Numbered from the stretch's first letter, positions 1 to 42,029 are shown. The stretch is DNA of 42,029 nucleotides from a virus (IMGVR_UViG_3300042301_001326:1-42029), one strand, 5' to 3'. The notes: a model not told the origin generated them from the sequence alone. Program-made: numbers and translations.

Positions 1-3000
1 TTACGTTTTCCATAGTAAACTTTTTTGCCATTCTTAGAAAAAGTCTTAACTCCATCTTTTTCTTCAACAAGAGCCCAACCTGCAGAACTAAGTTTTTCAC
101 CACTAATTCTAGATCTAACATCATAGAGTTTTCCAGACTTTAAGTATTCGTTGTATTTGTTTTTAAGCATAGGTATTCTCATTGATGTTTGATAAATCTT
201 TTCATCACTAAGTGGACCCTTAGTGTTTACCAACTTTGAAATAAGAGATCCTCTAATAGACTCGGAAGTTCCTTGTGGATCCTTTTCTCCATATATTCCA
301 AGCAATGAAGACATTTTATCTTCTGCAATAGGACTTGCAAAAGACTTTAAAAGAGAATTTTTTTCAACAGAGGAACTAGCTAGTAGTCTATTCATTGCTG
401 AAGGAATTGTTAATCCAAACGGAAGGGTCTGAATACCAAGACCAGATGGTGTTTTTGCAGGAGGAACAATATGTGCAAATGCCATACCACCTGCAGCACT
501 CTTAATTCTTCCACCCATTTGTTTACCCTGCATATGAATAATTGGTTGACGTGATTGTAAATCGGATGAAACTCCAGTAATTGTTCCCTGTGCCCCATAT
601 GTAAGGATTTCATTAATTTCATCTGGTACTTCCTTTACCCAACTATCACGATACTTTGGATATGGTGCACCTGTTGATGGATCTCCCATCGAAATATCTC
701 TACCTTGAGTATTTGGTCCTGCTGTAAAATCATAAATAACTGGGGAGGAACCATACTTTGATTCTTTCCCAGTAGCCCTACTTCTTTCTATGTCATCAAA
801 GAATCTGCCCTTTTCAGTGTCTCTGTTATGTACTCCTCGATATAATTTTCTGTATGCAGCAGCAGAAAATCTACTTACTCCACCCTTCATTCCTCTAGGA
901 CCGTATGCAGGTCCCATAAAATCTGATGCAAATGATGCAAAGTCACTAAAGGATATATCCATTCCATAAAGACTTCCATAGTCACCAGTTTGAATAGCTG
1001 TAAGCATTGCAAGTTGAGACTCTTTAGACATTTCTCCAGACATTCCTGGATTAAGAAGAGAGCCTCTCATCATCCTTGTTCCCTCTGGAACAGAACGCAT
1101 TATGCTAAGAAGTTGCTGATATCTTTCTGCATCAAACTTTTCAGAGTCAGTCCAACGACCCTTTACATTCTTTCTTCTTCTAAAGTAGTCAAGTTCTCCA
1201 CCAATCCACTTGTAAACGGTTTCATATTCTTTGTCTGTTTTTTGGAATGGTGCTCTAAATGATTCATCAGCATGACTTTGTACCCTACCACCATTTTGCA
1301 TAAGATCAACAATGTAATTCTTTGTTCCTATATCTTGGCGGATACCAGAAATAGTTCCTGATGGGTTATTTAATACCCATTCTTTTTCGTTAACAGGCTT
1401 ACCCATAACCTCTTGAACCATAGCTTTTGAAGATATGTTAAATCCATTTTGTCCCTTAGCATTTGCAAGTCTAAATACTACAGGAAGCATTGACATAGAC
1501 TCTAGTTGTCTATCTGCTGCCTTCTTTGAGTTGGTGTTTGATGGGTTTGTCCAAGACTCAATAAACTTATTGTAACTTGCAATGTTTGGATTTGAAGAAA
1601 ATGACTGCATGTCTGACCATTGGATTTTCTTTCCCATAGCCTTGTCAAACATTCCATGCTTGATGTACATGAGCAACTCTCTTGCCCCTACACCAGAAAA
1701 TTCATTAGCACCCTTTTCTCTAAGAACTGTTCCTCTGTATAAAGGAATGTTCTGAGATATTGGACCCATACTGTTAAGCATTTGCTCACGATGACCTGCC
1801 ATATCCATTCTTTTCATAACACCAGTTCCAGTTCTAAACTGGTTTGTGTTATGTCCTTCTATCCAATCGGCATAAGCCTTTTGTTGTGGATCATTAATAT
1901 CTCTTGTAATTCTTGAAGAACGACCACCCCATTTGCGTGGATTGGTTGCTTGAAATGCTTCTGCAGACTCGATAGATGCAAAAGGATAATCTGAAAACGG
2001 TGTGTATCCACCTGGCATGTAAGTTCCCTGCACATTGTAAGATATTTGTGGCTTTGGACCAATAAAAGATTGATCTGCATATCCAGGCATTCTTCCACCC
2101 ATTTGAAAACGTGGTGCTTGTCTAAAGTTAATGTCGTCTAGTAATGCAGAGTTTTGTGATGCTGCCTTTTTATTTACAACATACTCTCCTGGTTCAAGCA
2201 TTGCAGGAACCTTGTCCCCATCACCCTGACCTGGAACCCAAGCAGAACCGCCCTTTTGTAACTGGGTTGTTGTAGGTACGGTTGAGGCAGGTGCGGTATT
2301 TTGAATTGCTGCTACTTGACTATTAATAAAAGCAGGGTTTAAGCTAATTGCATCAGCAAGGTTTCTTTTGTATAGACCAAGAGCAATGTTTAATTTCTCA
2401 ACACTGGAGCGTTCTGAATCAAAAGCGTTTGCAAGTTCATGTGTTGCTTTTTGTGCCAGAAGCTGTGTGTCTGTAAGCATTTCAAACTTTTCAACTGGGA
2501 TACCAGCCATTCTTCTTCCAAGGTTAAATATTCCCATTGCACCCTTTGAAACATAACCCATGAAGTTGGAGAAAATACCAACCATCATAATAATTGGACC
2601 AGCAACAGCAGTTAACCCAGTTGCTACCTTAATAAAAGATTTAACTGGCTTTGGAAGGTTTTGAAAAAACTCAATAGCTTTTCCAATTTTTCCAGTAAGA
2701 CCTTCAAGAATCGGGGTAATGGAAGAAGTTATAGATTGACCAATAGTAAGGAACTGTGCCTTGATTCCTTCAACAGCTCTTTCAAATCTTTTTGATGCTG
2801 AGTTCATCAAGGTGTTCATTTCACTATATGCAGTTGCTGCAAGTTCTCTATTTGATTTACCCATCAAGCCAAGTACCGCATTTGTCTGAGAAGCATTTGC
2901 ATTTAAGTTGTCAAACAGTGCAGACATTCTTGCAAACTGATACTTACCAAATATTTGCTCAATTAGCTGTGCTTTTCCAAAATCATCAAGCAGTTGCAAT

Positions 3001-4259
3001 TGTCTTTGAAATTCCATAATTGTTGGAAGCAACTGTCCACGATTTGCCTGAACAATTGACTCTATATCAATTCCGTATTGTTTTGCAGTTAATGATGCTT
3101 GCTTTGTTGGGTTAATTAAAGAAGCCATACCAGACTTAATTGCGTTTGCACCTTCACCTGCAGAAATACCACCTTCTTTTAGGGCTACCATCAAAAGTGA
3201 TAGGTCTTTTACATCTCCACCAAGGGCTTTAATAACTGGACCAGCTTTAGGAATTGCTGTGGTTAAATCCTCTAAAGATAAAGAGGTTTGGTTTTCTACT
3301 GCGTTTAAGAAGTTAACAGATTGAGCAAGTTCATCTGTACTCATCTTAAAAGCATTTTGAAGAGACAAGGTTGTTTTCATTGCATCTTGGTTTGAAACAT
3401 CACCAAGTACAGCAAGACGAGTTGTTTCTCTTAATGCCCCAAGAAGCTTTTGTCCTTCAAGACCAGTTGCAGCCAGGTCTGCTGCAAGTGATGCTGTTTC
3501 TTTTGCTGCAATTCCAAAAGACTTTGAAAATTCAACAGCAATATTTCTAACATCATTAACCATCTGATTGCTTGTTTTTTCAGATGTACCAGATAGGTCT
3601 GCACCATAAACTTTTTGAAACCTTGTTAGCTCAGCATCAACCTCACGGAATATCTTAGATACCATATTTCCATAAATGGTTAAAGGTACTGTAAGACCAA
3701 CGGTAATCTGACGACCTGCCCACTGAGTATTCTTACCAAAGTTAATTAAATGGGTTGTTCCGTCTTGAACAAGATTATTAAATATAGCCCATTGCTTACG
3801 ACTTACTGCAAGCTGAGTATTAAAGTCTTTCATGTTAATTGTTGCTGGGGTAATCATCATACCCATTTGCTTGCCGTCCATGCCCTTGCCAAGGGTTACT
3901 AGCTGAGACATTCCTCTAGCAACTTCACGAACGGCTAGTTTATGAGCATTGCTGGATGTAGTAAAAGCACCAATAGCTTCTCTTGCATATTCTTTAAGTG
4001 TTAGTTTTTGTTTTAAAAGAGACTGACCAAAGTTATCAACTGAGTCTGTCATCTCAACCATCTTGGCATTCCAGCCACCAATTTTTCCAAGATCGGAAGC
4101 AAATGAAGATGCTAGGCTTCCTTTTAATCCTACGGCTTGCTTATCAAGGTTTTGTAAAGTATTATTTAATATGTTAGCTTCAGCAGAAAGTTTCTGCATC
4201 TGTCCTATTACTGGACCAAAGTTTGCAGAATAATTAAACTGGGCATTAATATTAGCCAT
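1..4259 (-). CDS. Tail tape measure protein with two embedded ADP-ribosyltransferase-like regions (3' end outside window)
   Basis: The reading frame is open from ATG at 4259 to the left edge; 1419 residues are visible and the stop lies outside. The N-terminal half resembles TP901-type tape measure proteins: helical, Gln/Asn/Ala-rich, with a hydrophobic segment near residues 560-590 (KVATGLTAVAGPIIMMVGIF). A GEYVVNKKA motif near residue 700 is typical of tape measure linkers. Residues about 835-980 carry an ART-like signature: LYRG with R842, SFSS with S886 and S888, and EKE with E958 and E960. Residues about 1030-1240 hold a similar but weaker copy (R1065, S1109/S1112, E1217). The linkers between these regions repeat a QxGGR(M/V/I) motif. 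The start overlaps the chaperone frame by 8 nt, the usual order. The tape measure role is confident; ART activity is inferred from motifs. Confidence 0.9.
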   Translation of the reverse strand, partial: MANINAQFNYSANFGPVIGQMQKLSAEANILNNTLQNLDKQAVGLKGSLASSFASDLGKIGGWNAKMVEMTDSVDNFGQSLLKQKLTLKEYAREAIGAFTTSSNAHKLAVREVARGMSQLVTLGKGMDGKQMGMMITPATINMKDFNTQLAVSRKQWAIFNNLVQDGTTHLINFGKNTQWAGRQITVGLTVPLTIYGNMVSKIFREVDAELTRFQKVYGADLSGTSEKTSNQMVNDVRNIAVEFSKSFGIAAKETASLAADLAATGLEGQKLLGALRETTRLAVLGDVSNQDAMKTTLSLQNAFKMSTDELAQSVNFLNAVENQTSLSLEDLTTAIPKAGPVIKALGGDVKDLSLLMVALKEGGISAGEGANAIKSGMASLINPTKQASLTAKQYGIDIESIVQANRGQLLPTIMEFQRQLQLLDDFGKAQLIEQIFGKYQFARMSALFDNLNANASQTNAVLGLMGKSNRELAATAYSEMNTLMNSASKRFERAVEGIKAQFLTIGQSITSSITPILEGLTGKIGKAIEFFQNLPKPVKSFIKVATGLTAVAGPIIMMVGIFSNFMGYVSKGAMGIFNLGRRMAGIPVEKFEMLTDTQLLAQKATHELANAFDSERSSVEKLNIALGLYKRNLADAISLNPAFINSQVAAIQNTAPASTVPTTTQLQKGGSAWVPGQGDGDKVPAMLEPGEYVVNKKAASQNSALLDDINFRQAPRFQMGGRMPGYADQSFIGPKPQISYNVQGTYMPGGYTPFSDYPFASIESAEAFQATNPRKWGGRSSRITRDINDPQQKAYADWIEGHNTNQFRTGTGVMKRMDMAGHREQMLNSMGPISQNIPLYRGTVLREKGANEFSGVGARELLMYIKHGMFDKAMGKKIQWSDMQSFSSNPNIASYNKFIESWTNPSNTNSKKAADRQLESMSMLPVVFRLANAKGQNGFNISSKAMVQEVMGKPVNEKEWVLNNPSGTISGIRQDIGTKNYIVDLMQNGGRVQSHADESFRAPFQKTDKEYETVYKWIGGELDYFRRRKNVKGRWTDSEKFDAERYQQLLSIMRSVPEGTRMMRGSLLNPGMSGEMSKESQLAMLTAIQTGDYGSLYGMDISFSDFASFASDFMGPAYGPRGMKGGVSRFSAAAYRKLYRGVHNRDTEKGRFFDDIERSRATGKESKYGSSPVIYDFTAGPNTQGRDISMGDPSTGAPYPKYRDSWVKEVPDEINEILTYGAQGTITGVSSDLQSRQPIIHMQGKQMGGRIKSAAGGMAFAHIVPPAKTPSGLGIQTLPFGLTIPSAMNRLLASSSVEKNSLLKSFASPIAEDKMSSLLGIYGEKDPQGTSESIRGSLISKLVNTKGPLSDEKIYQTSMRIPMLKNKYNEYLKSGKLYDVRSRISGEKLSSAGWALVEEKDGVKTFSKNGKKVYYGKR

Positions 4260-4641
4260 TTATATCCGCCAAACCTAGAACCTCGTAGCCAAGACCTTCA
4301 TCTTGACTAATTCCAAACTCCAGTGCAAATGAAGAACTTTCACTTCCGCCAAGACGTTTGTCTGCTCTAGCATTAATTTCTGCAAGGCTTGTTGGTGCGT
4401 CACCGTTTGTTGAGGAACTAGAATTGTCAGGAGACAAATCAATACCTTGAATAGCAGCTAAAAATTTATTCTGCCTGTTCTCTTTTTCATGCATCGCACC
4501 TAGTGTAGCTATCAATTCTTGCATAGAAAGACTTGTTTCAAGTTCTTCATAGTCTTTCCAATGACCCAAGAGAAATACTTCCGACTCTAGGGCAGCTAGG
4601 TCTAGCTCGTTCCAGCTAGTTCCTGAGCTGCCATTAGCAGG
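4252..4641 (-). CDS. Tail assembly chaperone, -1 frameshift extension (gpT-like)
   Basis: This frame is open through the end of the upstream chaperone gene and ends just inside the tape measure start. It has only a weak TTG start at 4569 of its own, but reading back in frame it joins the upstream gene at a C CCA AAC slippery heptamer. The fusion join(4934..4641,4641..4252) would be 227 residues; the extension begins PANGSSGTSWNELDL. Frameshifted G-GT chaperone pairs just before the tape measure gene are standard in siphoviruses; they bind the tape measure protein and recruit tail tube subunits. The fusion is inferred from frame, heptamer and gene order. Confidence 0.8.
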   Translation of the reverse strand, partial: PANGSSGTSWNELDLAALESEVFLLGHWKDYEELETSLSMQELIATLGAMHEKENRQNKFLAAIQGIDLSPDNSSSSTNGDAPTSLAEINARADKRLGGSESSSFALEFGISQDEGLGYEVLGLADING

Positions 4642-4934
4642 TTTGGGTCGTTAAGCTTGATATCTGCAGCAACCTCCAATATTTTGTACATAGTTTGAAG
4701 ATCTAAAGCCTCTTCTAGCTTTTCCTTATCAGAAATCTCTGGTGCGAATTGCTTCATAGCAATTGATGTGCAGTCTAGTAAAAGATCTAAAAACTCATCT
4801 TCTGAGGTTTTTGTTTCTACTTCTCTCCACTTCGTCATAACCTGACGTAGGTTCTTTAAGTTTAATGGTTTAACAGTAATGATTGTTCCATCCTGTAGTT
4901 CCATTTCGATTGATTCATAAATTTTGGTAGCCAT
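4602..4934 (-). CDS. Tail assembly chaperone, short form (gpG-like)
   Basis: This is a 110-residue acidic helical protein starting MATKIYESIEMELQDGTI. Its N-terminal beta segment followed by helices, its position between major tail protein and tape measure, and its overlap with a -1 frame all fit a siphovirus tail assembly chaperone. ATG at 4934 is preceded by an AGGAG ribosome binding site. Its codons 97-98 are CCA AAC within the slippery CCCAAAC heptamer, so most ribosomes should make this short form and a minority the extended form. Confidence 0.82.
   Translation of the reverse strand: MATKIYESIEMELQDGTIITVKPLNLKNLRQVMTKWREVETKTSEDEFLDLLLDCTSIAMKQFAPEISDKEKLEEALDLQTMYKILEVAADIKLNDPNLLMAAQELAGTS
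4641..4647 (-). promoter_or_regulatory. Programmed -1 ribosomal frameshift site CCCAAAC
   Basis: On the minus strand the heptamer reads C CCA AAC with the zero frame exactly on CCA AAC, matching the X XXY YYZ rule. The -1 frame is open from just upstream (a TAA closes it a few codons before) to 4252. This is the only heptamer of that form in the overlap that I see. Confidence 0.75.
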
Positions 4935-4980
4935 TTTTCTCCTATGTTCCTTTGTCCATTATAGCCTACTATTCTTTATA

Positions 4981-5017
4981 TAAAAGCAATATGGTGGGTA
5001 TTTCTACCCACCATATT
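4981..5017 (-). terminator. Rho-independent terminator after the major tail gene
   Basis: A perfect 13-bp hairpin (arms 4988-5000 and 5005-5017, loop TTTC) is followed on the minus strand by GCTTTTA. It lies directly after the major tail protein stop and before the chaperone, so it may reduce read-through from the abundantly made tail protein. Confidence 0.8.
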
Positions 5018-5037
5018 ACACGATATTTAGTTATATG

Positions 5038-5736
5038 TTAACCAACGTATACACGGTCAATTACCTTGCCGTAGATTGCGTTGTTGTCTACAGCTGTTTC
5101 TGCATTAGACGGAAGCAAGCGGAATGTTACTGGGAACACTGTTGCTTCGTTACGCTTAATACCTACAGATACTGTCTCCATAGATAGAGCACGATATCCA
5201 ATATACATACGCTCTACTACGGTTCCACCATTAGGTGTCTGACCTGATTCCAGAAGTTTTTCTGGACCAGGACCAACAATAAGGATAGAACGCTCTACTG
5301 GAGCATATCCCAAAGCACCACCATTAAGATCCAAGATTGTTGTCTTGCCCTTAGATGAAGTGTGAGTACTTGTTGGTCTTAGGTCAGAATCTTTTCCACC
5401 AAGAACAACAAGGAAGTTTTCCAATGTTGCTTCTGTTAGAGTAGTCTTAACCATAACTTTCTGACCTTGCTTGTAAATCTTAGCAACGTCTAGAAGTTGA
5501 TCAACCTGTACTTCACCGTAATCTGGTTCGAATGAGAAGTCCACACCTTCCGATGTGTAACCAACGTGATCCCACTTAGTATCATTTACGTTTGTTGGGT
5601 TCTGATATGTACCTGCATCGTTAGCAGCATATGTTGCTGGGGACTTAGGAATATCATTAATTGATTTTTCTTCTGTGTCAGCACCGATGTAAAGAACACC
5701 AGCACCAACAATAATATTTTTTGAACTATTAGCCAT
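5038..5736 (-). CDS. Major tail (tube) protein
   Basis: This 232-residue protein (MANSSKNIIVGAGVLYIGAD) has the features of a tail tube subunit: an N-terminal strand with a GVLYIG motif, a beta-rich body, and a C-terminal segment ending in VTFRLLP followed by a short basic-hydrophobic tail. It sits between the head-tail connectors and the chaperone, has a very strong ribosome binding site (AGGAGGTG before ATG at 5736), and is followed by a strong terminator, as expected of a highly expressed structural gene. Family identification is by architecture and position rather than a diagnostic motif. Confidence 0.8.
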   Translation of the reverse strand: MANSSKNIIVGAGVLYIGADTEEKSINDIPKSPATYAANDAGTYQNPTNVNDTKWDHVGYTSEGVDFSFEPDYGEVQVDQLLDVAKIYKQGQKVMVKTTLTEATLENFLVVLGGKDSDLRPTSTHTSSKGKTTILDLNGGALGYAPVERSILIVGPGPEKLLESGQTPNGGTVVERMYIGYRALSMETVSVGIKRNEATVFPVTFRLLPSNAETAVDNNAIYGKVIDRVYVG

Positions 5737-5812
5737 TTTTTTATTTGCACCTCCTGCTTTTTATGATTTAGCTTTCGGGGGCTTCCTCAATATCTATTTT
5801 ACCACAAATATC

Positions 5813-6316
5813 TTACGAGCGTGAATATTCATAAGTTACATAAAGGGTTGTGGCATATCTGGTTACTGTACCATCACTCAGAGTTACCGTCTTTTTCTCG
5901 TCCAAGGAGTACTGCTCCTGACGAACCTTTACATACTTAAAGTTAATTCCAGTATCTCTAATATGGTTATTTATTTCAGATGCTGAGATATCAAACTTGC
6001 TCAGGGCATCATAAACAAAGTTTTTAACTAGGTATATGTTGGGAATAGGACCAATAATGGTCAGGGTTGCTTCTTCTCTAATTAATGGAAAACAAGTTGG
6101 ATCTACACCAGTATACAAAAAATCATATAGAATATAGGGCATTGTGCTTGTGGCTGGAATATCATTTTGCTCTGCAATTGGAGCTGTTGGTTGTTTTGTA
6201 AATGAGTCAACATCCCATACTATGGAGGGTAGTTTTGTACTACCAGCAACGTCTCCTTTAGCTAAATCCCAAAGGTAATTGCATATCATAACTACTGGCA
6301 TTTTTGTATAATCCAT
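5813..6316 (-). CDS. Probable tail terminator / head-tail joining protein
   Basis: This is a 167-residue protein starting MDYTKMPVVMICNYLWDLAK. Its length, mixed alpha-beta composition and place directly before the major tail protein match tail-terminator (gpU-like) or tail-completion proteins of siphoviruses. It starts 2 nt after the stop of its upstream neighbour. A region with IPNIYLVKNFVYDALSKFDIS fits the central helix of such proteins, but I see no diagnostic motif. Confidence 0.55.
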   Translation of the reverse strand: MDYTKMPVVMICNYLWDLAKGDVAGSTKLPSIVWDVDSFTKQPTAPIAEQNDIPATSTMPYILYDFLYTGVDPTCFPLIREEATLTIIGPIPNIYLVKNFVYDALSKFDISASEINNHIRDTGINFKYVKVRQEQYSLDEKKTVTLSDGTVTRYATTLYVTYEYSRS

Positions 6317-6317
6317 A

Positions 6318-6989
6318 TTACTTTGATCTCCTAGCTATTCTATTTGCTGACTGTTTAGCCATTTCAAATCCATTAAGGTTTCCAGAACTAATTCTTGATA
6401 AAGATACTTCTGATTCCTTTAACATCTCTGTGTTAATTTTATCATAAAAACCAACATCTTCTAGCATTAAACTAGCCTGTCTATTCATATAGTCTTCAAA
6501 GGCTCTTGTAAATGAGCCTGATACCTGTGTTCCACCAGGATTTGGAACAAATGATTTTTTGGCAAATACCGTCTCACCATCAACTTCAAACACCAAGAAG
6601 TTTCCTAGCTTTGGTCTGATAGTAATTGGTGTTCCAGACTCCATAATAAAAGCCCTTCTTCTAAAGACATGACCGCTGTTCTCAGGCACCGTTGCATCTC
6701 TAAAGGCATATTGTATGGTTCCTGATCCAGAACCTCCCAGAACTGTGTAATAAAATAATCTAGCATCTTTGCTTCCAACTCTATCGTTTTCATAAACGTG
6801 GTGAAAAGATGCACTATCTCTTCTTGCAAGGTTATCCATATAAAATCCAAAATATTGACCAACAACATTTAAGGCATTTTGTATTATTATTCCTTTGTTT
6901 TGAGAATTGTGTAGTTCAGATAGGGTTCCTGTGTGGTATTTTGCTGTGGCAATAATTTTTTCTGCCATTTTACCAGTGCTTACAGCCAT
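6318..6989 (-). CDS. Head-tail connector / minor structural protein
   Basis: This 223-residue protein (MAVSTGKMAEKIIATAKYHTGT) lies in the connector cluster between a 147-residue protein and the probable tail terminator, each separated by only 1-2 nt, so it is translated in series with them. The sequence is alpha-helical at both ends with a beta-rich middle (GTPITIRPKLGNFLVFEVDG), as in HK97 gp10-like proteins. No specific family motif is visible; function is inferred from position. Confidence 0.5.
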   Translation of the reverse strand: MAVSTGKMAEKIIATAKYHTGTLSELHNSQNKGIIIQNALNVVGQYFGFYMDNLARRDSASFHHVYENDRVGSKDARLFYYTVLGGSGSGTIQYAFRDATVPENSGHVFRRRAFIMESGTPITIRPKLGNFLVFEVDGETVFAKKSFVPNPGGTQVSGSFTRAFEDYMNRQASLMLEDVGFYDKINTEMLKESEVSLSRISSGNLNGFEMAKQSANRIARRSK

Positions 6990-6990
6990 A

Positions 6991-7434
6991 TTAACTCACT
7001 TCTAAAGACTGTATTTCTTGACGTTTTAACACCGTTTCATATTCTATTACTTTGCCATTAAAGTCAAGAAGTGGGGTAGTTCCAGATGGTTCAAATATTG
7101 TTGCTCCATTTACTCCACCTGCACTGTTTTGAATATAGTCTTCTGTCCAGATAACACTGTCTTCGTTTCTAATTGCAACAATTCTGTATTCTGAAGATAA
7201 AGGAATAGATGTTCTCATTTTTATAAAATCCTTTGAGTTTATTAAAAAGTCTTTTAACTCTACTTGTGCAGAGTTTCCACCTAATTGTGATCCCAAAACA
7301 CCACGAGCAAAACAAGAAACTGTTTCCTTTAAAGACCAGGTATTTACTGACATGCCAAGAATTGGCTCAGTTGTGGTGGTGGCTTCATAAATATCTGCTT
7401 TCATTACATAAGTTGAATGGGCTAAACAAGACAT
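6991..7434 (-). CDS. Head closure / head-tail connector protein
   Basis: This 147-residue protein (MSCLAHSTYVMKADIYEAT) is beta-rich. Its size and position after a large adaptor and before a gp10-like protein fit head-closure proteins (SPP1 gp16 class), which often begin with a segment about reported or measured values such as TYVMKADIYE. ATG at 7434 abuts the TAA of the upstream gene. Assignment rests on order and length. Confidence 0.5.
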   Translation of the reverse strand: MSCLAHSTYVMKADIYEATTTTEPILGMSVNTWSLKETVSCFARGVLGSQLGGNSAQVELKDFLINSKDFIKMRTSIPLSSEYRIVAIRNEDSVIWTEDYIQNSAGGVNGATIFEPSGTTPLLDFNGKVIEYETVLKRQEIQSLEVS

Positions 7435-8601
7435 TTAAATCGCCTTTAGATTCCAATTCTTATATGGGGCAAGCAAGCCATCAACATATAGGTTTCCAGT
7501 GCTATTAATCATTCCTTCTGCAAACTTTATATTAAATGAATCATTTTGTACAGACATAATTCCCTTATTTAGATAGATAGAGTCTGAGCATACCGCATCA
7601 TTGATTAATTCATATACTGCAATTTTTATGTCTTCTGGAACTTGTTTCCATCCATACTCTCCACGAACTGAATAGGCTGCATCTTTCCCAAAATAAGAAG
7701 GGTTTTTAATTGGGTTTTGATCTACCCACTCTGTAATATTTACACCCTCTTCAACTATTCTTAAAGAATATTTGCTAGATGCAACAGTAAGTGTTGCTCC
7801 TAAATCATCAAGAATTGGCTCTTCGGTGGAATCATAGACAACAGTGTCATTGTAAGTAATTTTATCAAACGATTCTATTCTTTGACCAAGATGAAGAAGG
7901 TCTGTGTTCATTCCATAAGAACCAACCGTTTTATACTCAAAGTTAAAATTATCATTAATGTATGAGTTTATAGAGTATCTTATTTTTCTTTCCATTTGCT
8001 CAAGCAGGGCATCTGAAAGAGCTAAAACTTTTGTATTTGCAGATATTACGAAGTAGTCTCTTATTTCACGGACAGTTGCATAAGGTCTTCTTAGAGATAT
8101 ATTTAATATATCTGTTGAGTAGTTATCTATCTGAACTGATTGTATTTCTATTAAAATGTTTCTATCGTATTTGCAAACATCTAGACTTAAAGGTATTGTG
8201 TAGGAAGTTTTTCCTTGCTTTATAAATGTGTGAGCACCAGACTGTGTTCCAGTTGTTGCAATTAAAGATGATGCAGAAGTTCTATAAATGTTAAATGTGT
8301 TATCTGTAAGAACAGAAACATAATAAACTGTTCCTACTGTTATTCCAGTTGGCAATGCTCCAGTTGTTGAAAACTTAATTGCTTCACCAGTTTTAAGACC
8401 ATGAGTAGCACTTGTAATAACTGTTGGTGATGCTATTGATAAGGTAAGGGATTTTGAAGGATTAACTTCTGCATCTAACTGGTCATACTGAATATAGGTG
8501 TTATTCAAAACATCCAATACTGAATAGGTCAAAGATATTGTATTTTTAGGGGCTGTGTAAGATACATTAGCCACTTCTAAGTCATTTGTTAAAACTTCCA
8601 T
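7435..8601 (-). CDS. Head-tail adaptor protein with inserted beta domain
   Basis: This protein has 388 residues, long for an adaptor (usually about 100-200). Residues about 50-130 form a Thr/Ser-rich beta domain with an ATHGLKTGEAIKFSTTGALP motif that recurs in many phage tail and baseplate proteins. The C-terminal part is helical, with a segment REIRDYFVISANTKVLALSD and an IAVYELINDAV region like head-tail adaptors. It follows the SAP-like protein with no gap. The beta domain looks like an insertion or decoration module. Confidence 0.55.
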   Translation of the reverse strand: MEVLTNDLEVANVSYTAPKNTISLTYSVLDVLNNTYIQYDQLDAEVNPSKSLTLSIASPTVITSATHGLKTGEAIKFSTTGALPTGITVGTVYYVSVLTDNTFNIYRTSASSLIATTGTQSGAHTFIKQGKTSYTIPLSLDVCKYDRNILIEIQSVQIDNYSTDILNISLRRPYATVREIRDYFVISANTKVLALSDALLEQMERKIRYSINSYINDNFNFEYKTVGSYGMNTDLLHLGQRIESFDKITYNDTVVYDSTEEPILDDLGATLTVASSKYSLRIVEEGVNITEWVDQNPIKNPSYFGKDAAYSVRGEYGWKQVPEDIKIAVYELINDAVCSDSIYLNKGIMSVQNDSFNIKFAEGMINSTGNLYVDGLLAPYKNWNLKAI

Positions 8602-9018
8602 CTATCTGCCAAAGAAAGACTCTTTTTCTTTCTCGTTAGCCTCCCTGACTTCATCTGCTTGGCTAGCTAATATTTTCTCGGCAAGCGTTTTATTTACAAG
8701 AACAAGCTTGTCATCCATATCAAACCTTACACCGTTTCCAGCATAATAACCTCCACGATTATGGACCATAGTTAAAAGAAGCTTTTCTTCTTTTTTAGAC
8801 TCTACTTTGGCTTCTTCTATTTTTACTTTAACTTCTTCTTTTGTAGGACCTTCTTCATAGTCAAACAACGATTTTGATGATTCTTCATACATTTCCCAAG
8901 TAACTTTAGCTTCTTTAATAGCTTCAATAATATCTTGTTTTCTTGCATTCTTTGATACTTCAATGTCAAATGATAGACATAGACCCCTAAGGTCTCCGAT
9001 TGTTTTATTAGATAACAT
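8602..9018 (-). CDS. Small structural protein with SAP/Rho-N-like N-terminus
   Basis: The 138-residue product has an N-terminal helix-turn-helix-like segment (KTIGDLRGLCLSFDIEVSKN) typical of SAP or Rho N-terminal folds, a charged Lys/Glu-rich linker, and a C-terminal conserved-looking segment around VHNRGGYYAGNGVRFDMDD. Similar small proteins directly after the major capsid gene are common in actinophages and may join head and connector. ATG at 9018 is preceded by TAGGAGG and by a TATAAT at 9037-9042. Confidence 0.5.
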   Translation of the reverse strand: MLSNKTIGDLRGLCLSFDIEVSKNARKQDIIEAIKEAKVTWEMYEESSKSLFDYEEGPTKEEVKVKIEEAKVESKKEEKLLLTMVHNRGGYYAGNGVRFDMDDKLVLVNKTLAEKILASQADEVREANEKEKESFFGR

Positions 9019-9036
9019 AAATCCTCCTAATTATTA

Positions 9037-9045
9037 ATTATACAC
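9037..9045 (-). promoter_or_regulatory. Candidate late promoter -10 (GTGTATAAT)
   Basis: Just downstream of the capsid terminator the minus strand reads AGTGTATAAT, a perfect -10 hexamer with TG one base upstream of it, about 20 nt before the AGGAGG-preceded ATG at 9018. The -35 is not obvious, so this would be an extended -10 promoter. Confidence 0.4.
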
Positions 9046-9046
9046 T

Positions 9047-9088
9047 AAAAAGAAGTAGAGGTCAGGTTTTTACTCCTGACCCCTACTT
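9047..9088 (-). terminator. Rho-independent terminator after the major capsid gene
   Basis: The minus strand has a 14-bp stem (arms 9075-9088 and 9053-9066, one G-T wobble) with loop AGTAAAAA, then CTTTTT at 9047-9052. It immediately follows the major capsid gene and precedes a new -10 box. Confidence 0.85.
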
Positions 9089-9100
9089 GATAGCTAAAGA

Positions 9101-10165
9101 TTATGCAGTTGGTACTGCGTAAGCAATTGCTGACTTTTCTTCTAGTGCTACACCCATACGGACGTAGACTGTGTACTCTACAGAGTCCTTGCGTGGCTTG
9201 AACTCACGATGTACTGTAACATCTCTCTGGAAACCCCAAATGCGGTTTGAAGGAAGAGTTAGATCTACATAGTCTTCTGGATACAAAGGAACTTCCTGAA
9301 CTGGAAGACCGAAGATGGTGTATTGAGCACCAGCTGGACCGCCAATTCTTGGAGTAACTCCATCAATTACACGAGTAGCAACATCGTAAGGAACTGAAGT
9401 TCCGTCAGTTGTATTAACTGTGCGAAGCTCTGTTAGCAATTCCTGAATATGCTTGCTGTTCATGTAGAACTTAAGATCCTGACGGCGAGCCTTGAACTTA
9501 CGAGGCATTGCGTTGTAGATTGCTTCGATTGCATCAAGAGTCAACTTTGCGGAAGATCCATCGCCTGAATCAGGAGTAGCTTCCCAGATGCCTGTCATAG
9601 CTGCAGCAGCTGCTGCAGCTTCGTGAGCACCTGCGTAGTTAGTGTCCTTGATCTGACGGATAAATCCTGCAAGAGTATTGTTGTATGTACCGTCACCAGA
9701 TGTTCCTGGACGACCATTAATTGCAATATCTTCCAAGTCGTTTCCGAATTGAGTTGCCATCAAACGTACAACGTGATCCTCTAGAGACGCACCTTCAATC
9801 GAGTCCTCTAGGGATTCGGTTGATAGTTCGTACTGTAGACGGAACTTTGTTGTTGTAAGTTCGATCTTTGTGAATGCTGGAGCACTGTTTTCTCCTGTAT
9901 CATCAGCCTGTGTAGCTTTTGTAACAAGACGTGAACCAACACGGATCTTATCCAGTTCCATAGTATTTCCACGCATCGTTACCTTGCGACCATCGTTAGC
10001 GAGAACCATCTGATCAAAGATGTACTCGATAAACTGTGTAGATTGTGTTGGATTAAGAACACCACCATTGTCACCAGAGTTACCTGCTGCTGTCATAGCA
10101 CCAGGGGATACTAGTGGGGAAAGAACTGTGCCACTTGCTGTGGCTTTTTCTAAAATATCACTCAT
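9101..10165 (-). CDS. Major capsid protein (HK97 fold)
   Basis: This 354-residue protein has the features of an HK97-fold capsid subunit: a flexible Gly/Asn-rich N-arm (residues about 20-45), a central E-loop/spine region (FRLQYELSTESLEDS), an A-domain with KFYMNSKHIQELL, and a C-terminal VHREFKPRKDSVEYTVYVRM strand. It follows the protease-scaffold gene and is bracketed by a strong ribosome binding site and a strong terminator. An alanine run around residue 185 lies in a probable surface loop. The N-arm may be processed by the upstream protease; the site is not determined. Confidence 0.88.
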   Translation of the reverse strand: MSDILEKATASGTVLSPLVSPGAMTAAGNSGDNGGVLNPTQSTQFIEYIFDQMVLANDGRKVTMRGNTMELDKIRVGSRLVTKATQADDTGENSAPAFTKIELTTTKFRLQYELSTESLEDSIEGASLEDHVVRLMATQFGNDLEDIAINGRPGTSGDGTYNNTLAGFIRQIKDTNYAGAHEAAAAAAAMTGIWEATPDSGDGSSAKLTLDAIEAIYNAMPRKFKARRQDLKFYMNSKHIQELLTELRTVNTTDGTSVPYDVATRVIDGVTPRIGGPAGAQYTIFGLPVQEVPLYPEDYVDLTLPSNRIWGFQRDVTVHREFKPRKDSVEYTVYVRMGVALEEKSAIAYAVPTA

Positions 10166-10191
10166 TTTTATTTTTCACCTGCCTTTTATTT

Positions 10192-10758
10192 CTAATTTAA
10201 GTATTGCGAGGAACTGAGGAAGCGTCCCCCCCATACAGAATCTGACTTCTGTATAGTTGTTTCTGCGGAACTCTCAAGTTCCCCAGATTTCTTTACAGCG
10301 GTATCATTTTCTACAGATTCCAATCTTCCATTAATTGTTTGTACTGCATTTACGATATCCGCCAAACCTTTGTTGATCTCTTCTAAACGAGAATCATTTT
10401 CTACAAGCTTATCGGTTAAAGCTTTTGTTACTTCTGCAACAGTGTTTACAACACCATTAACTGCAGCTGCATTTGTTTCGCTACTCTTTGTAAGAGCTTC
10501 GCCAACAAAATTTTTGATTTCACTAAGAGTCTTTTCAAGGTCAGTCGCCTCACCATTATCGGTGGAAGCGTCATCTGCAGATCCCTCTGTATCTACTGAT
10601 GTTTCGACTGTCTCTTCTGTTGCTTCTGTTACTTCAACTTCATCAGACTTTGCAATTTCTTCTACTACTGGAGCTTCTTCAGCTTCAACAATTTCATCAA
10701 CTACAACTTCTTCTTCAACTTCTACAACTTCTTCTACAACTTCATTATTTTCAGTCAT
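10192..10758 (-). CDS. Nested scaffold protein by internal initiation
   Basis: Inside the protease-scaffold frame, ATG at 10758 (M403 of the fusion) is preceded by AAGGAGGTG with a 5-nt gap, a better ribosome binding site than most real genes here. Internal initiation would yield a separate 188-residue scaffold: an acidic Glu/Val-rich start, then Ala/Lys helices and a coiled coil ending near the shared C-terminus. This mirrors the lambda C/Nu3 arrangement. It would let the phage make far more scaffold than protease; expression is inferred. Confidence 0.65.
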   Translation of the reverse strand: MTENNEVVEEVVEVEEEVVVDEIVEAEEAPVVEEIAKSDEVEVTEATEETVETSVDTEGSADDASTDNGEATDLEKTLSEIKNFVGEALTKSSETNAAAVNGVVNTVAEVTKALTDKLVENDSRLEEINKGLADIVNAVQTINGRLESVENDTAVKKSGELESSAETTIQKSDSVWGGRFLSSSQYLN

Positions 10759-11964
10759 ATCAACACCTCCTTCATTTATTTGTGTGGCAACCAACTCTGC
10801 GTCACTTGCCTCATTCACTACTGTGTTAGGTAGAGAAACTTCTGATTGTACACCAAGGGATTTAAGGACTTTAACTGTCCAAGATCTAAGTGTACTCATT
10901 CTATGTCCTACAACTGTTTTAGATGGCTTCCAAGAGTCTCCGTCTTTTTCGTAAACTCTGATAACCACCGCTGGGTCTTCTGGTGTACCTGTAATTGTTA
11001 CACTAGAATTTGGTACTTTAATTTTACCATTAGTTACTACTCTTGTTACTTTACCTCTTGCTGTGCCACCTGAAGAGCCCCACTGAACAAAATCTCCAGA
11101 AGAATATTCTCCTGCTTTTTTAATATATTTCTTTTTCTTTTTAGGATCTTTTTCAGTCTGGATATCTGAAAATCTTGGATTTTGCTTTGGATACTTCTTT
11201 GGAACATCATCACTTGTAACGGTTCCAGGATTAACTGCCTTATGTGTATCAATAATTTCTGTCATTGCTTTTTCAATATCTGACTTTGTTATTTCGTCAA
11301 TCCATCCAATAGATGGTAGGTCAGAACTGCAGGATGAGCAAGAATACTTTTCTTCTCTTGAAAGATAAGCCATTTCTTCCTCTTCACACCAAAATACATT
11401 CTTAATATTTGACTTAGAAAACATTCCCTCAGCAATTTCACCATCAATAGTTTTCTGAATAGAGAAAATATTGGCAAACTGATTTGCAGGTGAATCAACT
11501 AAGGATAACTCTACTAAATCATATTCCTTAATAACACGAACAGTTGTATTTGATTCTTCATCTAATTCTGTGTCTGTATCTTTAATTGCACCGCCGATTG
11601 AAAAACCAGTGAGTGTACCATCAAGAACCATCTCCCAGATGTCTTGAGCACCCTTAGAAACATAGGTATCCACAAATACTCCCGTATATTGCTTCTTTGT
11701 CTCTGGGTCGAAAAATGTGTCTGATCTAAAAGAAACAACCTTTCCTGCTGGAATAGGTTGATGCATAAGTCTTACATTGCCACGAAAGTTTGCAAATGCT
11801 TTTTCTGAGGCTTCTGGAAGTATTCTATCACCTTGTTTGTCAATGTTATCAAGGGTGGCAAAGCCAGATACAATACGCTTTTCTTCATCAATTTTTGAAA
11901 TTGGCATCGTCAAGTTGACGCTGTTACCATTCATAGAAAGGGAAGCCTTTTGTAAATTAATCAT
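10192..11964 (-). CDS. Prohead protease-scaffold fusion with Cys cluster and Tudor-like insert
   Basis: This is a 590-residue fusion. Residues 1-175 form an XkdF/HK97-type prohead serine protease, with probable catalytic H68 in RLMHQP and S122 in TGFSIGG. Residues 190-215 carry C193, C209 and C212. Residues about 287-362 (GDFVQWGSSGGTARGKV onward) resemble the DUF2945 hypervirulence-associated Tudor-like domain. From 403 onward the protein is highly acidic then coiled-coil, as expected of a scaffold. An internal consensus ribosome binding site precedes M403. It lies between the portal and capsid genes, the canonical place. The Tudor-like insert and Cys cluster are unusual in this role. Confidence 0.85.
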   Translation of the reverse strand: MINLQKASLSMNGNSVNLTMPISKIDEEKRIVSGFATLDNIDKQGDRILPEASEKAFANFRGNVRLMHQPIPAGKVVSFRSDTFFDPETKKQYTGVFVDTYVSKGAQDIWEMVLDGTLTGFSIGGAIKDTDTELDEESNTTVRVIKEYDLVELSLVDSPANQFANIFSIQKTIDGEIAEGMFSKSNIKNVFWCEEEEMAYLSREEKYSCSSCSSDLPSIGWIDEITKSDIEKAMTEIIDTHKAVNPGTVTSDDVPKKYPKQNPRFSDIQTEKDPKKKKKYIKKAGEYSSGDFVQWGSSGGTARGKVTRVVTNGKIKVPNSSVTITGTPEDPAVVIRVYEKDGDSWKPSKTVVGHRMSTLRSWTVKVLKSLGVQSEVSLPNTVVNEASDAELVATQINEGGVDMTENNEVVEEVVEVEEEVVVDEIVEAEEAPVVEEIAKSDEVEVTEATEETVETSVDTEGSADDASTDNGEATDLEKTLSEIKNFVGEALTKSSETNAAAVNGVVNTVAEVTKALTDKLVENDSRLEEINKGLADIVNAVQTINGRLESVENDTAVKKSGELESSAETTIQKSDSVWGGRFLSSSQYLN

Positions 11965-11993
11965 AACAATTTAATTATACATTGCTTTTCTTG

Positions 11994-13628
11994 TTATTGT
12001 TGCTGTCTTCCTTCGCCTTGTGCATTTCTTGAACCAGTGTCGCCTTCATCTGCCTGATTGTTTTGACGTTCCTGATCTCTTCTTCTGTTTCCAGAGGCTT
12101 GAGCTGTTTGCTCAGAAGCCTGTTGACCAGTAAGTTGAACGGTTTCATCTCCTCCAGGAATTGCAGTAAGACCCAATCTTGAACGAACTTCGTTAGGAAC
12201 AATAACCTTCATTCTTAAATAACGCTCGTCAATCTTGGACTGAGTATCTTCATCTGTAAGGGTAAGTTCATTAAAAGCAAACTTAAACATATCAGTCTTT
12301 TCAGCAACAATTGCTGTAATTCTTTTTTCAAGGGCATCCTGTGCTGGACGAGTTACCTGTTCCTTAAATCCCTTGTCTGCTTCTTTTGCTGCAGCTAGGG
12401 AAAGTCCCTCTCCTGCACCAACTTTAGTCATAGGAACACGATGTGCCATAAGGATTTCTTGAAGATTTGCTTTACGATACTTATCAAATGATCCGTCTTG
12501 TATTCCGTTTTCTACAGGCTCCATCTTAACTTCTACCTTGCCACCTGCATCATCTCCAGGAAGAGGAACAATAAGTGTTCTATGGGATTGCCCACGAAGG
12601 TTATTTTGGAAAAACTCAAATAGCTTTGCTTCTGCATCTCTGCTTAACTTTGCACCCTTAATCCAAAAAATGTAACGTGGAGTAGCCTTATTTTCAAAAT
12701 ACTCTAAGTTAAACTTAGATGAAAACTCATTTCCAGCCATTGCATTTTTGGCAGGAACAATTGACGGAATACCGTAATAGGTATTTGTTGGTGTGTAGTT
12801 TGCAATGTGAATAATTTCGTTTGGTCTAGGATCCGTTCCCATTTGAGGATTAACATCTTCTTTGTCGTGGAAGTTTCTAAAATATGTAAACTTTCCTCCA
12901 ACTAGCTGAACATAACCATCACGAAGTCTGCGTACACGCATAGTTGCAGCAGGAATATGACCAATATAGCCAATCTCTCCAGTTGTTTTTCTGCCAATCT
13001 CAATGTAGCCATTTCCAGTAGTTTCATAATCTAGGTAAGCCTTTGTAAGTGTTTCTGTAAAGGTTTCCTCATCATTTCTAGTGTCTAGCCACTCTAAAAT
13101 CTCTTGCTTTGCACGTTCTAGCTTCTTTCTAGTTTTTCCAAGCTTTACCGTATTTTCTGCAAGGTCTTCTAGCATTTGCTTTACCTTTAGGGTTGGCTCT
13201 AGATAATAACCAAGACCAACAATATTAGTTACCTTTGCATTAATTGCAGCATAGTTAGCAGAAGAAACTTCATATGTTTTTCCAAGAGAAATAAGATTAT
13301 ATGGTGGCTCAACTACATCAAAGATACCATAGGCATATTCAAAAAGGAGCATTTGTTTTGAAGCAGCATCATCGCCTCTAAAACCATTTTTTGGTGGAGT
13401 ATAATTTGTTGAAGAGCCCCCAACTTGACCAGCCTTCTCAAGTTTTCTTTTAGCATTACGCTTAAAGTTTTGACTTATTCCACGATACTTTAAAATTTCA
13501 TCTGCTGAAACCATAAACTCGTCAACGGCTGCAATCTCTTCTTTTTTCTGAAGACTATCTATTGCAATATCGCTACCATAAATAATTTGACTTTGAGGAA
13601 CTTCGTTATCCTCTACTCTTTCGCTCAT
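11994..13628 (-). CDS. Portal protein
   Basis: The protein is 544 residues from ATG at 13628, where AAGGAG lies 10 nt upstream; the longer frame to 13655 lacks such a site. It has the portal-like order of an N-terminal clip region, a wing/stem with YEVSSANYAAINAKVTNIVG, a GNGYIEIGR motif, and a long helical crown ending in a Gln/Asn/Arg-rich tail. The segment AHRVPMTKVGAGEGLSLAAA is typical of phage portals of this type. It overlaps the small upstream gene by 23 nt, so the two are probably coupled. Confidence 0.85.
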   Translation of the reverse strand: MSERVEDNEVPQSQIIYGSDIAIDSLQKKEEIAAVDEFMVSADEILKYRGISQNFKRNAKRKLEKAGQVGGSSTNYTPPKNGFRGDDAASKQMLLFEYAYGIFDVVEPPYNLISLGKTYEVSSANYAAINAKVTNIVGLGYYLEPTLKVKQMLEDLAENTVKLGKTRKKLERAKQEILEWLDTRNDEETFTETLTKAYLDYETTGNGYIEIGRKTTGEIGYIGHIPAATMRVRRLRDGYVQLVGGKFTYFRNFHDKEDVNPQMGTDPRPNEIIHIANYTPTNTYYGIPSIVPAKNAMAGNEFSSKFNLEYFENKATPRYIFWIKGAKLSRDAEAKLFEFFQNNLRGQSHRTLIVPLPGDDAGGKVEVKMEPVENGIQDGSFDKYRKANLQEILMAHRVPMTKVGAGEGLSLAAAKEADKGFKEQVTRPAQDALEKRITAIVAEKTDMFKFAFNELTLTDEDTQSKIDERYLRMKVIVPNEVRSRLGLTAIPGGDETVQLTGQQASEQTAQASGNRRRDQERQNNQADEGDTGSRNAQGEGRQQQ

Positions 13629-13947
13629 TTGCAAATATCTCCTTCCAGTTTTCACTATCTCCGTAAGGAGTTAAGCCTTCAGCCATTCTGTCAATATCTT
13701 CTCTAGCCTCAGTATCGCTAACTCTTCCAACTCCAGGCATAAACTTTGCAACACCATCTGGTTTACCCCAATATGCTGCTGACTTTGCCAACAAGTTCAT
13801 TTTTTGAATGTCATGCTTCATTGATGGAATGTTTAGAGTATTACCATCATCGTCTTTAAATGGTTCTCCGTTTGGCAGGATCCATACATAAATGCCATAT
13901 TCTGCACTTGACTCAACCGCCTGTACACCCTTTTTTGTATTATTCAT
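13606..13947 (-). CDS. Small pre-portal protein, function unknown
   Basis: This is a 113-residue soluble protein (MNNTKKGVQAVESSAEYGIY) with a short beta segment (YVWILPNGEPFKDDDGN) and helices rich in charged residues. It overlaps the portal gene by 23 nt. I do not recognise its family. Its -10 box (TATCAT, 13954-13959) ends 6 nt before ATG, so its transcript is probably leaderless. Confidence 0.7.
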   Translation of the reverse strand: MNNTKKGVQAVESSAEYGIYVWILPNGEPFKDDDGNTLNIPSMKHDIQKMNLLAKSAAYWGKPDGVAKFMPGVGRVSDTEAREDIDRMAEGLTPYGDSENWKEIFANERKSRG

Positions 13948-13953
13948 ACCACT

Positions 13954-13982
13954 ATGATACCATTTCTACTCTTCTGTTGTAA
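13954..13982 (-). promoter_or_regulatory. Promoter of the pre-portal/portal genes, leaderless type
   Basis: The minus strand has TTACAA, a 17-nt spacer ending in TGG, and TATCAT (13954-13959); the ATG at 13947 begins 6 nt after the -10. This fits an extended -10 promoter starting transcription at the A of the start codon. It lies at the end of the LamG-like gene. Confidence 0.45.
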
Positions 13983-16900
13983 AGATAGAATCTTGACTTG
14001 GTGCAGTTTTTGATTTAATTTTTTCTCTAAAAAGATTAGTAGATGCAAGATTGACAAAATAACCAGTATCTCCTGATGTTGGCTGTACCCACTGAAGTCT
14101 CTTTGTAGAATTATAGTACTGACCAACATAAACCTTTCCATTTTTTGTATGATCTAAAGTTTCTTTTTTTAATTTAAAGTATCCAGGGCTTTGCTGTATT
14201 GGATTATCAACATTAAATATCTGATCAACCGTGTAGATATATCTTTTTGTTCCAGAGTTAACTACAAAAGTTTGACCAACAAATATCTTTTTATTTAACA
14301 GATAAAGCCTTCTTTGCTGTTCCTGATTAAAAGAAAAATACTCGTTGCTAAAAACTAAGAAATCTGAAAAGTTTGCTATTACATTTGAGCTTAAAGTAAG
14401 AGTTGTTGTATTTGTATAATCTCCATCACTTACAGCGTTTGTAACAGTAATGTCAGTGAACGGTGATGTTCCAGCAGTTGTTATTTTTCTTAAAAGTTTT
14501 GTTCTTCCTGGAAAATATGACTCTGGAGCACCAATAACCTGAATGGTGTTACTTCCAGAACCTCCATAGTTTGTTGTTGTGGTAGTTTCAAATGTTTGAG
14601 ACTGACTTACAGTATAGTATCCAGTTACAGGTATTGTTATTTCTGAGCTACCATCAATTAAGGATAGTACAGAAAAATCTCCAGCTGTCTCAACAAACCC
14701 ACTAACATCTTCTGCGGTAAAATCTGATAACCAAACCTTTCCATACCCTGGCTCTTGCTGAGTTCCAATAATTCCTGGTATTCTATACTCATCAGATAGA
14801 CCAACGACAGAGGTTGATTGTACTCTATGAGATACACCACCTGCAGTTAAGTTATATAAGTTTTTTACAAAATCCTTGCCTGAATTAGAGTCATATGGCT
14901 TTGCAAACAAAATTAACTGGTCTATTCTGGCACCAGTTGATGCAGATGCATTTCCAATAGTAATAAGTGGCTTGTTTAGCTCTTCTGTATAAACAACTGT
15001 AACTTGTTGCCACTGATCTAAAAGAATTGATGACGCTTGTGAAGCAATGTTGCCATTTAAGTAAACGGAGGTGTTTGAACCCTTTGTTATATTACCAGTG
15101 CTGCCAACGCTAAATCCATTATTTGGGTTAAGGGAATCAAAGTCCAATATCTTATAGGTTCCAGATGACTGACCAGAATCAAAATAAAGCATAAAGGATA
15201 TTACTTTTATGCCACCACCCTCAAGAGATTGCCTATCATGATTTATCTCTGTATAGTTATTTTTTAAACTAAGACCACTATAGAAACCATTGTAAAGAAT
15301 AGGGGTCTCTAAAATATCTGGAATATTGACAGTTTTTGACGCACCAGTTAAATATATTTTTGCTGGGTTTCCTCCAGGAGAGGCATTGCAAAGAACATAG
15401 TTTGTTGTTCCATTATCATCGCTTGTAAGCTGATAAGAAAAAAGTCTTAGGTAACTTAGCTTTGCTGGTTTTCTAATTAAATCATCTGTGGATAAAGATA
15501 TGGCAAAACTAATTATATCTACTGGGTTTGTTGCAGGATTGTTTGACTGCACCAACTGATTATTTAACCAGTCTCCAGACGTAATAGTTCTTTCTGTAAC
15601 TGATGTGCTTGCAAGCCTTGCTGTTCCTGCAACTCCCTCTGAATATGGAATATTTGAAATACTTAAGGTCATAGCAGTTGAACCAAGTGGGTGTCCAATG
15701 TCTATTCTGTTGGCACCAGTTGTATTGCTTGATATAGGACAAAGTGCTTGCTGTGGAATATCAACAACTGCGGATCCAGAGGAAGATATAACAAATCTTT
15801 TTTGATTAGAGTTTGGCGAAGCGGTGTATTGATTCTTTAAACTGGATACTGCATTTCCTAGCAAACTAGAAGTAATAAGACCATCGGAAATAGACCTTAT
15901 TTCTTTTAACTTTCCAGTAAACTCAAACTGTTCTGATGGTACCACATCATCAGATACCCAAGTGTTATCTGATCCAATTCTTATTTTTTGTGTACCAAAA
16001 CTTAATGGCTTTATTTTATCTGTAGAAACAAGAATGTTTGAATTGCTTGAAGCTGTGCCATAAATAAAATATTCATTGCTTCCAGAAGTATAGTAACCAA
16101 CATAAAAATCTTCAGATATGGTTGGGGCATTTTGTGTAACAAGAACGTCATTTATTTTAAATACTAGTTTATCTACAGAGTCAACTTTTATTAAATATGC
16201 CTCAATGCTGTCTTGTAGGGTGTCCGAAAATGACTTAAACAATGTCTGCTTTGTAGTTGTAAGAGTTACCCCAGAACCATTAAACTTAAAAACCCAACCC
16301 CCAAGATTATGTGAAATAATGCTGTCAGAGTTTTTTAACTCTAAATATGATGTTTTATTAAAATCAAATCCAGTTGTAGTAAATAGAAGATCTAAGCTTC
16401 TTTCTTCTAAAGTTCCTCTTTGAATAATTGTTGGTTCCTGAAAACTTTTAAGGATAAGGTTTCCTCTTTCTAGGCTAACATTATCTGTTTCGCTGACCGC
16501 CCAAGGATTGCCTGGACCAAAATCATACTTTTTAATTGTAGTTTGACCATCCATAGAAAAGTTATATAGTGCACCACCATTAGAATTAATAAACTGAGCT
16601 GGTGGATTATATCCACATCCATAAACAAAATGTCTAACTAGTCTTTCTCTTGCAAGCTCATAAGAATACAGAGCAATGCAGTCAAACTGTATGTTGGATA
16701 TTCCAGATGGTTTTTGAAAGTAAAAGTATTCATCGTCTAGATCAAACGTAGGGAATAATGTTTGAGGATTAGTTATAGTTGTAGTATTTTTTGCACCGTT
16801 AACAGTAAGAGATATGTCAGAAGGGGTATAGGAAGCAACTATGTGTAGTGGCTTATTTACAGAATCTAGCGGTACAGAAACTTCACGATAATCGCTTTCT

Positions 16901-17322
16901 ATTCCAAGCCTAAAAGTAATGTAATCATTTTTAACATAAATGCAGGTAGCATAATCTACTGCTCCGTCAGCATCCACGTCCTTCTTTGTCATTATAACTT
17001 GCTCTGAAGAACTTGAGTTACTTATTTTTACCCAAAACTCTAAAGATGATTTATTTCCAACATCAGAAAGTGACATTTTTCTAAAGGATGGTATTCTAAT
17101 GTATCCATTCTCATTAACCTTAATAGATTGCTGACCACCATAAACAATAGGAAAAGAAACCTTACTTACGTTTTGGTATATTCCATTATAAAAACCTGAT
17201 CCATTAGGGTTTGCGTATAAAAATCTATCTGGAGCCACAGGTTGACTATTTCCAACATTTGAATCATCTAAAGCATATACTACTGCTGGAGAAGCTAATT
17301 GAATTAAGTTAGAATAGGACAT
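13966..17322 (-). CDS. Large LamG/concanavalin-like structural or adhesion protein
   Basis: This 1118-residue beta-rich protein (MSYSNLIQLASPAVVYALDD) holds at least two LamG/jelly-roll-like regions: around residues 90-215 (SLEFWVKISNSSSSEQVIM, then SVNKPLHIVASYTPSDISL) and around 740-860 (ISFMLYFDSG, QWQQVTVVYTEE). The rest is Ser/Thr/Asn-rich strands. Such proteins are usually exposed virion adhesins binding surface glycans. It sits between the ribonucleotide reductase and the pre-portal gene, an odd place for a fibre, so it could instead be a capsid-associated decoration. ATG at 17322 lies about 7 nt after a TATAAT (17334-17339 region). Confidence 0.7.
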   Translation of the reverse strand: MSYSNLIQLASPAVVYALDDSNVGNSQPVAPDRFLYANPNGSGFYNGIYQNVSKVSFPIVYGGQQSIKVNENGYIRIPSFRKMSLSDVGNKSSLEFWVKISNSSSSEQVIMTKKDVDADGAVDYATCIYVKNDYITFRLGIESDYREVSVPLDSVNKPLHIVASYTPSDISLTVNGAKNTTTITNPQTLFPTFDLDDEYFYFQKPSGISNIQFDCIALYSYELARERLVRHFVYGCGYNPPAQFINSNGGALYNFSMDGQTTIKKYDFGPGNPWAVSETDNVSLERGNLILKSFQEPTIIQRGTLEERSLDLLFTTTGFDFNKTSYLELKNSDSIISHNLGGWVFKFNGSGVTLTTTKQTLFKSFSDTLQDSIEAYLIKVDSVDKLVFKINDVLVTQNAPTISEDFYVGYYTSGSNEYFIYGTASSNSNILVSTDKIKPLSFGTQKIRIGSDNTWVSDDVVPSEQFEFTGKLKEIRSISDGLITSSLLGNAVSSLKNQYTASPNSNQKRFVISSSGSAVVDIPQQALCPISSNTTGANRIDIGHPLGSTAMTLSISNIPYSEGVAGTARLASTSVTERTITSGDWLNNQLVQSNNPATNPVDIISFAISLSTDDLIRKPAKLSYLRLFSYQLTSDDNGTTNYVLCNASPGGNPAKIYLTGASKTVNIPDILETPILYNGFYSGLSLKNNYTEINHDRQSLEGGGIKVISFMLYFDSGQSSGTYKILDFDSLNPNNGFSVGSTGNITKGSNTSVYLNGNIASQASSILLDQWQQVTVVYTEELNKPLITIGNASASTGARIDQLILFAKPYDSNSGKDFVKNLYNLTAGGVSHRVQSTSVVGLSDEYRIPGIIGTQQEPGYGKVWLSDFTAEDVSGFVETAGDFSVLSLIDGSSEITIPVTGYYTVSQSQTFETTTTTNYGGSGSNTIQVIGAPESYFPGRTKLLRKITTAGTSPFTDITVTNAVSDGDYTNTTTLTLSSNVIANFSDFLVFSNEYFSFNQEQQRRLYLLNKKIFVGQTFVVNSGTKRYIYTVDQIFNVDNPIQQSPGYFKLKKETLDHTKNGKVYVGQYYNSTKRLQWVQPTSGDTGYFVNLASTNLFREKIKSKTAPSQDSIFTTEE

Positions 17323-17337
17323 ATGGCATCCATTTTA

Positions 17338-19275
17338 TTATACCGCTTTACTGATATCGGTGATATCGCAAGCACCTGCAACACAAGCTAAATCTTGTAC
17401 AGATGTAGTACCGTCAAATGTTTCATATATTTCAAGCCATTTCCAATCAAGGTCTTCTGGTGTTTCAGACAATAGTTTTTCATACTCTGCCTTTGTAATT
17501 TCTTGATATGGAGCTTGCTGATATGTGTGCTCTGAATAAGGCAAGAATGATACTCCTGACATTTCATCAATATGGTCATATACCCAAGCACCTACTGCCA
17601 TCCATTCATCTTCTTTAACTGAAACAGTAATAGATGGTTTGTGCTCCGCCCAATGTCTTTGGTATGTAAGCCAAATATCTAAATGCTGAACAGCAGTTAA
17701 ATCTTCACGAAGTTTTGCACCTTCTGGTGCTGCAATAGGAAATGTAAACACCATAGTATCGTTTGGCTTCATTACATCTGGCTCGTGCTTTACACCCATA
17801 TCTACAAGGAATGAAGTAATTGGGTCTTTCATGTCTCCACGAATAGTGCGAGCATAATATTGAGAGTGCCAAGGGTGCATTCCTGAAGATGCATTTACCA
17901 ACTGAGAAACTGTTCCAGAAGGCTTAACACAAGTAATAGCTGCAGCCTGATTAATACCAATTTTTTGTGCCCACTTTTTATTTACCGCAACAGATACTTC
18001 ACGAAGTTCGTCTAACCATAGAGATAGCTTTTCTACGCCCTCAGAGCCATTCAGAACACGATGGGATAGCTGACCAGTTAATGAGACACCAAGTAATCTT
18101 TCTTCCTCTGAGTTCTTCTGCCAGATTTTTCTTAGATATTTGAATCTTGTAAAAGTAGACTGAACTGTACCAAGAATTGTTGCAAGTTCTACCTTAGCCT
18201 TAAGGTCTTCTAGGGTATCTGTATCTCTAACAATAACTTCGGTTAGGTTACAGAACTGGTAAGGACGAAGAATGATTTCTGAACAAGGGTTAGTTCCAAA
18301 GTCTACGGTTGAGTCTCTTCTACCATTTTTTGCTGCAACTTTTTGTGCTGCCTCACGACTAAAGATGCCTCTTTCTCCAGATTTTGAATCGTACAAAGAC
18401 TTCCATTCGTCCATAAAAACTTCCATAGTTGGTCTTGTATTGTAAACCGCAGAATTATTTGCAAGGGCTCTTTGACCAGAGTATTCCCACCAAGAACCTG
18501 ATTTTGCTGCTGCCATATTACGATCTTCAAGGTCTGATAGTGAAATCATTGCTGAACGGCGTACACCGCCTACGACTACAACCTCTGCAACCTTACACAT
18601 TAAGTCATGTGCTTCTAGGGGTGTTAGTTTTCTTCCCTTTGCATTCTTTAAAAGTGCAATAGAAAACTTAAATAAACGATCTAGTGGGTCTGGACCAGAT
18701 GCACGACCACCAAATGTTTTTAGGCGAGCACCTGCTGGTCTAACATTAGACATATCCCATTCTGGAATCTGACCTTGCCATAAAAGTGCAAGAAGTTCTT
18801 TAAATGCTCTTGCCCATCCTGCTTTTGAGTCCTCTACAACAATTACAGAACCTGTTGGCTCAAAGTGTTCGCTAACTTCTGGAAGTTGGTTAACGTAGCG
18901 TGATTCTACGGAGTATCCCACACCAGTTCCACACATCAGAATATACATTGCTTCATCGAATGATCTTAAACTATCTACTGGCATGTAAGCACAGTTATAG
19001 ATGCAGGTGTTGTCTCTTTCGAGAGCTGGACCTGCTGTCATAAATGCTCTCATGGATGGCATTACTTTTGTTTCAAGAATTGCAGACTTAATTTCTTTAA
19101 TTGTTTTTGAATCAACAGTAAAATCACTGTGTCTGCTCAATGCATCAAAGATGTAATCACTATAACGTGATACAGTTTCTTCCCAGTTTTCTCTACGATT
19201 ATCTTCTTCTCTCCACCTTGCATATCTTGTCTTGTGGATTACTTGCTGGTATGCCGTTGGCAAAGAAACTGTCAT
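17338..19275 (-). CDS. nrdJ: Adenosylcobalamin-dependent ribonucleotide reductase (class II)
   Basis: This 645-residue enzyme reduces ribonucleotides to deoxyribonucleotides using a B12 radical. Evidence: an N-terminal cysteine segment DNTCIYNCAYMPV, the glycine-rich MCGTGVGYSVESR motif, a central NPCSEIILRPYQFCNLTE with the active-site region, CVKPSGTVSQLV for substrate phosphate binding, and a C-terminal CVAGAC redox pair. ATG at 19275 is chosen because GGAG lies 8 nt upstream; GTG at 19284 is too close to it. It sits in the late structural block, unlike most phage reductases, and its host must supply or take up cobalamin. Confidence 0.93.
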   Translation of the reverse strand: MTVSLPTAYQQVIHKTRYARWREEDNRRENWEETVSRYSDYIFDALSRHSDFTVDSKTIKEIKSAILETKVMPSMRAFMTAGPALERDNTCIYNCAYMPVDSLRSFDEAMYILMCGTGVGYSVESRYVNQLPEVSEHFEPTGSVIVVEDSKAGWARAFKELLALLWQGQIPEWDMSNVRPAGARLKTFGGRASGPDPLDRLFKFSIALLKNAKGRKLTPLEAHDLMCKVAEVVVVGGVRRSAMISLSDLEDRNMAAAKSGSWWEYSGQRALANNSAVYNTRPTMEVFMDEWKSLYDSKSGERGIFSREAAQKVAAKNGRRDSTVDFGTNPCSEIILRPYQFCNLTEVIVRDTDTLEDLKAKVELATILGTVQSTFTRFKYLRKIWQKNSEEERLLGVSLTGQLSHRVLNGSEGVEKLSLWLDELREVSVAVNKKWAQKIGINQAAAITCVKPSGTVSQLVNASSGMHPWHSQYYARTIRGDMKDPITSFLVDMGVKHEPDVMKPNDTMVFTFPIAAPEGAKLREDLTAVQHLDIWLTYQRHWAEHKPSITVSVKEDEWMAVGAWVYDHIDEMSGVSFLPYSEHTYQQAPYQEITKAEYEKLLSETPEDLDWKWLEIYETFDGTTSVQDLACVAGACDITDISKAV

Positions 19276-19343
19276 TATATTCACTCCGTATTATATTATT
19301 CCCAGATTGGGTTAGATATCTATTGTACCGTATTTGATGTTAG

Positions 19344-19372
19344 TTGTCTAATTAAAATCGGTGTGATAAGAT
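19344..19372 (+). promoter_or_regulatory. Promoter with leaderless start for the 19379 gene
   Basis: TTGTCT (19344-19349), a 17-bp spacer and TAAGAT (19367-19372) form a good sigma-70-type promoter. Only 6 nt separate the -10 from ATG at 19379, so the transcript should begin at the start codon. Confidence 0.65.
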
Positions 19373-19378
19373 TAACAA

Positions 19379-19591
19379 ATGATAACGATACAAGAACTTC
19401 ATAGATATGGAGAATTAGTTGAGCAAGGTTTTCTACCACCTATACCTTGTCCAATGAGTACAGAACATATGCCACCAATTCCTTTTGTTAAAGATGATGA
19501 AGTTGTTATGTGGTGTTTAGAGTGTGACACAAAGTTACACCTGGGACAAAGAAAAGTTACATTAATTAAAAAATTAATTGGTAATATCTGA
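19379..19591 (+). CDS. Small plus-strand zinc-ribbon-like protein
   Basis: The 70-residue protein starts MITIQELHRYGELVEQGF and has cysteines at CPMSTEHMPP and WCLECD, which may hold a metal. It is the only plus-strand gene in the late block and lies divergently from the ribonucleotide reductase, under its own leaderless promoter. Its 3' end overlaps the end of a convergent fibre gene by 18 nt. I do not recognise a family. Confidence 0.65.
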   Translation: MITIQELHRYGELVEQGFLPPIPCPMSTEHMPPIPFVKDDEVVMWCLECDTKLHLGQRKVTLIKKLIGNI

Positions 19592-19906
19592 GACTACAGT
19601 TATTGGACCTTTAAGAATTGTAGAAACAACTCCTGAAGTTACCATTTGAATATCATATTCATAAATCTTTGAACCATTAAGTTTGGCTGATTCTGAAGAA
19701 GGTAGAGTTACTGTTAATTCTCCTGCAGTTGCATTTGTAATACTAGTTGTAAACTCAGCAACTTTTGTTGTTTTACCTTTTTCTTTAATTTGTCCAGTAA
19801 AAGTATGACCAGTGATAATATAATCTTGACCACCAGATCCAAGTGTTAAATTAAAAGCAAAGGTATCGCCCTTATAGATTCTAAAAGCTTTGAACCCTGG
19901 CATCAT
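19574..19906 (-). CDS. Baseplate/fibre-associated beta protein
   Basis: This 110-residue protein (MMPGFKAFRIYKGDTFAFNL) resembles the N-terminal beta domains of BppU-type upper baseplate proteins: KGDTFAFNL, a HTFTGQIKEKG strand and a C-terminal YEYDIQMV strand. Its ATGATG start is coupled to the fibre gene stop (TAATGATG). It likely caps or attaches the fibre; binding partner not determined. Confidence 0.6.
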   Translation of the reverse strand: MMPGFKAFRIYKGDTFAFNLTLGSGGQDYIITGHTFTGQIKEKGKTTKVAEFTTSITNATAGELTVTLPSSESAKLNGSKIYEYDIQMVTSGVVSTILKGPITVVSDITN

Positions 19907-20958
19907 TAGCCAACAACTACCGTCTTAAGGCTAGTTGCAGTTGCATTTGTTGTAACTGTAACAGTATTTGCATCTGTAATAACAATATCTGCCTCTACCT
20001 GAGATCCAGATAGGTAGCAACTAACAGTTACGTCAGAAGTGTTTAGGTTATGAGTAATTGTGTGAGTTGTTCCAGTTGTAGTTGTAACATATTTTCTGGC
20101 AATTGCAATTTCTGAACCAGCTATACCAGCTGTCCAGTTATCACTTGTTTCATTCCAAATAAGGGAGGCATTTGTGGATGTTCCACGTTCTACTTCAATA
20201 CCTGCATTAACAGACGGTGTACCAGTTACAGTTGAGTTAAGAAGGAAAAGATTATCTTCAACATTTACTGTTGTTGTTGAGAAAGAATTAATATTTCCAA
20301 CAATGTCTAGGTCTCCATTAACCTTAAGGTCTCCAGCAACAACTACGTTAGTTGGAAGACCAATTTTTACTGCTCCAGTATAAGGACCAGTTCCAGTTCC
20401 TTCTGTAATAGATATTTCATTGGTTGTTCCAGCAACACTTAGTACACCAGTATTTGTTAGTGCAAGTGTTCCACCTGGATCACCATAGGAAACAGATATT
20501 CCTGTATGTGTTGAAGAAGTTAAAATATTTCCAATTACATCTTCTGATGCTTCTGTAAAGTTAGAAATCTTTGATGAAGTAATTTCTGGAATGTCTGCAG
20601 CAACTAGTGATCTAAATGTTGGTATTGCAGATGTGGAGCCAGATGATGGACCAGAAAGAACGGTGTTTACTGCTACGTTATTCCACTCAAAATCAAGTGT
20701 TCCGTTGTATGCAGCTGGGGAACCAGTAACTGTAAATAGGTCTGGGGCGGTTAGGGTAATAGATACAGATGGAACGTCATCTGTGTAAGCAATAGTCTTG
20801 TAAGTAGTACCATTGTGCACCTTCAGTCTTTTTGCTGTTGAGTTGTAATAAACTCTAGATTCCGTACCTGACGGATCTGTTGATAGATCTTCAAATACGA
20901 ACTGCTTAGCCTTATTAAGATTAAGGTCTAAGTCTACTAAAAATAGTTTAGATGCCAT
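19906..20958 (-). CDS. Tail fibre-like protein
   Basis: This 350-residue Thr/Ser/Asn-rich protein starts MASKLFLVDLDLNLNKAKQF. It has fibre-type features: a short N-terminal attachment segment (RVYYNSTAKRLKVHNGT), repeated beta units with a VAADIPEITSSKISNF segment, GDLKVNGDLDIVGNI typical of trimeric phage fibres, and a C-terminal THTITHNLNTSDVTVSCYL receptor-type domain. AAGGGG precedes ATG at 20958. It probably recognises the host surface. Confidence 0.8.
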   Translation of the reverse strand: MASKLFLVDLDLNLNKAKQFVFEDLSTDPSGTESRVYYNSTAKRLKVHNGTTYKTIAYTDDVPSVSITLTAPDLFTVTGSPAAYNGTLDFEWNNVAVNTVLSGPSSGSTSAIPTFRSLVAADIPEITSSKISNFTEASEDVIGNILTSSTHTGISVSYGDPGGTLALTNTGVLSVAGTTNEISITEGTGTGPYTGAVKIGLPTNVVVAGDLKVNGDLDIVGNINSFSTTTVNVEDNLFLLNSTVTGTPSVNAGIEVERGTSTNASLIWNETSDNWTAGIAGSEIAIARKYVTTTTGTTHTITHNLNTSDVTVSCYLSGSQVEADIVITDANTVTVTTNATATSLKTVVVG

Positions 20959-20972
20959 TTTATATATTCCCC

Positions 20973-21455
20973 TTAAGTAAGATATGCAACACCGCTAATT
21001 GCTACATTCATAACTATTTTAGCATTGTTTATGTCTATATACTGGATTGCTGTCTCAACCAATCTTTTATCGTTATCAACAACGGCAATATTTGGGAAAA
21101 ATCCAAGGTTATGTGGGATATTCCACTCATTAGATAAAGTAGACTGAGTGTGTACATATTTAACATTATTTACTGGATCAATGTTGATGTCTGGGTAGTC
21201 AATTACTACCGCACCAGTTTTACCATTTACAGAGGTCACTGGAATAACTACATCAGATATAGATACGTTTACATCTAAGGTTCCAGGATCATCTGACAGG
21301 TCTATGCTTGTCACATTAGTTATTGTGTCAACCTCAAGATTTGTTATTTCAGATACGGTGTTTACCCCAACTGAGTTAACTGTTTCTACTGGAGATACAG
21401 TAATTGAATCAATCAAATCAACTGTTTCTACTATAATTGTGTCTGGGGTTGGCAT
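20973..21455 (-). CDS. Short tail fibre / receptor-binding protein
   Basis: The 160-residue protein begins with Val/Thr-rich strands, then carries VTSVNGKTGAVVIDYPDI, a motif that marks many phage fibres, and ends with a HNLGFFPNIAVVDND receptor-type domain resembling the end of the neighbouring fibre. A TACAAT (21462-21467) lies 6 nt before ATG, suggesting a leaderless transcript starting at the end of the glycosyltransferase gene. Confidence 0.75.
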   Translation of the reverse strand: MPTPDTIIVETVDLIDSITVSPVETVNSVGVNTVSEITNLEVDTITNVTSIDLSDDPGTLDVNVSISDVVIPVTSVNGKTGAVVIDYPDINIDPVNNVKYVHTQSTLSNEWNIPHNLGFFPNIAVVDNDKRLVETAIQYIDINNAKIVMNVAISGVAYLT

Positions 21456-21459
21456 ATCT

Positions 21460-22419
21460 CTATTGTAACATCAAACGCTTAGCAACATTATCAAAATGTT
21501 CTGCTACAATGTTGTCCCAATTGTATTCCTTATGGATTTCTGCAGCTTGATCATAATATTGTGATAAAAGGGTTTCAATATTTTTTTCAGTATATTCAAT
21601 AACTTTTAAAAGGTCCTCATAGTCTGTTTTGTACATAAATCCTGGATGCGTTATGGTAAATGGATTGTGTGTAAGTGTTGAATTAACCATAAGATCTCCA
21701 ACGTATTCTTCATAGTCACACCAGCCACCAGCCACAATGCTAGGCATTCCAGTTCCAAGAGTTTGAAGCGGAATAAGACCAAAACCCTCTCCCCAAGACG
21801 GGTAAATAAGAGCGTGGTGTTCTTTAAAGAGTCTAATCATTTCAAAAGATGTATAAGTTTCACCAATTACATTTATGTTAGGCTCATTATCAAACTCAGG
21901 TAGTTGAACATGCTCGTATCCTTTAATTGTAAGAGTTACATCTTTACGACCAGAATATAGCTCAAGAAATGCATTTACTGTATCGTACAGATTTTTGCGG
22001 TATGCAGGATATCCAATATGAATAAACCTAATAGTATCTGTGAGTTCACGATTTTGAGGCTGAAATGTCTTATCTAATCCGTGTTTAAAGATATAAATAT
22101 TTTTATCTGTATATCTTCTAAATACATCTTTACAAAACTTATTAGGTACCCAAAATTCATCAACAAGGTCTAGGTTTCCTGATGCAGTCCAAGTTTTTGG
22201 AAACTGTGTTGATTCCCAAGCAGTATATCCAACCTTATAAGCTCTTGGATTAATAAACTTATAATCATCAGCATGTCCAAAAAATATCTCAAGGTCAGAA
22301 TTAGGTAAGCTATATCCTACTGGGTATTCTGTTTTAGCAAGTGCATTTACAATCTTTGCGGTGGCATGACCATAGCCAGTCCAAACTGCATTGTTTGGGT
22401 TATTGAAGCTAACCTTCAT
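21460..22419 (-). CDS. GT-B family glycosyltransferase (GT4-like)
   Basis: This 319-residue protein has the GT4 layout: an N-terminal MKVSFNNPNNAVWTGYGHAT, a middle VGYTAWESTQFPKTW, and the C-terminal nucleotide-sugar domain with RFIHIGYPAYRKNL, then a GEGFGLIPLQTLGTGMP motif containing the conserved E-x7-E type helix region. It acts on a sugar donor in the cytoplasm. Set beside fibre genes, it may glycosylate virion proteins or modify the host surface to block superinfection; target unknown. Confidence 0.85.
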   Translation of the reverse strand: MKVSFNNPNNAVWTGYGHATAKIVNALAKTEYPVGYSLPNSDLEIFFGHADDYKFINPRAYKVGYTAWESTQFPKTWTASGNLDLVDEFWVPNKFCKDVFRRYTDKNIYIFKHGLDKTFQPQNRELTDTIRFIHIGYPAYRKNLYDTVNAFLELYSGRKDVTLTIKGYEHVQLPEFDNEPNINVIGETYTSFEMIRLFKEHHALIYPSWGEGFGLIPLQTLGTGMPSIVAGGWCDYEEYVGDLMVNSTLTHNPFTITHPGFMYKTDYEDLLKVIEYTEKNIETLLSQYYDQAAEIHKEYNWDNIVAEHFDNVAKRLMLQ

Positions 22420-22424
22420 TTACT

Positions 22425-22721
22425 CTACTTTTCTAGTTTGTCTAAACGGTTTTCAATACGGGATATTGCATCTTTAATTGACGTACCGTGATTAGGTCTC
22501 ATTTCAAAGGATATGCAAGCAATTTCTTCTTCCATAAACTTTAATCTTTCTTGCATTCCAGGGCGACCTTCAAATCCTGGTCTTTCTTCTTCTCCGAAAT
22601 AATCATCAAGGAAGTGTATAAATCTTTTTACAAGCTTTGTGGCTTTATGTAATCCTACTCCAATAACTCCTATTGCAGTTACTGTAGCTGCTAACATTAT
22701 TAAAAAGTTAGTTGATTCCAT
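22425..22721 (-). CDS. Membrane-anchored coiled-coil protein
   Basis: The 98-residue product from ATG at 22721 has one N-terminal membrane span (FLIMLAATVTAIGVIGVGL), a basic stretch, and a C-terminal coiled coil (HGTSIKDAISRIENRLDKLE). The HGTS-IKDA pattern recurs in actinophage proteins near holins, so a lysis or holin-accessory role is possible. TATAAT at 22727-22732 ends 5 nt before ATG, suggesting a leaderless transcript. Confidence 0.7.
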   Translation of the reverse strand: MESTNFLIMLAATVTAIGVIGVGLHKATKLVKRFIHFLDDYFGEEERPGFEGRPGMQERLKFMEEEIACISFEMRPNHGTSIKDAISRIENRLDKLEK

Positions 22722-22746
22722 ATTCAATTATACACTTCCAAAAAAA

Positions 22747-23070
22747 CTACTTCGAGGTAGTCTTCTTTGCTGTGGATTTCTTTGCTGTGGTTACAGCCTT
22801 CTTTGCTGGTGCCTTCTTAGTAACAGCAGCCTTAACTGCCTTTGTTACTTCAACAGCTACTTCATCAGGAGTTGACTTTCCTGAGACTTTTCCAAAAGCA
22901 ATATCGTTCTTGTTAAAGAAACGGATGGCTACTGGTGCAAAAGCTGCTACCAAAGCATTTAGATATAAATATGGATCAGTAATACCTGCCATATAAAGAG
23001 CAATGGATGCACCCAAAAATGAGCGACCATAAGACTTAATAATTTCTAAGTTTTCTTTCGATAAAGTCAT
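22747..23070 (-). CDS. Holin-like membrane protein with histone-H1-like tail
   Basis: This 107-residue protein has two hydrophobic helices at residues about 13-30 and 33-50 (SFLGASIALYMAGI, LYLNALVAAFAPVAI), a holin-like topology. The C-terminal 40 residues are Lys/Ala/Thr repeats (KKAPAKKAVTTAKKSTAKK) like histone H1 or HU tails. The tail could bind cell wall polymer or nucleic acid. It starts with AAAGG before ATG at 23070. Confidence 0.65.
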   Translation of the reverse strand: MTLSKENLEIIKSYGRSFLGASIALYMAGITDPYLYLNALVAAFAPVAIRFFNKNDIAFGKVSGKSTPDEVAVEVTKAVKAAVTKKAPAKKAVTTAKKSTAKKTTSK

Positions 23071-23402
23071 TGACTTTTCCTTTTCTATGTTTTATAATAT
23101 ATGTCATATATATGTTATATATTATATATATTAAATATAATTAATATTCTTAATATACTTAATATGTATAAACCTTTAATATATATATAATTACAATTAT
23201 AGCGATAAAAGTTCTTTCGGTCAATATCTTTCGAAAATTTTTAAGAATTGTTATACAAACTTAATAAATTCTATCTCCTGATTTAATTTTAAAAAATTCG
23301 GCGATTTGCGGTTCGGCGGCGAGAACAGAACACACCCATACGCAAAATGCGTGTATAGAGCATATAGAGGCTATAATGGGTATCTAGAGAAAAGAGCCAG
23401 GC
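23071..23402. other. AT-rich divergent intergenic region
   Basis: About 330 bases without a gene. Positions 23091-23220 are almost only A and T with alternating TATATA runs, which may be an easily melted or bent segment. The right part holds a perfect dyad (23340-23352) and the promoter of the 23403 gene. Confidence 0.6.
23340..23377 (+). promoter_or_regulatory. Promoter with palindromic operator candidate
   Basis: A perfect -10 TATAAT lies at 23372-23377. A dyad ACGCA-AAA-TGCGT at 23340-23352 covers the expected -35 position, so a bound regulator could block RNA polymerase. The gene starts at 23403. Confidence 0.5.
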
Positions 23403-23615
23403 ATGGAAAATGAAGATAATATCCAAGAAACAGTTGACAACGCCAACGACAATATTGGAACAGTTTTATATATCATGCTTGGACGAATATATGATCTACT
23501 TGTCCTGCTAAATGATGCTAATGGAAAATCAGAAGAAGTTTTGCGTATTATGGAATTACATAAAAATGGAATGCTTATGTGTCCTTTGCCATCACTGAGC
23601 ACACCTAGTGAATAA
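23403..23615 (+). CDS. Small acidic helical protein, function unknown
   Basis: The 70-residue protein (MENEDNIQETVDNANDNIGT) is acidic at the N-terminus, then a helix (LYIMLGRIYDLLVLLND) with a leucine-rich face suitable for pairing, and a Pro/Ser-rich end. It is convergent with Hsp20 and has its own promoter with an operator-like dyad. I do not recognise it. Confidence 0.65.
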   Translation: MENEDNIQETVDNANDNIGTVLYIMLGRIYDLLVLLNDANGKSEEVLRIMELHKNGMLMCPLPSLSTPSE

Positions 23616-23650
23616 GAGCCTTTTTAATTCTTGCTCAGGAATATTTGTTC

Positions 23651-24082
23651 TTACCGTCTACCGATTTTTTTAAAATCATTAATTTCGATAGCTTTAGGTT
23701 TCTTTTCATCTGGAACTACCTTTTCAATCGAAATAAGTAGCATTCCATCAACAAGATGACACTCTTTTGTAACCATATATTCTGCTAGAGAGAATGTTCT
23801 TGTGAACTTTCTACCAGCGATTCCTTTATGTAAGTATTCACCATCTGTTTCAGGAAGTTCTCCTTCTACCGTCACACAGCAATCTTCTTCTGTAATGGTT
23901 AGATTTGATTTGTTGTATCCAGCTACCGCTAATTCAATAATGAAGTTCTCATCATTTACTTTTCTTACGTTATATGGAGGAAAACTCGTAGAGTTTGTCC
24001 TTGACATTTCTTCGAACTTAGGAAATAGACTATCCCATCCGATCATATATGGGCTATTAAAGCTCCATGCGTTTGTTACCAT
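23651..24082 (-). CDS. Hsp20 / alpha-crystallin small heat-shock protein
   Basis: The 143-residue protein has the alpha-crystallin domain at residues about 35-128: FIIELAVAGYNKSNLTIT, CCVTVEGELPET, KFTRTFSLAEYM and a GMLLISIEKVVPDE strand, with the usual Asp/Gly spacing. It ends with a KAIEI tail that fits the I-x-I type C-terminal motif. Small heat-shock proteins hold unfolded proteins without ATP; phages sometimes encode them, probably aiding virion assembly. AAAGGAGC precedes ATG at 24082. It is the most upstream gene of the late block here. Confidence 0.9.
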   Translation of the reverse strand: MVTNAWSFNSPYMIGWDSLFPKFEEMSRTNSTSFPPYNVRKVNDENFIIELAVAGYNKSNLTITEEDCCVTVEGELPETDGEYLHKGIAGRKFTRTFSLAEYMVTKECHLVDGMLLISIEKVVPDEKKPKAIEINDFKKIGRR

Positions 24083-24218
24083 TTTTTGCTCCTTTTAAGC
24101 GAGTTAATTTACATCCCCATAAGGCAGATGCATTCTTATATTTTACCCCGATTTTTATTTAAAATATTTAAATGTTATCAAATTGTTATACTAAAGTTAC
24201 CAAAATGTTATTATATTA

Positions 24219-24235
24219 TTGCAAAGTCTTTGCAA
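24219..24235. repeat. Perfect inverted repeat TTGCAAAG-T-CTTTGCAA
   Basis: An 8-bp perfect dyad around a central T in the divergent region between Hsp20 and the early genes. It has the size of an operator for a dimeric regulator. No gene overlaps it. Confidence 0.6.
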
Positions 24236-24356
24236 GTCCATTTTCATCAAAATGTGAATGGTATTTTAATTTGTATGATACGGATATTAACGAAAGAAAA
24301 TCAAAAAAGAGTAGTGAGCACATAGGATAATAAGAAAAGTAGCTATTTATTGCCAA

Positions 24357-24485
24357 ATAATTCACCCTAATTAAAAGTCTTTGATCCTGGCAAAATATTC
24401 ACCCTAGATAAAAGTAGCTCTTTTACCAAAATATTCACCCTACCCAAAAAGAGCTCTTTTCTGTTAATATTCACCCTGTGGATAA
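24357..24485 (+). repeat. Iterons AATATTCACCCT with DnaA-like box
   Basis: Four copies of AATATTCACCCT start at 24357 (ATAATTCACCCT, imperfect), 24394, 24430 and 24466, spaced 37, 36 and 36 bp. A 14-bp palindrome AAAAGAGCTCTTTT lies at 24447-24460. The last copy runs into TGTGGATAA (24477-24485), the reverse of the DnaA box TTATCCACA. Layout is like iteron origins or partition sites. Confidence 0.75.
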
Positions 24486-24535
24486 CTTGTGTATCATTGT
24501 TTACCTAATGTTCATCTAACACACACCCCAAAGTC

Positions 24536-24564
24536 CCAAAATTGTCAGACCCTAATGATAGGTT
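24536..24564 (+). promoter_or_regulatory. Early promoter 1 of the TGTCAnACC family
   Basis: CCAAAA, a 17-bp spacer with TGTCAGACC (24543-24551) and ending TGA, then TAGGTT (24559-24564). It is the weakest -10 of the set and drives the 24659 gene through a leader of about 90 nt with a tandem repeat. Confidence 0.55.
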
Positions 24565-24586
24565 TATCTTATAAACAAGGTTAAGT

Positions 24587-24632
24587 ATGAGCCTAGCAAA
24601 TAAGCCCGCAAGGGATGAGCCTAGCAAATAAG
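24587..24632 (+). repeat. Tandem 18-bp repeat in the 5' leader
   Basis: ATGAGCCTAGCAAATAAG occurs at 24587-24604 and 24615-24632, 10 bases apart. Each copy reads as a tiny frame M-S-L-A-N-K, so it could be a duplicated leader peptide start or RNA element. Confidence 0.7.
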
Positions 24633-24658
24633 ACTAACCACTAACGGAAGGCAACTCT

Positions 24659-24781
24659 ATGAATGAGTTAGCATTAGAGAACATCACTAAGACTAAGTGT
24701 CTTGAGTGTGGTGACAACCTGACCTCTTGGGAAACAACAGGCTATTGCATTATCTGCGAGCCTGATGAGTATGACATCTAG
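24659..24781 (+). CDS. Zinc-ribbon microprotein (40 aa), copy 1
   Basis: MNELALENITKTKCLECGDN begins a 40-residue protein with two CxxC pairs (CLEC, CIIC), enough to bind one zinc. The 36-residue product at 25307 is a close paralog (shared MNELALE-IT-CL-CGD pattern), so this gene duplicated locally. CGGAAGGC lies before the start. Function unknown; zinc ribbons of this size usually bind nucleic acid or proteins. Confidence 0.7.
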   Translation: MNELALENITKTKCLECGDNLTSWETTGYCIICEPDEYDI

Positions 24782-24815
24782 GCATACCGCCCGACACGCC
24801 CGAGAGGGGCGACCC

Positions 24816-24824
24816 TGTGGATAA
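24816..24824 (-). repeat. DnaA-box-like TGTGGATAA
   Basis: This is the reverse of TTATCCACA, identical to the box at 24477-24485, next to a GGGGCGACCC hairpin. Confidence 0.5.
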
Positions 24825-24876
24825 CTAAGCATTAAGTATATGTGACGTAACTCACTGAAATTATGGCGTGTCTGGC

Positions 24877-24905
24877 TTGATAATGTCAGACCTATCTGCT
24901 AAGGT
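24877..24905 (+). promoter_or_regulatory. Early promoter 2 of the TGTCAnACC family
   Basis: TTGATA, 17-bp spacer holding TGTCAGACC (24884-24892) and ending TGC, then TAAGGT. A TCACTGAAAT half-element lies upstream at 24852-24861. It drives the 24934 gene. Confidence 0.8.
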
Positions 24906-24933
24906 GAAACCATAAGATGAAACGAGGTGCTAG

Positions 24934-25077
24934 ATGATTTACTTACACTTAGACCCCTTTGAGGGACTGCTATGTGAGTGTGGCGACTTTGCCTACACTC
25001 GTGAGGTTAATGCTTTCGGTAACGAAATGACTGACCTATGTGACTACTGCTGTGAAATGGCTTTTGTCTTAGCCTAA
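24934..25077 (+). CDS. Cys-rich microprotein (47 aa)
   Basis: MIYLHLDPFEGLLCECGDFA starts a 47-residue protein with CEC and CDYCC clusters, a probable zinc ribbon. It lies between two family promoters, so it is a single-gene unit. I do not recognise a family. Confidence 0.65.
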   Translation: MIYLHLDPFEGLLCECGDFAYTREVNAFGNEMTDLCDYCCEMAFVLA

Positions 25078-25101
25078 ATTGTCAGACCTCTATGATAAGG
25101 T
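25073..25101 (+). promoter_or_regulatory. Early promoter 3 of the TGTCAnACC family, leaderless
   Basis: CCTAAA, 17-bp spacer with TGTCAGACC (25080-25088), then TAAGGT ending 6 nt before ATG at 25108. The -35 overlaps the stop codon of the previous gene. Confidence 0.7.
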
Positions 25102-25107
25102 AAAACT

Positions 25108-25251
25108 ATGAATCAAACACTAAAGAAACTAATCGAATACATAGCCCCTAATGGTGCCTTTGTATCTGCCCTTGTTACCTACCACATTGGTTGCGGTACC
25201 TGTGAGGTTGCCTATGCCAAGTCAAGTGTTACCCGTCATTGGGAACACTAA
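25108..25251 (+). CDS. Small protein (47 aa), function unknown
   Basis: MNQTLKKLIEYIAPNGAFVS starts a 47-residue protein with a helix, then CGTC and a basic end (SSVTRHWEH). No ribosome binding site is seen, in line with its leaderless promoter. Family unknown. Confidence 0.6.
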   Translation: MNQTLKKLIEYIAPNGAFVSALVTYHIGCGTCEVAYAKSSVTRHWEH

Positions 25252-25276
25252 AACTGTCACACCCCTATGCTATGGT
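25248..25276 (+). promoter_or_regulatory. Early promoter 4 of the TGTCAnACC family
   Basis: CTAAAA, spacer with TGTCACACC (25255-25263) ending TGC, then TATGGT. The fifth core position is C instead of G. It drives the genes from 25307. Confidence 0.65.
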
Positions 25277-25306
25277 AATACCATAACAACAACGAAAGGC
25301 TATTCA

Positions 25307-25417
25307 ATGAATGAACTAGCACTAGAACAAATCACTAAGGCTACCTGCCTAGTGTGCGGTGATAAGTTAGCACCGTTTGAACTATCCAACTCTATCTGTA
25401 TTTTGTGTGAGGACTAA
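25307..25417 (+). CDS. Zinc-ribbon microprotein (36 aa), copy 2
   Basis: MNELALEQITKATCLVCGDK starts the paralog of the 24659 product, with CLVC and CILC pairs. The upstream in-frame extension to 25151 overlaps the previous gene and a promoter, so ATG at 25307 after CGAAAGG is the better start. It begins a three-gene run with 25420 and 25583. Confidence 0.7.
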   Translation: MNELALEQITKATCLVCGDKLAPFELSNSICILCED

Positions 25418-25419
25418 TT

Positions 25420-25581
25420 ATGTTGATGTATGTATCTCTAATAATCTTAGTTAATGTTGTCGCTGGGCTTAGTGCTTATGCGTATGTTGCAATAAAGGAA
25501 CTAAAGTCTAGTCGTGCTATGTGGCAACAAGCCTACACGTCATTGGCTATCGAACTAGAATTAGAAAAGAGTTGGAAATAA
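25420..25581 (+). CDS. Single-span membrane microprotein (53 aa)
   Basis: MLMYVSLIILVNVVAGLSAY forms one membrane helix at the N-terminus, followed by a charged helical cytoplasmic tail (IKELKSSRAMWQQAY). It starts 2 nt after the previous stop. Function unknown; an inner-membrane small protein. Confidence 0.65.
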   Translation: MLMYVSLIILVNVVAGLSAYAYVAIKELKSSRAMWQQAYTSLAIELELEKSWK

Positions 25582-25582
25582 A

Positions 25583-25660
25583 ATGGAAGTCTTAATTATT
25601 ATTTTGTTGTCCATACTTTTATTTGGTGCTATGTCTAGTGATGGTAAGGGAAAGTTCTAG
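25583..25660 (+). CDS. Membrane microprotein (25 aa)
   Basis: MEVLIIILLSILLFGAMSSD is a single hydrophobic helix with a short Lys-rich tail. It starts 1 nt after the previous stop and ends just before a hairpin terminator, so the three genes 25307-25660 form one operon. Being so short it could be chance, but coupling supports it. Confidence 0.5.
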   Translation: MEVLIIILLSILLFGAMSSDGKGKF

Positions 25661-25670
25661 GCTTGACAAA

Positions 25671-25690
25671 GCCCCCGAAAGGGGGCGACC
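25671..25690 (+). terminator. Hairpin GCCCCC-GAAA-GGGGGC
   Basis: A 6-bp GC stem with a GNRA-type loop directly after the operon stop, followed by GACCCC rather than a T tract. The same sequence block occurs at 26436-26451. It probably ends or protects the transcript. Confidence 0.6.
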
Positions 25691-25711
25691 CCAAAGCTAG
25701 GCAAATGTCAA

Positions 25712-25740
25712 TTACGACACGCCCGAAAAATCACTGAAAT
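25712..25740 (+). promoter_or_regulatory. Bipartite element TTACGA-N13-TCACTGAAAT
   Basis: One of 11 full copies in the early region. Here TTACGA is at 25712-25717 and TCACTGAAAT at 25731-25740, just upstream of promoter 5. Confidence 0.7.
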
Positions 25741-25755
25741 TATAGGGTGTCGCTA

Positions 25756-25784
25756 CCAAAAATGTCAGACCCTTATGCTATGCT
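25756..25784 (+). promoter_or_regulatory. Early promoter 5 of the TGTCAnACC family
   Basis: CCAAAA, spacer with TGTCAGACC (25763-25771) ending TGC, then TATGCT. It drives the 25817-26425 operon. Confidence 0.7.
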
Positions 25785-25816
25785 AAAAGCATACAAACAA
25801 ACGAAAGGATTTCAAA

Positions 25817-26032
25817 ATGAAATCACTAGATACAGAAAAATACATTCAAGCCCACGATAATTTGGGTCGTTACCGTTACCCAAGTTCCTATGACAATCGT
25901 CTAGCATACGTTTCGCTATCTGCAATTCTTGCGGAGTGCATCAACCAAAGATTAGGGTTTAATCAAATCCAAAAGATGCTAGATGAAATGACCCAAAACG
26001 AAATCAACTTACTAGAAAGGTTGTCAAAATAA
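25817..26032 (+). CDS. Small helical protein (71 aa), function unknown
   Basis: MKSLDTEKYIQAHDNLGRYR starts a soluble, charged, helical protein with YSLSAILAECINQRLGF-like helix and MLDEMTQNEINLLERL coiled end. CGAAAGGA precedes ATG. It heads a four-gene chain joined by TAATG overlaps. Confidence 0.75.
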   Translation: MKSLDTEKYIQAHDNLGRYRYPSSYDNRLAYVSLSAILAECINQRLGFNQIQKMLDEMTQNEINLLERLSK

Positions 26033-26196
26033 TGACACGCAAAGACTACATTGAAATCGCAAAAGTGCTTAACAATAATCTAACAGACACCAACTATGCA
26101 CTAATTGAAAAACTAACAAAAGATTTTGCAGTGATGTTGAAATCAGATAATCAAAACTTTGACAAGACACGATTTGAAAATGCGGTGATGAAATAA
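26032..26196 (+). CDS. Small helical protein (54 aa), function unknown
   Basis: MTRKDYIEIAKVLNNNLTDT starts a 54-residue helical protein. Its ATG shares a base with the TAA of the gene before and its TAA with the ATG of the gene after. Similar small helical proteins are widespread in actinophages; role unknown. Confidence 0.75.
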   Translation: MTRKDYIEIAKVLNNNLTDTNYALIEKLTKDFAVMLKSDNQNFDKTRFENAVMK

Positions 26197-26345
26197 TGCT
26201 AAAAGAGTTTATCGGTCTTGAGTGTGTTGCGTGTAAAGATAAAATGAACTATGACTACCCAGCATTTTATCCAACTTGGTCAGATTTCTATGACAACATT
26301 GTGTGCGAGGATTGCGATAACAAAAACAAGAGAGCAGGATTTTAA
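26196..26345 (+). CDS. Zinc-ribbon microprotein (49 aa)
   Basis: MLKEFIGLECVACKDKMNYD starts a 49-residue protein with CVAC and CEDC pairs about 28 residues apart, a probable zinc ribbon, and a basic Lys/Asn end. TAATG-coupled on both sides. Confidence 0.72.
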   Translation: MLKEFIGLECVACKDKMNYDYPAFYPTWSDFYDNIVCEDCDNKNKRAGF

Positions 26346-26425
26346 TGAACAGTTTTTATTCTTGGGTTTTAATTTTATCCCTTGCAGGTTTTATTTATTT
26401 GCTAGTGGATAGATACACCGACTAG
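26345..26425 (+). CDS. Membrane microprotein (26 aa)
   Basis: MNSFYSWVLILSLAGFIYLL is one membrane helix with a short VDRYTD tail. It closes the operon, coupled by TAATG to the gene before, and ends just before a hairpin. Confidence 0.55.
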   Translation: MNSFYSWVLILSLAGFIYLLVDRYTD

Positions 26426-26435
26426 GCTTGACAAA

Positions 26436-26457
26436 GCCCCCGAAAGGGGGCGACCCC
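26436..26457 (+). terminator. Hairpin GCCCCC-GAAA-GGGGGC, second copy
   Basis: Same GNRA-looped hairpin and flanking GCTTGACAAA as at 25671, followed by GACCCC. The repeated block suggests duplication of the whole terminator-promoter cassette. Confidence 0.6.
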
Positions 26458-26475
26458 TAGCTCGCCCCAGATCAA

Positions 26476-26505
26476 TTACGACATTAAGGTGTGAGTCACT
26501 GAAAT
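26476..26505 (+). promoter_or_regulatory. Bipartite element TTACGA-N14-TCACTGAAAT
   Basis: TTACGA at 26476-26481 and TCACTGAAAT at 26496-26505, upstream of promoter 6. Confidence 0.65.
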
Positions 26506-26508
26506 CAC

Positions 26509-26537
26509 GGGAAATTGTCAGACCCTTATGCTAAGAT
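26509..26537 (+). promoter_or_regulatory. Early promoter 6 of the TGTCAnACC family
   Basis: GGGAAA, 17-bp spacer with TGTCAGACC (26516-26524) ending TGC, then TAAGAT. It drives the 26567 gene. Confidence 0.75.
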
Positions 26538-26566
26538 GAAATCATCATCAACCGTTAGGAAAAAAA

Positions 26567-26719
26567 ATGTATTCATTTCAAGATGTTGACTTTGCAACCG
26601 AAATCCTTTTGGATGAGGTGTTCGCCTTTGATGAAGGTCTTGAGCAGGAGTTTGAACTAGATGATGAAATGCCTGAAGATGCAGGAATGGAAGGCTATCT
26701 GTTTGGTTGGGACTCATAG
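26567..26719 (+). CDS. Strongly acidic small protein (50 aa)
   Basis: MYSFQDVDFATEILLDEVFA starts a 50-residue protein in which about a third of residues are Asp or Glu, with almost no basic residues. Very acidic small phage proteins often mimic DNA or block host DNA-binding proteins; that role is only a possibility here. It is a one-gene unit between two hairpins. Confidence 0.7.
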   Translation: MYSFQDVDFATEILLDEVFAFDEGLEQEFELDDEMPEDAGMEGYLFGWDS

Positions 26720-26732
26720 CCCACCACCCCAC

Positions 26733-26743
26733 GGGGTCGCCCC
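26733..26743 (+). terminator. Hairpin GGGGTCGCCCC
   Basis: Short GC hairpin after the acidic gene, the reverse complement of the GGGGCGACCCC core found in other cassettes. A run of T at 26748-26751 follows. Confidence 0.5.
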
Positions 26744-26762
26744 CCAGTTTTGAAAAACCCTT

Positions 26763-26791
26763 TTACGAAACACCCAAAATGTCACCGAAAT
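26763..26791 (+). promoter_or_regulatory. Bipartite element TTACGA-N13-TCACCGAAAT
   Basis: TTACGA at 26763-26768 and TCACCGAAAT at 26782-26791, directly touching promoter 7. Confidence 0.65.
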
Positions 26792-26813
26792 TGTCAGACC
26801 TCTATGCTAAGAT
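26785..26813 (+). promoter_or_regulatory. Early promoter 7 of the TGTCAnACC family
   Basis: CCGAAA, spacer with TGTCAGACC (26792-26800) ending TGC, then TAAGAT. It drives the 26843 gene; the -35 overlaps the bipartite element. Confidence 0.75.
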
Positions 26814-26842
26814 GATACCATCAACCAATCGAAAGGGACACT

Positions 26843-27094
26843 ATGTTCACTCTACACAACCCAATGAAAGTGATGAACGAGAACTATGTCGTTACATCAC
26901 ACCCTTGCCCAATGTGTGGCGATACCGTAACTGTCAGAATTACATCTGATAAGTTATTTGCATACCGTCAAGGTGCTTATGCCCAAGACGTGTTGTCTGC
27001 CTATGATGCTGACGTGCGTGAGCGTTTCATTAGTGGAGTGTGTGGAGTTTGCTGGACTGAAATGTTTAGCGATGCTGACTGGGATGAGGAGTAA
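26843..27094 (+). CDS. Actinophage zinc-finger protein (83 aa)
   Basis: MFTLHNPMKVMNENYVVTSH starts a protein with HPCPMCGDTVTV near residue 21 and VCGVCW near residue 70, a split zinc ribbon, separated by a helical segment (LFAYRQGAYAQDVLSAYDAD). This C-x-x-C-G-D ... S-G-x-C-G-x-C-W layout is common in actinobacterial phages but has no assigned function. Confidence 0.8.
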   Translation: MFTLHNPMKVMNENYVVTSHPCPMCGDTVTVRITSDKLFAYRQGAYAQDVLSAYDADVRERFISGVCGVCWTEMFSDADWDEE

Positions 27095-27119
27095 AAATGT
27101 CAGACCTCTCTGCTAAGAT
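27091..27119 (+). promoter_or_regulatory. Early promoter 8 of the TGTCAnACC family, leaderless
   Basis: GTAAAA (overlapping the previous stop), spacer with TGTCAGACC (27098-27106) ending TGC, TAAGAT ending 7 nt before ATG at 27127. Confidence 0.7.
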
Positions 27120-27126
27120 AAATCCT

Positions 27127-27261
27127 ATGATGAAATTACCTGCAAGCCCTGAGCAACTTAGGGCAAGACTAGAATTGCGTAGGAGCAACGCTTCTGCCAA
27201 ACACCGTAACAAAAAGAAATACACCCGTAAGTCAAAATACAAAAACCTACTAGGAGAATAA
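27127..27261 (+). CDS. Very basic small protein (44 aa)
   Basis: MMKLPASPEQLRARLELRRS starts a 44-residue protein whose second half is Lys/Arg/Asn-rich (AKHRNKKKYTRKSKYKN), so it likely binds nucleic acid. A double ATG follows a leaderless promoter. Its end supplies GGAG for the next gene. Confidence 0.7.
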   Translation: MMKLPASPEQLRARLELRRSNASAKHRNKKKYTRKSKYKNLLGE

Positions 27262-27262
27262 A

Positions 27263-27565
27263 ATGGGACTAAACTTCGCAACAGAATTATCCGCTATGGA
27301 TACTATGCCTATGGAACAGCAGATTAACCTGCACCTGCAATACAATTTCTATCCACCAATCCCGTCATCTATGGTACAGCCTTGCGTTGATGCTATTAAC
27401 GCTTATTGGAATGAGGACATCTATGCAGAAATAGAAATGCCACAAGGAGTTTCCTATCGTGGAATGACTACTGCACCTGCACACGCAATCGTTGAGCAAC
27501 ACCGCTTAGACGCTTGGGTAATGGAAGATGAATACTATGAAGAAGATGAGGACTTCAATGTTTAA
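27263..27565 (+). CDS. Small acidic protein (100 aa), function unknown
   Basis: MGLNFATELSAMDTMPMEQQ starts a helical protein with a Pro-containing core (FYPPIPSSMVQPCVDAINAY) and a very acidic tail (DEYYEEDEDF). It follows the previous stop by 1 nt with TAGGAGAAT as ribosome binding site, and overlaps whiB. Related proteins occur in actinophages; role unknown. Confidence 0.78.
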   Translation: MGLNFATELSAMDTMPMEQQINLHLQYNFYPPIPSSMVQPCVDAINAYWNEDIYAEIEMPQGVSYRGMTTAPAHAIVEQHRLDAWVMEDEYYEEDEDFNV

Positions 27566-27767
27566 CTTTAATGACATAGCCTGTAAAGATGTAGACACAA
27601 ACTTATTCTTTAGCGAACTAAAGTCTAAGGTAGAAAAAGCAAAAGCAATCTGCAACTCTTGCCCTGTAAAGTCAGAGTGTTTAGAGTTTGCATTAAATGA
27701 CGGTATCGAGTTTGGTATTTTTGGTGGAGTCACCGCAGACGAAAGGAAAGCACTTGTTTCAAACTAA
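27558..27767 (+). CDS. whiB: WhiB-family iron-sulphur regulator
   Basis: The 69-residue product from ATG at 27558 (GAGG 8 nt upstream) has the four WhiB cysteines C9, C32, C35 and C41 and the G-x-x-GG turn as GIFGG (usually GIWGG, so Trp to Phe). It lacks a long basic C-terminal tail, leaving only ERKALVSN. WhiB proteins bind a 4Fe-4S cluster and pair with the host principal sigma factor; phage copies can reprogramme host transcription or immunity. WhiB is confined to Actinobacteria and their phages. It may act at the family promoters described here; that is inference. Confidence 0.92.
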   Translation: MFNFNDIACKDVDTNLFFSELKSKVEKAKAICNSCPVKSECLEFALNDGIEFGIFGGVTADERKALVSN

Positions 27768-27945
27768 TCTAATTGTAAACTTTACTAACGGAGAATCTAA
27801 AACTTATTTAGACGTACACCCTGACCAACCAATGTTTATTGAAAAGGGAACGCTAACTTTAGAAACCACAAACGGTGAAATGATTTGGTACATACCAGCC
27901 GTTTCAATTCTTGACTACTACACGGAGTGTGTGAGGGTGTCATGA
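27754..27945 (+). CDS. Small beta-type protein (63 aa)
   Basis: TTG at 27754 with AAAGGAAA upstream overlaps the end of whiB; it gives a 63-residue protein with a LIVNFTNGESKTYLDVHPDQ strand pattern and TLETTNGEMIWYIPAVS. An F-x-N/D-G-x-x-K-T-Y pattern like this recurs in actinophage proteins of unknown role. A longer frame to 27697 is unlikely. Confidence 0.65.
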   Translation: MFQTNLIVNFTNGESKTYLDVHPDQPMFIEKGTLTLETTNGEMIWYIPAVSILDYYTECVRVS

Positions 27946-27956
27946 TCCAGGAAGCT

Positions 27957-27968
27957 GGGGGCGACCCC
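27957..27968 (+). terminator. Hairpin GGGGGCGACCCC
   Basis: GC-rich stem with a GCGA loop in the gap after the 27127-27945 operon; no T tract follows. Confidence 0.5.
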
Positions 27969-27987
27969 ATAATTGCCAAAATGTCAA

Positions 27988-28016
27988 TTACGAAAAGATT
28001 AAAAACTCACTGAAAA
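27988..28016 (+). promoter_or_regulatory. Bipartite element TTACGA-N13-TCACTGAAAA
   Basis: TTACGA at 27988-27993 and TCACTGAAAA at 28007-28016, upstream of promoter 9. Confidence 0.65.
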
Positions 28017-28022
28017 AATCAC

Positions 28023-28051
28023 TTGAAATTGTCAGACCTTTGTGGTAATGT
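28023..28051 (+). promoter_or_regulatory. Early promoter 9 of the TGTCAnACC family
   Basis: TTGAAA, 17-bp spacer with TGTCAGACC (28030-28038), then TAATGT. It drives the eight-gene run 28079-29237. Confidence 0.8.
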
Positions 28052-28078
28052 ATACACATAACCTACTAAGGAGAATAA

Positions 28079-28195
28079 ATGTCAGAATTACTGATTAACT
28101 TATTTGAGGGTGTCATTGATGAGCAAGCCCTTGAGAAATTATCTAAAGAAGAATTAGATGCAATCAACAAAATGCTAACGGAAGCAGGTTACTAA
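28079..28195 (+). CDS. Helical microprotein (38 aa)
   Basis: MSELLINLFEGVIDEQALEK starts a 38-residue acidic amphipathic protein with two short helices. AAGGAG precedes ATG by 6 nt. It heads the operon; function unknown. Confidence 0.7.
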   Translation: MSELLINLFEGVIDEQALEKLSKEELDAINKMLTEAGY

Positions 28196-28196
28196 A

Positions 28197-28535
28197 ATGG
28201 GTGCAAGAATTAACTATGTCTTTGATGACGGAACAGAATCACTAACAGTTTTGTATTCACACTATGGTGAGTACACTTGGGAAGATGATTTAGTGGGTGC
28301 ATTAGCACACGCACAACCACGCCACCGTGATTATTCTTACTTTACCCGTATGATTATTTCATACTTGATTCAAGATGCTGTACTAGCCCCAACAGGTTTT
28401 GGTATTTATAGTATTGCACGTTCAGAAATTACAGAACTATTTGACAAGGTAGTCGTATTAGACTTAGTACACGATACGGTTACTGATTTAGACAATAACA
28501 CTTCAATTCCATTCTATTCGGAGGTAATGGCATAA
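28197..28535 (+). CDS. Soluble protein (112 aa), function unknown
   Basis: MGARINYVFDDGTESLTVLY starts a mixed alpha-beta protein with YFTRMIISYLIQDAVL helix and an acidic C-terminal part. The INYVFDDGT...VLYSHYG segment recurs in actinophage early proteins. It starts 1 nt after the previous stop and ends TAATG-coupled to the next gene. Confidence 0.75.
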   Translation: MGARINYVFDDGTESLTVLYSHYGEYTWEDDLVGALAHAQPRHRDYSYFTRMIISYLIQDAVLAPTGFGIYSIARSEITELFDKVVVLDLVHDTVTDLDNNTSIPFYSEVMA

Positions 28536-28684
28536 TGGCACAAATGAAAACTATTGAAATGATTCTAATGGAAAGCCACCCAAATGGTATCTTTAATGAG
28601 CAAGATGTATGGGAAGCAATTGCAGAAGCAACTGGTATGGACTATTCAGAAATTGCAGATGGAGATTTAACAGAATGGCTATAA
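28535..28684 (+). CDS. Acidic helical microprotein (49 aa)
   Basis: MAQMKTIEMILMESHPNGIF starts a 49-residue protein with IFNEQDVWEAIAEATGMDYS, possibly one small helical domain. TAATG-coupled upstream; its last codons overlap the next start. Confidence 0.7.
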   Translation: MAQMKTIEMILMESHPNGIFNEQDVWEAIAEATGMDYSEIADGDLTEWL

Positions 28685-28809
28685 AATTATGTAATAATTG
28701 TGGGGACACAGTGGCTAGTCATAATCTGTATGGGTGCTGTGCCGAACCATTAGAGTCTAGCCTGTCTTGCGGTAACTCTTACCGTAAGTGTATGGATTGT
28801 GAGGGATAA
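28675..28809 (+). CDS. Cys-rich zinc-binding microprotein (44 aa)
   Basis: MAIKLCNNCGDTVASHNLYG starts a 44-residue protein with CNNC, a CC pair, a single C and CMDC, seven cysteines in all, so it may bind one or two zinc ions. It overlaps the previous gene by 10 nt and shares TAATG with the next. Confidence 0.72.
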   Translation: MAIKLCNNCGDTVASHNLYGCCAEPLESSLSCGNSYRKCMDCEG

Positions 28810-28925
28810 TGAAATTATTTAATCGTAAGCAAGAAGATACATTTACTAAGTTAGATAGACTAATGAGTGAGATGGCTAGTACAGAAACATACGTTGCATA
28901 CCTCCGTGAAAGGGAGGGTATGTAA
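28809..28925 (+). CDS. Charged helical microprotein (38 aa)
   Basis: MKLFNRKQEDTFTKLDRLMS starts a 38-residue charged helix. TAATG-coupled to both neighbours. Function unknown. Confidence 0.62.
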   Translation: MKLFNRKQEDTFTKLDRLMSEMASTETYVAYLREREGM

Positions 28926-29029
28926 TGGAAATCTTCTATGGTATTATCTTAATGCTTTTGGTATTAGGTGCTGTTTCTTCGGTAGCATTTATATCAGACA
29001 AATACGAAAGTAGAGACGATGAATTATAA
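28925..29029 (+). CDS. Membrane microprotein (34 aa)
   Basis: MEIFYGIILMLLVLGAVSSV is a single membrane helix, followed by a charged tail. GGGAGGG lies before ATG inside the previous gene; it overlaps the next gene by 11 nt. Confidence 0.6.
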   Translation: MEIFYGIILMLLVLGAVSSVAFISDKYESRDDEL

Positions 29030-29237
29030 ATACGCAGATAAACTTTCAGGCTACCAGCTAGAGCCTGGGGATCTAATAACATTTGATAGCATAGAGGAAC
29101 CCGTTCAAATTAAAAGCATTGACATTCTTCAAGATGGATATCAAATAAACTACTTAGATGAATATGGGGACGAAGAGTTACACTACTATGTTGGTGAAGA
29201 TGATATTGTAAACCTATACGTCTATGATGAGGACTAA
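29019..29237 (+). CDS. Acidic SH3-like small protein (72 aa)
   Basis: MNYKYADKLSGYQLEPGDLI starts a beta-rich protein: QLEPGDLITFDSIEEPVQIK, then DGYQINYLDEYG, a pattern typical of small SH3-like barrels. It is strongly acidic. Last gene of the operon, before a T-tract terminator. Confidence 0.7.
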   Translation: MNYKYADKLSGYQLEPGDLITFDSIEEPVQIKSIDILQDGYQINYLDEYGDEELHYYVGEDDIVNLYVYDED

Positions 29238-29257
29238 GGGGTCGCCCCATTTTTTTG
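29238..29257 (+). terminator. Rho-independent terminator GGGGTCGCCCC + T8
   Basis: A 4-bp GC stem with TCG loop is followed by ATTTTTTTT. It shows that the GGGG(TCG/CGA)CCCC block can be a real terminator. Confidence 0.72.
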
Positions 29258-29267
29258 GATTTGTCAA

Positions 29268-29297
29268 TTACGACACTCCGAAAAAATTCACGGAAAT
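29268..29297 (+). promoter_or_regulatory. Bipartite element TTACGA-N14-TCACGGAAAT
   Basis: TTACGA at 29268-29273 and TCACGGAAAT at 29288-29297, upstream of promoter 10. Confidence 0.65.
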
Positions 29298-29312
29298 ATT
29301 TGTAAAAAGGGG

Positions 29313-29341
29313 TTGAAAATGTCAGTCCTTTATGCTAAGAT
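29313..29341 (+). promoter_or_regulatory. Early promoter 10 of the TGTCAnACC family
   Basis: TTGAAA, 17-bp spacer with TGTCAGTCC (29320-29328) ending TGC, then TAAGAT: the closest match to a strong promoter in the set. It drives the 29375 gene alone. Confidence 0.82.
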
Positions 29342-29374
29342 GTTAGCATAACAACAAACAGAAAAGAGAAGCAA

Positions 29375-29533
29375 ATGGCTAAATTAACTGCCCCAACTGT
29401 TGGCTCACAGTTCACAACCGCTAAGTCTGGCGTGACTGGAGAAGTCAAGGAAGTAATCAAGAACCAGACAGGTTCCTTGCGTATCCGTCTTGATGTAAAT
29501 GGTCAAGACCGTTGGACTACTGTAACTAAGTAG
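29375..29533 (+). CDS. Small beta-barrel-like protein (52 aa)
   Basis: MAKLTAPTVGSQFTTAKSGV starts a 52-residue basic protein with GVTGEVKEVIKNQTGSLRIR and LDVNGQDRWTTV strands, like a small OB or SH3 barrel. Own strong promoter and strong terminator predict high early expression. The pattern G-x-x-F-T-x-x-x-S-G-x-x-G is common in actinophage small proteins. Confidence 0.75.
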   Translation: MAKLTAPTVGSQFTTAKSGVTGEVKEVIKNQTGSLRIRLDVNGQDRWTTVTK

Positions 29534-29545
29534 TTAAATAAGTTT

Positions 29546-29578
29546 AGGTGGGGTGTTCCTTACCCTTGCACCCCACCT
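29546..29578 (+). terminator. 10-bp hairpin terminator
   Basis: AGGTGGGGTG (29546-29555) pairs perfectly with CACCCCACCT (29569-29578), loop 13 nt. No T tract follows; promoter 11 begins right after. Confidence 0.75.
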
Positions 29579-29606
29579 TAAAACTGTCACACCTACCTGC
29601 TAAGAT
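29578..29606 (+). promoter_or_regulatory. Early promoter 11 of the TGTCAnACC family
   Basis: TTAAAA, spacer with TGTCACACC (29585-29593) ending TGC, then TAAGAT. No bipartite element is present before it. Confidence 0.72.
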
Positions 29607-29635
29607 AAACTTACCTACAAAACAAGGAGACCCAA

Positions 29636-30121
29636 ATGGGACTAGACATGTATCTTCGTGCGAATGAGTATGTATCACGCAACGACTGGACTCGTAATGA
29701 CAACGGTGAATTAGTTGATAGCCCTAATTCATTGTTTACACAAATTGTTGAAACTCTTGAGTTAGAAAACATTATTGACAATACTGGCTTTGCTGGAATG
29801 AGCATTGACCTTCCTATGGGTTACTGGCGTAAGGCTAATCAAATCCATAACTGGTTTGTAACTAACTTAGCAGACGGTGTTGATGAGTGTCAGGTAATTA
29901 CTGTACGCAGAGAAGACCTAGAGCAACTTAAAGAATTGTGCATTGAAGTTCTTGCAAACAAATCACTTGCAGAAGATTTATTGCCAACAGGTGCAGGTTT
30001 CTTCTTTGGTTCAACAACTTATGATGAATACTATTATTCTGACTTGAATGACACCATTGGTATTATTACTAAGTGTCTTGAAAGTAAGTTTGATTACTTT
30101 GAGTACCAAGCATCTTGGTAG
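29636..30121 (+). CDS. MGLDMYL-type conserved phage protein (161 aa)
   Basis: The protein starts MGLDMYLRANEYVSRNDWTR, contains YWRKANQIHNWFV and a C-terminal FFFGSTTYDEYYYSDLND. Proteins beginning MGLDMYL with a YWRK-N-x-IHxWF block occur in many phages and bacteria; their function is unknown to me. AAGGAG precedes ATG. Being well conserved, it probably has a housekeeping-like phage role. Confidence 0.85.
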   Translation: MGLDMYLRANEYVSRNDWTRNDNGELVDSPNSLFTQIVETLELENIIDNTGFAGMSIDLPMGYWRKANQIHNWFVTNLADGVDECQVITVRREDLEQLKELCIEVLANKSLAEDLLPTGAGFFFGSTTYDEYYYSDLNDTIGIITKCLESKFDYFEYQASW

Positions 30122-30141
30122 TAGGTTAAGCCGAAACCAAA

Positions 30142-30160
30142 ACCTGCCACCCACGCAGGT
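30142..30160 (+). terminator. Hairpin ACCTGC-N7-GCAGGT
   Basis: A 6-bp perfect stem after the 29636 gene and before the tRNA, followed by an A-rich stretch. It may be a weak terminator or an RNA processing signal. Confidence 0.5.
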
Positions 30161-30208
30161 AAAATAAAGGGGAGACTCCTAAGCATGAGTTATAAACTGC
30201 TTACCATT

Positions 30209-30282
30209 GGTCTGGTGGCTCAGTTGGTTAGAGCACCGCCCTGTCACGGCGGAGGTCGTGGGTTCAAGTCCCATCCAGATCG
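30209..30282 (+). tRNA. tRNA-Asp (GTC anticodon)
   Basis: A complete cloverleaf: acceptor stem GGTCTGG/CCAGATC (one G-T wobble), D arm GCTC/GAGC with AGTTGGTTA loop, anticodon stem CCGCC/GGCGG with loop CTGTCAC giving GTC, variable AGGTC, T arm GTGGG/CCCAT with TTCAAGT. The discriminator base is G as in tRNA-Asp. CCA is not encoded. Its product could supply GAC/GAT decoding for the very Asp-rich early proteins. It is followed at once by a terminator. Confidence 0.95.
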
Positions 30283-30290
30283 CAAGAGCT

Positions 30291-30307
30291 GGGGTCGCCC
30301 CATTTTT
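30291..30307 (+). terminator. Terminator GGGGTCGCCCC + T5 after the tRNA
   Basis: Same short hairpin as at 29238, followed by ATTTTT, 8 nt after the tRNA end. Confidence 0.7.
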
Positions 30308-30320
30308 CTCCATTTGTCAA

Positions 30321-30349
30321 TTACGAAACACCCAAAAAATCACGGAAGT
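30321..30349 (+). promoter_or_regulatory. Bipartite element TTACGA-N13-TCACGGAAGT
   Basis: TTACGA at 30321-30326 and TCACGGAAGT at 30340-30349, upstream of promoter 12. Confidence 0.65.
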
Positions 30350-30364
30350 TTATCTAATTTAGTA

Positions 30365-30393
30365 TTGATAATGTCAGACCTGTATGCTATGAT
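30365..30393 (+). promoter_or_regulatory. Early promoter 12 of the TGTCAnACC family
   Basis: TTGATA, 17-bp spacer with TGTCAGACC (30372-30380) ending TGC, then TATGAT. Strong match; drives the DUF932 gene. Confidence 0.82.
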
Positions 30394-30424
30394 TAGTTTA
30401 TCAAACACAAACAAAGGAATAAAA

Positions 30425-31420
30425 ATGTCAATAGACCAAATTGAAATCATTGACGGCAAGGCATCATACGCTTCCTTGCGTGTACCTGCCTACCACCAAC
30501 TTGGAACTGTATTTCAAGAAGAGGTAAAAACCTCAGAGATGCTAGAACTAGCAAACCTTCATAACTGGAATGTACGCCTTGAAGATGTTGCACTACCTGA
30601 TAGTTACACATCAGTTAAGTCTAACTTTATGGTTGTTCGTGACCACCCGTCAGACGGTCATGGAGAAGTGCTATCTGTTGTAGGTGAACGCTACAAAGTT
30701 TTGCAGAATGAAGAACTATTTGCATTTGGTGATAACTTGCTTGACGGTGGACGTTGGGAAGTTGCTGGTTCTCTAAAGCAGGGTAGACTTGTCTTTGGTG
30801 CATTAGCACTTGAGCGTGAAACCGTACTTGACCCTAATGGCGTTAGTGATGTAATCAAGAACTACCTTGCTATCTCTACAAGCCATGACGGTTCTAGTGC
30901 TGTTCAAGCAACTGTTACCCCAATCCGAATGACCTGCATGAACACACACACCGCAGTATTCCGAAAGGGTGCAAAGCAGTCTTTCAAGTTGCGTCACACT
31001 CAGTCATTAGACGGACGTGTTGCACAGGCTCGCCAAGCACTTGGTCTTGCCAACACTTACATTGACGAGTTTGAAGTTATGGCTAAGGCTATGATTGAAA
31101 AGCAAATCACCAAAGACACATTTGCAAAGATTGTTGCAACCGCTTACCCAATGCCAGACAAAGATACAAAGGGTGCTATGACCAAGTGGGAAACAAAAGT
31201 TGATTTGCTAGATGAAATCTATGGTGGTGACACTAACGGAATGATTGCTGGAAATGCGTGGGGTGCTTACAACGCACTAACAGAACGCCTAGACTGGTAT
31301 CGTCCTGCTCGTGGTAGTAACAACGAGGGTATCCTAATGGGTGCAAGTGGTTTTGACCCTGCAACCAATGCAGAAAAAAATCGTCTGCTGTCCATTGTTA
31401 AGGAGTTGGTGGGAGTTTAA
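30425..31420 (+). CDS. DUF932 / phage-plasmid-like protein
   Basis: The 331-residue product from ATG at 30425 (AAAGGAAT upstream) matches the DUF932, TIGR03299-type family by YASLRVPAYHQLGTVF, FMVVRDHPSDGHGEVLSVVG, YKVLQNEELFAFGDNLLDGG, AISTSHDGSSAVQATVTPIR and CMNTHTAVF. The longer frame to 30185 runs through the tRNA and promoter and is not real. The family is found on phages and plasmids next to replication or recombination genes; its biochemical role is not established. It is expressed from a strong promoter. Confidence 0.9.
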   Translation: MSIDQIEIIDGKASYASLRVPAYHQLGTVFQEEVKTSEMLELANLHNWNVRLEDVALPDSYTSVKSNFMVVRDHPSDGHGEVLSVVGERYKVLQNEELFAFGDNLLDGGRWEVAGSLKQGRLVFGALALERETVLDPNGVSDVIKNYLAISTSHDGSSAVQATVTPIRMTCMNTHTAVFRKGAKQSFKLRHTQSLDGRVAQARQALGLANTYIDEFEVMAKAMIEKQITKDTFAKIVATAYPMPDKDTKGAMTKWETKVDLLDEIYGGDTNGMIAGNAWGAYNALTERLDWYRPARGSNNEGILMGASGFDPATNAEKNRLLSIVKELVGV

Positions 31421-31430
31421 TCTCCCACCA
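31407..31430 (+). terminator. Hairpin enclosing the DUF932 stop codon
   Basis: A 9-bp stem (31407-31415 with 31422-31430) has the loop TTTAAT, so the TAA stop lies at the hairpin tip. It may slow or protect the transcript end. Confidence 0.65.
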
Positions 31431-31433
31431 CAA

Positions 31434-31467
31434 CCCAATCCCTGACTTGACAAAGTTGGGGATTGGG
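31434..31467 (+). terminator. Second hairpin after DUF932
   Basis: CCCAATCCC (31434-31442) pairs with GGGATTGGG (31459-31467), enclosing ACTTGACAAAG-type sequence seen at other cassettes; GGCGACCC follows. Confidence 0.6.
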
Positions 31468-31489
31468 GGCGACCCTTAAAGCTTCCCAA

Positions 31490-31530
31490 TTACGAAGCAT
31501 TAAAAAGATCACCAGAAAATTCACTGAAAT
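31490..31530 (+). promoter_or_regulatory. Bipartite element with doubled second half
   Basis: TTACGA at 31490-31495 is followed by TCACCAGAAA (31509-31518) and again by TCACTGAAAT (31521-31530), upstream of promoter 13. Confidence 0.6.
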
Positions 31531-31535
31531 TACTA

Positions 31536-31564
31536 TTGTTTTTGTCACACCTCTGTGCTAGTAT
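31536..31564 (+). promoter_or_regulatory. Early promoter 13 of the TGTCAnACC family
   Basis: TTGTTT, 17-bp spacer with TGTCACACC (31543-31551) ending TGC, then TAGTAT. It feeds a structured leader. Confidence 0.75.
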
Positions 31565-31572
31565 GTAGTCAT

Positions 31573-31640
31573 ACAGGATAGCGGAATACGACTCACGAAA
31601 GTGGAAAGAGGCAAATGGGTGAGATACCCATTTATCCTGT
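31573..31640 (+). ncRNA. Structured 5' leader, three-way junction candidate
   Basis: ACAGGATA (31573-31580) pairs with TATCCTGT (31633-31640) and encloses two smaller hairpins: CAC-GAAA-GTG (31594-31603) and AATGGGT/ACCCATT (31614-31620 with 31626-31632). It lies in the leader of the Api92-like gene, right after promoter 13. I cannot match it to a known riboswitch class. A short frame overlaps it. Confidence 0.6.
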
Positions 31641-31650
31641 AACCTACTAG
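31615..31650 (+). CDS. Possible 11-codon leader peptide
   Basis: ATG at 31615, after AAAGAGG, reads MGEIPIYPVTY and stops at 31650, 15 nt before the Api92-like start. The start lies in a hairpin arm of the structured leader, so translation would open that structure. A leader peptide role is speculation. Confidence 0.35.
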   Translation: MGEIPIYPVTY

Positions 31651-31665
31651 AAGAAAGAAGTAACA

Positions 31666-32418
31666 ATGCCAAACTGGGTATTCAATTCACTTGTTGTATC
31701 AGGCGAACAGTCAGAGTTAGATAAAATGGTTGCACAACTTAACCAGCCATTTGAAAAACATTTTCCTGATTCAAAGTTTAATCAAGAAACAAAAGAATGG
31801 GATAAGACTCCTGCTGTTCAGGTGTATGACAATCCTGTCTTTGCATTTTGGAACATTGTAAAACCAACAGACCTTAGTGCATACTATGAAGAAGAAGTAT
31901 TTAAGAAACAAACTCTTGCCCCCGAAGAATTTATGACAGAGTTTGTTCGCTCTATGAAAGAAGACCAAGACTGGTATCATTGGAACTGCCGTAACTGGGG
32001 AACTAAGTGGGACGTAGCAGTTGTGAATGACAACGAGTATCCTAACACTATTAAAACTGTTAATGATGATGGTTCTGTTATGTATCACTTTGAAACCGCT
32101 TGGTCTCCTGTTGGTGAGGTTCTAATGAAACTATCAGAGATGTATCCTACTCTTGAGTTTGACTATGAGTATGAGGAAGAGACTGGCTGGGGTGGCAGTT
32201 GCACATTCGTAGGTGGAGAAGACATAGCCTGTGATGAGTATGATACCCCAATGTCACACGCTGACCACAAAGACAGAGACAAGGAATGTATCTGTGAGTA
32301 TGGAGACCCAGAGAATGGCTATGAAGATTGTCCTATTGACACTACTAAGTTTAATTGGAATAAAGATGAAGAAGAATGGCAAGAGATTTCTATTGACAAT
32401 ACCGCCCAAGTACGATAA
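31666..32418 (+). CDS. Api92-like / DUF1281-type protein (250 aa)
   Basis: The protein starts MPNWVFNSLVVSGEQSELDK, the classic opening of DUF1281/Api92-like ferredoxin-fold proteins, and has NCRNWGTKWDVAVVNDNEYP and FETAWSPVGEVLMKLSEMYP blocks of that family, plus a Cys/Asp-rich C-terminal extension (CICEYGDPENGYEDCP). The family is carried by phages and plasmids; its function is unclear. Expression goes through the structured leader at 31573. Confidence 0.88.
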   Translation: MPNWVFNSLVVSGEQSELDKMVAQLNQPFEKHFPDSKFNQETKEWDKTPAVQVYDNPVFAFWNIVKPTDLSAYYEEEVFKKQTLAPEEFMTEFVRSMKEDQDWYHWNCRNWGTKWDVAVVNDNEYPNTIKTVNDDGSVMYHFETAWSPVGEVLMKLSEMYPTLEFDYEYEEETGWGGSCTFVGGEDIACDEYDTPMSHADHKDRDKECICEYGDPENGYEDCPIDTTKFNWNKDEEEWQEISIDNTAQVR

Positions 32419-32449
32419 ACTATTACTACAACCTACAAAGGAGCACAAC

Positions 32450-32971
32450 GTGGATTTTCCAATCCCAGCAACTGTAACACAAATGCCAGAATCAAATGCA
32501 ACATTCGTTAAAGAAATGGTAGAGGCAGGAGAACTTAAGCCTCTCTATGACCCAAAGGCAACTATCGTTGTCCGAAAGGGTTACTACTACGGAACACCGT
32601 CAGATGCAAAGTATGACCTAGAAAATGCAGACGACATTTCCAGAGCGTTTTGGAGAGTAGATGCACTACAATCAACCAACAACAGCAACTCAAAAGCACA
32701 AGACAAGTTAAAAGATTATCTTGTTGAGAACTTTGATGAAATTGGTGAAGAACACGCAAATGCAATTGCAAACATCTTTGGAATGGATTTGTCTAAAGAA
32801 GTTGAAGTTGAGTTTAATGTAACAATCAAGGCAACTGTTTCAATGCCTATCAATGAAGATGTGTCTGACTTAAGCATCTATGACTTTAACGTTACAATTG
32901 AATCAAATGAATCTAACTATGAGATTCTAGACTTTGATGCAGACATTGATTCAATAGATGAACGATACTAG
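32450..32971 (+). CDS. Acidic actinophage protein (173 aa), function unknown
   Basis: GTG at 32450 with AAAGGAG 7 nt upstream gives VDFPIPATVTQMPESNATFV. A longer frame to 32231 lies inside the previous gene. The N-terminal half has VVRKGYYYGTPSDAKYDLEN, the middle a helix (KLKDYLVENFDEIGEEHANAI), the C-terminal half alternating acidic beta strands (VEVEFNVTIKATVSM). It is 31 nt downstream of the Api92-like gene and co-transcribed. Confidence 0.75.
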   Translation: MDFPIPATVTQMPESNATFVKEMVEAGELKPLYDPKATIVVRKGYYYGTPSDAKYDLENADDISRAFWRVDALQSTNNSNSKAQDKLKDYLVENFDEIGEEHANAIANIFGMDLSKEVEVEFNVTIKATVSMPINEDVSDLSIYDFNVTIESNESNYEILDFDADIDSIDERY

Positions 32972-32972
32972 A

Positions 32973-32991
32973 TTTCCTAGTAGGTAGGAAA
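32973..32991 (+). terminator. Hairpin TTTCCT-N7-AGGAAA
   Basis: A 6-bp stem just after the 32450 gene. Weak; a possible transcript end or processing site. Confidence 0.4.
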
Positions 32992-33052
32992 GATGTGGAG
33001 GCGATAACCACAATTCAAAAACACCACCCACCACTAGTAAAGGAAAAAGGAA

Positions 33053-33214
33053 ATGGCTAAAAAGTTATTTATTGCAGAAGAAAAGTGGATGACACGATTC
33101 GGCAAGTCTGATCGTGTAGTCGTGCGAGATGCCAACGGTCACTTTGTTGACAATGTATCCAAGCGACAAATGAAGACTGGCGAACGTGAACTACCTTATG
33201 TAGCAAGTCGCTAA
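33053..33214 (+). CDS. Basic small protein (53 aa)
   Basis: MAKKLFIAEEKWMTRFGKSD starts a basic protein with RVVVRDANGHFVDNVSKRQM, a strand pair that may form a small DNA- or RNA-binding barrel. AAAGGAAA precedes ATG. It lies before a strong terminator; no separate promoter is seen, so it belongs to the promoter 13 operon. Confidence 0.72.
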   Translation: MAKKLFIAEEKWMTRFGKSDRVVVRDANGHFVDNVSKRQMKTGERELPYVASR

Positions 33215-33229
33215 TCTAAAAAATAGATG

Positions 33230-33256
33230 CCCCCTGTTTCCCAGCAGGGGGTTTTT
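33230..33256 (+). terminator. Strong Rho-independent terminator
   Basis: CCCCCTG (33230-33236) pairs with CAGGGGG (33245-33251), 8-nt loop, followed directly by TTTTT. The clearest terminator in the early region. Confidence 0.93.
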
Positions 33257-33260
33257 CTAT

Positions 33261-33282
33261 GCCCCAAGCTGGGGGCGACCCC
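33261..33282 (+). repeat. GCCCC-AAGCT-GGGGGCGACCCCC hairpin block
   Basis: A second GC hairpin with the GGGGGCGACCCCC core follows the terminator 5 nt later. Since the transcript already ends upstream, this copy argues the block has another role or is a cassette remnant. Confidence 0.5.
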
Positions 33283-33296
33283 CAGAAATGCTCTAG

Positions 33297-33325
33297 TTAC
33301 GAAGAGACCAAAAATTCACGGGAAT
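33297..33325 (+). promoter_or_regulatory. Bipartite element TTACGA-N13-TCACGGGAAT
   Basis: TTACGA at 33297-33302 and TCACGGGAAT at 33316-33325, upstream of promoter 14. Confidence 0.65.
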
Positions 33326-33341
33326 CTAGAGCAAATCACTA

Positions 33342-33370
33342 TTGTAAATGTCATACCCTTGTGGTAGGAT
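33342..33370 (+). promoter_or_regulatory. Early promoter 14 of the TGTCAnACC family
   Basis: TTGTAA, 17-bp spacer with TGTCATACC (33349-33357), then TAGGAT. It drives the long operon from 33400. Confidence 0.75.
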
Positions 33371-33399
33371 ACGAAGTATCAACCTACAAAAGGACAAAA

Positions 33400-33567
33400 A
33401 TGATTGACGTAACAGACCCACTATTAAGTGAGTTAGCAGACCACTTTGTTGAACTACATGACTGTGGTGGTATTGAATTAGAACAATGGGAAACCGCACA
33501 CAAGTTTGTAAAACACTTTTACAATACAGAAGAAGTAGTAGAAATTAGAATCGGGAGTAAGAAGTAA
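33400..33567 (+). CDS. Small acidic protein (55 aa)
   Basis: MIDVTDPLLSELADHFVELH starts a 55-residue helical acidic protein. The upstream frame to 33259 crosses the promoter and is rejected. AAAGGAC precedes ATG. It heads a TAATG-coupled chain to 34251. Confidence 0.7.
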   Translation: MIDVTDPLLSELADHFVELHDCGGIELEQWETAHKFVKHFYNTEEVVEIRIGSKK

Positions 33568-33824
33568 TGACCTACCTAGTAGCAATGACAGAAGTTATTT
33601 ATGATGAAGAATACATTATTAAAGAGATGTTGGAAACAGGTGAGTATGGTATTAATGCACACCCGATTTCACATGAGGCTATGGTTGAGTTTGTTAAAGA
33701 TCGTGAGTGGCAGATTGACCACAGTTTATTCTTGACAAAATACGACATACCTGTTATTATCACTATTAAAGATGAGGACGGCACAGATGTATTCTATGCT
33801 CAAAACAAGTTAGAGGTTAAGTAA
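33567..33824 (+). CDS. Small alpha-beta protein (85 aa)
   Basis: MTYLVAMTEVIYDEEYIIKE starts a protein with strand-helix-strand order (YDIPVIITIKDEDGTDVFYA at the end). TAATG-coupled on both sides. Family unknown. Confidence 0.7.
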   Translation: MTYLVAMTEVIYDEEYIIKEMLETGEYGINAHPISHEAMVEFVKDREWQIDHSLFLTKYDIPVIITIKDEDGTDVFYAQNKLEVK

Positions 33825-34072
33825 TGAAACTAAGAGGAATTTTTGAGGGAACTTTTGAGTCTGTATGGAGTATGGAAGTACCCCAATTAGAGTGGGACTC
33901 CTATCTAGATAAAAACCCAGACTTTGATGAAAATGATCGTGACGACATTGAAGAGATGTGGGATTATTTTAAGAGAGTTGTTGGTTGTTATGATGAGTGT
34001 GATGATTCAGTAGATACAGAAATACACATGACAGGTATAGAAACCTATGGAGTAGAAGTGGAGATTAACTAA
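33824..34072 (+). CDS. Acidic small protein (82 aa)
   Basis: MKLRGIFEGTFESVWSMEVP starts a strongly acidic protein with DFDENDRDDIEEMWDYFKRV and a terminal strand IETYGVEVEIN. It may pair with its coupled neighbours, which have similar strand-type termini. Family unknown. Confidence 0.7.
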   Translation: MKLRGIFEGTFESVWSMEVPQLEWDSYLDKNPDFDENDRDDIEEMWDYFKRVVGCYDECDDSVDTEIHMTGIETYGVEVEIN

Positions 34073-34251
34073 TGTATGAATACAATGTAGAGTTTGTATT
34101 AGAGTCTATGGTAATGATCACAAGTGTTTCTTTTGATGAAAGACCAACTGATGAGTTTATTATTGAACAAGCAAGACAGCACCTAATTAATAGTTACAAG
34201 ATTGACCCAGAAGTTATGTACCTACAAGACGTTATCGTACACGAGGTATAG
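34072..34251 (+). CDS. Small alpha-beta protein (59 aa)
   Basis: MYEYNVEFVLESMVMITSVS starts a 59-residue protein with a strand, helix (DEFIIEQARQHLINSYKI) and strand. TAATG-coupled to the gene before and 2 nt from the next. It resembles its 33567 neighbour in layout, possibly an old duplicate. Confidence 0.7.
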   Translation: MYEYNVEFVLESMVMITSVSFDERPTDEFIIEQARQHLINSYKIDPEVMYLQDVIVHEV

Positions 34252-34253
34252 AG

Positions 34254-34421
34254 ATGAATACTTGGAAAGATGAAGTGCACTTTGAGGGTGCAACTGCTAA
34301 TTTAGTTAAGTGTTGTATGTGTGAAGCAACATTCTTTGAGTATGAAGATGAACCATTTTTTAGTTGTATAGAGTGTGGCAAGGAAGAGTATCTAATGGAT
34401 TTAGGAGTAGTAGAAGTATGA
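34254..34421 (+). CDS. Zinc-ribbon small protein (55 aa)
   Basis: MNTWKDEVHFEGATANLVKC starts a protein with CCMC and CIEC pairs about 18 residues apart, a typical zinc ribbon, and an acidic surface. It overlaps the next gene as ATGA. Confidence 0.75.
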   Translation: MNTWKDEVHFEGATANLVKCCMCEATFFEYEDEPFFSCIECGKEEYLMDLGVVEV

Positions 34422-34654
34422 GTTACCAACATCATTGGGTAGTCGTCTATGACGAGGATTGGGGAGCTTTCATGGTAGATGCTGAAACCACCAACGTAAT
34501 GCTAGAAGAGGGTGACGGAACTATTTATAATAAAACTACTGGACATTGGGAGTTTGCAGAAGAGGGTTCAGAAGAATTAGCTGAATATCAGAGGCTAGAA
34601 GAAATCCTGGCTTATAACCTAACAAGACTTGACTTAACCGCAGGAATAGGATAA
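34418..34654 (+). CDS. Acidic small protein (78 aa)
   Basis: From ATG at 34418 (ATGA overlap) the protein reads MSYQHHWVVVYDEDWGAFMV, with a beta-hairpin core (GTIYNKTTGHWEFAEEG) and a helical end. The longer frame to 34364 lies inside the zinc-ribbon gene. Its 3' end contains the next promoter. Confidence 0.72.
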   Translation: MSYQHHWVVVYDEDWGAFMVDAETTNVMLEEGDGTIYNKTTGHWEFAEEGSEELAEYQRLEEILAYNLTRLDLTAGIG

Positions 34655-34657
34655 GAT
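34629..34657 (+). promoter_or_regulatory. Internal leaderless promoter
   Basis: TTGACT (34629-34634), a 17-bp spacer and TAAGAT (34652-34657) end 7 nt before ATG at 34665. It lies inside the end of the previous gene and lacks the TGTCAnACC core, so it may escape the shared control. Confidence 0.65.
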
Positions 34658-34664
34658 ACGCACT

Positions 34665-34883
34665 ATGAAAACATTACCTAAAGAAATAGTTGCAACCCGT
34701 ACTTTTGTTTACAATGTAGAGGACATAGTTAATAGTCTTATTATTGATGATGAGAACAGGGAGGCAAGTGATGTAACGCTTGAAGAAGTTGTTGACTACA
34801 TTCAGGACTGGCTAGTAGACGACTTTGGACACCTGTATGATTTTAACATTCACCTATCTGATGAAAATGGAGAAGAACTATGA
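34665..34883 (+). CDS. Acidic small protein (72 aa)
   Basis: MKTLPKEIVATRTFVYNVED starts an acidic helical protein with DVTLEEVVDYIQDWLVDDFG. It overlaps the next gene by 4 nt (ATGA). Likely read both from its own leaderless promoter and from upstream. Confidence 0.72.
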   Translation: MKTLPKEIVATRTFVYNVEDIVNSLIIDDENREASDVTLEEVVDYIQDWLVDDFGHLYDFNIHLSDENGEEL

Positions 34884-35311
34884 AAACACTAGAAGGCGTT
34901 ACAGTAGAATATAAAGAAGTTATCCCTACCTCCCGTCAAATGCCAGAGTTTTATGTCTGGGGTGAAGGCTATGAGTCTTATGCCACTATCAGATATCAGG
35001 ACCGTGTAGTTGAAGTAGAGCGTGGTGGTGAAATGCATTTAACATTACCTTATTTAGTTAATGGTGAACTAACTGATGAAGGTGCAGATATCATTAGATA
35101 TTCTGATCACCTATATGCAGAGGGTATCAATGATGATATTCAGTTGCTGCAATATATTAAAACTGTTGGTAATTCTGGTTTTGAAATCTATCGTATGAAT
35201 CCATGGTGGGAAGTATTCTCACACAATGAAGATATGGGTGAAGTTTACGATACATTCTATGAGGCTATTGACGGTGGCATAGATTACATTCTAGATGATA
35301 GGAATTGGTAA
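34880..35311 (+). CDS. Soluble protein (143 aa), function unknown
   Basis: MKTLEGVTVEYKEVIPTSRQ starts a mixed protein with several aromatic strands (FYVWGEGYESYATIRYQDRV), then a helical and acidic C-terminal half (MNPWWEVFSHNEDMGEVYDT). ATGA-coupled before, TAATG-coupled after. I do not recognise a family. Confidence 0.75.
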   Translation: MKTLEGVTVEYKEVIPTSRQMPEFYVWGEGYESYATIRYQDRVVEVERGGEMHLTLPYLVNGELTDEGADIIRYSDHLYAEGINDDIQLLQYIKTVGNSGFEIYRMNPWWEVFSHNEDMGEVYDTFYEAIDGGIDYILDDRNW

Positions 35312-35481
35312 TGGATAAAGAGATTAATAAGTTTATTAGACATACCATTACTAATCTGCAAGGTGCCTTAATGCAAGATGAGGACCAATTAACCTTAGCA
35401 GTCTTAGTTAATCTAGAGGGTGTCATAGATACCTACATAGAAGCACTTGAGTATGCCCTTGACAATCCCACCGAAAACTGA
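35311..35481 (+). CDS. Small helical protein (56 aa)
   Basis: MDKEINKFIRHTITNLQGAL starts a 56-residue protein with two long helices, probably a helical hairpin or dimer. Its last codons contain the TTGACA of the next promoter. Confidence 0.7.
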   Translation: MDKEINKFIRHTITNLQGALMQDEDQLTLAVLVNLEGVIDTYIEALEYALDNPTEN

Positions 35482-35487
35482 TACACT
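35459..35487 (+). promoter_or_regulatory. Promoter TTGACA-17-TACACT
   Basis: A consensus -35 TTGACA (35459-35464), 17-bp spacer ending CTGA, and TACACT (35482-35487). It lacks the TGTCAnACC core and drives the 35508 gene, so it may be active when the other family is repressed. Confidence 0.7.
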
Positions 35488-35507
35488 AGGAAAACGAAAG
35501 GAGAATA

Positions 35508-35738
35508 GTGTCATACATTGTTCGCCATAAAAGATTAGGAAAGAAACTGGCAGATGTTTTTGCAGACCGCAGAGTGAGTGGGTTTCAACTTGCAAGGGAA
35601 ACTCATCACGAAATGGATAACCAAAGTCGTGCCGTTGCAGAGGAGTGGGTTCAGGCGTTAAGGCAAATGGACTTGCTTACTTCAGATGTAAACTACAACA
35701 CGGACGGAACTGTAAAACTCCCAGAGTTTCCAGAATAA
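35508..35738 (+). CDS. Basic small protein with possible winged-helix-like region (76 aa)
   Basis: GTG at 35508 with AAAGGAG upstream gives MSYIVRHKRLGKKLADVFAD. Residues 20-55 (DRRVSGFQLARETHHEMDNQ, then VAEEWVQALRQMDLL) could form helix-turn-helix-like helices, and the N-terminus is basic. A DNA-binding role is possible but unproven. It has its own consensus promoter and strong hairpin. Confidence 0.65.
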   Translation: MSYIVRHKRLGKKLADVFADRRVSGFQLARETHHEMDNQSRAVAEEWVQALRQMDLLTSDVNYNTDGTVKLPEFPE

Positions 35739-35750
35739 TCATCAACTCCA

Positions 35751-35779
35751 CCCAAGGAAAGGCTTGACTTTTCCTTGGG
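35751..35779 (+). terminator. 10-bp hairpin terminator
   Basis: CCCAAGGAAA (35751-35760) pairs with TTTCCTTGGG (35770-35779). GGGGCGACCC follows, as in other cassettes. Confidence 0.8.
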
Positions 35780-35812
35780 ATTGGGGCGACCCTAGAAAAT
35801 TGAAAATAGACA

Positions 35813-35843
35813 TTACGAACCTTTTAAAAAAAATCACTGGAAT
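35813..35843 (+). promoter_or_regulatory. Bipartite element TTACGA-N15-TCACTGGAAT
   Basis: TTACGA at 35813-35818 and TCACTGGAAT at 35834-35843; here no TGTCAnACC promoter follows, but a gene starts 15 nt later. Confidence 0.55.
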
Positions 35844-35857
35844 TTTGGAGAAATACC

Positions 35858-36055
35858 TTGACAAAGACATATGAAGATGCTATATCAGATGTATTAGCTA
35901 TATTAGAGGCATATACAAGTGTTGGTGTATATAATGTACATCTTTCTCCTATAGTAAATAGGATCAAAGCTTTGAACACCACCGACCCTGAAAAATTAGA
36001 GCTAGACATTACGAAGGAAGTCAAAAAATCACGGGAAGTTTTAGACAATGTTTAA
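35858..36055 (+). CDS. Small helical protein (65 aa), TTG start
   Basis: TTG at 35858, with GGAG 8 nt upstream, gives MTKTYEDAISDVLAILEAYT, a helical protein. The start codon is also the first bases of a TTGACA-17-TATATC promoter-like sequence. Its last third contains a copy of the bipartite element. Function unknown. Confidence 0.55.
   Translation: MTKTYEDAISDVLAILEAYTSVGVYNVHLSPIVNRIKALNTTDPEKLELDITKEVKKSREVLDNV
36009..36038 (+). promoter_or_regulatory. Bipartite element TTACGA-N14-TCACGGGAAG inside a coding region
   Basis: TTACGA at 36009-36014 and TCACGGGAAG at 36029-36038 lie within the end of the 35858 gene, so the element is kept even where it must encode protein (DITKEVKKSREVL). Confidence 0.55.
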
Positions 36056-36179
36056 TAGATTAGTTTGTCTTATAACTGGACACAAAATGGGGGTAGCTAG
36101 TCAATGCCCATATACCAATATGACCTATATAAGATGCATTAAGTGTAATGAAATATATGATGCATATGAAACCATATAA
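36048..36179 (+). CDS. Small zinc-ribbon-type protein (43 aa)
   Basis: MFNRLVCLITGHKMGVASQC starts a 43-residue protein of the short prophage type with CLITGHK and later RCIKCNEIY, resembling DUF1660-like proteins (C-x4-H ... C-x-x-C). It overlaps the previous stop by 8 nt. Function unknown. Confidence 0.65.
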   Translation: MFNRLVCLITGHKMGVASQCPYTNMTYIRCIKCNEIYDAYETI

Positions 36180-36210
36180 AAATGATTAATAATAGATTAG
36201 TTTCTGATAG

Positions 36211-36261
36211 TTTTATGCATGTTTTATGCATTTTGTATGCATTTTATGCACGTTTTATGCA
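36211..36261 (+). repeat. Helically phased iterons TTTTATGCA
   Basis: TTTTATGCA occurs at 36211, 36222, 36242 and 36253, with TTGTATGCA at 36233, so starts are 11, 11, 9 and 11 bp apart. Further TATGCA or ATGCAT copies lie at 36269 and 36397-36415. One helical turn spacing puts the sites on one face of DNA. Confidence 0.75.
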
Positions 36262-36278
36262 TAAATTATATGCACATT

Positions 36279-36294
36279 TTGACACAATTGTCAA
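36279..36294. repeat. Inverted repeat TTGACA-CAAT-TGTCAA
   Basis: A perfect 6-bp dyad next to the iterons; could be an operator or a small hairpin. Confidence 0.6.
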
Positions 36295-36300
36295 GGGATA

Positions 36301-36330
36301 TTACGAAGGGGATATAAAAATCACTGGAAT
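36301..36330 (+). promoter_or_regulatory. Bipartite element TTACGA-N14-TCACTGGAAT in the origin region
   Basis: TTACGA at 36301-36306 and TCACTGGAAT at 36321-36330. No promoter of the TGTCAnACC family follows, so the element is not tied only to those promoters. Confidence 0.6.
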
Positions 36331-36465
36331 ATAAGGCAAGTCAAGGGTATATTTATAACATTACGATTACGATTGGAGATACACCATAACTCATAACATG
36401 CATAAATATTATGCAATAATTCTTATATATTATCTTATACATTCTTTATGATAGTTTTACACAGG

Positions 36466-36508
36466 TTATCCACATACTTTATCCACATATTCACAGTAGT
36501 TATCCACA
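36466..36508 (+). repeat. Cluster of DnaA-box-like sites TTATCCACA
   Basis: Exact TTATCCACA occurs at 36466-36474, 36479-36487 and 36500-36508, with a related ATATTCACA at 36487-36495. Starts are 13, 8 and 13 bp apart, all in one orientation. TTATCCACA is the classic strong DnaA box. Confidence 0.8.
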
Positions 36509-36604
36509 GAAGGTATAGCTTATGTTTTGGACGGAAATTAACACTAGAAATGAGCAAAGCGAATTACTATAGACAGTCAGGATATTATCTGATATCATTG
36601 TCAA

Positions 36605-36733
36605 GTGAGAAAGTATGTCCTATCTATTGTTATATATATGTTAATAGCTTATATAGTTATATGGGCATCAGTGGCTACTTCTTCTCCTACCCCCCAAAAA
36701 GTTGAAAAGGAATGCATATGTCTAAACTCTTAA
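36605..36733 (+). CDS. Possible small membrane protein (42 aa)
   Basis: GTG at 36605 gives VRKYVLSIVIYMLIAYIVIW, one membrane helix, then a Ser/Pro/Lys segment and CICLNS. It overlaps the next gene by 16 nt. No clear ribosome binding site; it could be chance. Confidence 0.3.
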   Translation: MRKYVLSIVIYMLIAYIVIWASVATSSPTPQKVEKECICLNS

Positions 36734-36885
36734 CAAATGTTAAGCAAGCCTTAGCTGATCACCAAGCAAAGCATGGAAAGCTAGATGATAAAGATTACGA
36801 GAAGTGGTTTGTTCACTACTATCTTGAAGTATCTGAAAAGCTATCTAAGCCCATCAAAAACCACAGAAAAAATGGTTTGAACTAA
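36718..36885 (+). CDS. Small helical protein (55 aa)
   Basis: MSKLLTNVKQALADHQAKHG starts a basic helical protein with DKDYEKWFVHYYLEVSEKLS. AAAAGGA lies 6 nt upstream. TAATG-coupled to the next gene. Position right after the origin candidate makes a replication accessory role possible, but nothing in the sequence proves it. Confidence 0.7.
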   Translation: MSKLLTNVKQALADHQAKHGKLDDKDYEKWFVHYYLEVSEKLSKPIKNHRKNGLN

Positions 36886-37022
36886 TGTGTGAGATATGTC
36901 AGGCTCATATCCAAGAAGAGGTAATGTTAGCATTGGATCCAATATTTGAAAAGTTTGGAAGACAAACTGTCCTAGATATTATCCACAACTATTACCATAA
37001 TCGCCATAGGGATAGCAAGTGA
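36885..37022 (+). CDS. Small protein (45 aa), function unknown
   Basis: MCEICQAHIQEEVMLALDPI starts a 45-residue protein with an N-terminal CEIC and a His-rich end (IHNYYHNRHRDSK), so it may bind a metal through two Cys and several His. An exact TTATCCACA at 36979-36987 lies in its coding region. It overlaps the next gene by 4 nt. Confidence 0.65.
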   Translation: MCEICQAHIQEEVMLALDPIFEKFGRQTVLDIIHNYYHNRHRDSK

Positions 37023-37195
37023 ACATCAAAGAGTTTATGAATATTGTCATGGCTTCTATGCCTAATATCGAAAAAGAAGTAGGTAGGGAACTAAGTGTGG
37101 ATGAAAAGCGTTCTATCATCAAAGGGGCTATAGATAAGTGGAATGGGGAAAACCCAGATAATTGGTTAGTTATACCTGCGGAGTTTCTAAAGTGA
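37019..37195 (+). CDS. Small protein (58 aa), function unknown
   Basis: GTG at 37019 overlaps the previous stop (GTGA) and gives MNIKEFMNIVMASMPNIEKE, a helical charged protein ending in WLVIPAEFLK. GTGA-coupled to the hydrolase gene, so made in fixed ratio with it. Confidence 0.65.
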   Translation: MNIKEFMNIVMASMPNIEKEVGRELSVDEKRSIIKGAIDKWNGENPDNWLVIPAEFLK

Positions 37196-37710
37196 CATGT
37201 ATCGTAGCCATCAGCGATGGCAGTAATGTCTATATGGCAGCAGAACGTGGTTTATCAGATGATGATGTTATTACTGCAATGAGTGTTCCTAAGATACGTC
37301 AAAATGATAAGTATCTTATTGGATACGCCGATTCTCCAGGTACTGGTCAATTACTTCATTGGATTGCTCTACCTACCCCACCACGAACTAACGTGGAAAA
37401 GTTTATGCGTACTACTTGGGTAAATGCGGTACGCAAGTCTTTGGTAGACTCTGGTGTAGACCTAAAAGATAATGCCCATGCATCCTTTCTTGTAGGTGTT
37501 TCTGGGCAGTTGTTTTTTGTAGATACCACAGACTGGCAAGTATCAGAGTGTGAATATATGGCTATTGGATCTGGTTCATCTATTGCTCTAGGTTCTTTGT
37601 ATACCACCGCTTCTTGGAAATCTCCAGAGAAACGAGCCTACACAGCAGTTTCTGCTGCTATCGAGCTCTCACCATCCTGTAAAGGTCCAATAGATAGTCT
37701 TTATAATTAG
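37192..37710 (+). CDS. Proteasome-like Ntn hydrolase (phage type)
   Basis: GTG at 37192 (GTGA overlap) gives a 172-residue protein starting MTCIVAISDGSNVYMAAERG, the opening of phage proteasome-subunit-like Ntn hydrolases, where Thr2 becomes the N-terminal nucleophile after Met removal. Further family blocks are YLIGYADSPGTGQLLHW, NAHASFLVGVSGQLFFVDTT and MAIGSGSSIALGSLYTTA. The usual GGD in the first strands is AER here, a change near the catalytic site. Its substrate is unknown; regulatory or protein-turnover roles are guesses. Confidence 0.82.
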   Translation: MTCIVAISDGSNVYMAAERGLSDDDVITAMSVPKIRQNDKYLIGYADSPGTGQLLHWIALPTPPRTNVEKFMRTTWVNAVRKSLVDSGVDLKDNAHASFLVGVSGQLFFVDTTDWQVSECEYMAIGSGSSIALGSLYTTASWKSPEKRAYTAVSAAIELSPSCKGPIDSLYN

Positions 37711-37807
37711 TAACCTATGTCACATTTATAGTGTGGCATAAGTCACATATATATTAGATGTTGGCTTGTTTCAAGCCTTTGCTGTTCTGTTTTCGCCGAA
37801 ACGCCGT
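37711..37807. terminator. Convergent terminator region
   Basis: GGCTTG-TTT-CAAGCC (37763-37777) forms a hairpin followed by a T-rich stretch, between the plus-strand hydrolase and the minus-strand nuclease. It may stop transcription from both sides. Confidence 0.6.
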
Positions 37808-38203
37808 TTAGCCTCTTTTGGCTAATAATTCATCAAAATCTTTTTGTTTTGTTCCACCATCATATGTCCAAGCATATCCATTATCAATCATTAATTCATT
37901 TAATGATTTAGAGGCATTATCTAGGTATACCCACCCTAGAATACGTCCATACTTTTCTGAACTATCTGGCTTCTCCGTTTTGATTGTAATGGTGGTTGCA
38001 GCTTTGATCTGCTTACTTACAAACTCTTTGCATTCTAGACCCAATGCCTTCTCTTTAAGGTCCTTTGTACGGCTCTCAGGGGTGTCTATGCCAGCCAACC
38101 TAACTCTTTGGGTAAAAGATACACTAAAACCTAAATCAATGTCTACGTCTATGGTATCGCCGTCAACTACCTTTAATACCTTCTTTACATGATATTCATA
38201 CAT
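37808..38203 (-). CDS. Thermonuclease-like (SNase) nuclease
   Basis: The 131-residue protein from ATG at 38203 has the staphylococcal nuclease fold: YHVKKVLKVVDGDTIDVDID, VRLAGIDTPESRTKDLKEKA (Arg, Asp and Glu of the active site), YGRILGWVYLDN with the second catalytic Arg, and a C-terminal LNELMIDNGYAW helix. It cuts DNA or RNA with Ca2+. No clear signal peptide, so it probably acts inside the cell, for host DNA breakdown or processing. A frame extending to 38224 lacks a good start. Confidence 0.9.
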   Translation of the reverse strand: MYEYHVKKVLKVVDGDTIDVDIDLGFSVSFTQRVRLAGIDTPESRTKDLKEKALGLECKEFVSKQIKAATTITIKTEKPDSSEKYGRILGWVYLDNASKSLNELMIDNGYAWTYDGGTKQKDFDELLAKRG

Positions 38204-38204
38204 A

Positions 38205-38915
38205 CTAGAACTTTCTAACCTCAAATGCTGATCCAGACCAGAAGCTCTTCTTCATGTCTGATTTATTCTCTCTTGCATTTTGAATACTATTCCACTTGGA
38301 AGTAGACCAACTGTATCCAGCGTCACCGCCCCATAGGTCCCAGGCAACTCTGCCTGGGCTTGGGAAGCCTTCTTCACCAGAACTAAATCCAGTGGCTTTC
38401 TTATCTACCTCATGACGTGAAAAGAAAGAATACATGCGAGCAACAGTAGACTCTGAAAGCTCTGTACCATTTACGATTTGATTTGCTCTGGCTAAACCAA
38501 CTCTGGTTCCACCACGCTTACCTTCCTTTTTCCAGGCAAGGGCTCTAGCAGCAGCAGACTTCATTCCAGATGTTGGTGTAAGATTTATGTCTGCCTTTAA
38601 CATATCTTCCATATCATCTTCATCATCCATTTGACCAGAAACATTTACATATCCGTCAGGGATAACGGCAAACCTGCATTTACCTTCAGGCTCTACTTCA
38701 AATGCAAGGATTTCACACTCTACCCCACCCATATACAATGCACAGTTTGAGCATTTTACACCAATCTCAGCTTCATCATTTTCTTCTGCAGGTTCGTAAC
38801 CTGCCCAAATGCCAGTGGAGTCTTCATTAAACTTACCATACTGTTGAGCAATTTCTACTAAAGCATCATGTAGGGCTTTTTCATCTGGAGTTAATAAATC
38901 CTCTAAACCATTCAT
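38205..38915 (-). CDS. Phage protein with Cys cluster and WGGDAG domain (236 aa)
   Basis: From ATG at 38915 the protein has an N-terminal acidic helical part, a Cys cluster (CSNCALYMGGVECEI with a fourth Cys in GKCRF), and a C-terminal domain with VGLARANQIVNGTELSESTV and WDLWGGDAGYSWS. That LARAN-GTxLS-ARHEVD-WGGDAG pattern recurs in many phage head-associated proteins. It ends 1 nt before the nuclease start. TATAAT at 38922-38927 ends 6 nt before ATG. Confidence 0.75.
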   Translation of the reverse strand: MNGLEDLLTPDEKALHDALVEIAQQYGKFNEDSTGIWAGYEPAEENDEAEIGVKCSNCALYMGGVECEILAFEVEPEGKCRFAVIPDGYVNVSGQMDDEDDMEDMLKADINLTPTSGMKSAAARALAWKKEGKRGGTRVGLARANQIVNGTELSESTVARMYSFFSRHEVDKKATGFSSGEEGFPSPGRVAWDLWGGDAGYSWSTSKWNSIQNARENKSDMKKSFWSGSAFEVRKF

Positions 38916-38932
38916 AAATCCATTATACAATA

Positions 38933-38972
38933 AGAAAGACCAAGATGGTCGTGAGATTCACCTTGGTCTAAC
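38933..38972 (-). terminator. Terminator after the 38989 holin-like gene
   Basis: On the minus strand AGACCAAG pairs with CTTGGTCT (8 bp) around a 17-nt loop, followed by a T-rich TTCTTATT. A fresh -10 box follows at 38922-38927. Confidence 0.7.
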
Positions 38973-38988
38973 TTAGTTTTATTATATA

Positions 38989-39270
38989 TTATCCAGCTTT
39001 TTTGTCTACTGGAGCAAATGCTGCATTGATTTCTTTAGCACTTAGCTTACCATCGTCTAGGAAGGCTCTAGCGAGCTTTTCTACTACCGTTGCAACTCCA
39101 AGTGTTCCAGCCATAATTACGGCTGTTAGAGTGTCAATTCCAACAAGGGAACCTGCACCAATGATTGATAGACCAGATGCTGCAAATACTGCAACAATTC
39201 TGAAAAAGATATTCCAGATGTTTGTTACGGCTGTTGAGCCAATAATCTCTTCTTCTTTATTCTTTACCAT
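38989..39270 (-). CDS. Holin-like membrane protein (93 aa)
   Basis: MVKNKEEEIIGSTAVTNIWN starts a protein with two membrane helices (IFFRIVAVFAASGLSIIGAG and LTAVIMAGTLGVATVVEKLA) and a soluble C-terminus with LSAKEINAAFAPVD, as in actinophage holins. It overlaps the next upstream gene by 14 nt. With that neighbour it may form a holin pair; no endolysin is seen nearby. Confidence 0.7.
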   Translation of the reverse strand: MVKNKEEEIIGSTAVTNIWNIFFRIVAVFAASGLSIIGAGSLVGIDTLTAVIMAGTLGVATVVEKLARAFLDDGKLSAKEINAAFAPVDKKAG

Positions 39271-39454
39271 TTTCTTTTTCCTCCTGTTCTCTAAACTTCA
39301 TTGAAAGTAACCAAACTATTACGCATAGCATAATTGCCCACCCTACTACTGTCTTAGCAGACCCGTCTAGGACTGCCCATGCTACGAACATACCAAGAAG
39401 GGTGAATGTTTGGTTTAGAGTTTCACGGAACTTATCTTTTAACCATTTCTTCAT
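39257..39454 (-). CDS. Small membrane protein, holin or antiholin candidate (65 aa)
   Basis: MKKWLKDKFRETLNQTFTLL has a basic amphipathic N-terminus, then two hydrophobic stretches (TLLGMFVAWAVLDG and GWAIMLCVIVWLLSM) and a charged tail. Its overlap with the 38989 gene and contact with the 39454-40857 gene show one operon. Confidence 0.65.
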   Translation of the reverse strand: MKKWLKDKFRETLNQTFTLLGMFVAWAVLDGSAKTVVGWAIMLCVIVWLLSMKFREQEEKENGKE

Positions 39455-40857
39455 TATCTTATCCTCCCTGTAATTAAGTTAGTTGATGCTATTAATTGTC
39501 CAACAATTACAGAAGCAACAACTACTGCTTGTGATTCTTTGCGTTCTTCTGGTGTCATATCTGCACCAACGTTAGCAAAAGCTTTTAATGCCTTTCCTGG
39601 ATCAGTTAAGACTGTTAGTAATAATTCAGATGGGTCCTCAAACATTTCTATTGCATCTGCAACTTCTGCTGTAAGAATAACTCCGTTTTCCAACATAACT
39701 GGCTGATCTGGTGGCAAGTCTTCATAGTCAAGACCCGATGCCTCAAAGTCCTCAAAGGATACTGCATCCATTGGACCATACTCTGTAAGTAATTCTTCTA
39801 ATGCTATTGCTTCTTCTGCCGTCAAACCATCTGTGATATCATTATCAAATGGAAGATCAGTGGATGGAAGATCTGGATCGGGAGTTAGACTCTCTTCTGG
39901 ACTTGGAACTAACTCTGATGGAACTGAAGGATCTGGCTCAGGAATTGGACTCTGAGTTACTGGAGATACTGGAGCCACTGATTCGGATACTGAAGGAGTT
40001 GGAATAGGTGAAGAAGTTTCTGAGGGTTGCACAGCAGGTTCTGATGGCTCTGGGCTTGGCTGTAATGGCTGGGGTGACGGTTCTACTGTTGGCTCTGGTG
40101 ATACTGACGGCTGTGGTTCAGGGCTGGGCGTAGCACTTTGAGTAGGTTCAGGTACTGGCGTTGGCTCTGGGTTCAAAGTTGGCTCAATGCTTGGGACTGG
40201 CTCAGTGCTAGGACTTGGCGTAGGTGAAGGGCTTGGGGTTGGAATAACTACGGGCTCATCAAATGAGCTTGGGGCTGGTGCAGGTTCAACTTCAACAGGC
40301 AGACCGCCATTAACATCAAACGCTGCCTCTATTAAAACAACAGGCTGACCCTGTTCATATCTTATACCTCTTCTAACATCTGGAGGAAGATCTGTCATTG
40401 TAATGATTTCTCCATGCCATCCACCATTTGGAAACTTATTCACAACTAATCTCATTTGAGTTAGTGGACCACTTGATTGTGGAAATGGGCGAACTGACCA
40501 TTCTATGCAGAAAGAGTCTTGATTGTATCCATATGAAGTGTATGCTCCTGGACCAAAAGAAACCCAGTCTCTACCAGCAATAGAAACCGAAGGGGTTTGT
40601 GGATAATCCCAGAAAGTACCATCTGGTTGACCAAAGGTTACAGTTGCATTCGTGCTGTAATATATCCTATTATAGTCTGTTGGTCCAAGGGTAAGTGAAA
40701 ATGGGAGCAACATTTCAAATGATCCATCATCATCACCCGTAATAGTAGACATATTGCAGGTAAGTGGGGTGTTTGCTTGAGTAATTGGCAATACTAAAAA
40801 CGTTGCTGTAGCAAAGACTAGCGGAAATAATAGTAGGTAGGAAAGAATTTTCTTCAA
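39454..40857 (-). CDS. Secreted proline-rich wall-spanning protein (467 aa)
   Basis: A signal peptide (residues 1-28, hydrophobic SYLLLFPLVFATATFLVLP) is followed by a folded beta domain with Cys and aromatic residues (to about 190), then about 130 residues of Pro/Ser/Glu/Thr repeats (SPSPTPSPSTEPVP, PEPTPVPEPTQ) that could cross a peptidoglycan layer. The C-terminal 130 residues are acidic and helical and end in a hydrophobic stretch (QAVVVASVIVGQLIAST) that may insert into a membrane. It abuts the holin-like genes. Lysis, superinfection exclusion or surface display are all possible. Confidence 0.7.
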   Translation of the reverse strand: MKKILSYLLLFPLVFATATFLVLPITQANTPLTCNMSTITGDDDGSFEMLLPFSLTLGPTDYNRIYYSTNATVTFGQPDGTFWDYPQTPSVSIAGRDWVSFGPGAYTSYGYNQDSFCIEWSVRPFPQSSGPLTQMRLVVNKFPNGGWHGEIITMTDLPPDVRRGIRYEQGQPVVLIEAAFDVNGGLPVEVEPAPAPSSFDEPVVIPTPSPSPTPSPSTEPVPSIEPTLNPEPTPVPEPTQSATPSPEPQPSVSPEPTVEPSPQPLQPSPEPSEPAVQPSETSSPIPTPSVSESVAPVSPVTQSPIPEPDPSVPSELVPSPEESLTPDPDLPSTDLPFDNDITDGLTAEEAIALEELLTEYGPMDAVSFEDFEASGLDYEDLPPDQPVMLENGVILTAEVADAIEMFEDPSELLLTVLTDPGKALKAFANVGADMTPEERKESQAVVVASVIVGQLIASTNLITGRIR

Positions 40858-40910
40858 TTTTTCAGTTGTACTCCTTGTTAAACATTTTTATATGTCTAAC
40901 TAATTAATTA

Positions 40911-40916
40911 TATCAT
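40911..40916 (-). promoter_or_regulatory. Candidate -10 upstream of the proline-rich gene
   Basis: GATATAAT on the minus strand about 50 nt before ATG at 40857, in the gap after the 40921 gene; AAGGAG precedes the ATG. Confidence 0.35.
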
Positions 40917-40920
40917 CAGA

Positions 40921-41424
40921 CTAATTAATTGTGGCTTCAGGAATAAAATCTGAAAAGTCTGCTGGATAATCTGCACCAGGTGTCCACATTTTAAACTGTC
41001 TCATATCGGATTGGTATGTCTTGCTTCCCCCAGTAATTCTTATCTGAACTACAACTGGTGACTTTGTAAATATACTCCAACAGTTAGCCCCTACCCAAGT
41101 TGAGCCAGGCTTTGAGGTAACTGGGTATATGTTTGTAGCGGTTGAATCTGAACCACCTGATTTTTGTCTAACTAATCTAAGTTTGATATACTTTGGCTTT
41201 TTCTTGCCATCCATTTTGACGGCTGCCTGATAGCAAAATAATGATCTTTGACCATTTCCCTGAATGGCTGTCTTGCCATTAAACTTTAGTGTAACCCATT
41301 TGTCCTTTTTAATTGTTTGAATGGATGAGTCTTTATATCTTACAGTTTCTGCAGCATTTACAGGGGTTGAGCTAAAGGCAAATAATGAAATCGAACAGAT
41401 TATTGCTATTAACTTTTTCCCCAT
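40921..41424 (-). CDS. Secreted protein (167 aa), function unknown
   Basis: A clear signal peptide (MGKKLIAIICSISLFAFSST, cleavage likely after PVNAAE) is followed by a beta-rich domain with two Cys (SLFCYQAA, GANCWSIF) that could form a disulphide, plus aromatic strands. It is secreted by the infected cell and lies just upstream of the proline-rich gene, so they may act together on the cell surface. Confidence 0.7.
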   Translation of the reverse strand: MGKKLIAIICSISLFAFSSTPVNAAETVRYKDSSIQTIKKDKWVTLKFNGKTAIQGNGQRSLFCYQAAVKMDGKKKPKYIKLRLVRQKSGGSDSTATNIYPVTSKPGSTWVGANCWSIFTKSPVVVQIRITGGSKTYQSDMRQFKMWTPGADYPADFSDFIPEATIN

Positions 41425-41449
41425 CTAATAAGTTTATCAGACATTTGGC

Positions 41450-42029
41450 TTAAATCCAACATTCCTTATTATTCAAGGCTAATTCCTTGTTTATCCATAC
41501 CTGATCTTCTATATGCCATCCCCATTCATATGATTTATCTGCTAAATAAAAGCCATGATAATTCATATGATCCGCCACCATTTTTGAGTTCTTATGATTT
41601 GGGTGTGTTGAGTCTTGTTCTGTTTCTAAATGAAAACATTTAACGTCTTTAATCTTATCCCCAAGCCCCATTAAAAACTCCCAGGTATAACCCTCAATAT
41701 CAACCTTTATTAGATCAATTATTTTATCTAATAAGTTTAACTCTGATAGTAAGGTTGTCATCTTTTTTACTGGTACTTCAATAGTGGTTACATGATTTTT
41801 AAACTGTTCTTGGTCTACCAGCTTTTGGGCATAAATAGATGAGCATCCAACATAGTCTTCTCTTTCGTGAGATACCTGCTGAAAACTTGTCACTCCATCG
41901 TAGTCAGATATGGCTGTATGTATTACCGCCATGTGTGGGTAATTCTTTTGGGTTATCTTTATGGCTTCTGGATTAGCATCTATAACATACTCATGTTTAC
42001 TATTTAAGGTAAACTCTAGGTAAAAAGCA
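41450..42029 (-). CDS. FkbM-type methyltransferase, 5' end outside window
   Basis: The frame is open to the right edge; 192 codons plus a stop are visible. EYVIDANPEAIKITQKNYPH and AVIHTAISDYDG fit the SAM-binding part of FkbM methyltransferases, and IDLIKVDIEGYTWEFLMGL is the diagnostic motif. FkbM enzymes O-methylate sugars or small molecules; near a glycosyltransferase-bearing phage it could modify surface glycans. Start and full length are not visible. Confidence 0.85.
   Translation of the reverse strand, partial: AFYLEFTLNSKHEYVIDANPEAIKITQKNYPHMAVIHTAISDYDGVTSFQQVSHEREDYVGCSSIYAQKLVDQEQFKNHVTTIEVPVKKMTTLLSELNLLDKIIDLIKVDIEGYTWEFLMGLGDKIKDVKCFHLETEQDSTHPNHKNSKMVADHMNYHGFYLADKSYEWGWHIEDQVWINKELALNNKECWI

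Follow-up and report, generated by a model that had tools for sequence, protein, structure and literature searches.

Fourteen TGTCA-core promoters in a gene block of a virus as candidate PafBC-type promoters

What reads a short TGTCA core that stands at one fixed distance ahead of fourteen -10 boxes in a single gene block of a virus, and is it an operator or a working part of the promoters? The IMG/VR virus record that carries these sites, here called the window (the whole stretch of DNA that was analysed), has 42,029 bases and ~38% G+C, with minus-strand genes up to ~24.1 kb (portal, capsid and tail genes, a class II ribonucleotide reductase and a glycosyltransferase) and a block of small plus-strand genes thereafter. 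Its closest cultured relatives are Streptomyces phages of the Stanwilliamsviridae (~50% identity in the portal and ~51% in a DUF932 protein); in one of these, Riptide, the matching small-gene block lies within the terminal direct repeat and has about one promoter per gene, a synteny from which we infer that the block in the window is expressed early. A megablast search of the core-promoter region against known phages gave no match. The window also contains a WhiB-like gene, which points to an actinobacterial host:

27558..27767, plus strand: WhiB-like gene (phrog_472, 2.2e-18)

A strict scan of genome contigs for the motif, tried as a route to the host, gave one match; this fell within coding sequence in a Cytophagaceae MAG and was attributed to chance.

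The core sites and their -10 boxes

The sequence-only reading had placed the core at fourteen positions, and all of these were correct, comprising 13 exact copies of TGTCANACC and a TGTCAGTCC at 29320; 14 sites are on the plus strand of the window and 0 on the minus strand:

24543..24564, plus strand: core promoter 1, TGTCAGACC with TGA TAGGTT; predicted start 24571; no -35
24884..24905, plus strand: core promoter 2, TGTCAGACC with TGC TAAGGT; predicted start 24912; TTGATA -35
25080..25101, plus strand: core promoter 3, TGTCAGACC with TGA TAAGGT; predicted start 25108, the ATG of an ORF (leaderless)
25255..25276, plus strand: core promoter 4, TGTCACACC with TGC TATGGT; predicted start 25283
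25763..25784, plus strand: core promoter 5, TGTCAGACC with TGC TATGCT; predicted start 25791
26516..26537, plus strand: core promoter 6, TGTCAGACC with TGC TAAGAT; predicted start 26544
26792..26813, plus strand: core promoter 7, TGTCAGACC with TGC TAAGAT; predicted start 26820
27098..27119, plus strand: core promoter 8, TGTCAGACC with TGC TAAGAT; predicted start 27126/27127, an ATG (leaderless)
28030..28051, plus strand: core promoter 9, TGTCAGACC with TGG TAATGT; predicted start 28058; TTGAAA -35
29320..29341, plus strand: core promoter 10, TGTCAGTCC with TGC TAAGAT; predicted start 29348; TTGAAA -35
29585..29606, plus strand: core promoter 11, TGTCACACC with TGC TAAGAT; predicted start 29613
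30372..30393, plus strand: core promoter 12, TGTCAGACC with TGC TATGAT; predicted start 30400; TTGATA -35; predicted to drive the DUF932 gene 30425-31420
31543..31564, plus strand: core promoter 13, TGTCACACC with TGC TAGTAT; predicted start 31571
33349..33370, plus strand: core promoter 14, TGTCATACC with TGG TAGGAT; predicted start 33377

The spacing between core and box is rigid: at 14 of 14 sites TGTCA is present and TGTC begins 16 nt ahead of TAnnnT, and TG occupies the extended -10 position every time. The combined pattern TGTCA-N8-TGnTAnnnT was observed 14 times, against 0.22 expected and a maximum of 3 in 300 first-order Markov simulations, and the reversed pattern had no matches in the window. 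Core forms in the window include 9 TGTCAG and 3 TGTCAC variants plus TGTCAGTCC, with TGTCAG or TGTCAC at 13 of the 14 sites; in ten relatives, 41 of 46 copies of TGTCAGACC lie exactly at a -10.

Asymmetric sites in many promoters, all oriented along the direction of transcription, resemble the stoperators of cluster A mycobacteriophages (PMC9283540), and the sites had been read as the operator of one regulator with comparable logic; in the repressor form of this reading, one phage repressor would shut all promoters. However, all 13 exact TGTCANACC copies in the window are joined to a -10 at the same distance and none lies elsewhere, the core accompanies loss of the -35 and mostly replaces it, and the distance to the -10, which a repressor would not need, is invariant in 388 sites of relatives; a candidate repressor was also not found in the window, itself an incomplete record. 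Stoperator logic thus fits poorly, and we regard a repressor operator as very improbable. What survives is the notion of one regulator: the core is probably recognised by one DNA-binding factor. Judged by sequence, the sites are built like activator-dependent (sigma-adaptation) promoters and unlike repressor operators.

The -35 position, relatives and start sites

The core had been described as lying within a -35/-10 spacer, and while its fixed place relative to the -10 is borne out, the -35 is mostly absent. TTGATA or TTGAAA occurs 17 bp upstream only at 24884, 28030, 29320 and 30372; a TTGA-type -35 is present at just 4 of 14 sites, and at most sites the core takes its place. Of the 10 of 14 sites with no TTGA-type -35, two show a weak TTG (31543 and 33349), and the remaining eight have CCAAAA, CCTAAA, GGGAAA, GTAAAA and similar sequences at this position; a standard consensus scan that allowed 16-18 bp between the boxes recovered only two of the fourteen (29313-29341 and 30365-30393). 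In relatives (n=695 sites), TTGAC at 16-18 bp spacing was found in 15 and TTGA in 91, and some of the relative sites with TTGA at -35 (~13%) may fire without an activator. Canonical promoters that have no core are also present in the window:

34629..34657, plus strand: TTGACT-N17-TAAGAT, near ATG 34665
35459-35487, plus strand: second canonical promoter, TTGAC type

These two run counter to the proposal that the core controls the whole early region; its copies do cover the greater part of a single early-type gene block. Promoters with an extended -10 can be active even where a -35 is missing, and with TGn at 14 of 14 sites the host sigma-A polymerase itself might favour a core spacer beside an extended -10, with no special factor involved. 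We consider this improbable, however, as the conserved positions, -28 to -20, are upstream of where an extended -10 is known to be contacted, and as these phages have ordinary TTGAC promoters besides (161 at 17-bp spacing versus 29-83 at other spacings).

Free variation of the core in close relatives had been named as an observation that would refute the one-regulator proposal, and the core does not vary freely: ~2.4 Mb of related contigs (overlaps included) held 388 non-redundant sites at the window's spacing versus 7-37 at eight others, in collections that share ancestry and in which redundancy was reduced and some remains. The relative records are fragments. Many loci were fetched by motif search, so that counts per record are no census; the between-spacing comparison, as well as the leaderless set described below, is independent of such fetching. 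A peak of ACTGT-N10 was the core motif shifted by two and no real control failure. TGTCRG accounts for 82% of the 388 sites, and site clusters in relatives are strand-biased and often close to contig ends. There are three lineage-specific core types, TGTCAGACC (that of the window), TGTCTGACC (contigs G001 and G021) and TGTCRGTGG, the last being the textbook form, found in sister phages at 9 of 11 (L171) and 11 of 16 (L172) sites. The cultured Streptomyces and Rhodococcus relatives lack the box as a class: TGTCRG-N7-TGnTAnnnT was absent from six cultured Streptomyces members, and the two Rhodococcus relatives, which are more distant, had 0 matches and 1 match, the latter together with 1 control match.

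The predicted transcription starts after the -10 boxes look real: at the 388 relative sites, 76% have A at +1 (7 nt past the -10) and 83% a pyrimidine just before it. With open frames checked, ATGs in relatives show a leaderless peak 7 nt past the -10 and another at around 30 nt, which is where a Shine-Dalgarno-led start would be expected to fall; by the 7-nt rule, the promoters at 25080 (25108) and 27098 (27126/27127) in the window are leaderless. We also collected leaderless promoters without using the core (220, of which 219 passed an additional edge filter). Two upstream signals, and no others, were strong in the set of 220: TGTC at -28 (53) and TTGA(C) at 17-bp spacing (37). This indicates two promoter classes. 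The 219 divide into 41 with TGTC only, 39 with a relaxed -35 only, 12 with both and 127 with neither, meaning that relaxed -35s are not depleted versus chance across all 219, and strict TTGAC occurred together with TGTC in only 2.

A second element is found further upstream. TTACGA and/or TCACnGAA precedes 9 of the 14 promoters, and in seven the two are joined as TTACGA-N13/14-TCACnG; two DnaA-box-like sequences were also noted, with GTGGATAA 65 bp before the core at 24543 and a second box at 24816, 67 bp before the core at 24884:

24477..24485, plus strand: DnaA-box-like TGTGGATAA
25712..25736, plus strand: bipartite TTACGA-N13/14-TCACnG element, helically phased to the core
26476-26501: further bipartite copy
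26763-26787: further bipartite copy
27988-28012: further bipartite copy
29268-29293: further bipartite copy
30321-30345: further bipartite copy
33297-33322: further bipartite copy

TTACGA-to-core distances in the window are 29, 40, 42, 51, 51, 52, 52 and 53 bp. In relatives TTACGA (65 found vs 8.5 expected) is phased at ~10.7 bp, and DnaA boxes (29 vs 2.7 expected), CRP-type palindromes (25 vs 2.2 expected) and TTAAGAA are likewise enriched upstream; the expected counts being averages over coding and non-coding DNA, part of this enrichment reflects intergenic versus coding sequence, which does not explain the phasing. TTAAGAA and the DnaA boxes show a period near 11 bp, and the phasing of the CRP-type sites is weak. 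Such helical phasing suggests a protein touching polymerase from one face, and the TTACGA/TCACnGAA element probably binds a second regulator.

Candidate regulators

The layout of the sites matches the promoters of PafBC. The consensus of mycobacterial PafBC (RecA-NDp) promoters is tTGTCRgtg-8nt-TannnT (PMC5656591), and variants accepted in M. tuberculosis are TGTCAG/TGTCAC-N10-TA-N3-T (PMC8151990); the G and C core forms in the window equal these variants letter for letter, at identical spacing. TGTCR is followed by ACC in the window and by TGG in sister lineages, and the M. tuberculosis TGTCAG/TGTCAC-N10 variants need no gtg. PafBC reprograms the sigma-A polymerase and is triggered by ssDNA in its WYL domains; the PafB HTH reads the -26 motif and the PafC HTH holds sigma domain 4 (PMC11804915), which makes the -35 dispensable in PafBC promoters. 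The missing -35, the fixed -10 distance and the asymmetric core are what this mechanism predicts. Based on these matches, we favour the view, at a probability of roughly 0.6, that the fourteen sites are activator-dependent PafBC-type ("-26 element") promoters served by host PafBC or a closely similar host factor; that the factor is PafBC, and that the host has PafBC, are both inferred. Points against this view are that TGTCAGACC, dominant in the window, departs from the mycobacterial gtg after TGTCAG, that ~13% of relative sites have a TTGA -35 as well, and that the cultured Streptomyces relatives make no use of the box. On this model, the housekeeping sigma-A RNA polymerase would hold the extended -10 (TGC-TAAGAT), and a WYL-domain activator, most likely host PafB-PafC, would sit between the promoter and sigma domain 4 and read TGTCAG/TGTCAC at -28 to -23 in place of the missing -35. 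Single-stranded DNA from early infection would then switch the activator on and the gene block would fire.

A different host activator (a WYL homodimer, or a WhiB- or SARP-type sigma-adaptation factor) could recognise this box in a like manner, as several actinobacterial factors work via sigma region 4, the ACC extension is unlike the mycobacterial gtg, and SiwR, a WYL activator, has its site between -35 and -10 (PMC10693628). However, the SiwR site is a 19-bp palindrome (PMC10693628) while the core is asymmetric, and both the letters and the distance of TGTCRG-N10-TAnnnT are those of PafBC; we hold this to be unlikely, if the least unlikely of the alternatives.

The activator might also be encoded by the phage, in a form of sigma appropriation like that of T4 MotA/AsiA at middle promoters, the core being an activator box that replaces the -35. 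The anatomy would be identical (a box and a -10, with no -35; PMC6755090), and the motif does vary with phage lineage. Searches for the activator itself gave no WYL match in the window and 49 other records, and neither HTH_11 nor sigma region 4 reached the cut-off in the phages searched; a phage-encoded sigma factor was set aside as there were only weak sub-threshold matches. Among the shared families, a conserved HTH protein proved to be the small terminase subunit, and the sole conserved MerR-like HTH was rejected as the regulator, as it is also present in motif-free Riptide. We compared 34 protein families present in at least 7 sampled records (fragment records, the window being partial, with ORFs of 60 aa or more): 33 of 34 also occur in Streptomyces relatives, and the exception is tail-fibre-like and is represented in a motif-free record too. 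Thus no regulator-like family among the 34 was absent from motif-free relatives, and with no phage family tracking with the motif, a host factor is the better guess; sigma appropriation appears distinctly unlikely.

More tentatively, PafBC-type control may extend to a widespread freshwater actinophage family in which the -35 of this gene block is replaced by the host PafBC -26 element, the host ssDNA sensor serves as phage infection sensor and early activator, and phased DnaA/CRP-like upstream sites tune the relatives. If PafBC-type control is true, the LexA-independent DNA-damage activator of the host has been put in charge of a gene block by a phage lineage, which would hint at how these phages sense productive infection; hundreds of natural PafBC-type promoters would then be at hand to define the tolerance of the -26 element, and repair genes of poorly cultivable freshwater actinobacteria should carry the same box. 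Titles and abstract openings of 15 of the 21 papers mentioning both PafBC and phage contained no report of a phage PafBC-type promoter block.

Comparison with known systems

Like the operators and stoperators of cluster A phages, the core is present in many asymmetric, co-oriented copies per phage genome; stoperators, however, are repressor sites also found in intergenic DNA away from promoters (PMC9283540), many being outside promoters, whereas the cores of the window are locked to -10 boxes. T4 middle promoters likewise have an activator box near -30 that replaces the -35 ahead of a -10, but T4 encodes MotA and AsiA, whereas in these incomplete records no phage gene tracks with the box, and the letters differ. 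The early promoters of Riptide, the one Streptomyces relative inspected in this respect, serve a homologous block with one promoter per small gene, and have a TTG-type -35 with TAGACT in contrast to the TGTCA core of the window. A few Riptide promoters have TGTC at -28 plus a TTG -35, and these are possibly intermediates. The PafBC/RecA-NDp (P1) promoters of Mycobacterium share TGTCRG at -28, N10, TAnnnT, a dispensable -35 and an asymmetric core; the window differs from them in its dominant TGTCAGACC instead of TGTCRGTG, in its strong extended -10 (TGC), and in that its sites belong to a phage and are clustered in one gene block.

Repeat array and candidate replication origin

24360, 24397, 24433 and 24469 (24360-24477): direct repeat in four copies containing ATTCACCCT, one every 36-37 bp
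36180-36510: AT-rich stretch with recurring ATGCATTTTATGCA-like words
near 36474, 36487 and 36508, minus strand: three DnaA boxes, after the ATGCATTTTATGCA-like words

In the window sequence the ATTCACCCT repeats lie a short way upstream of the first core promoter (the class with a TGTCA box rigidly spaced from an extended -10), and a DnaA box comes next. The repeats, which fall where the gene blocks diverge, resemble iterons or an operator array. The stretch at 36180-36510 is, from its sequence, a candidate replication origin.

Elements upstream of promoters

35813, 36009 and 36301: three further TTACGA-N12/15-TCACnG copies, no TGTC core downstream

One of these copies is followed by TTGACA, and because all three lack a downstream TGTC core, the TTACGA/TCACnG upstream element is not exclusive to core promoters. 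In four loci of related phage contigs (L021, L037, L046 and L054), CRP/GlxR-like palindromes of the TGTGA-N6-TCACA type were found upstream of TGTC-class promoters, with preferred distances of 44, 49 and 54 bp.

Stress- and proteolysis-type genes

23651-24082, minus strand: phage-encoded HSP20 small heat-shock protein (Pfam, 3e-14)
37162-37710: HslV/proteasome-type peptidase-like phage gene (PHROG 1040, 1.5e-19; Pfam Proteasome match weak)

The HSP20 gene opens the minus-strand gene block. The HslV/proteasome-like gene is an unusual companion to a proteasome-linked regulator of the host, the proposed reader of the TGTC core.
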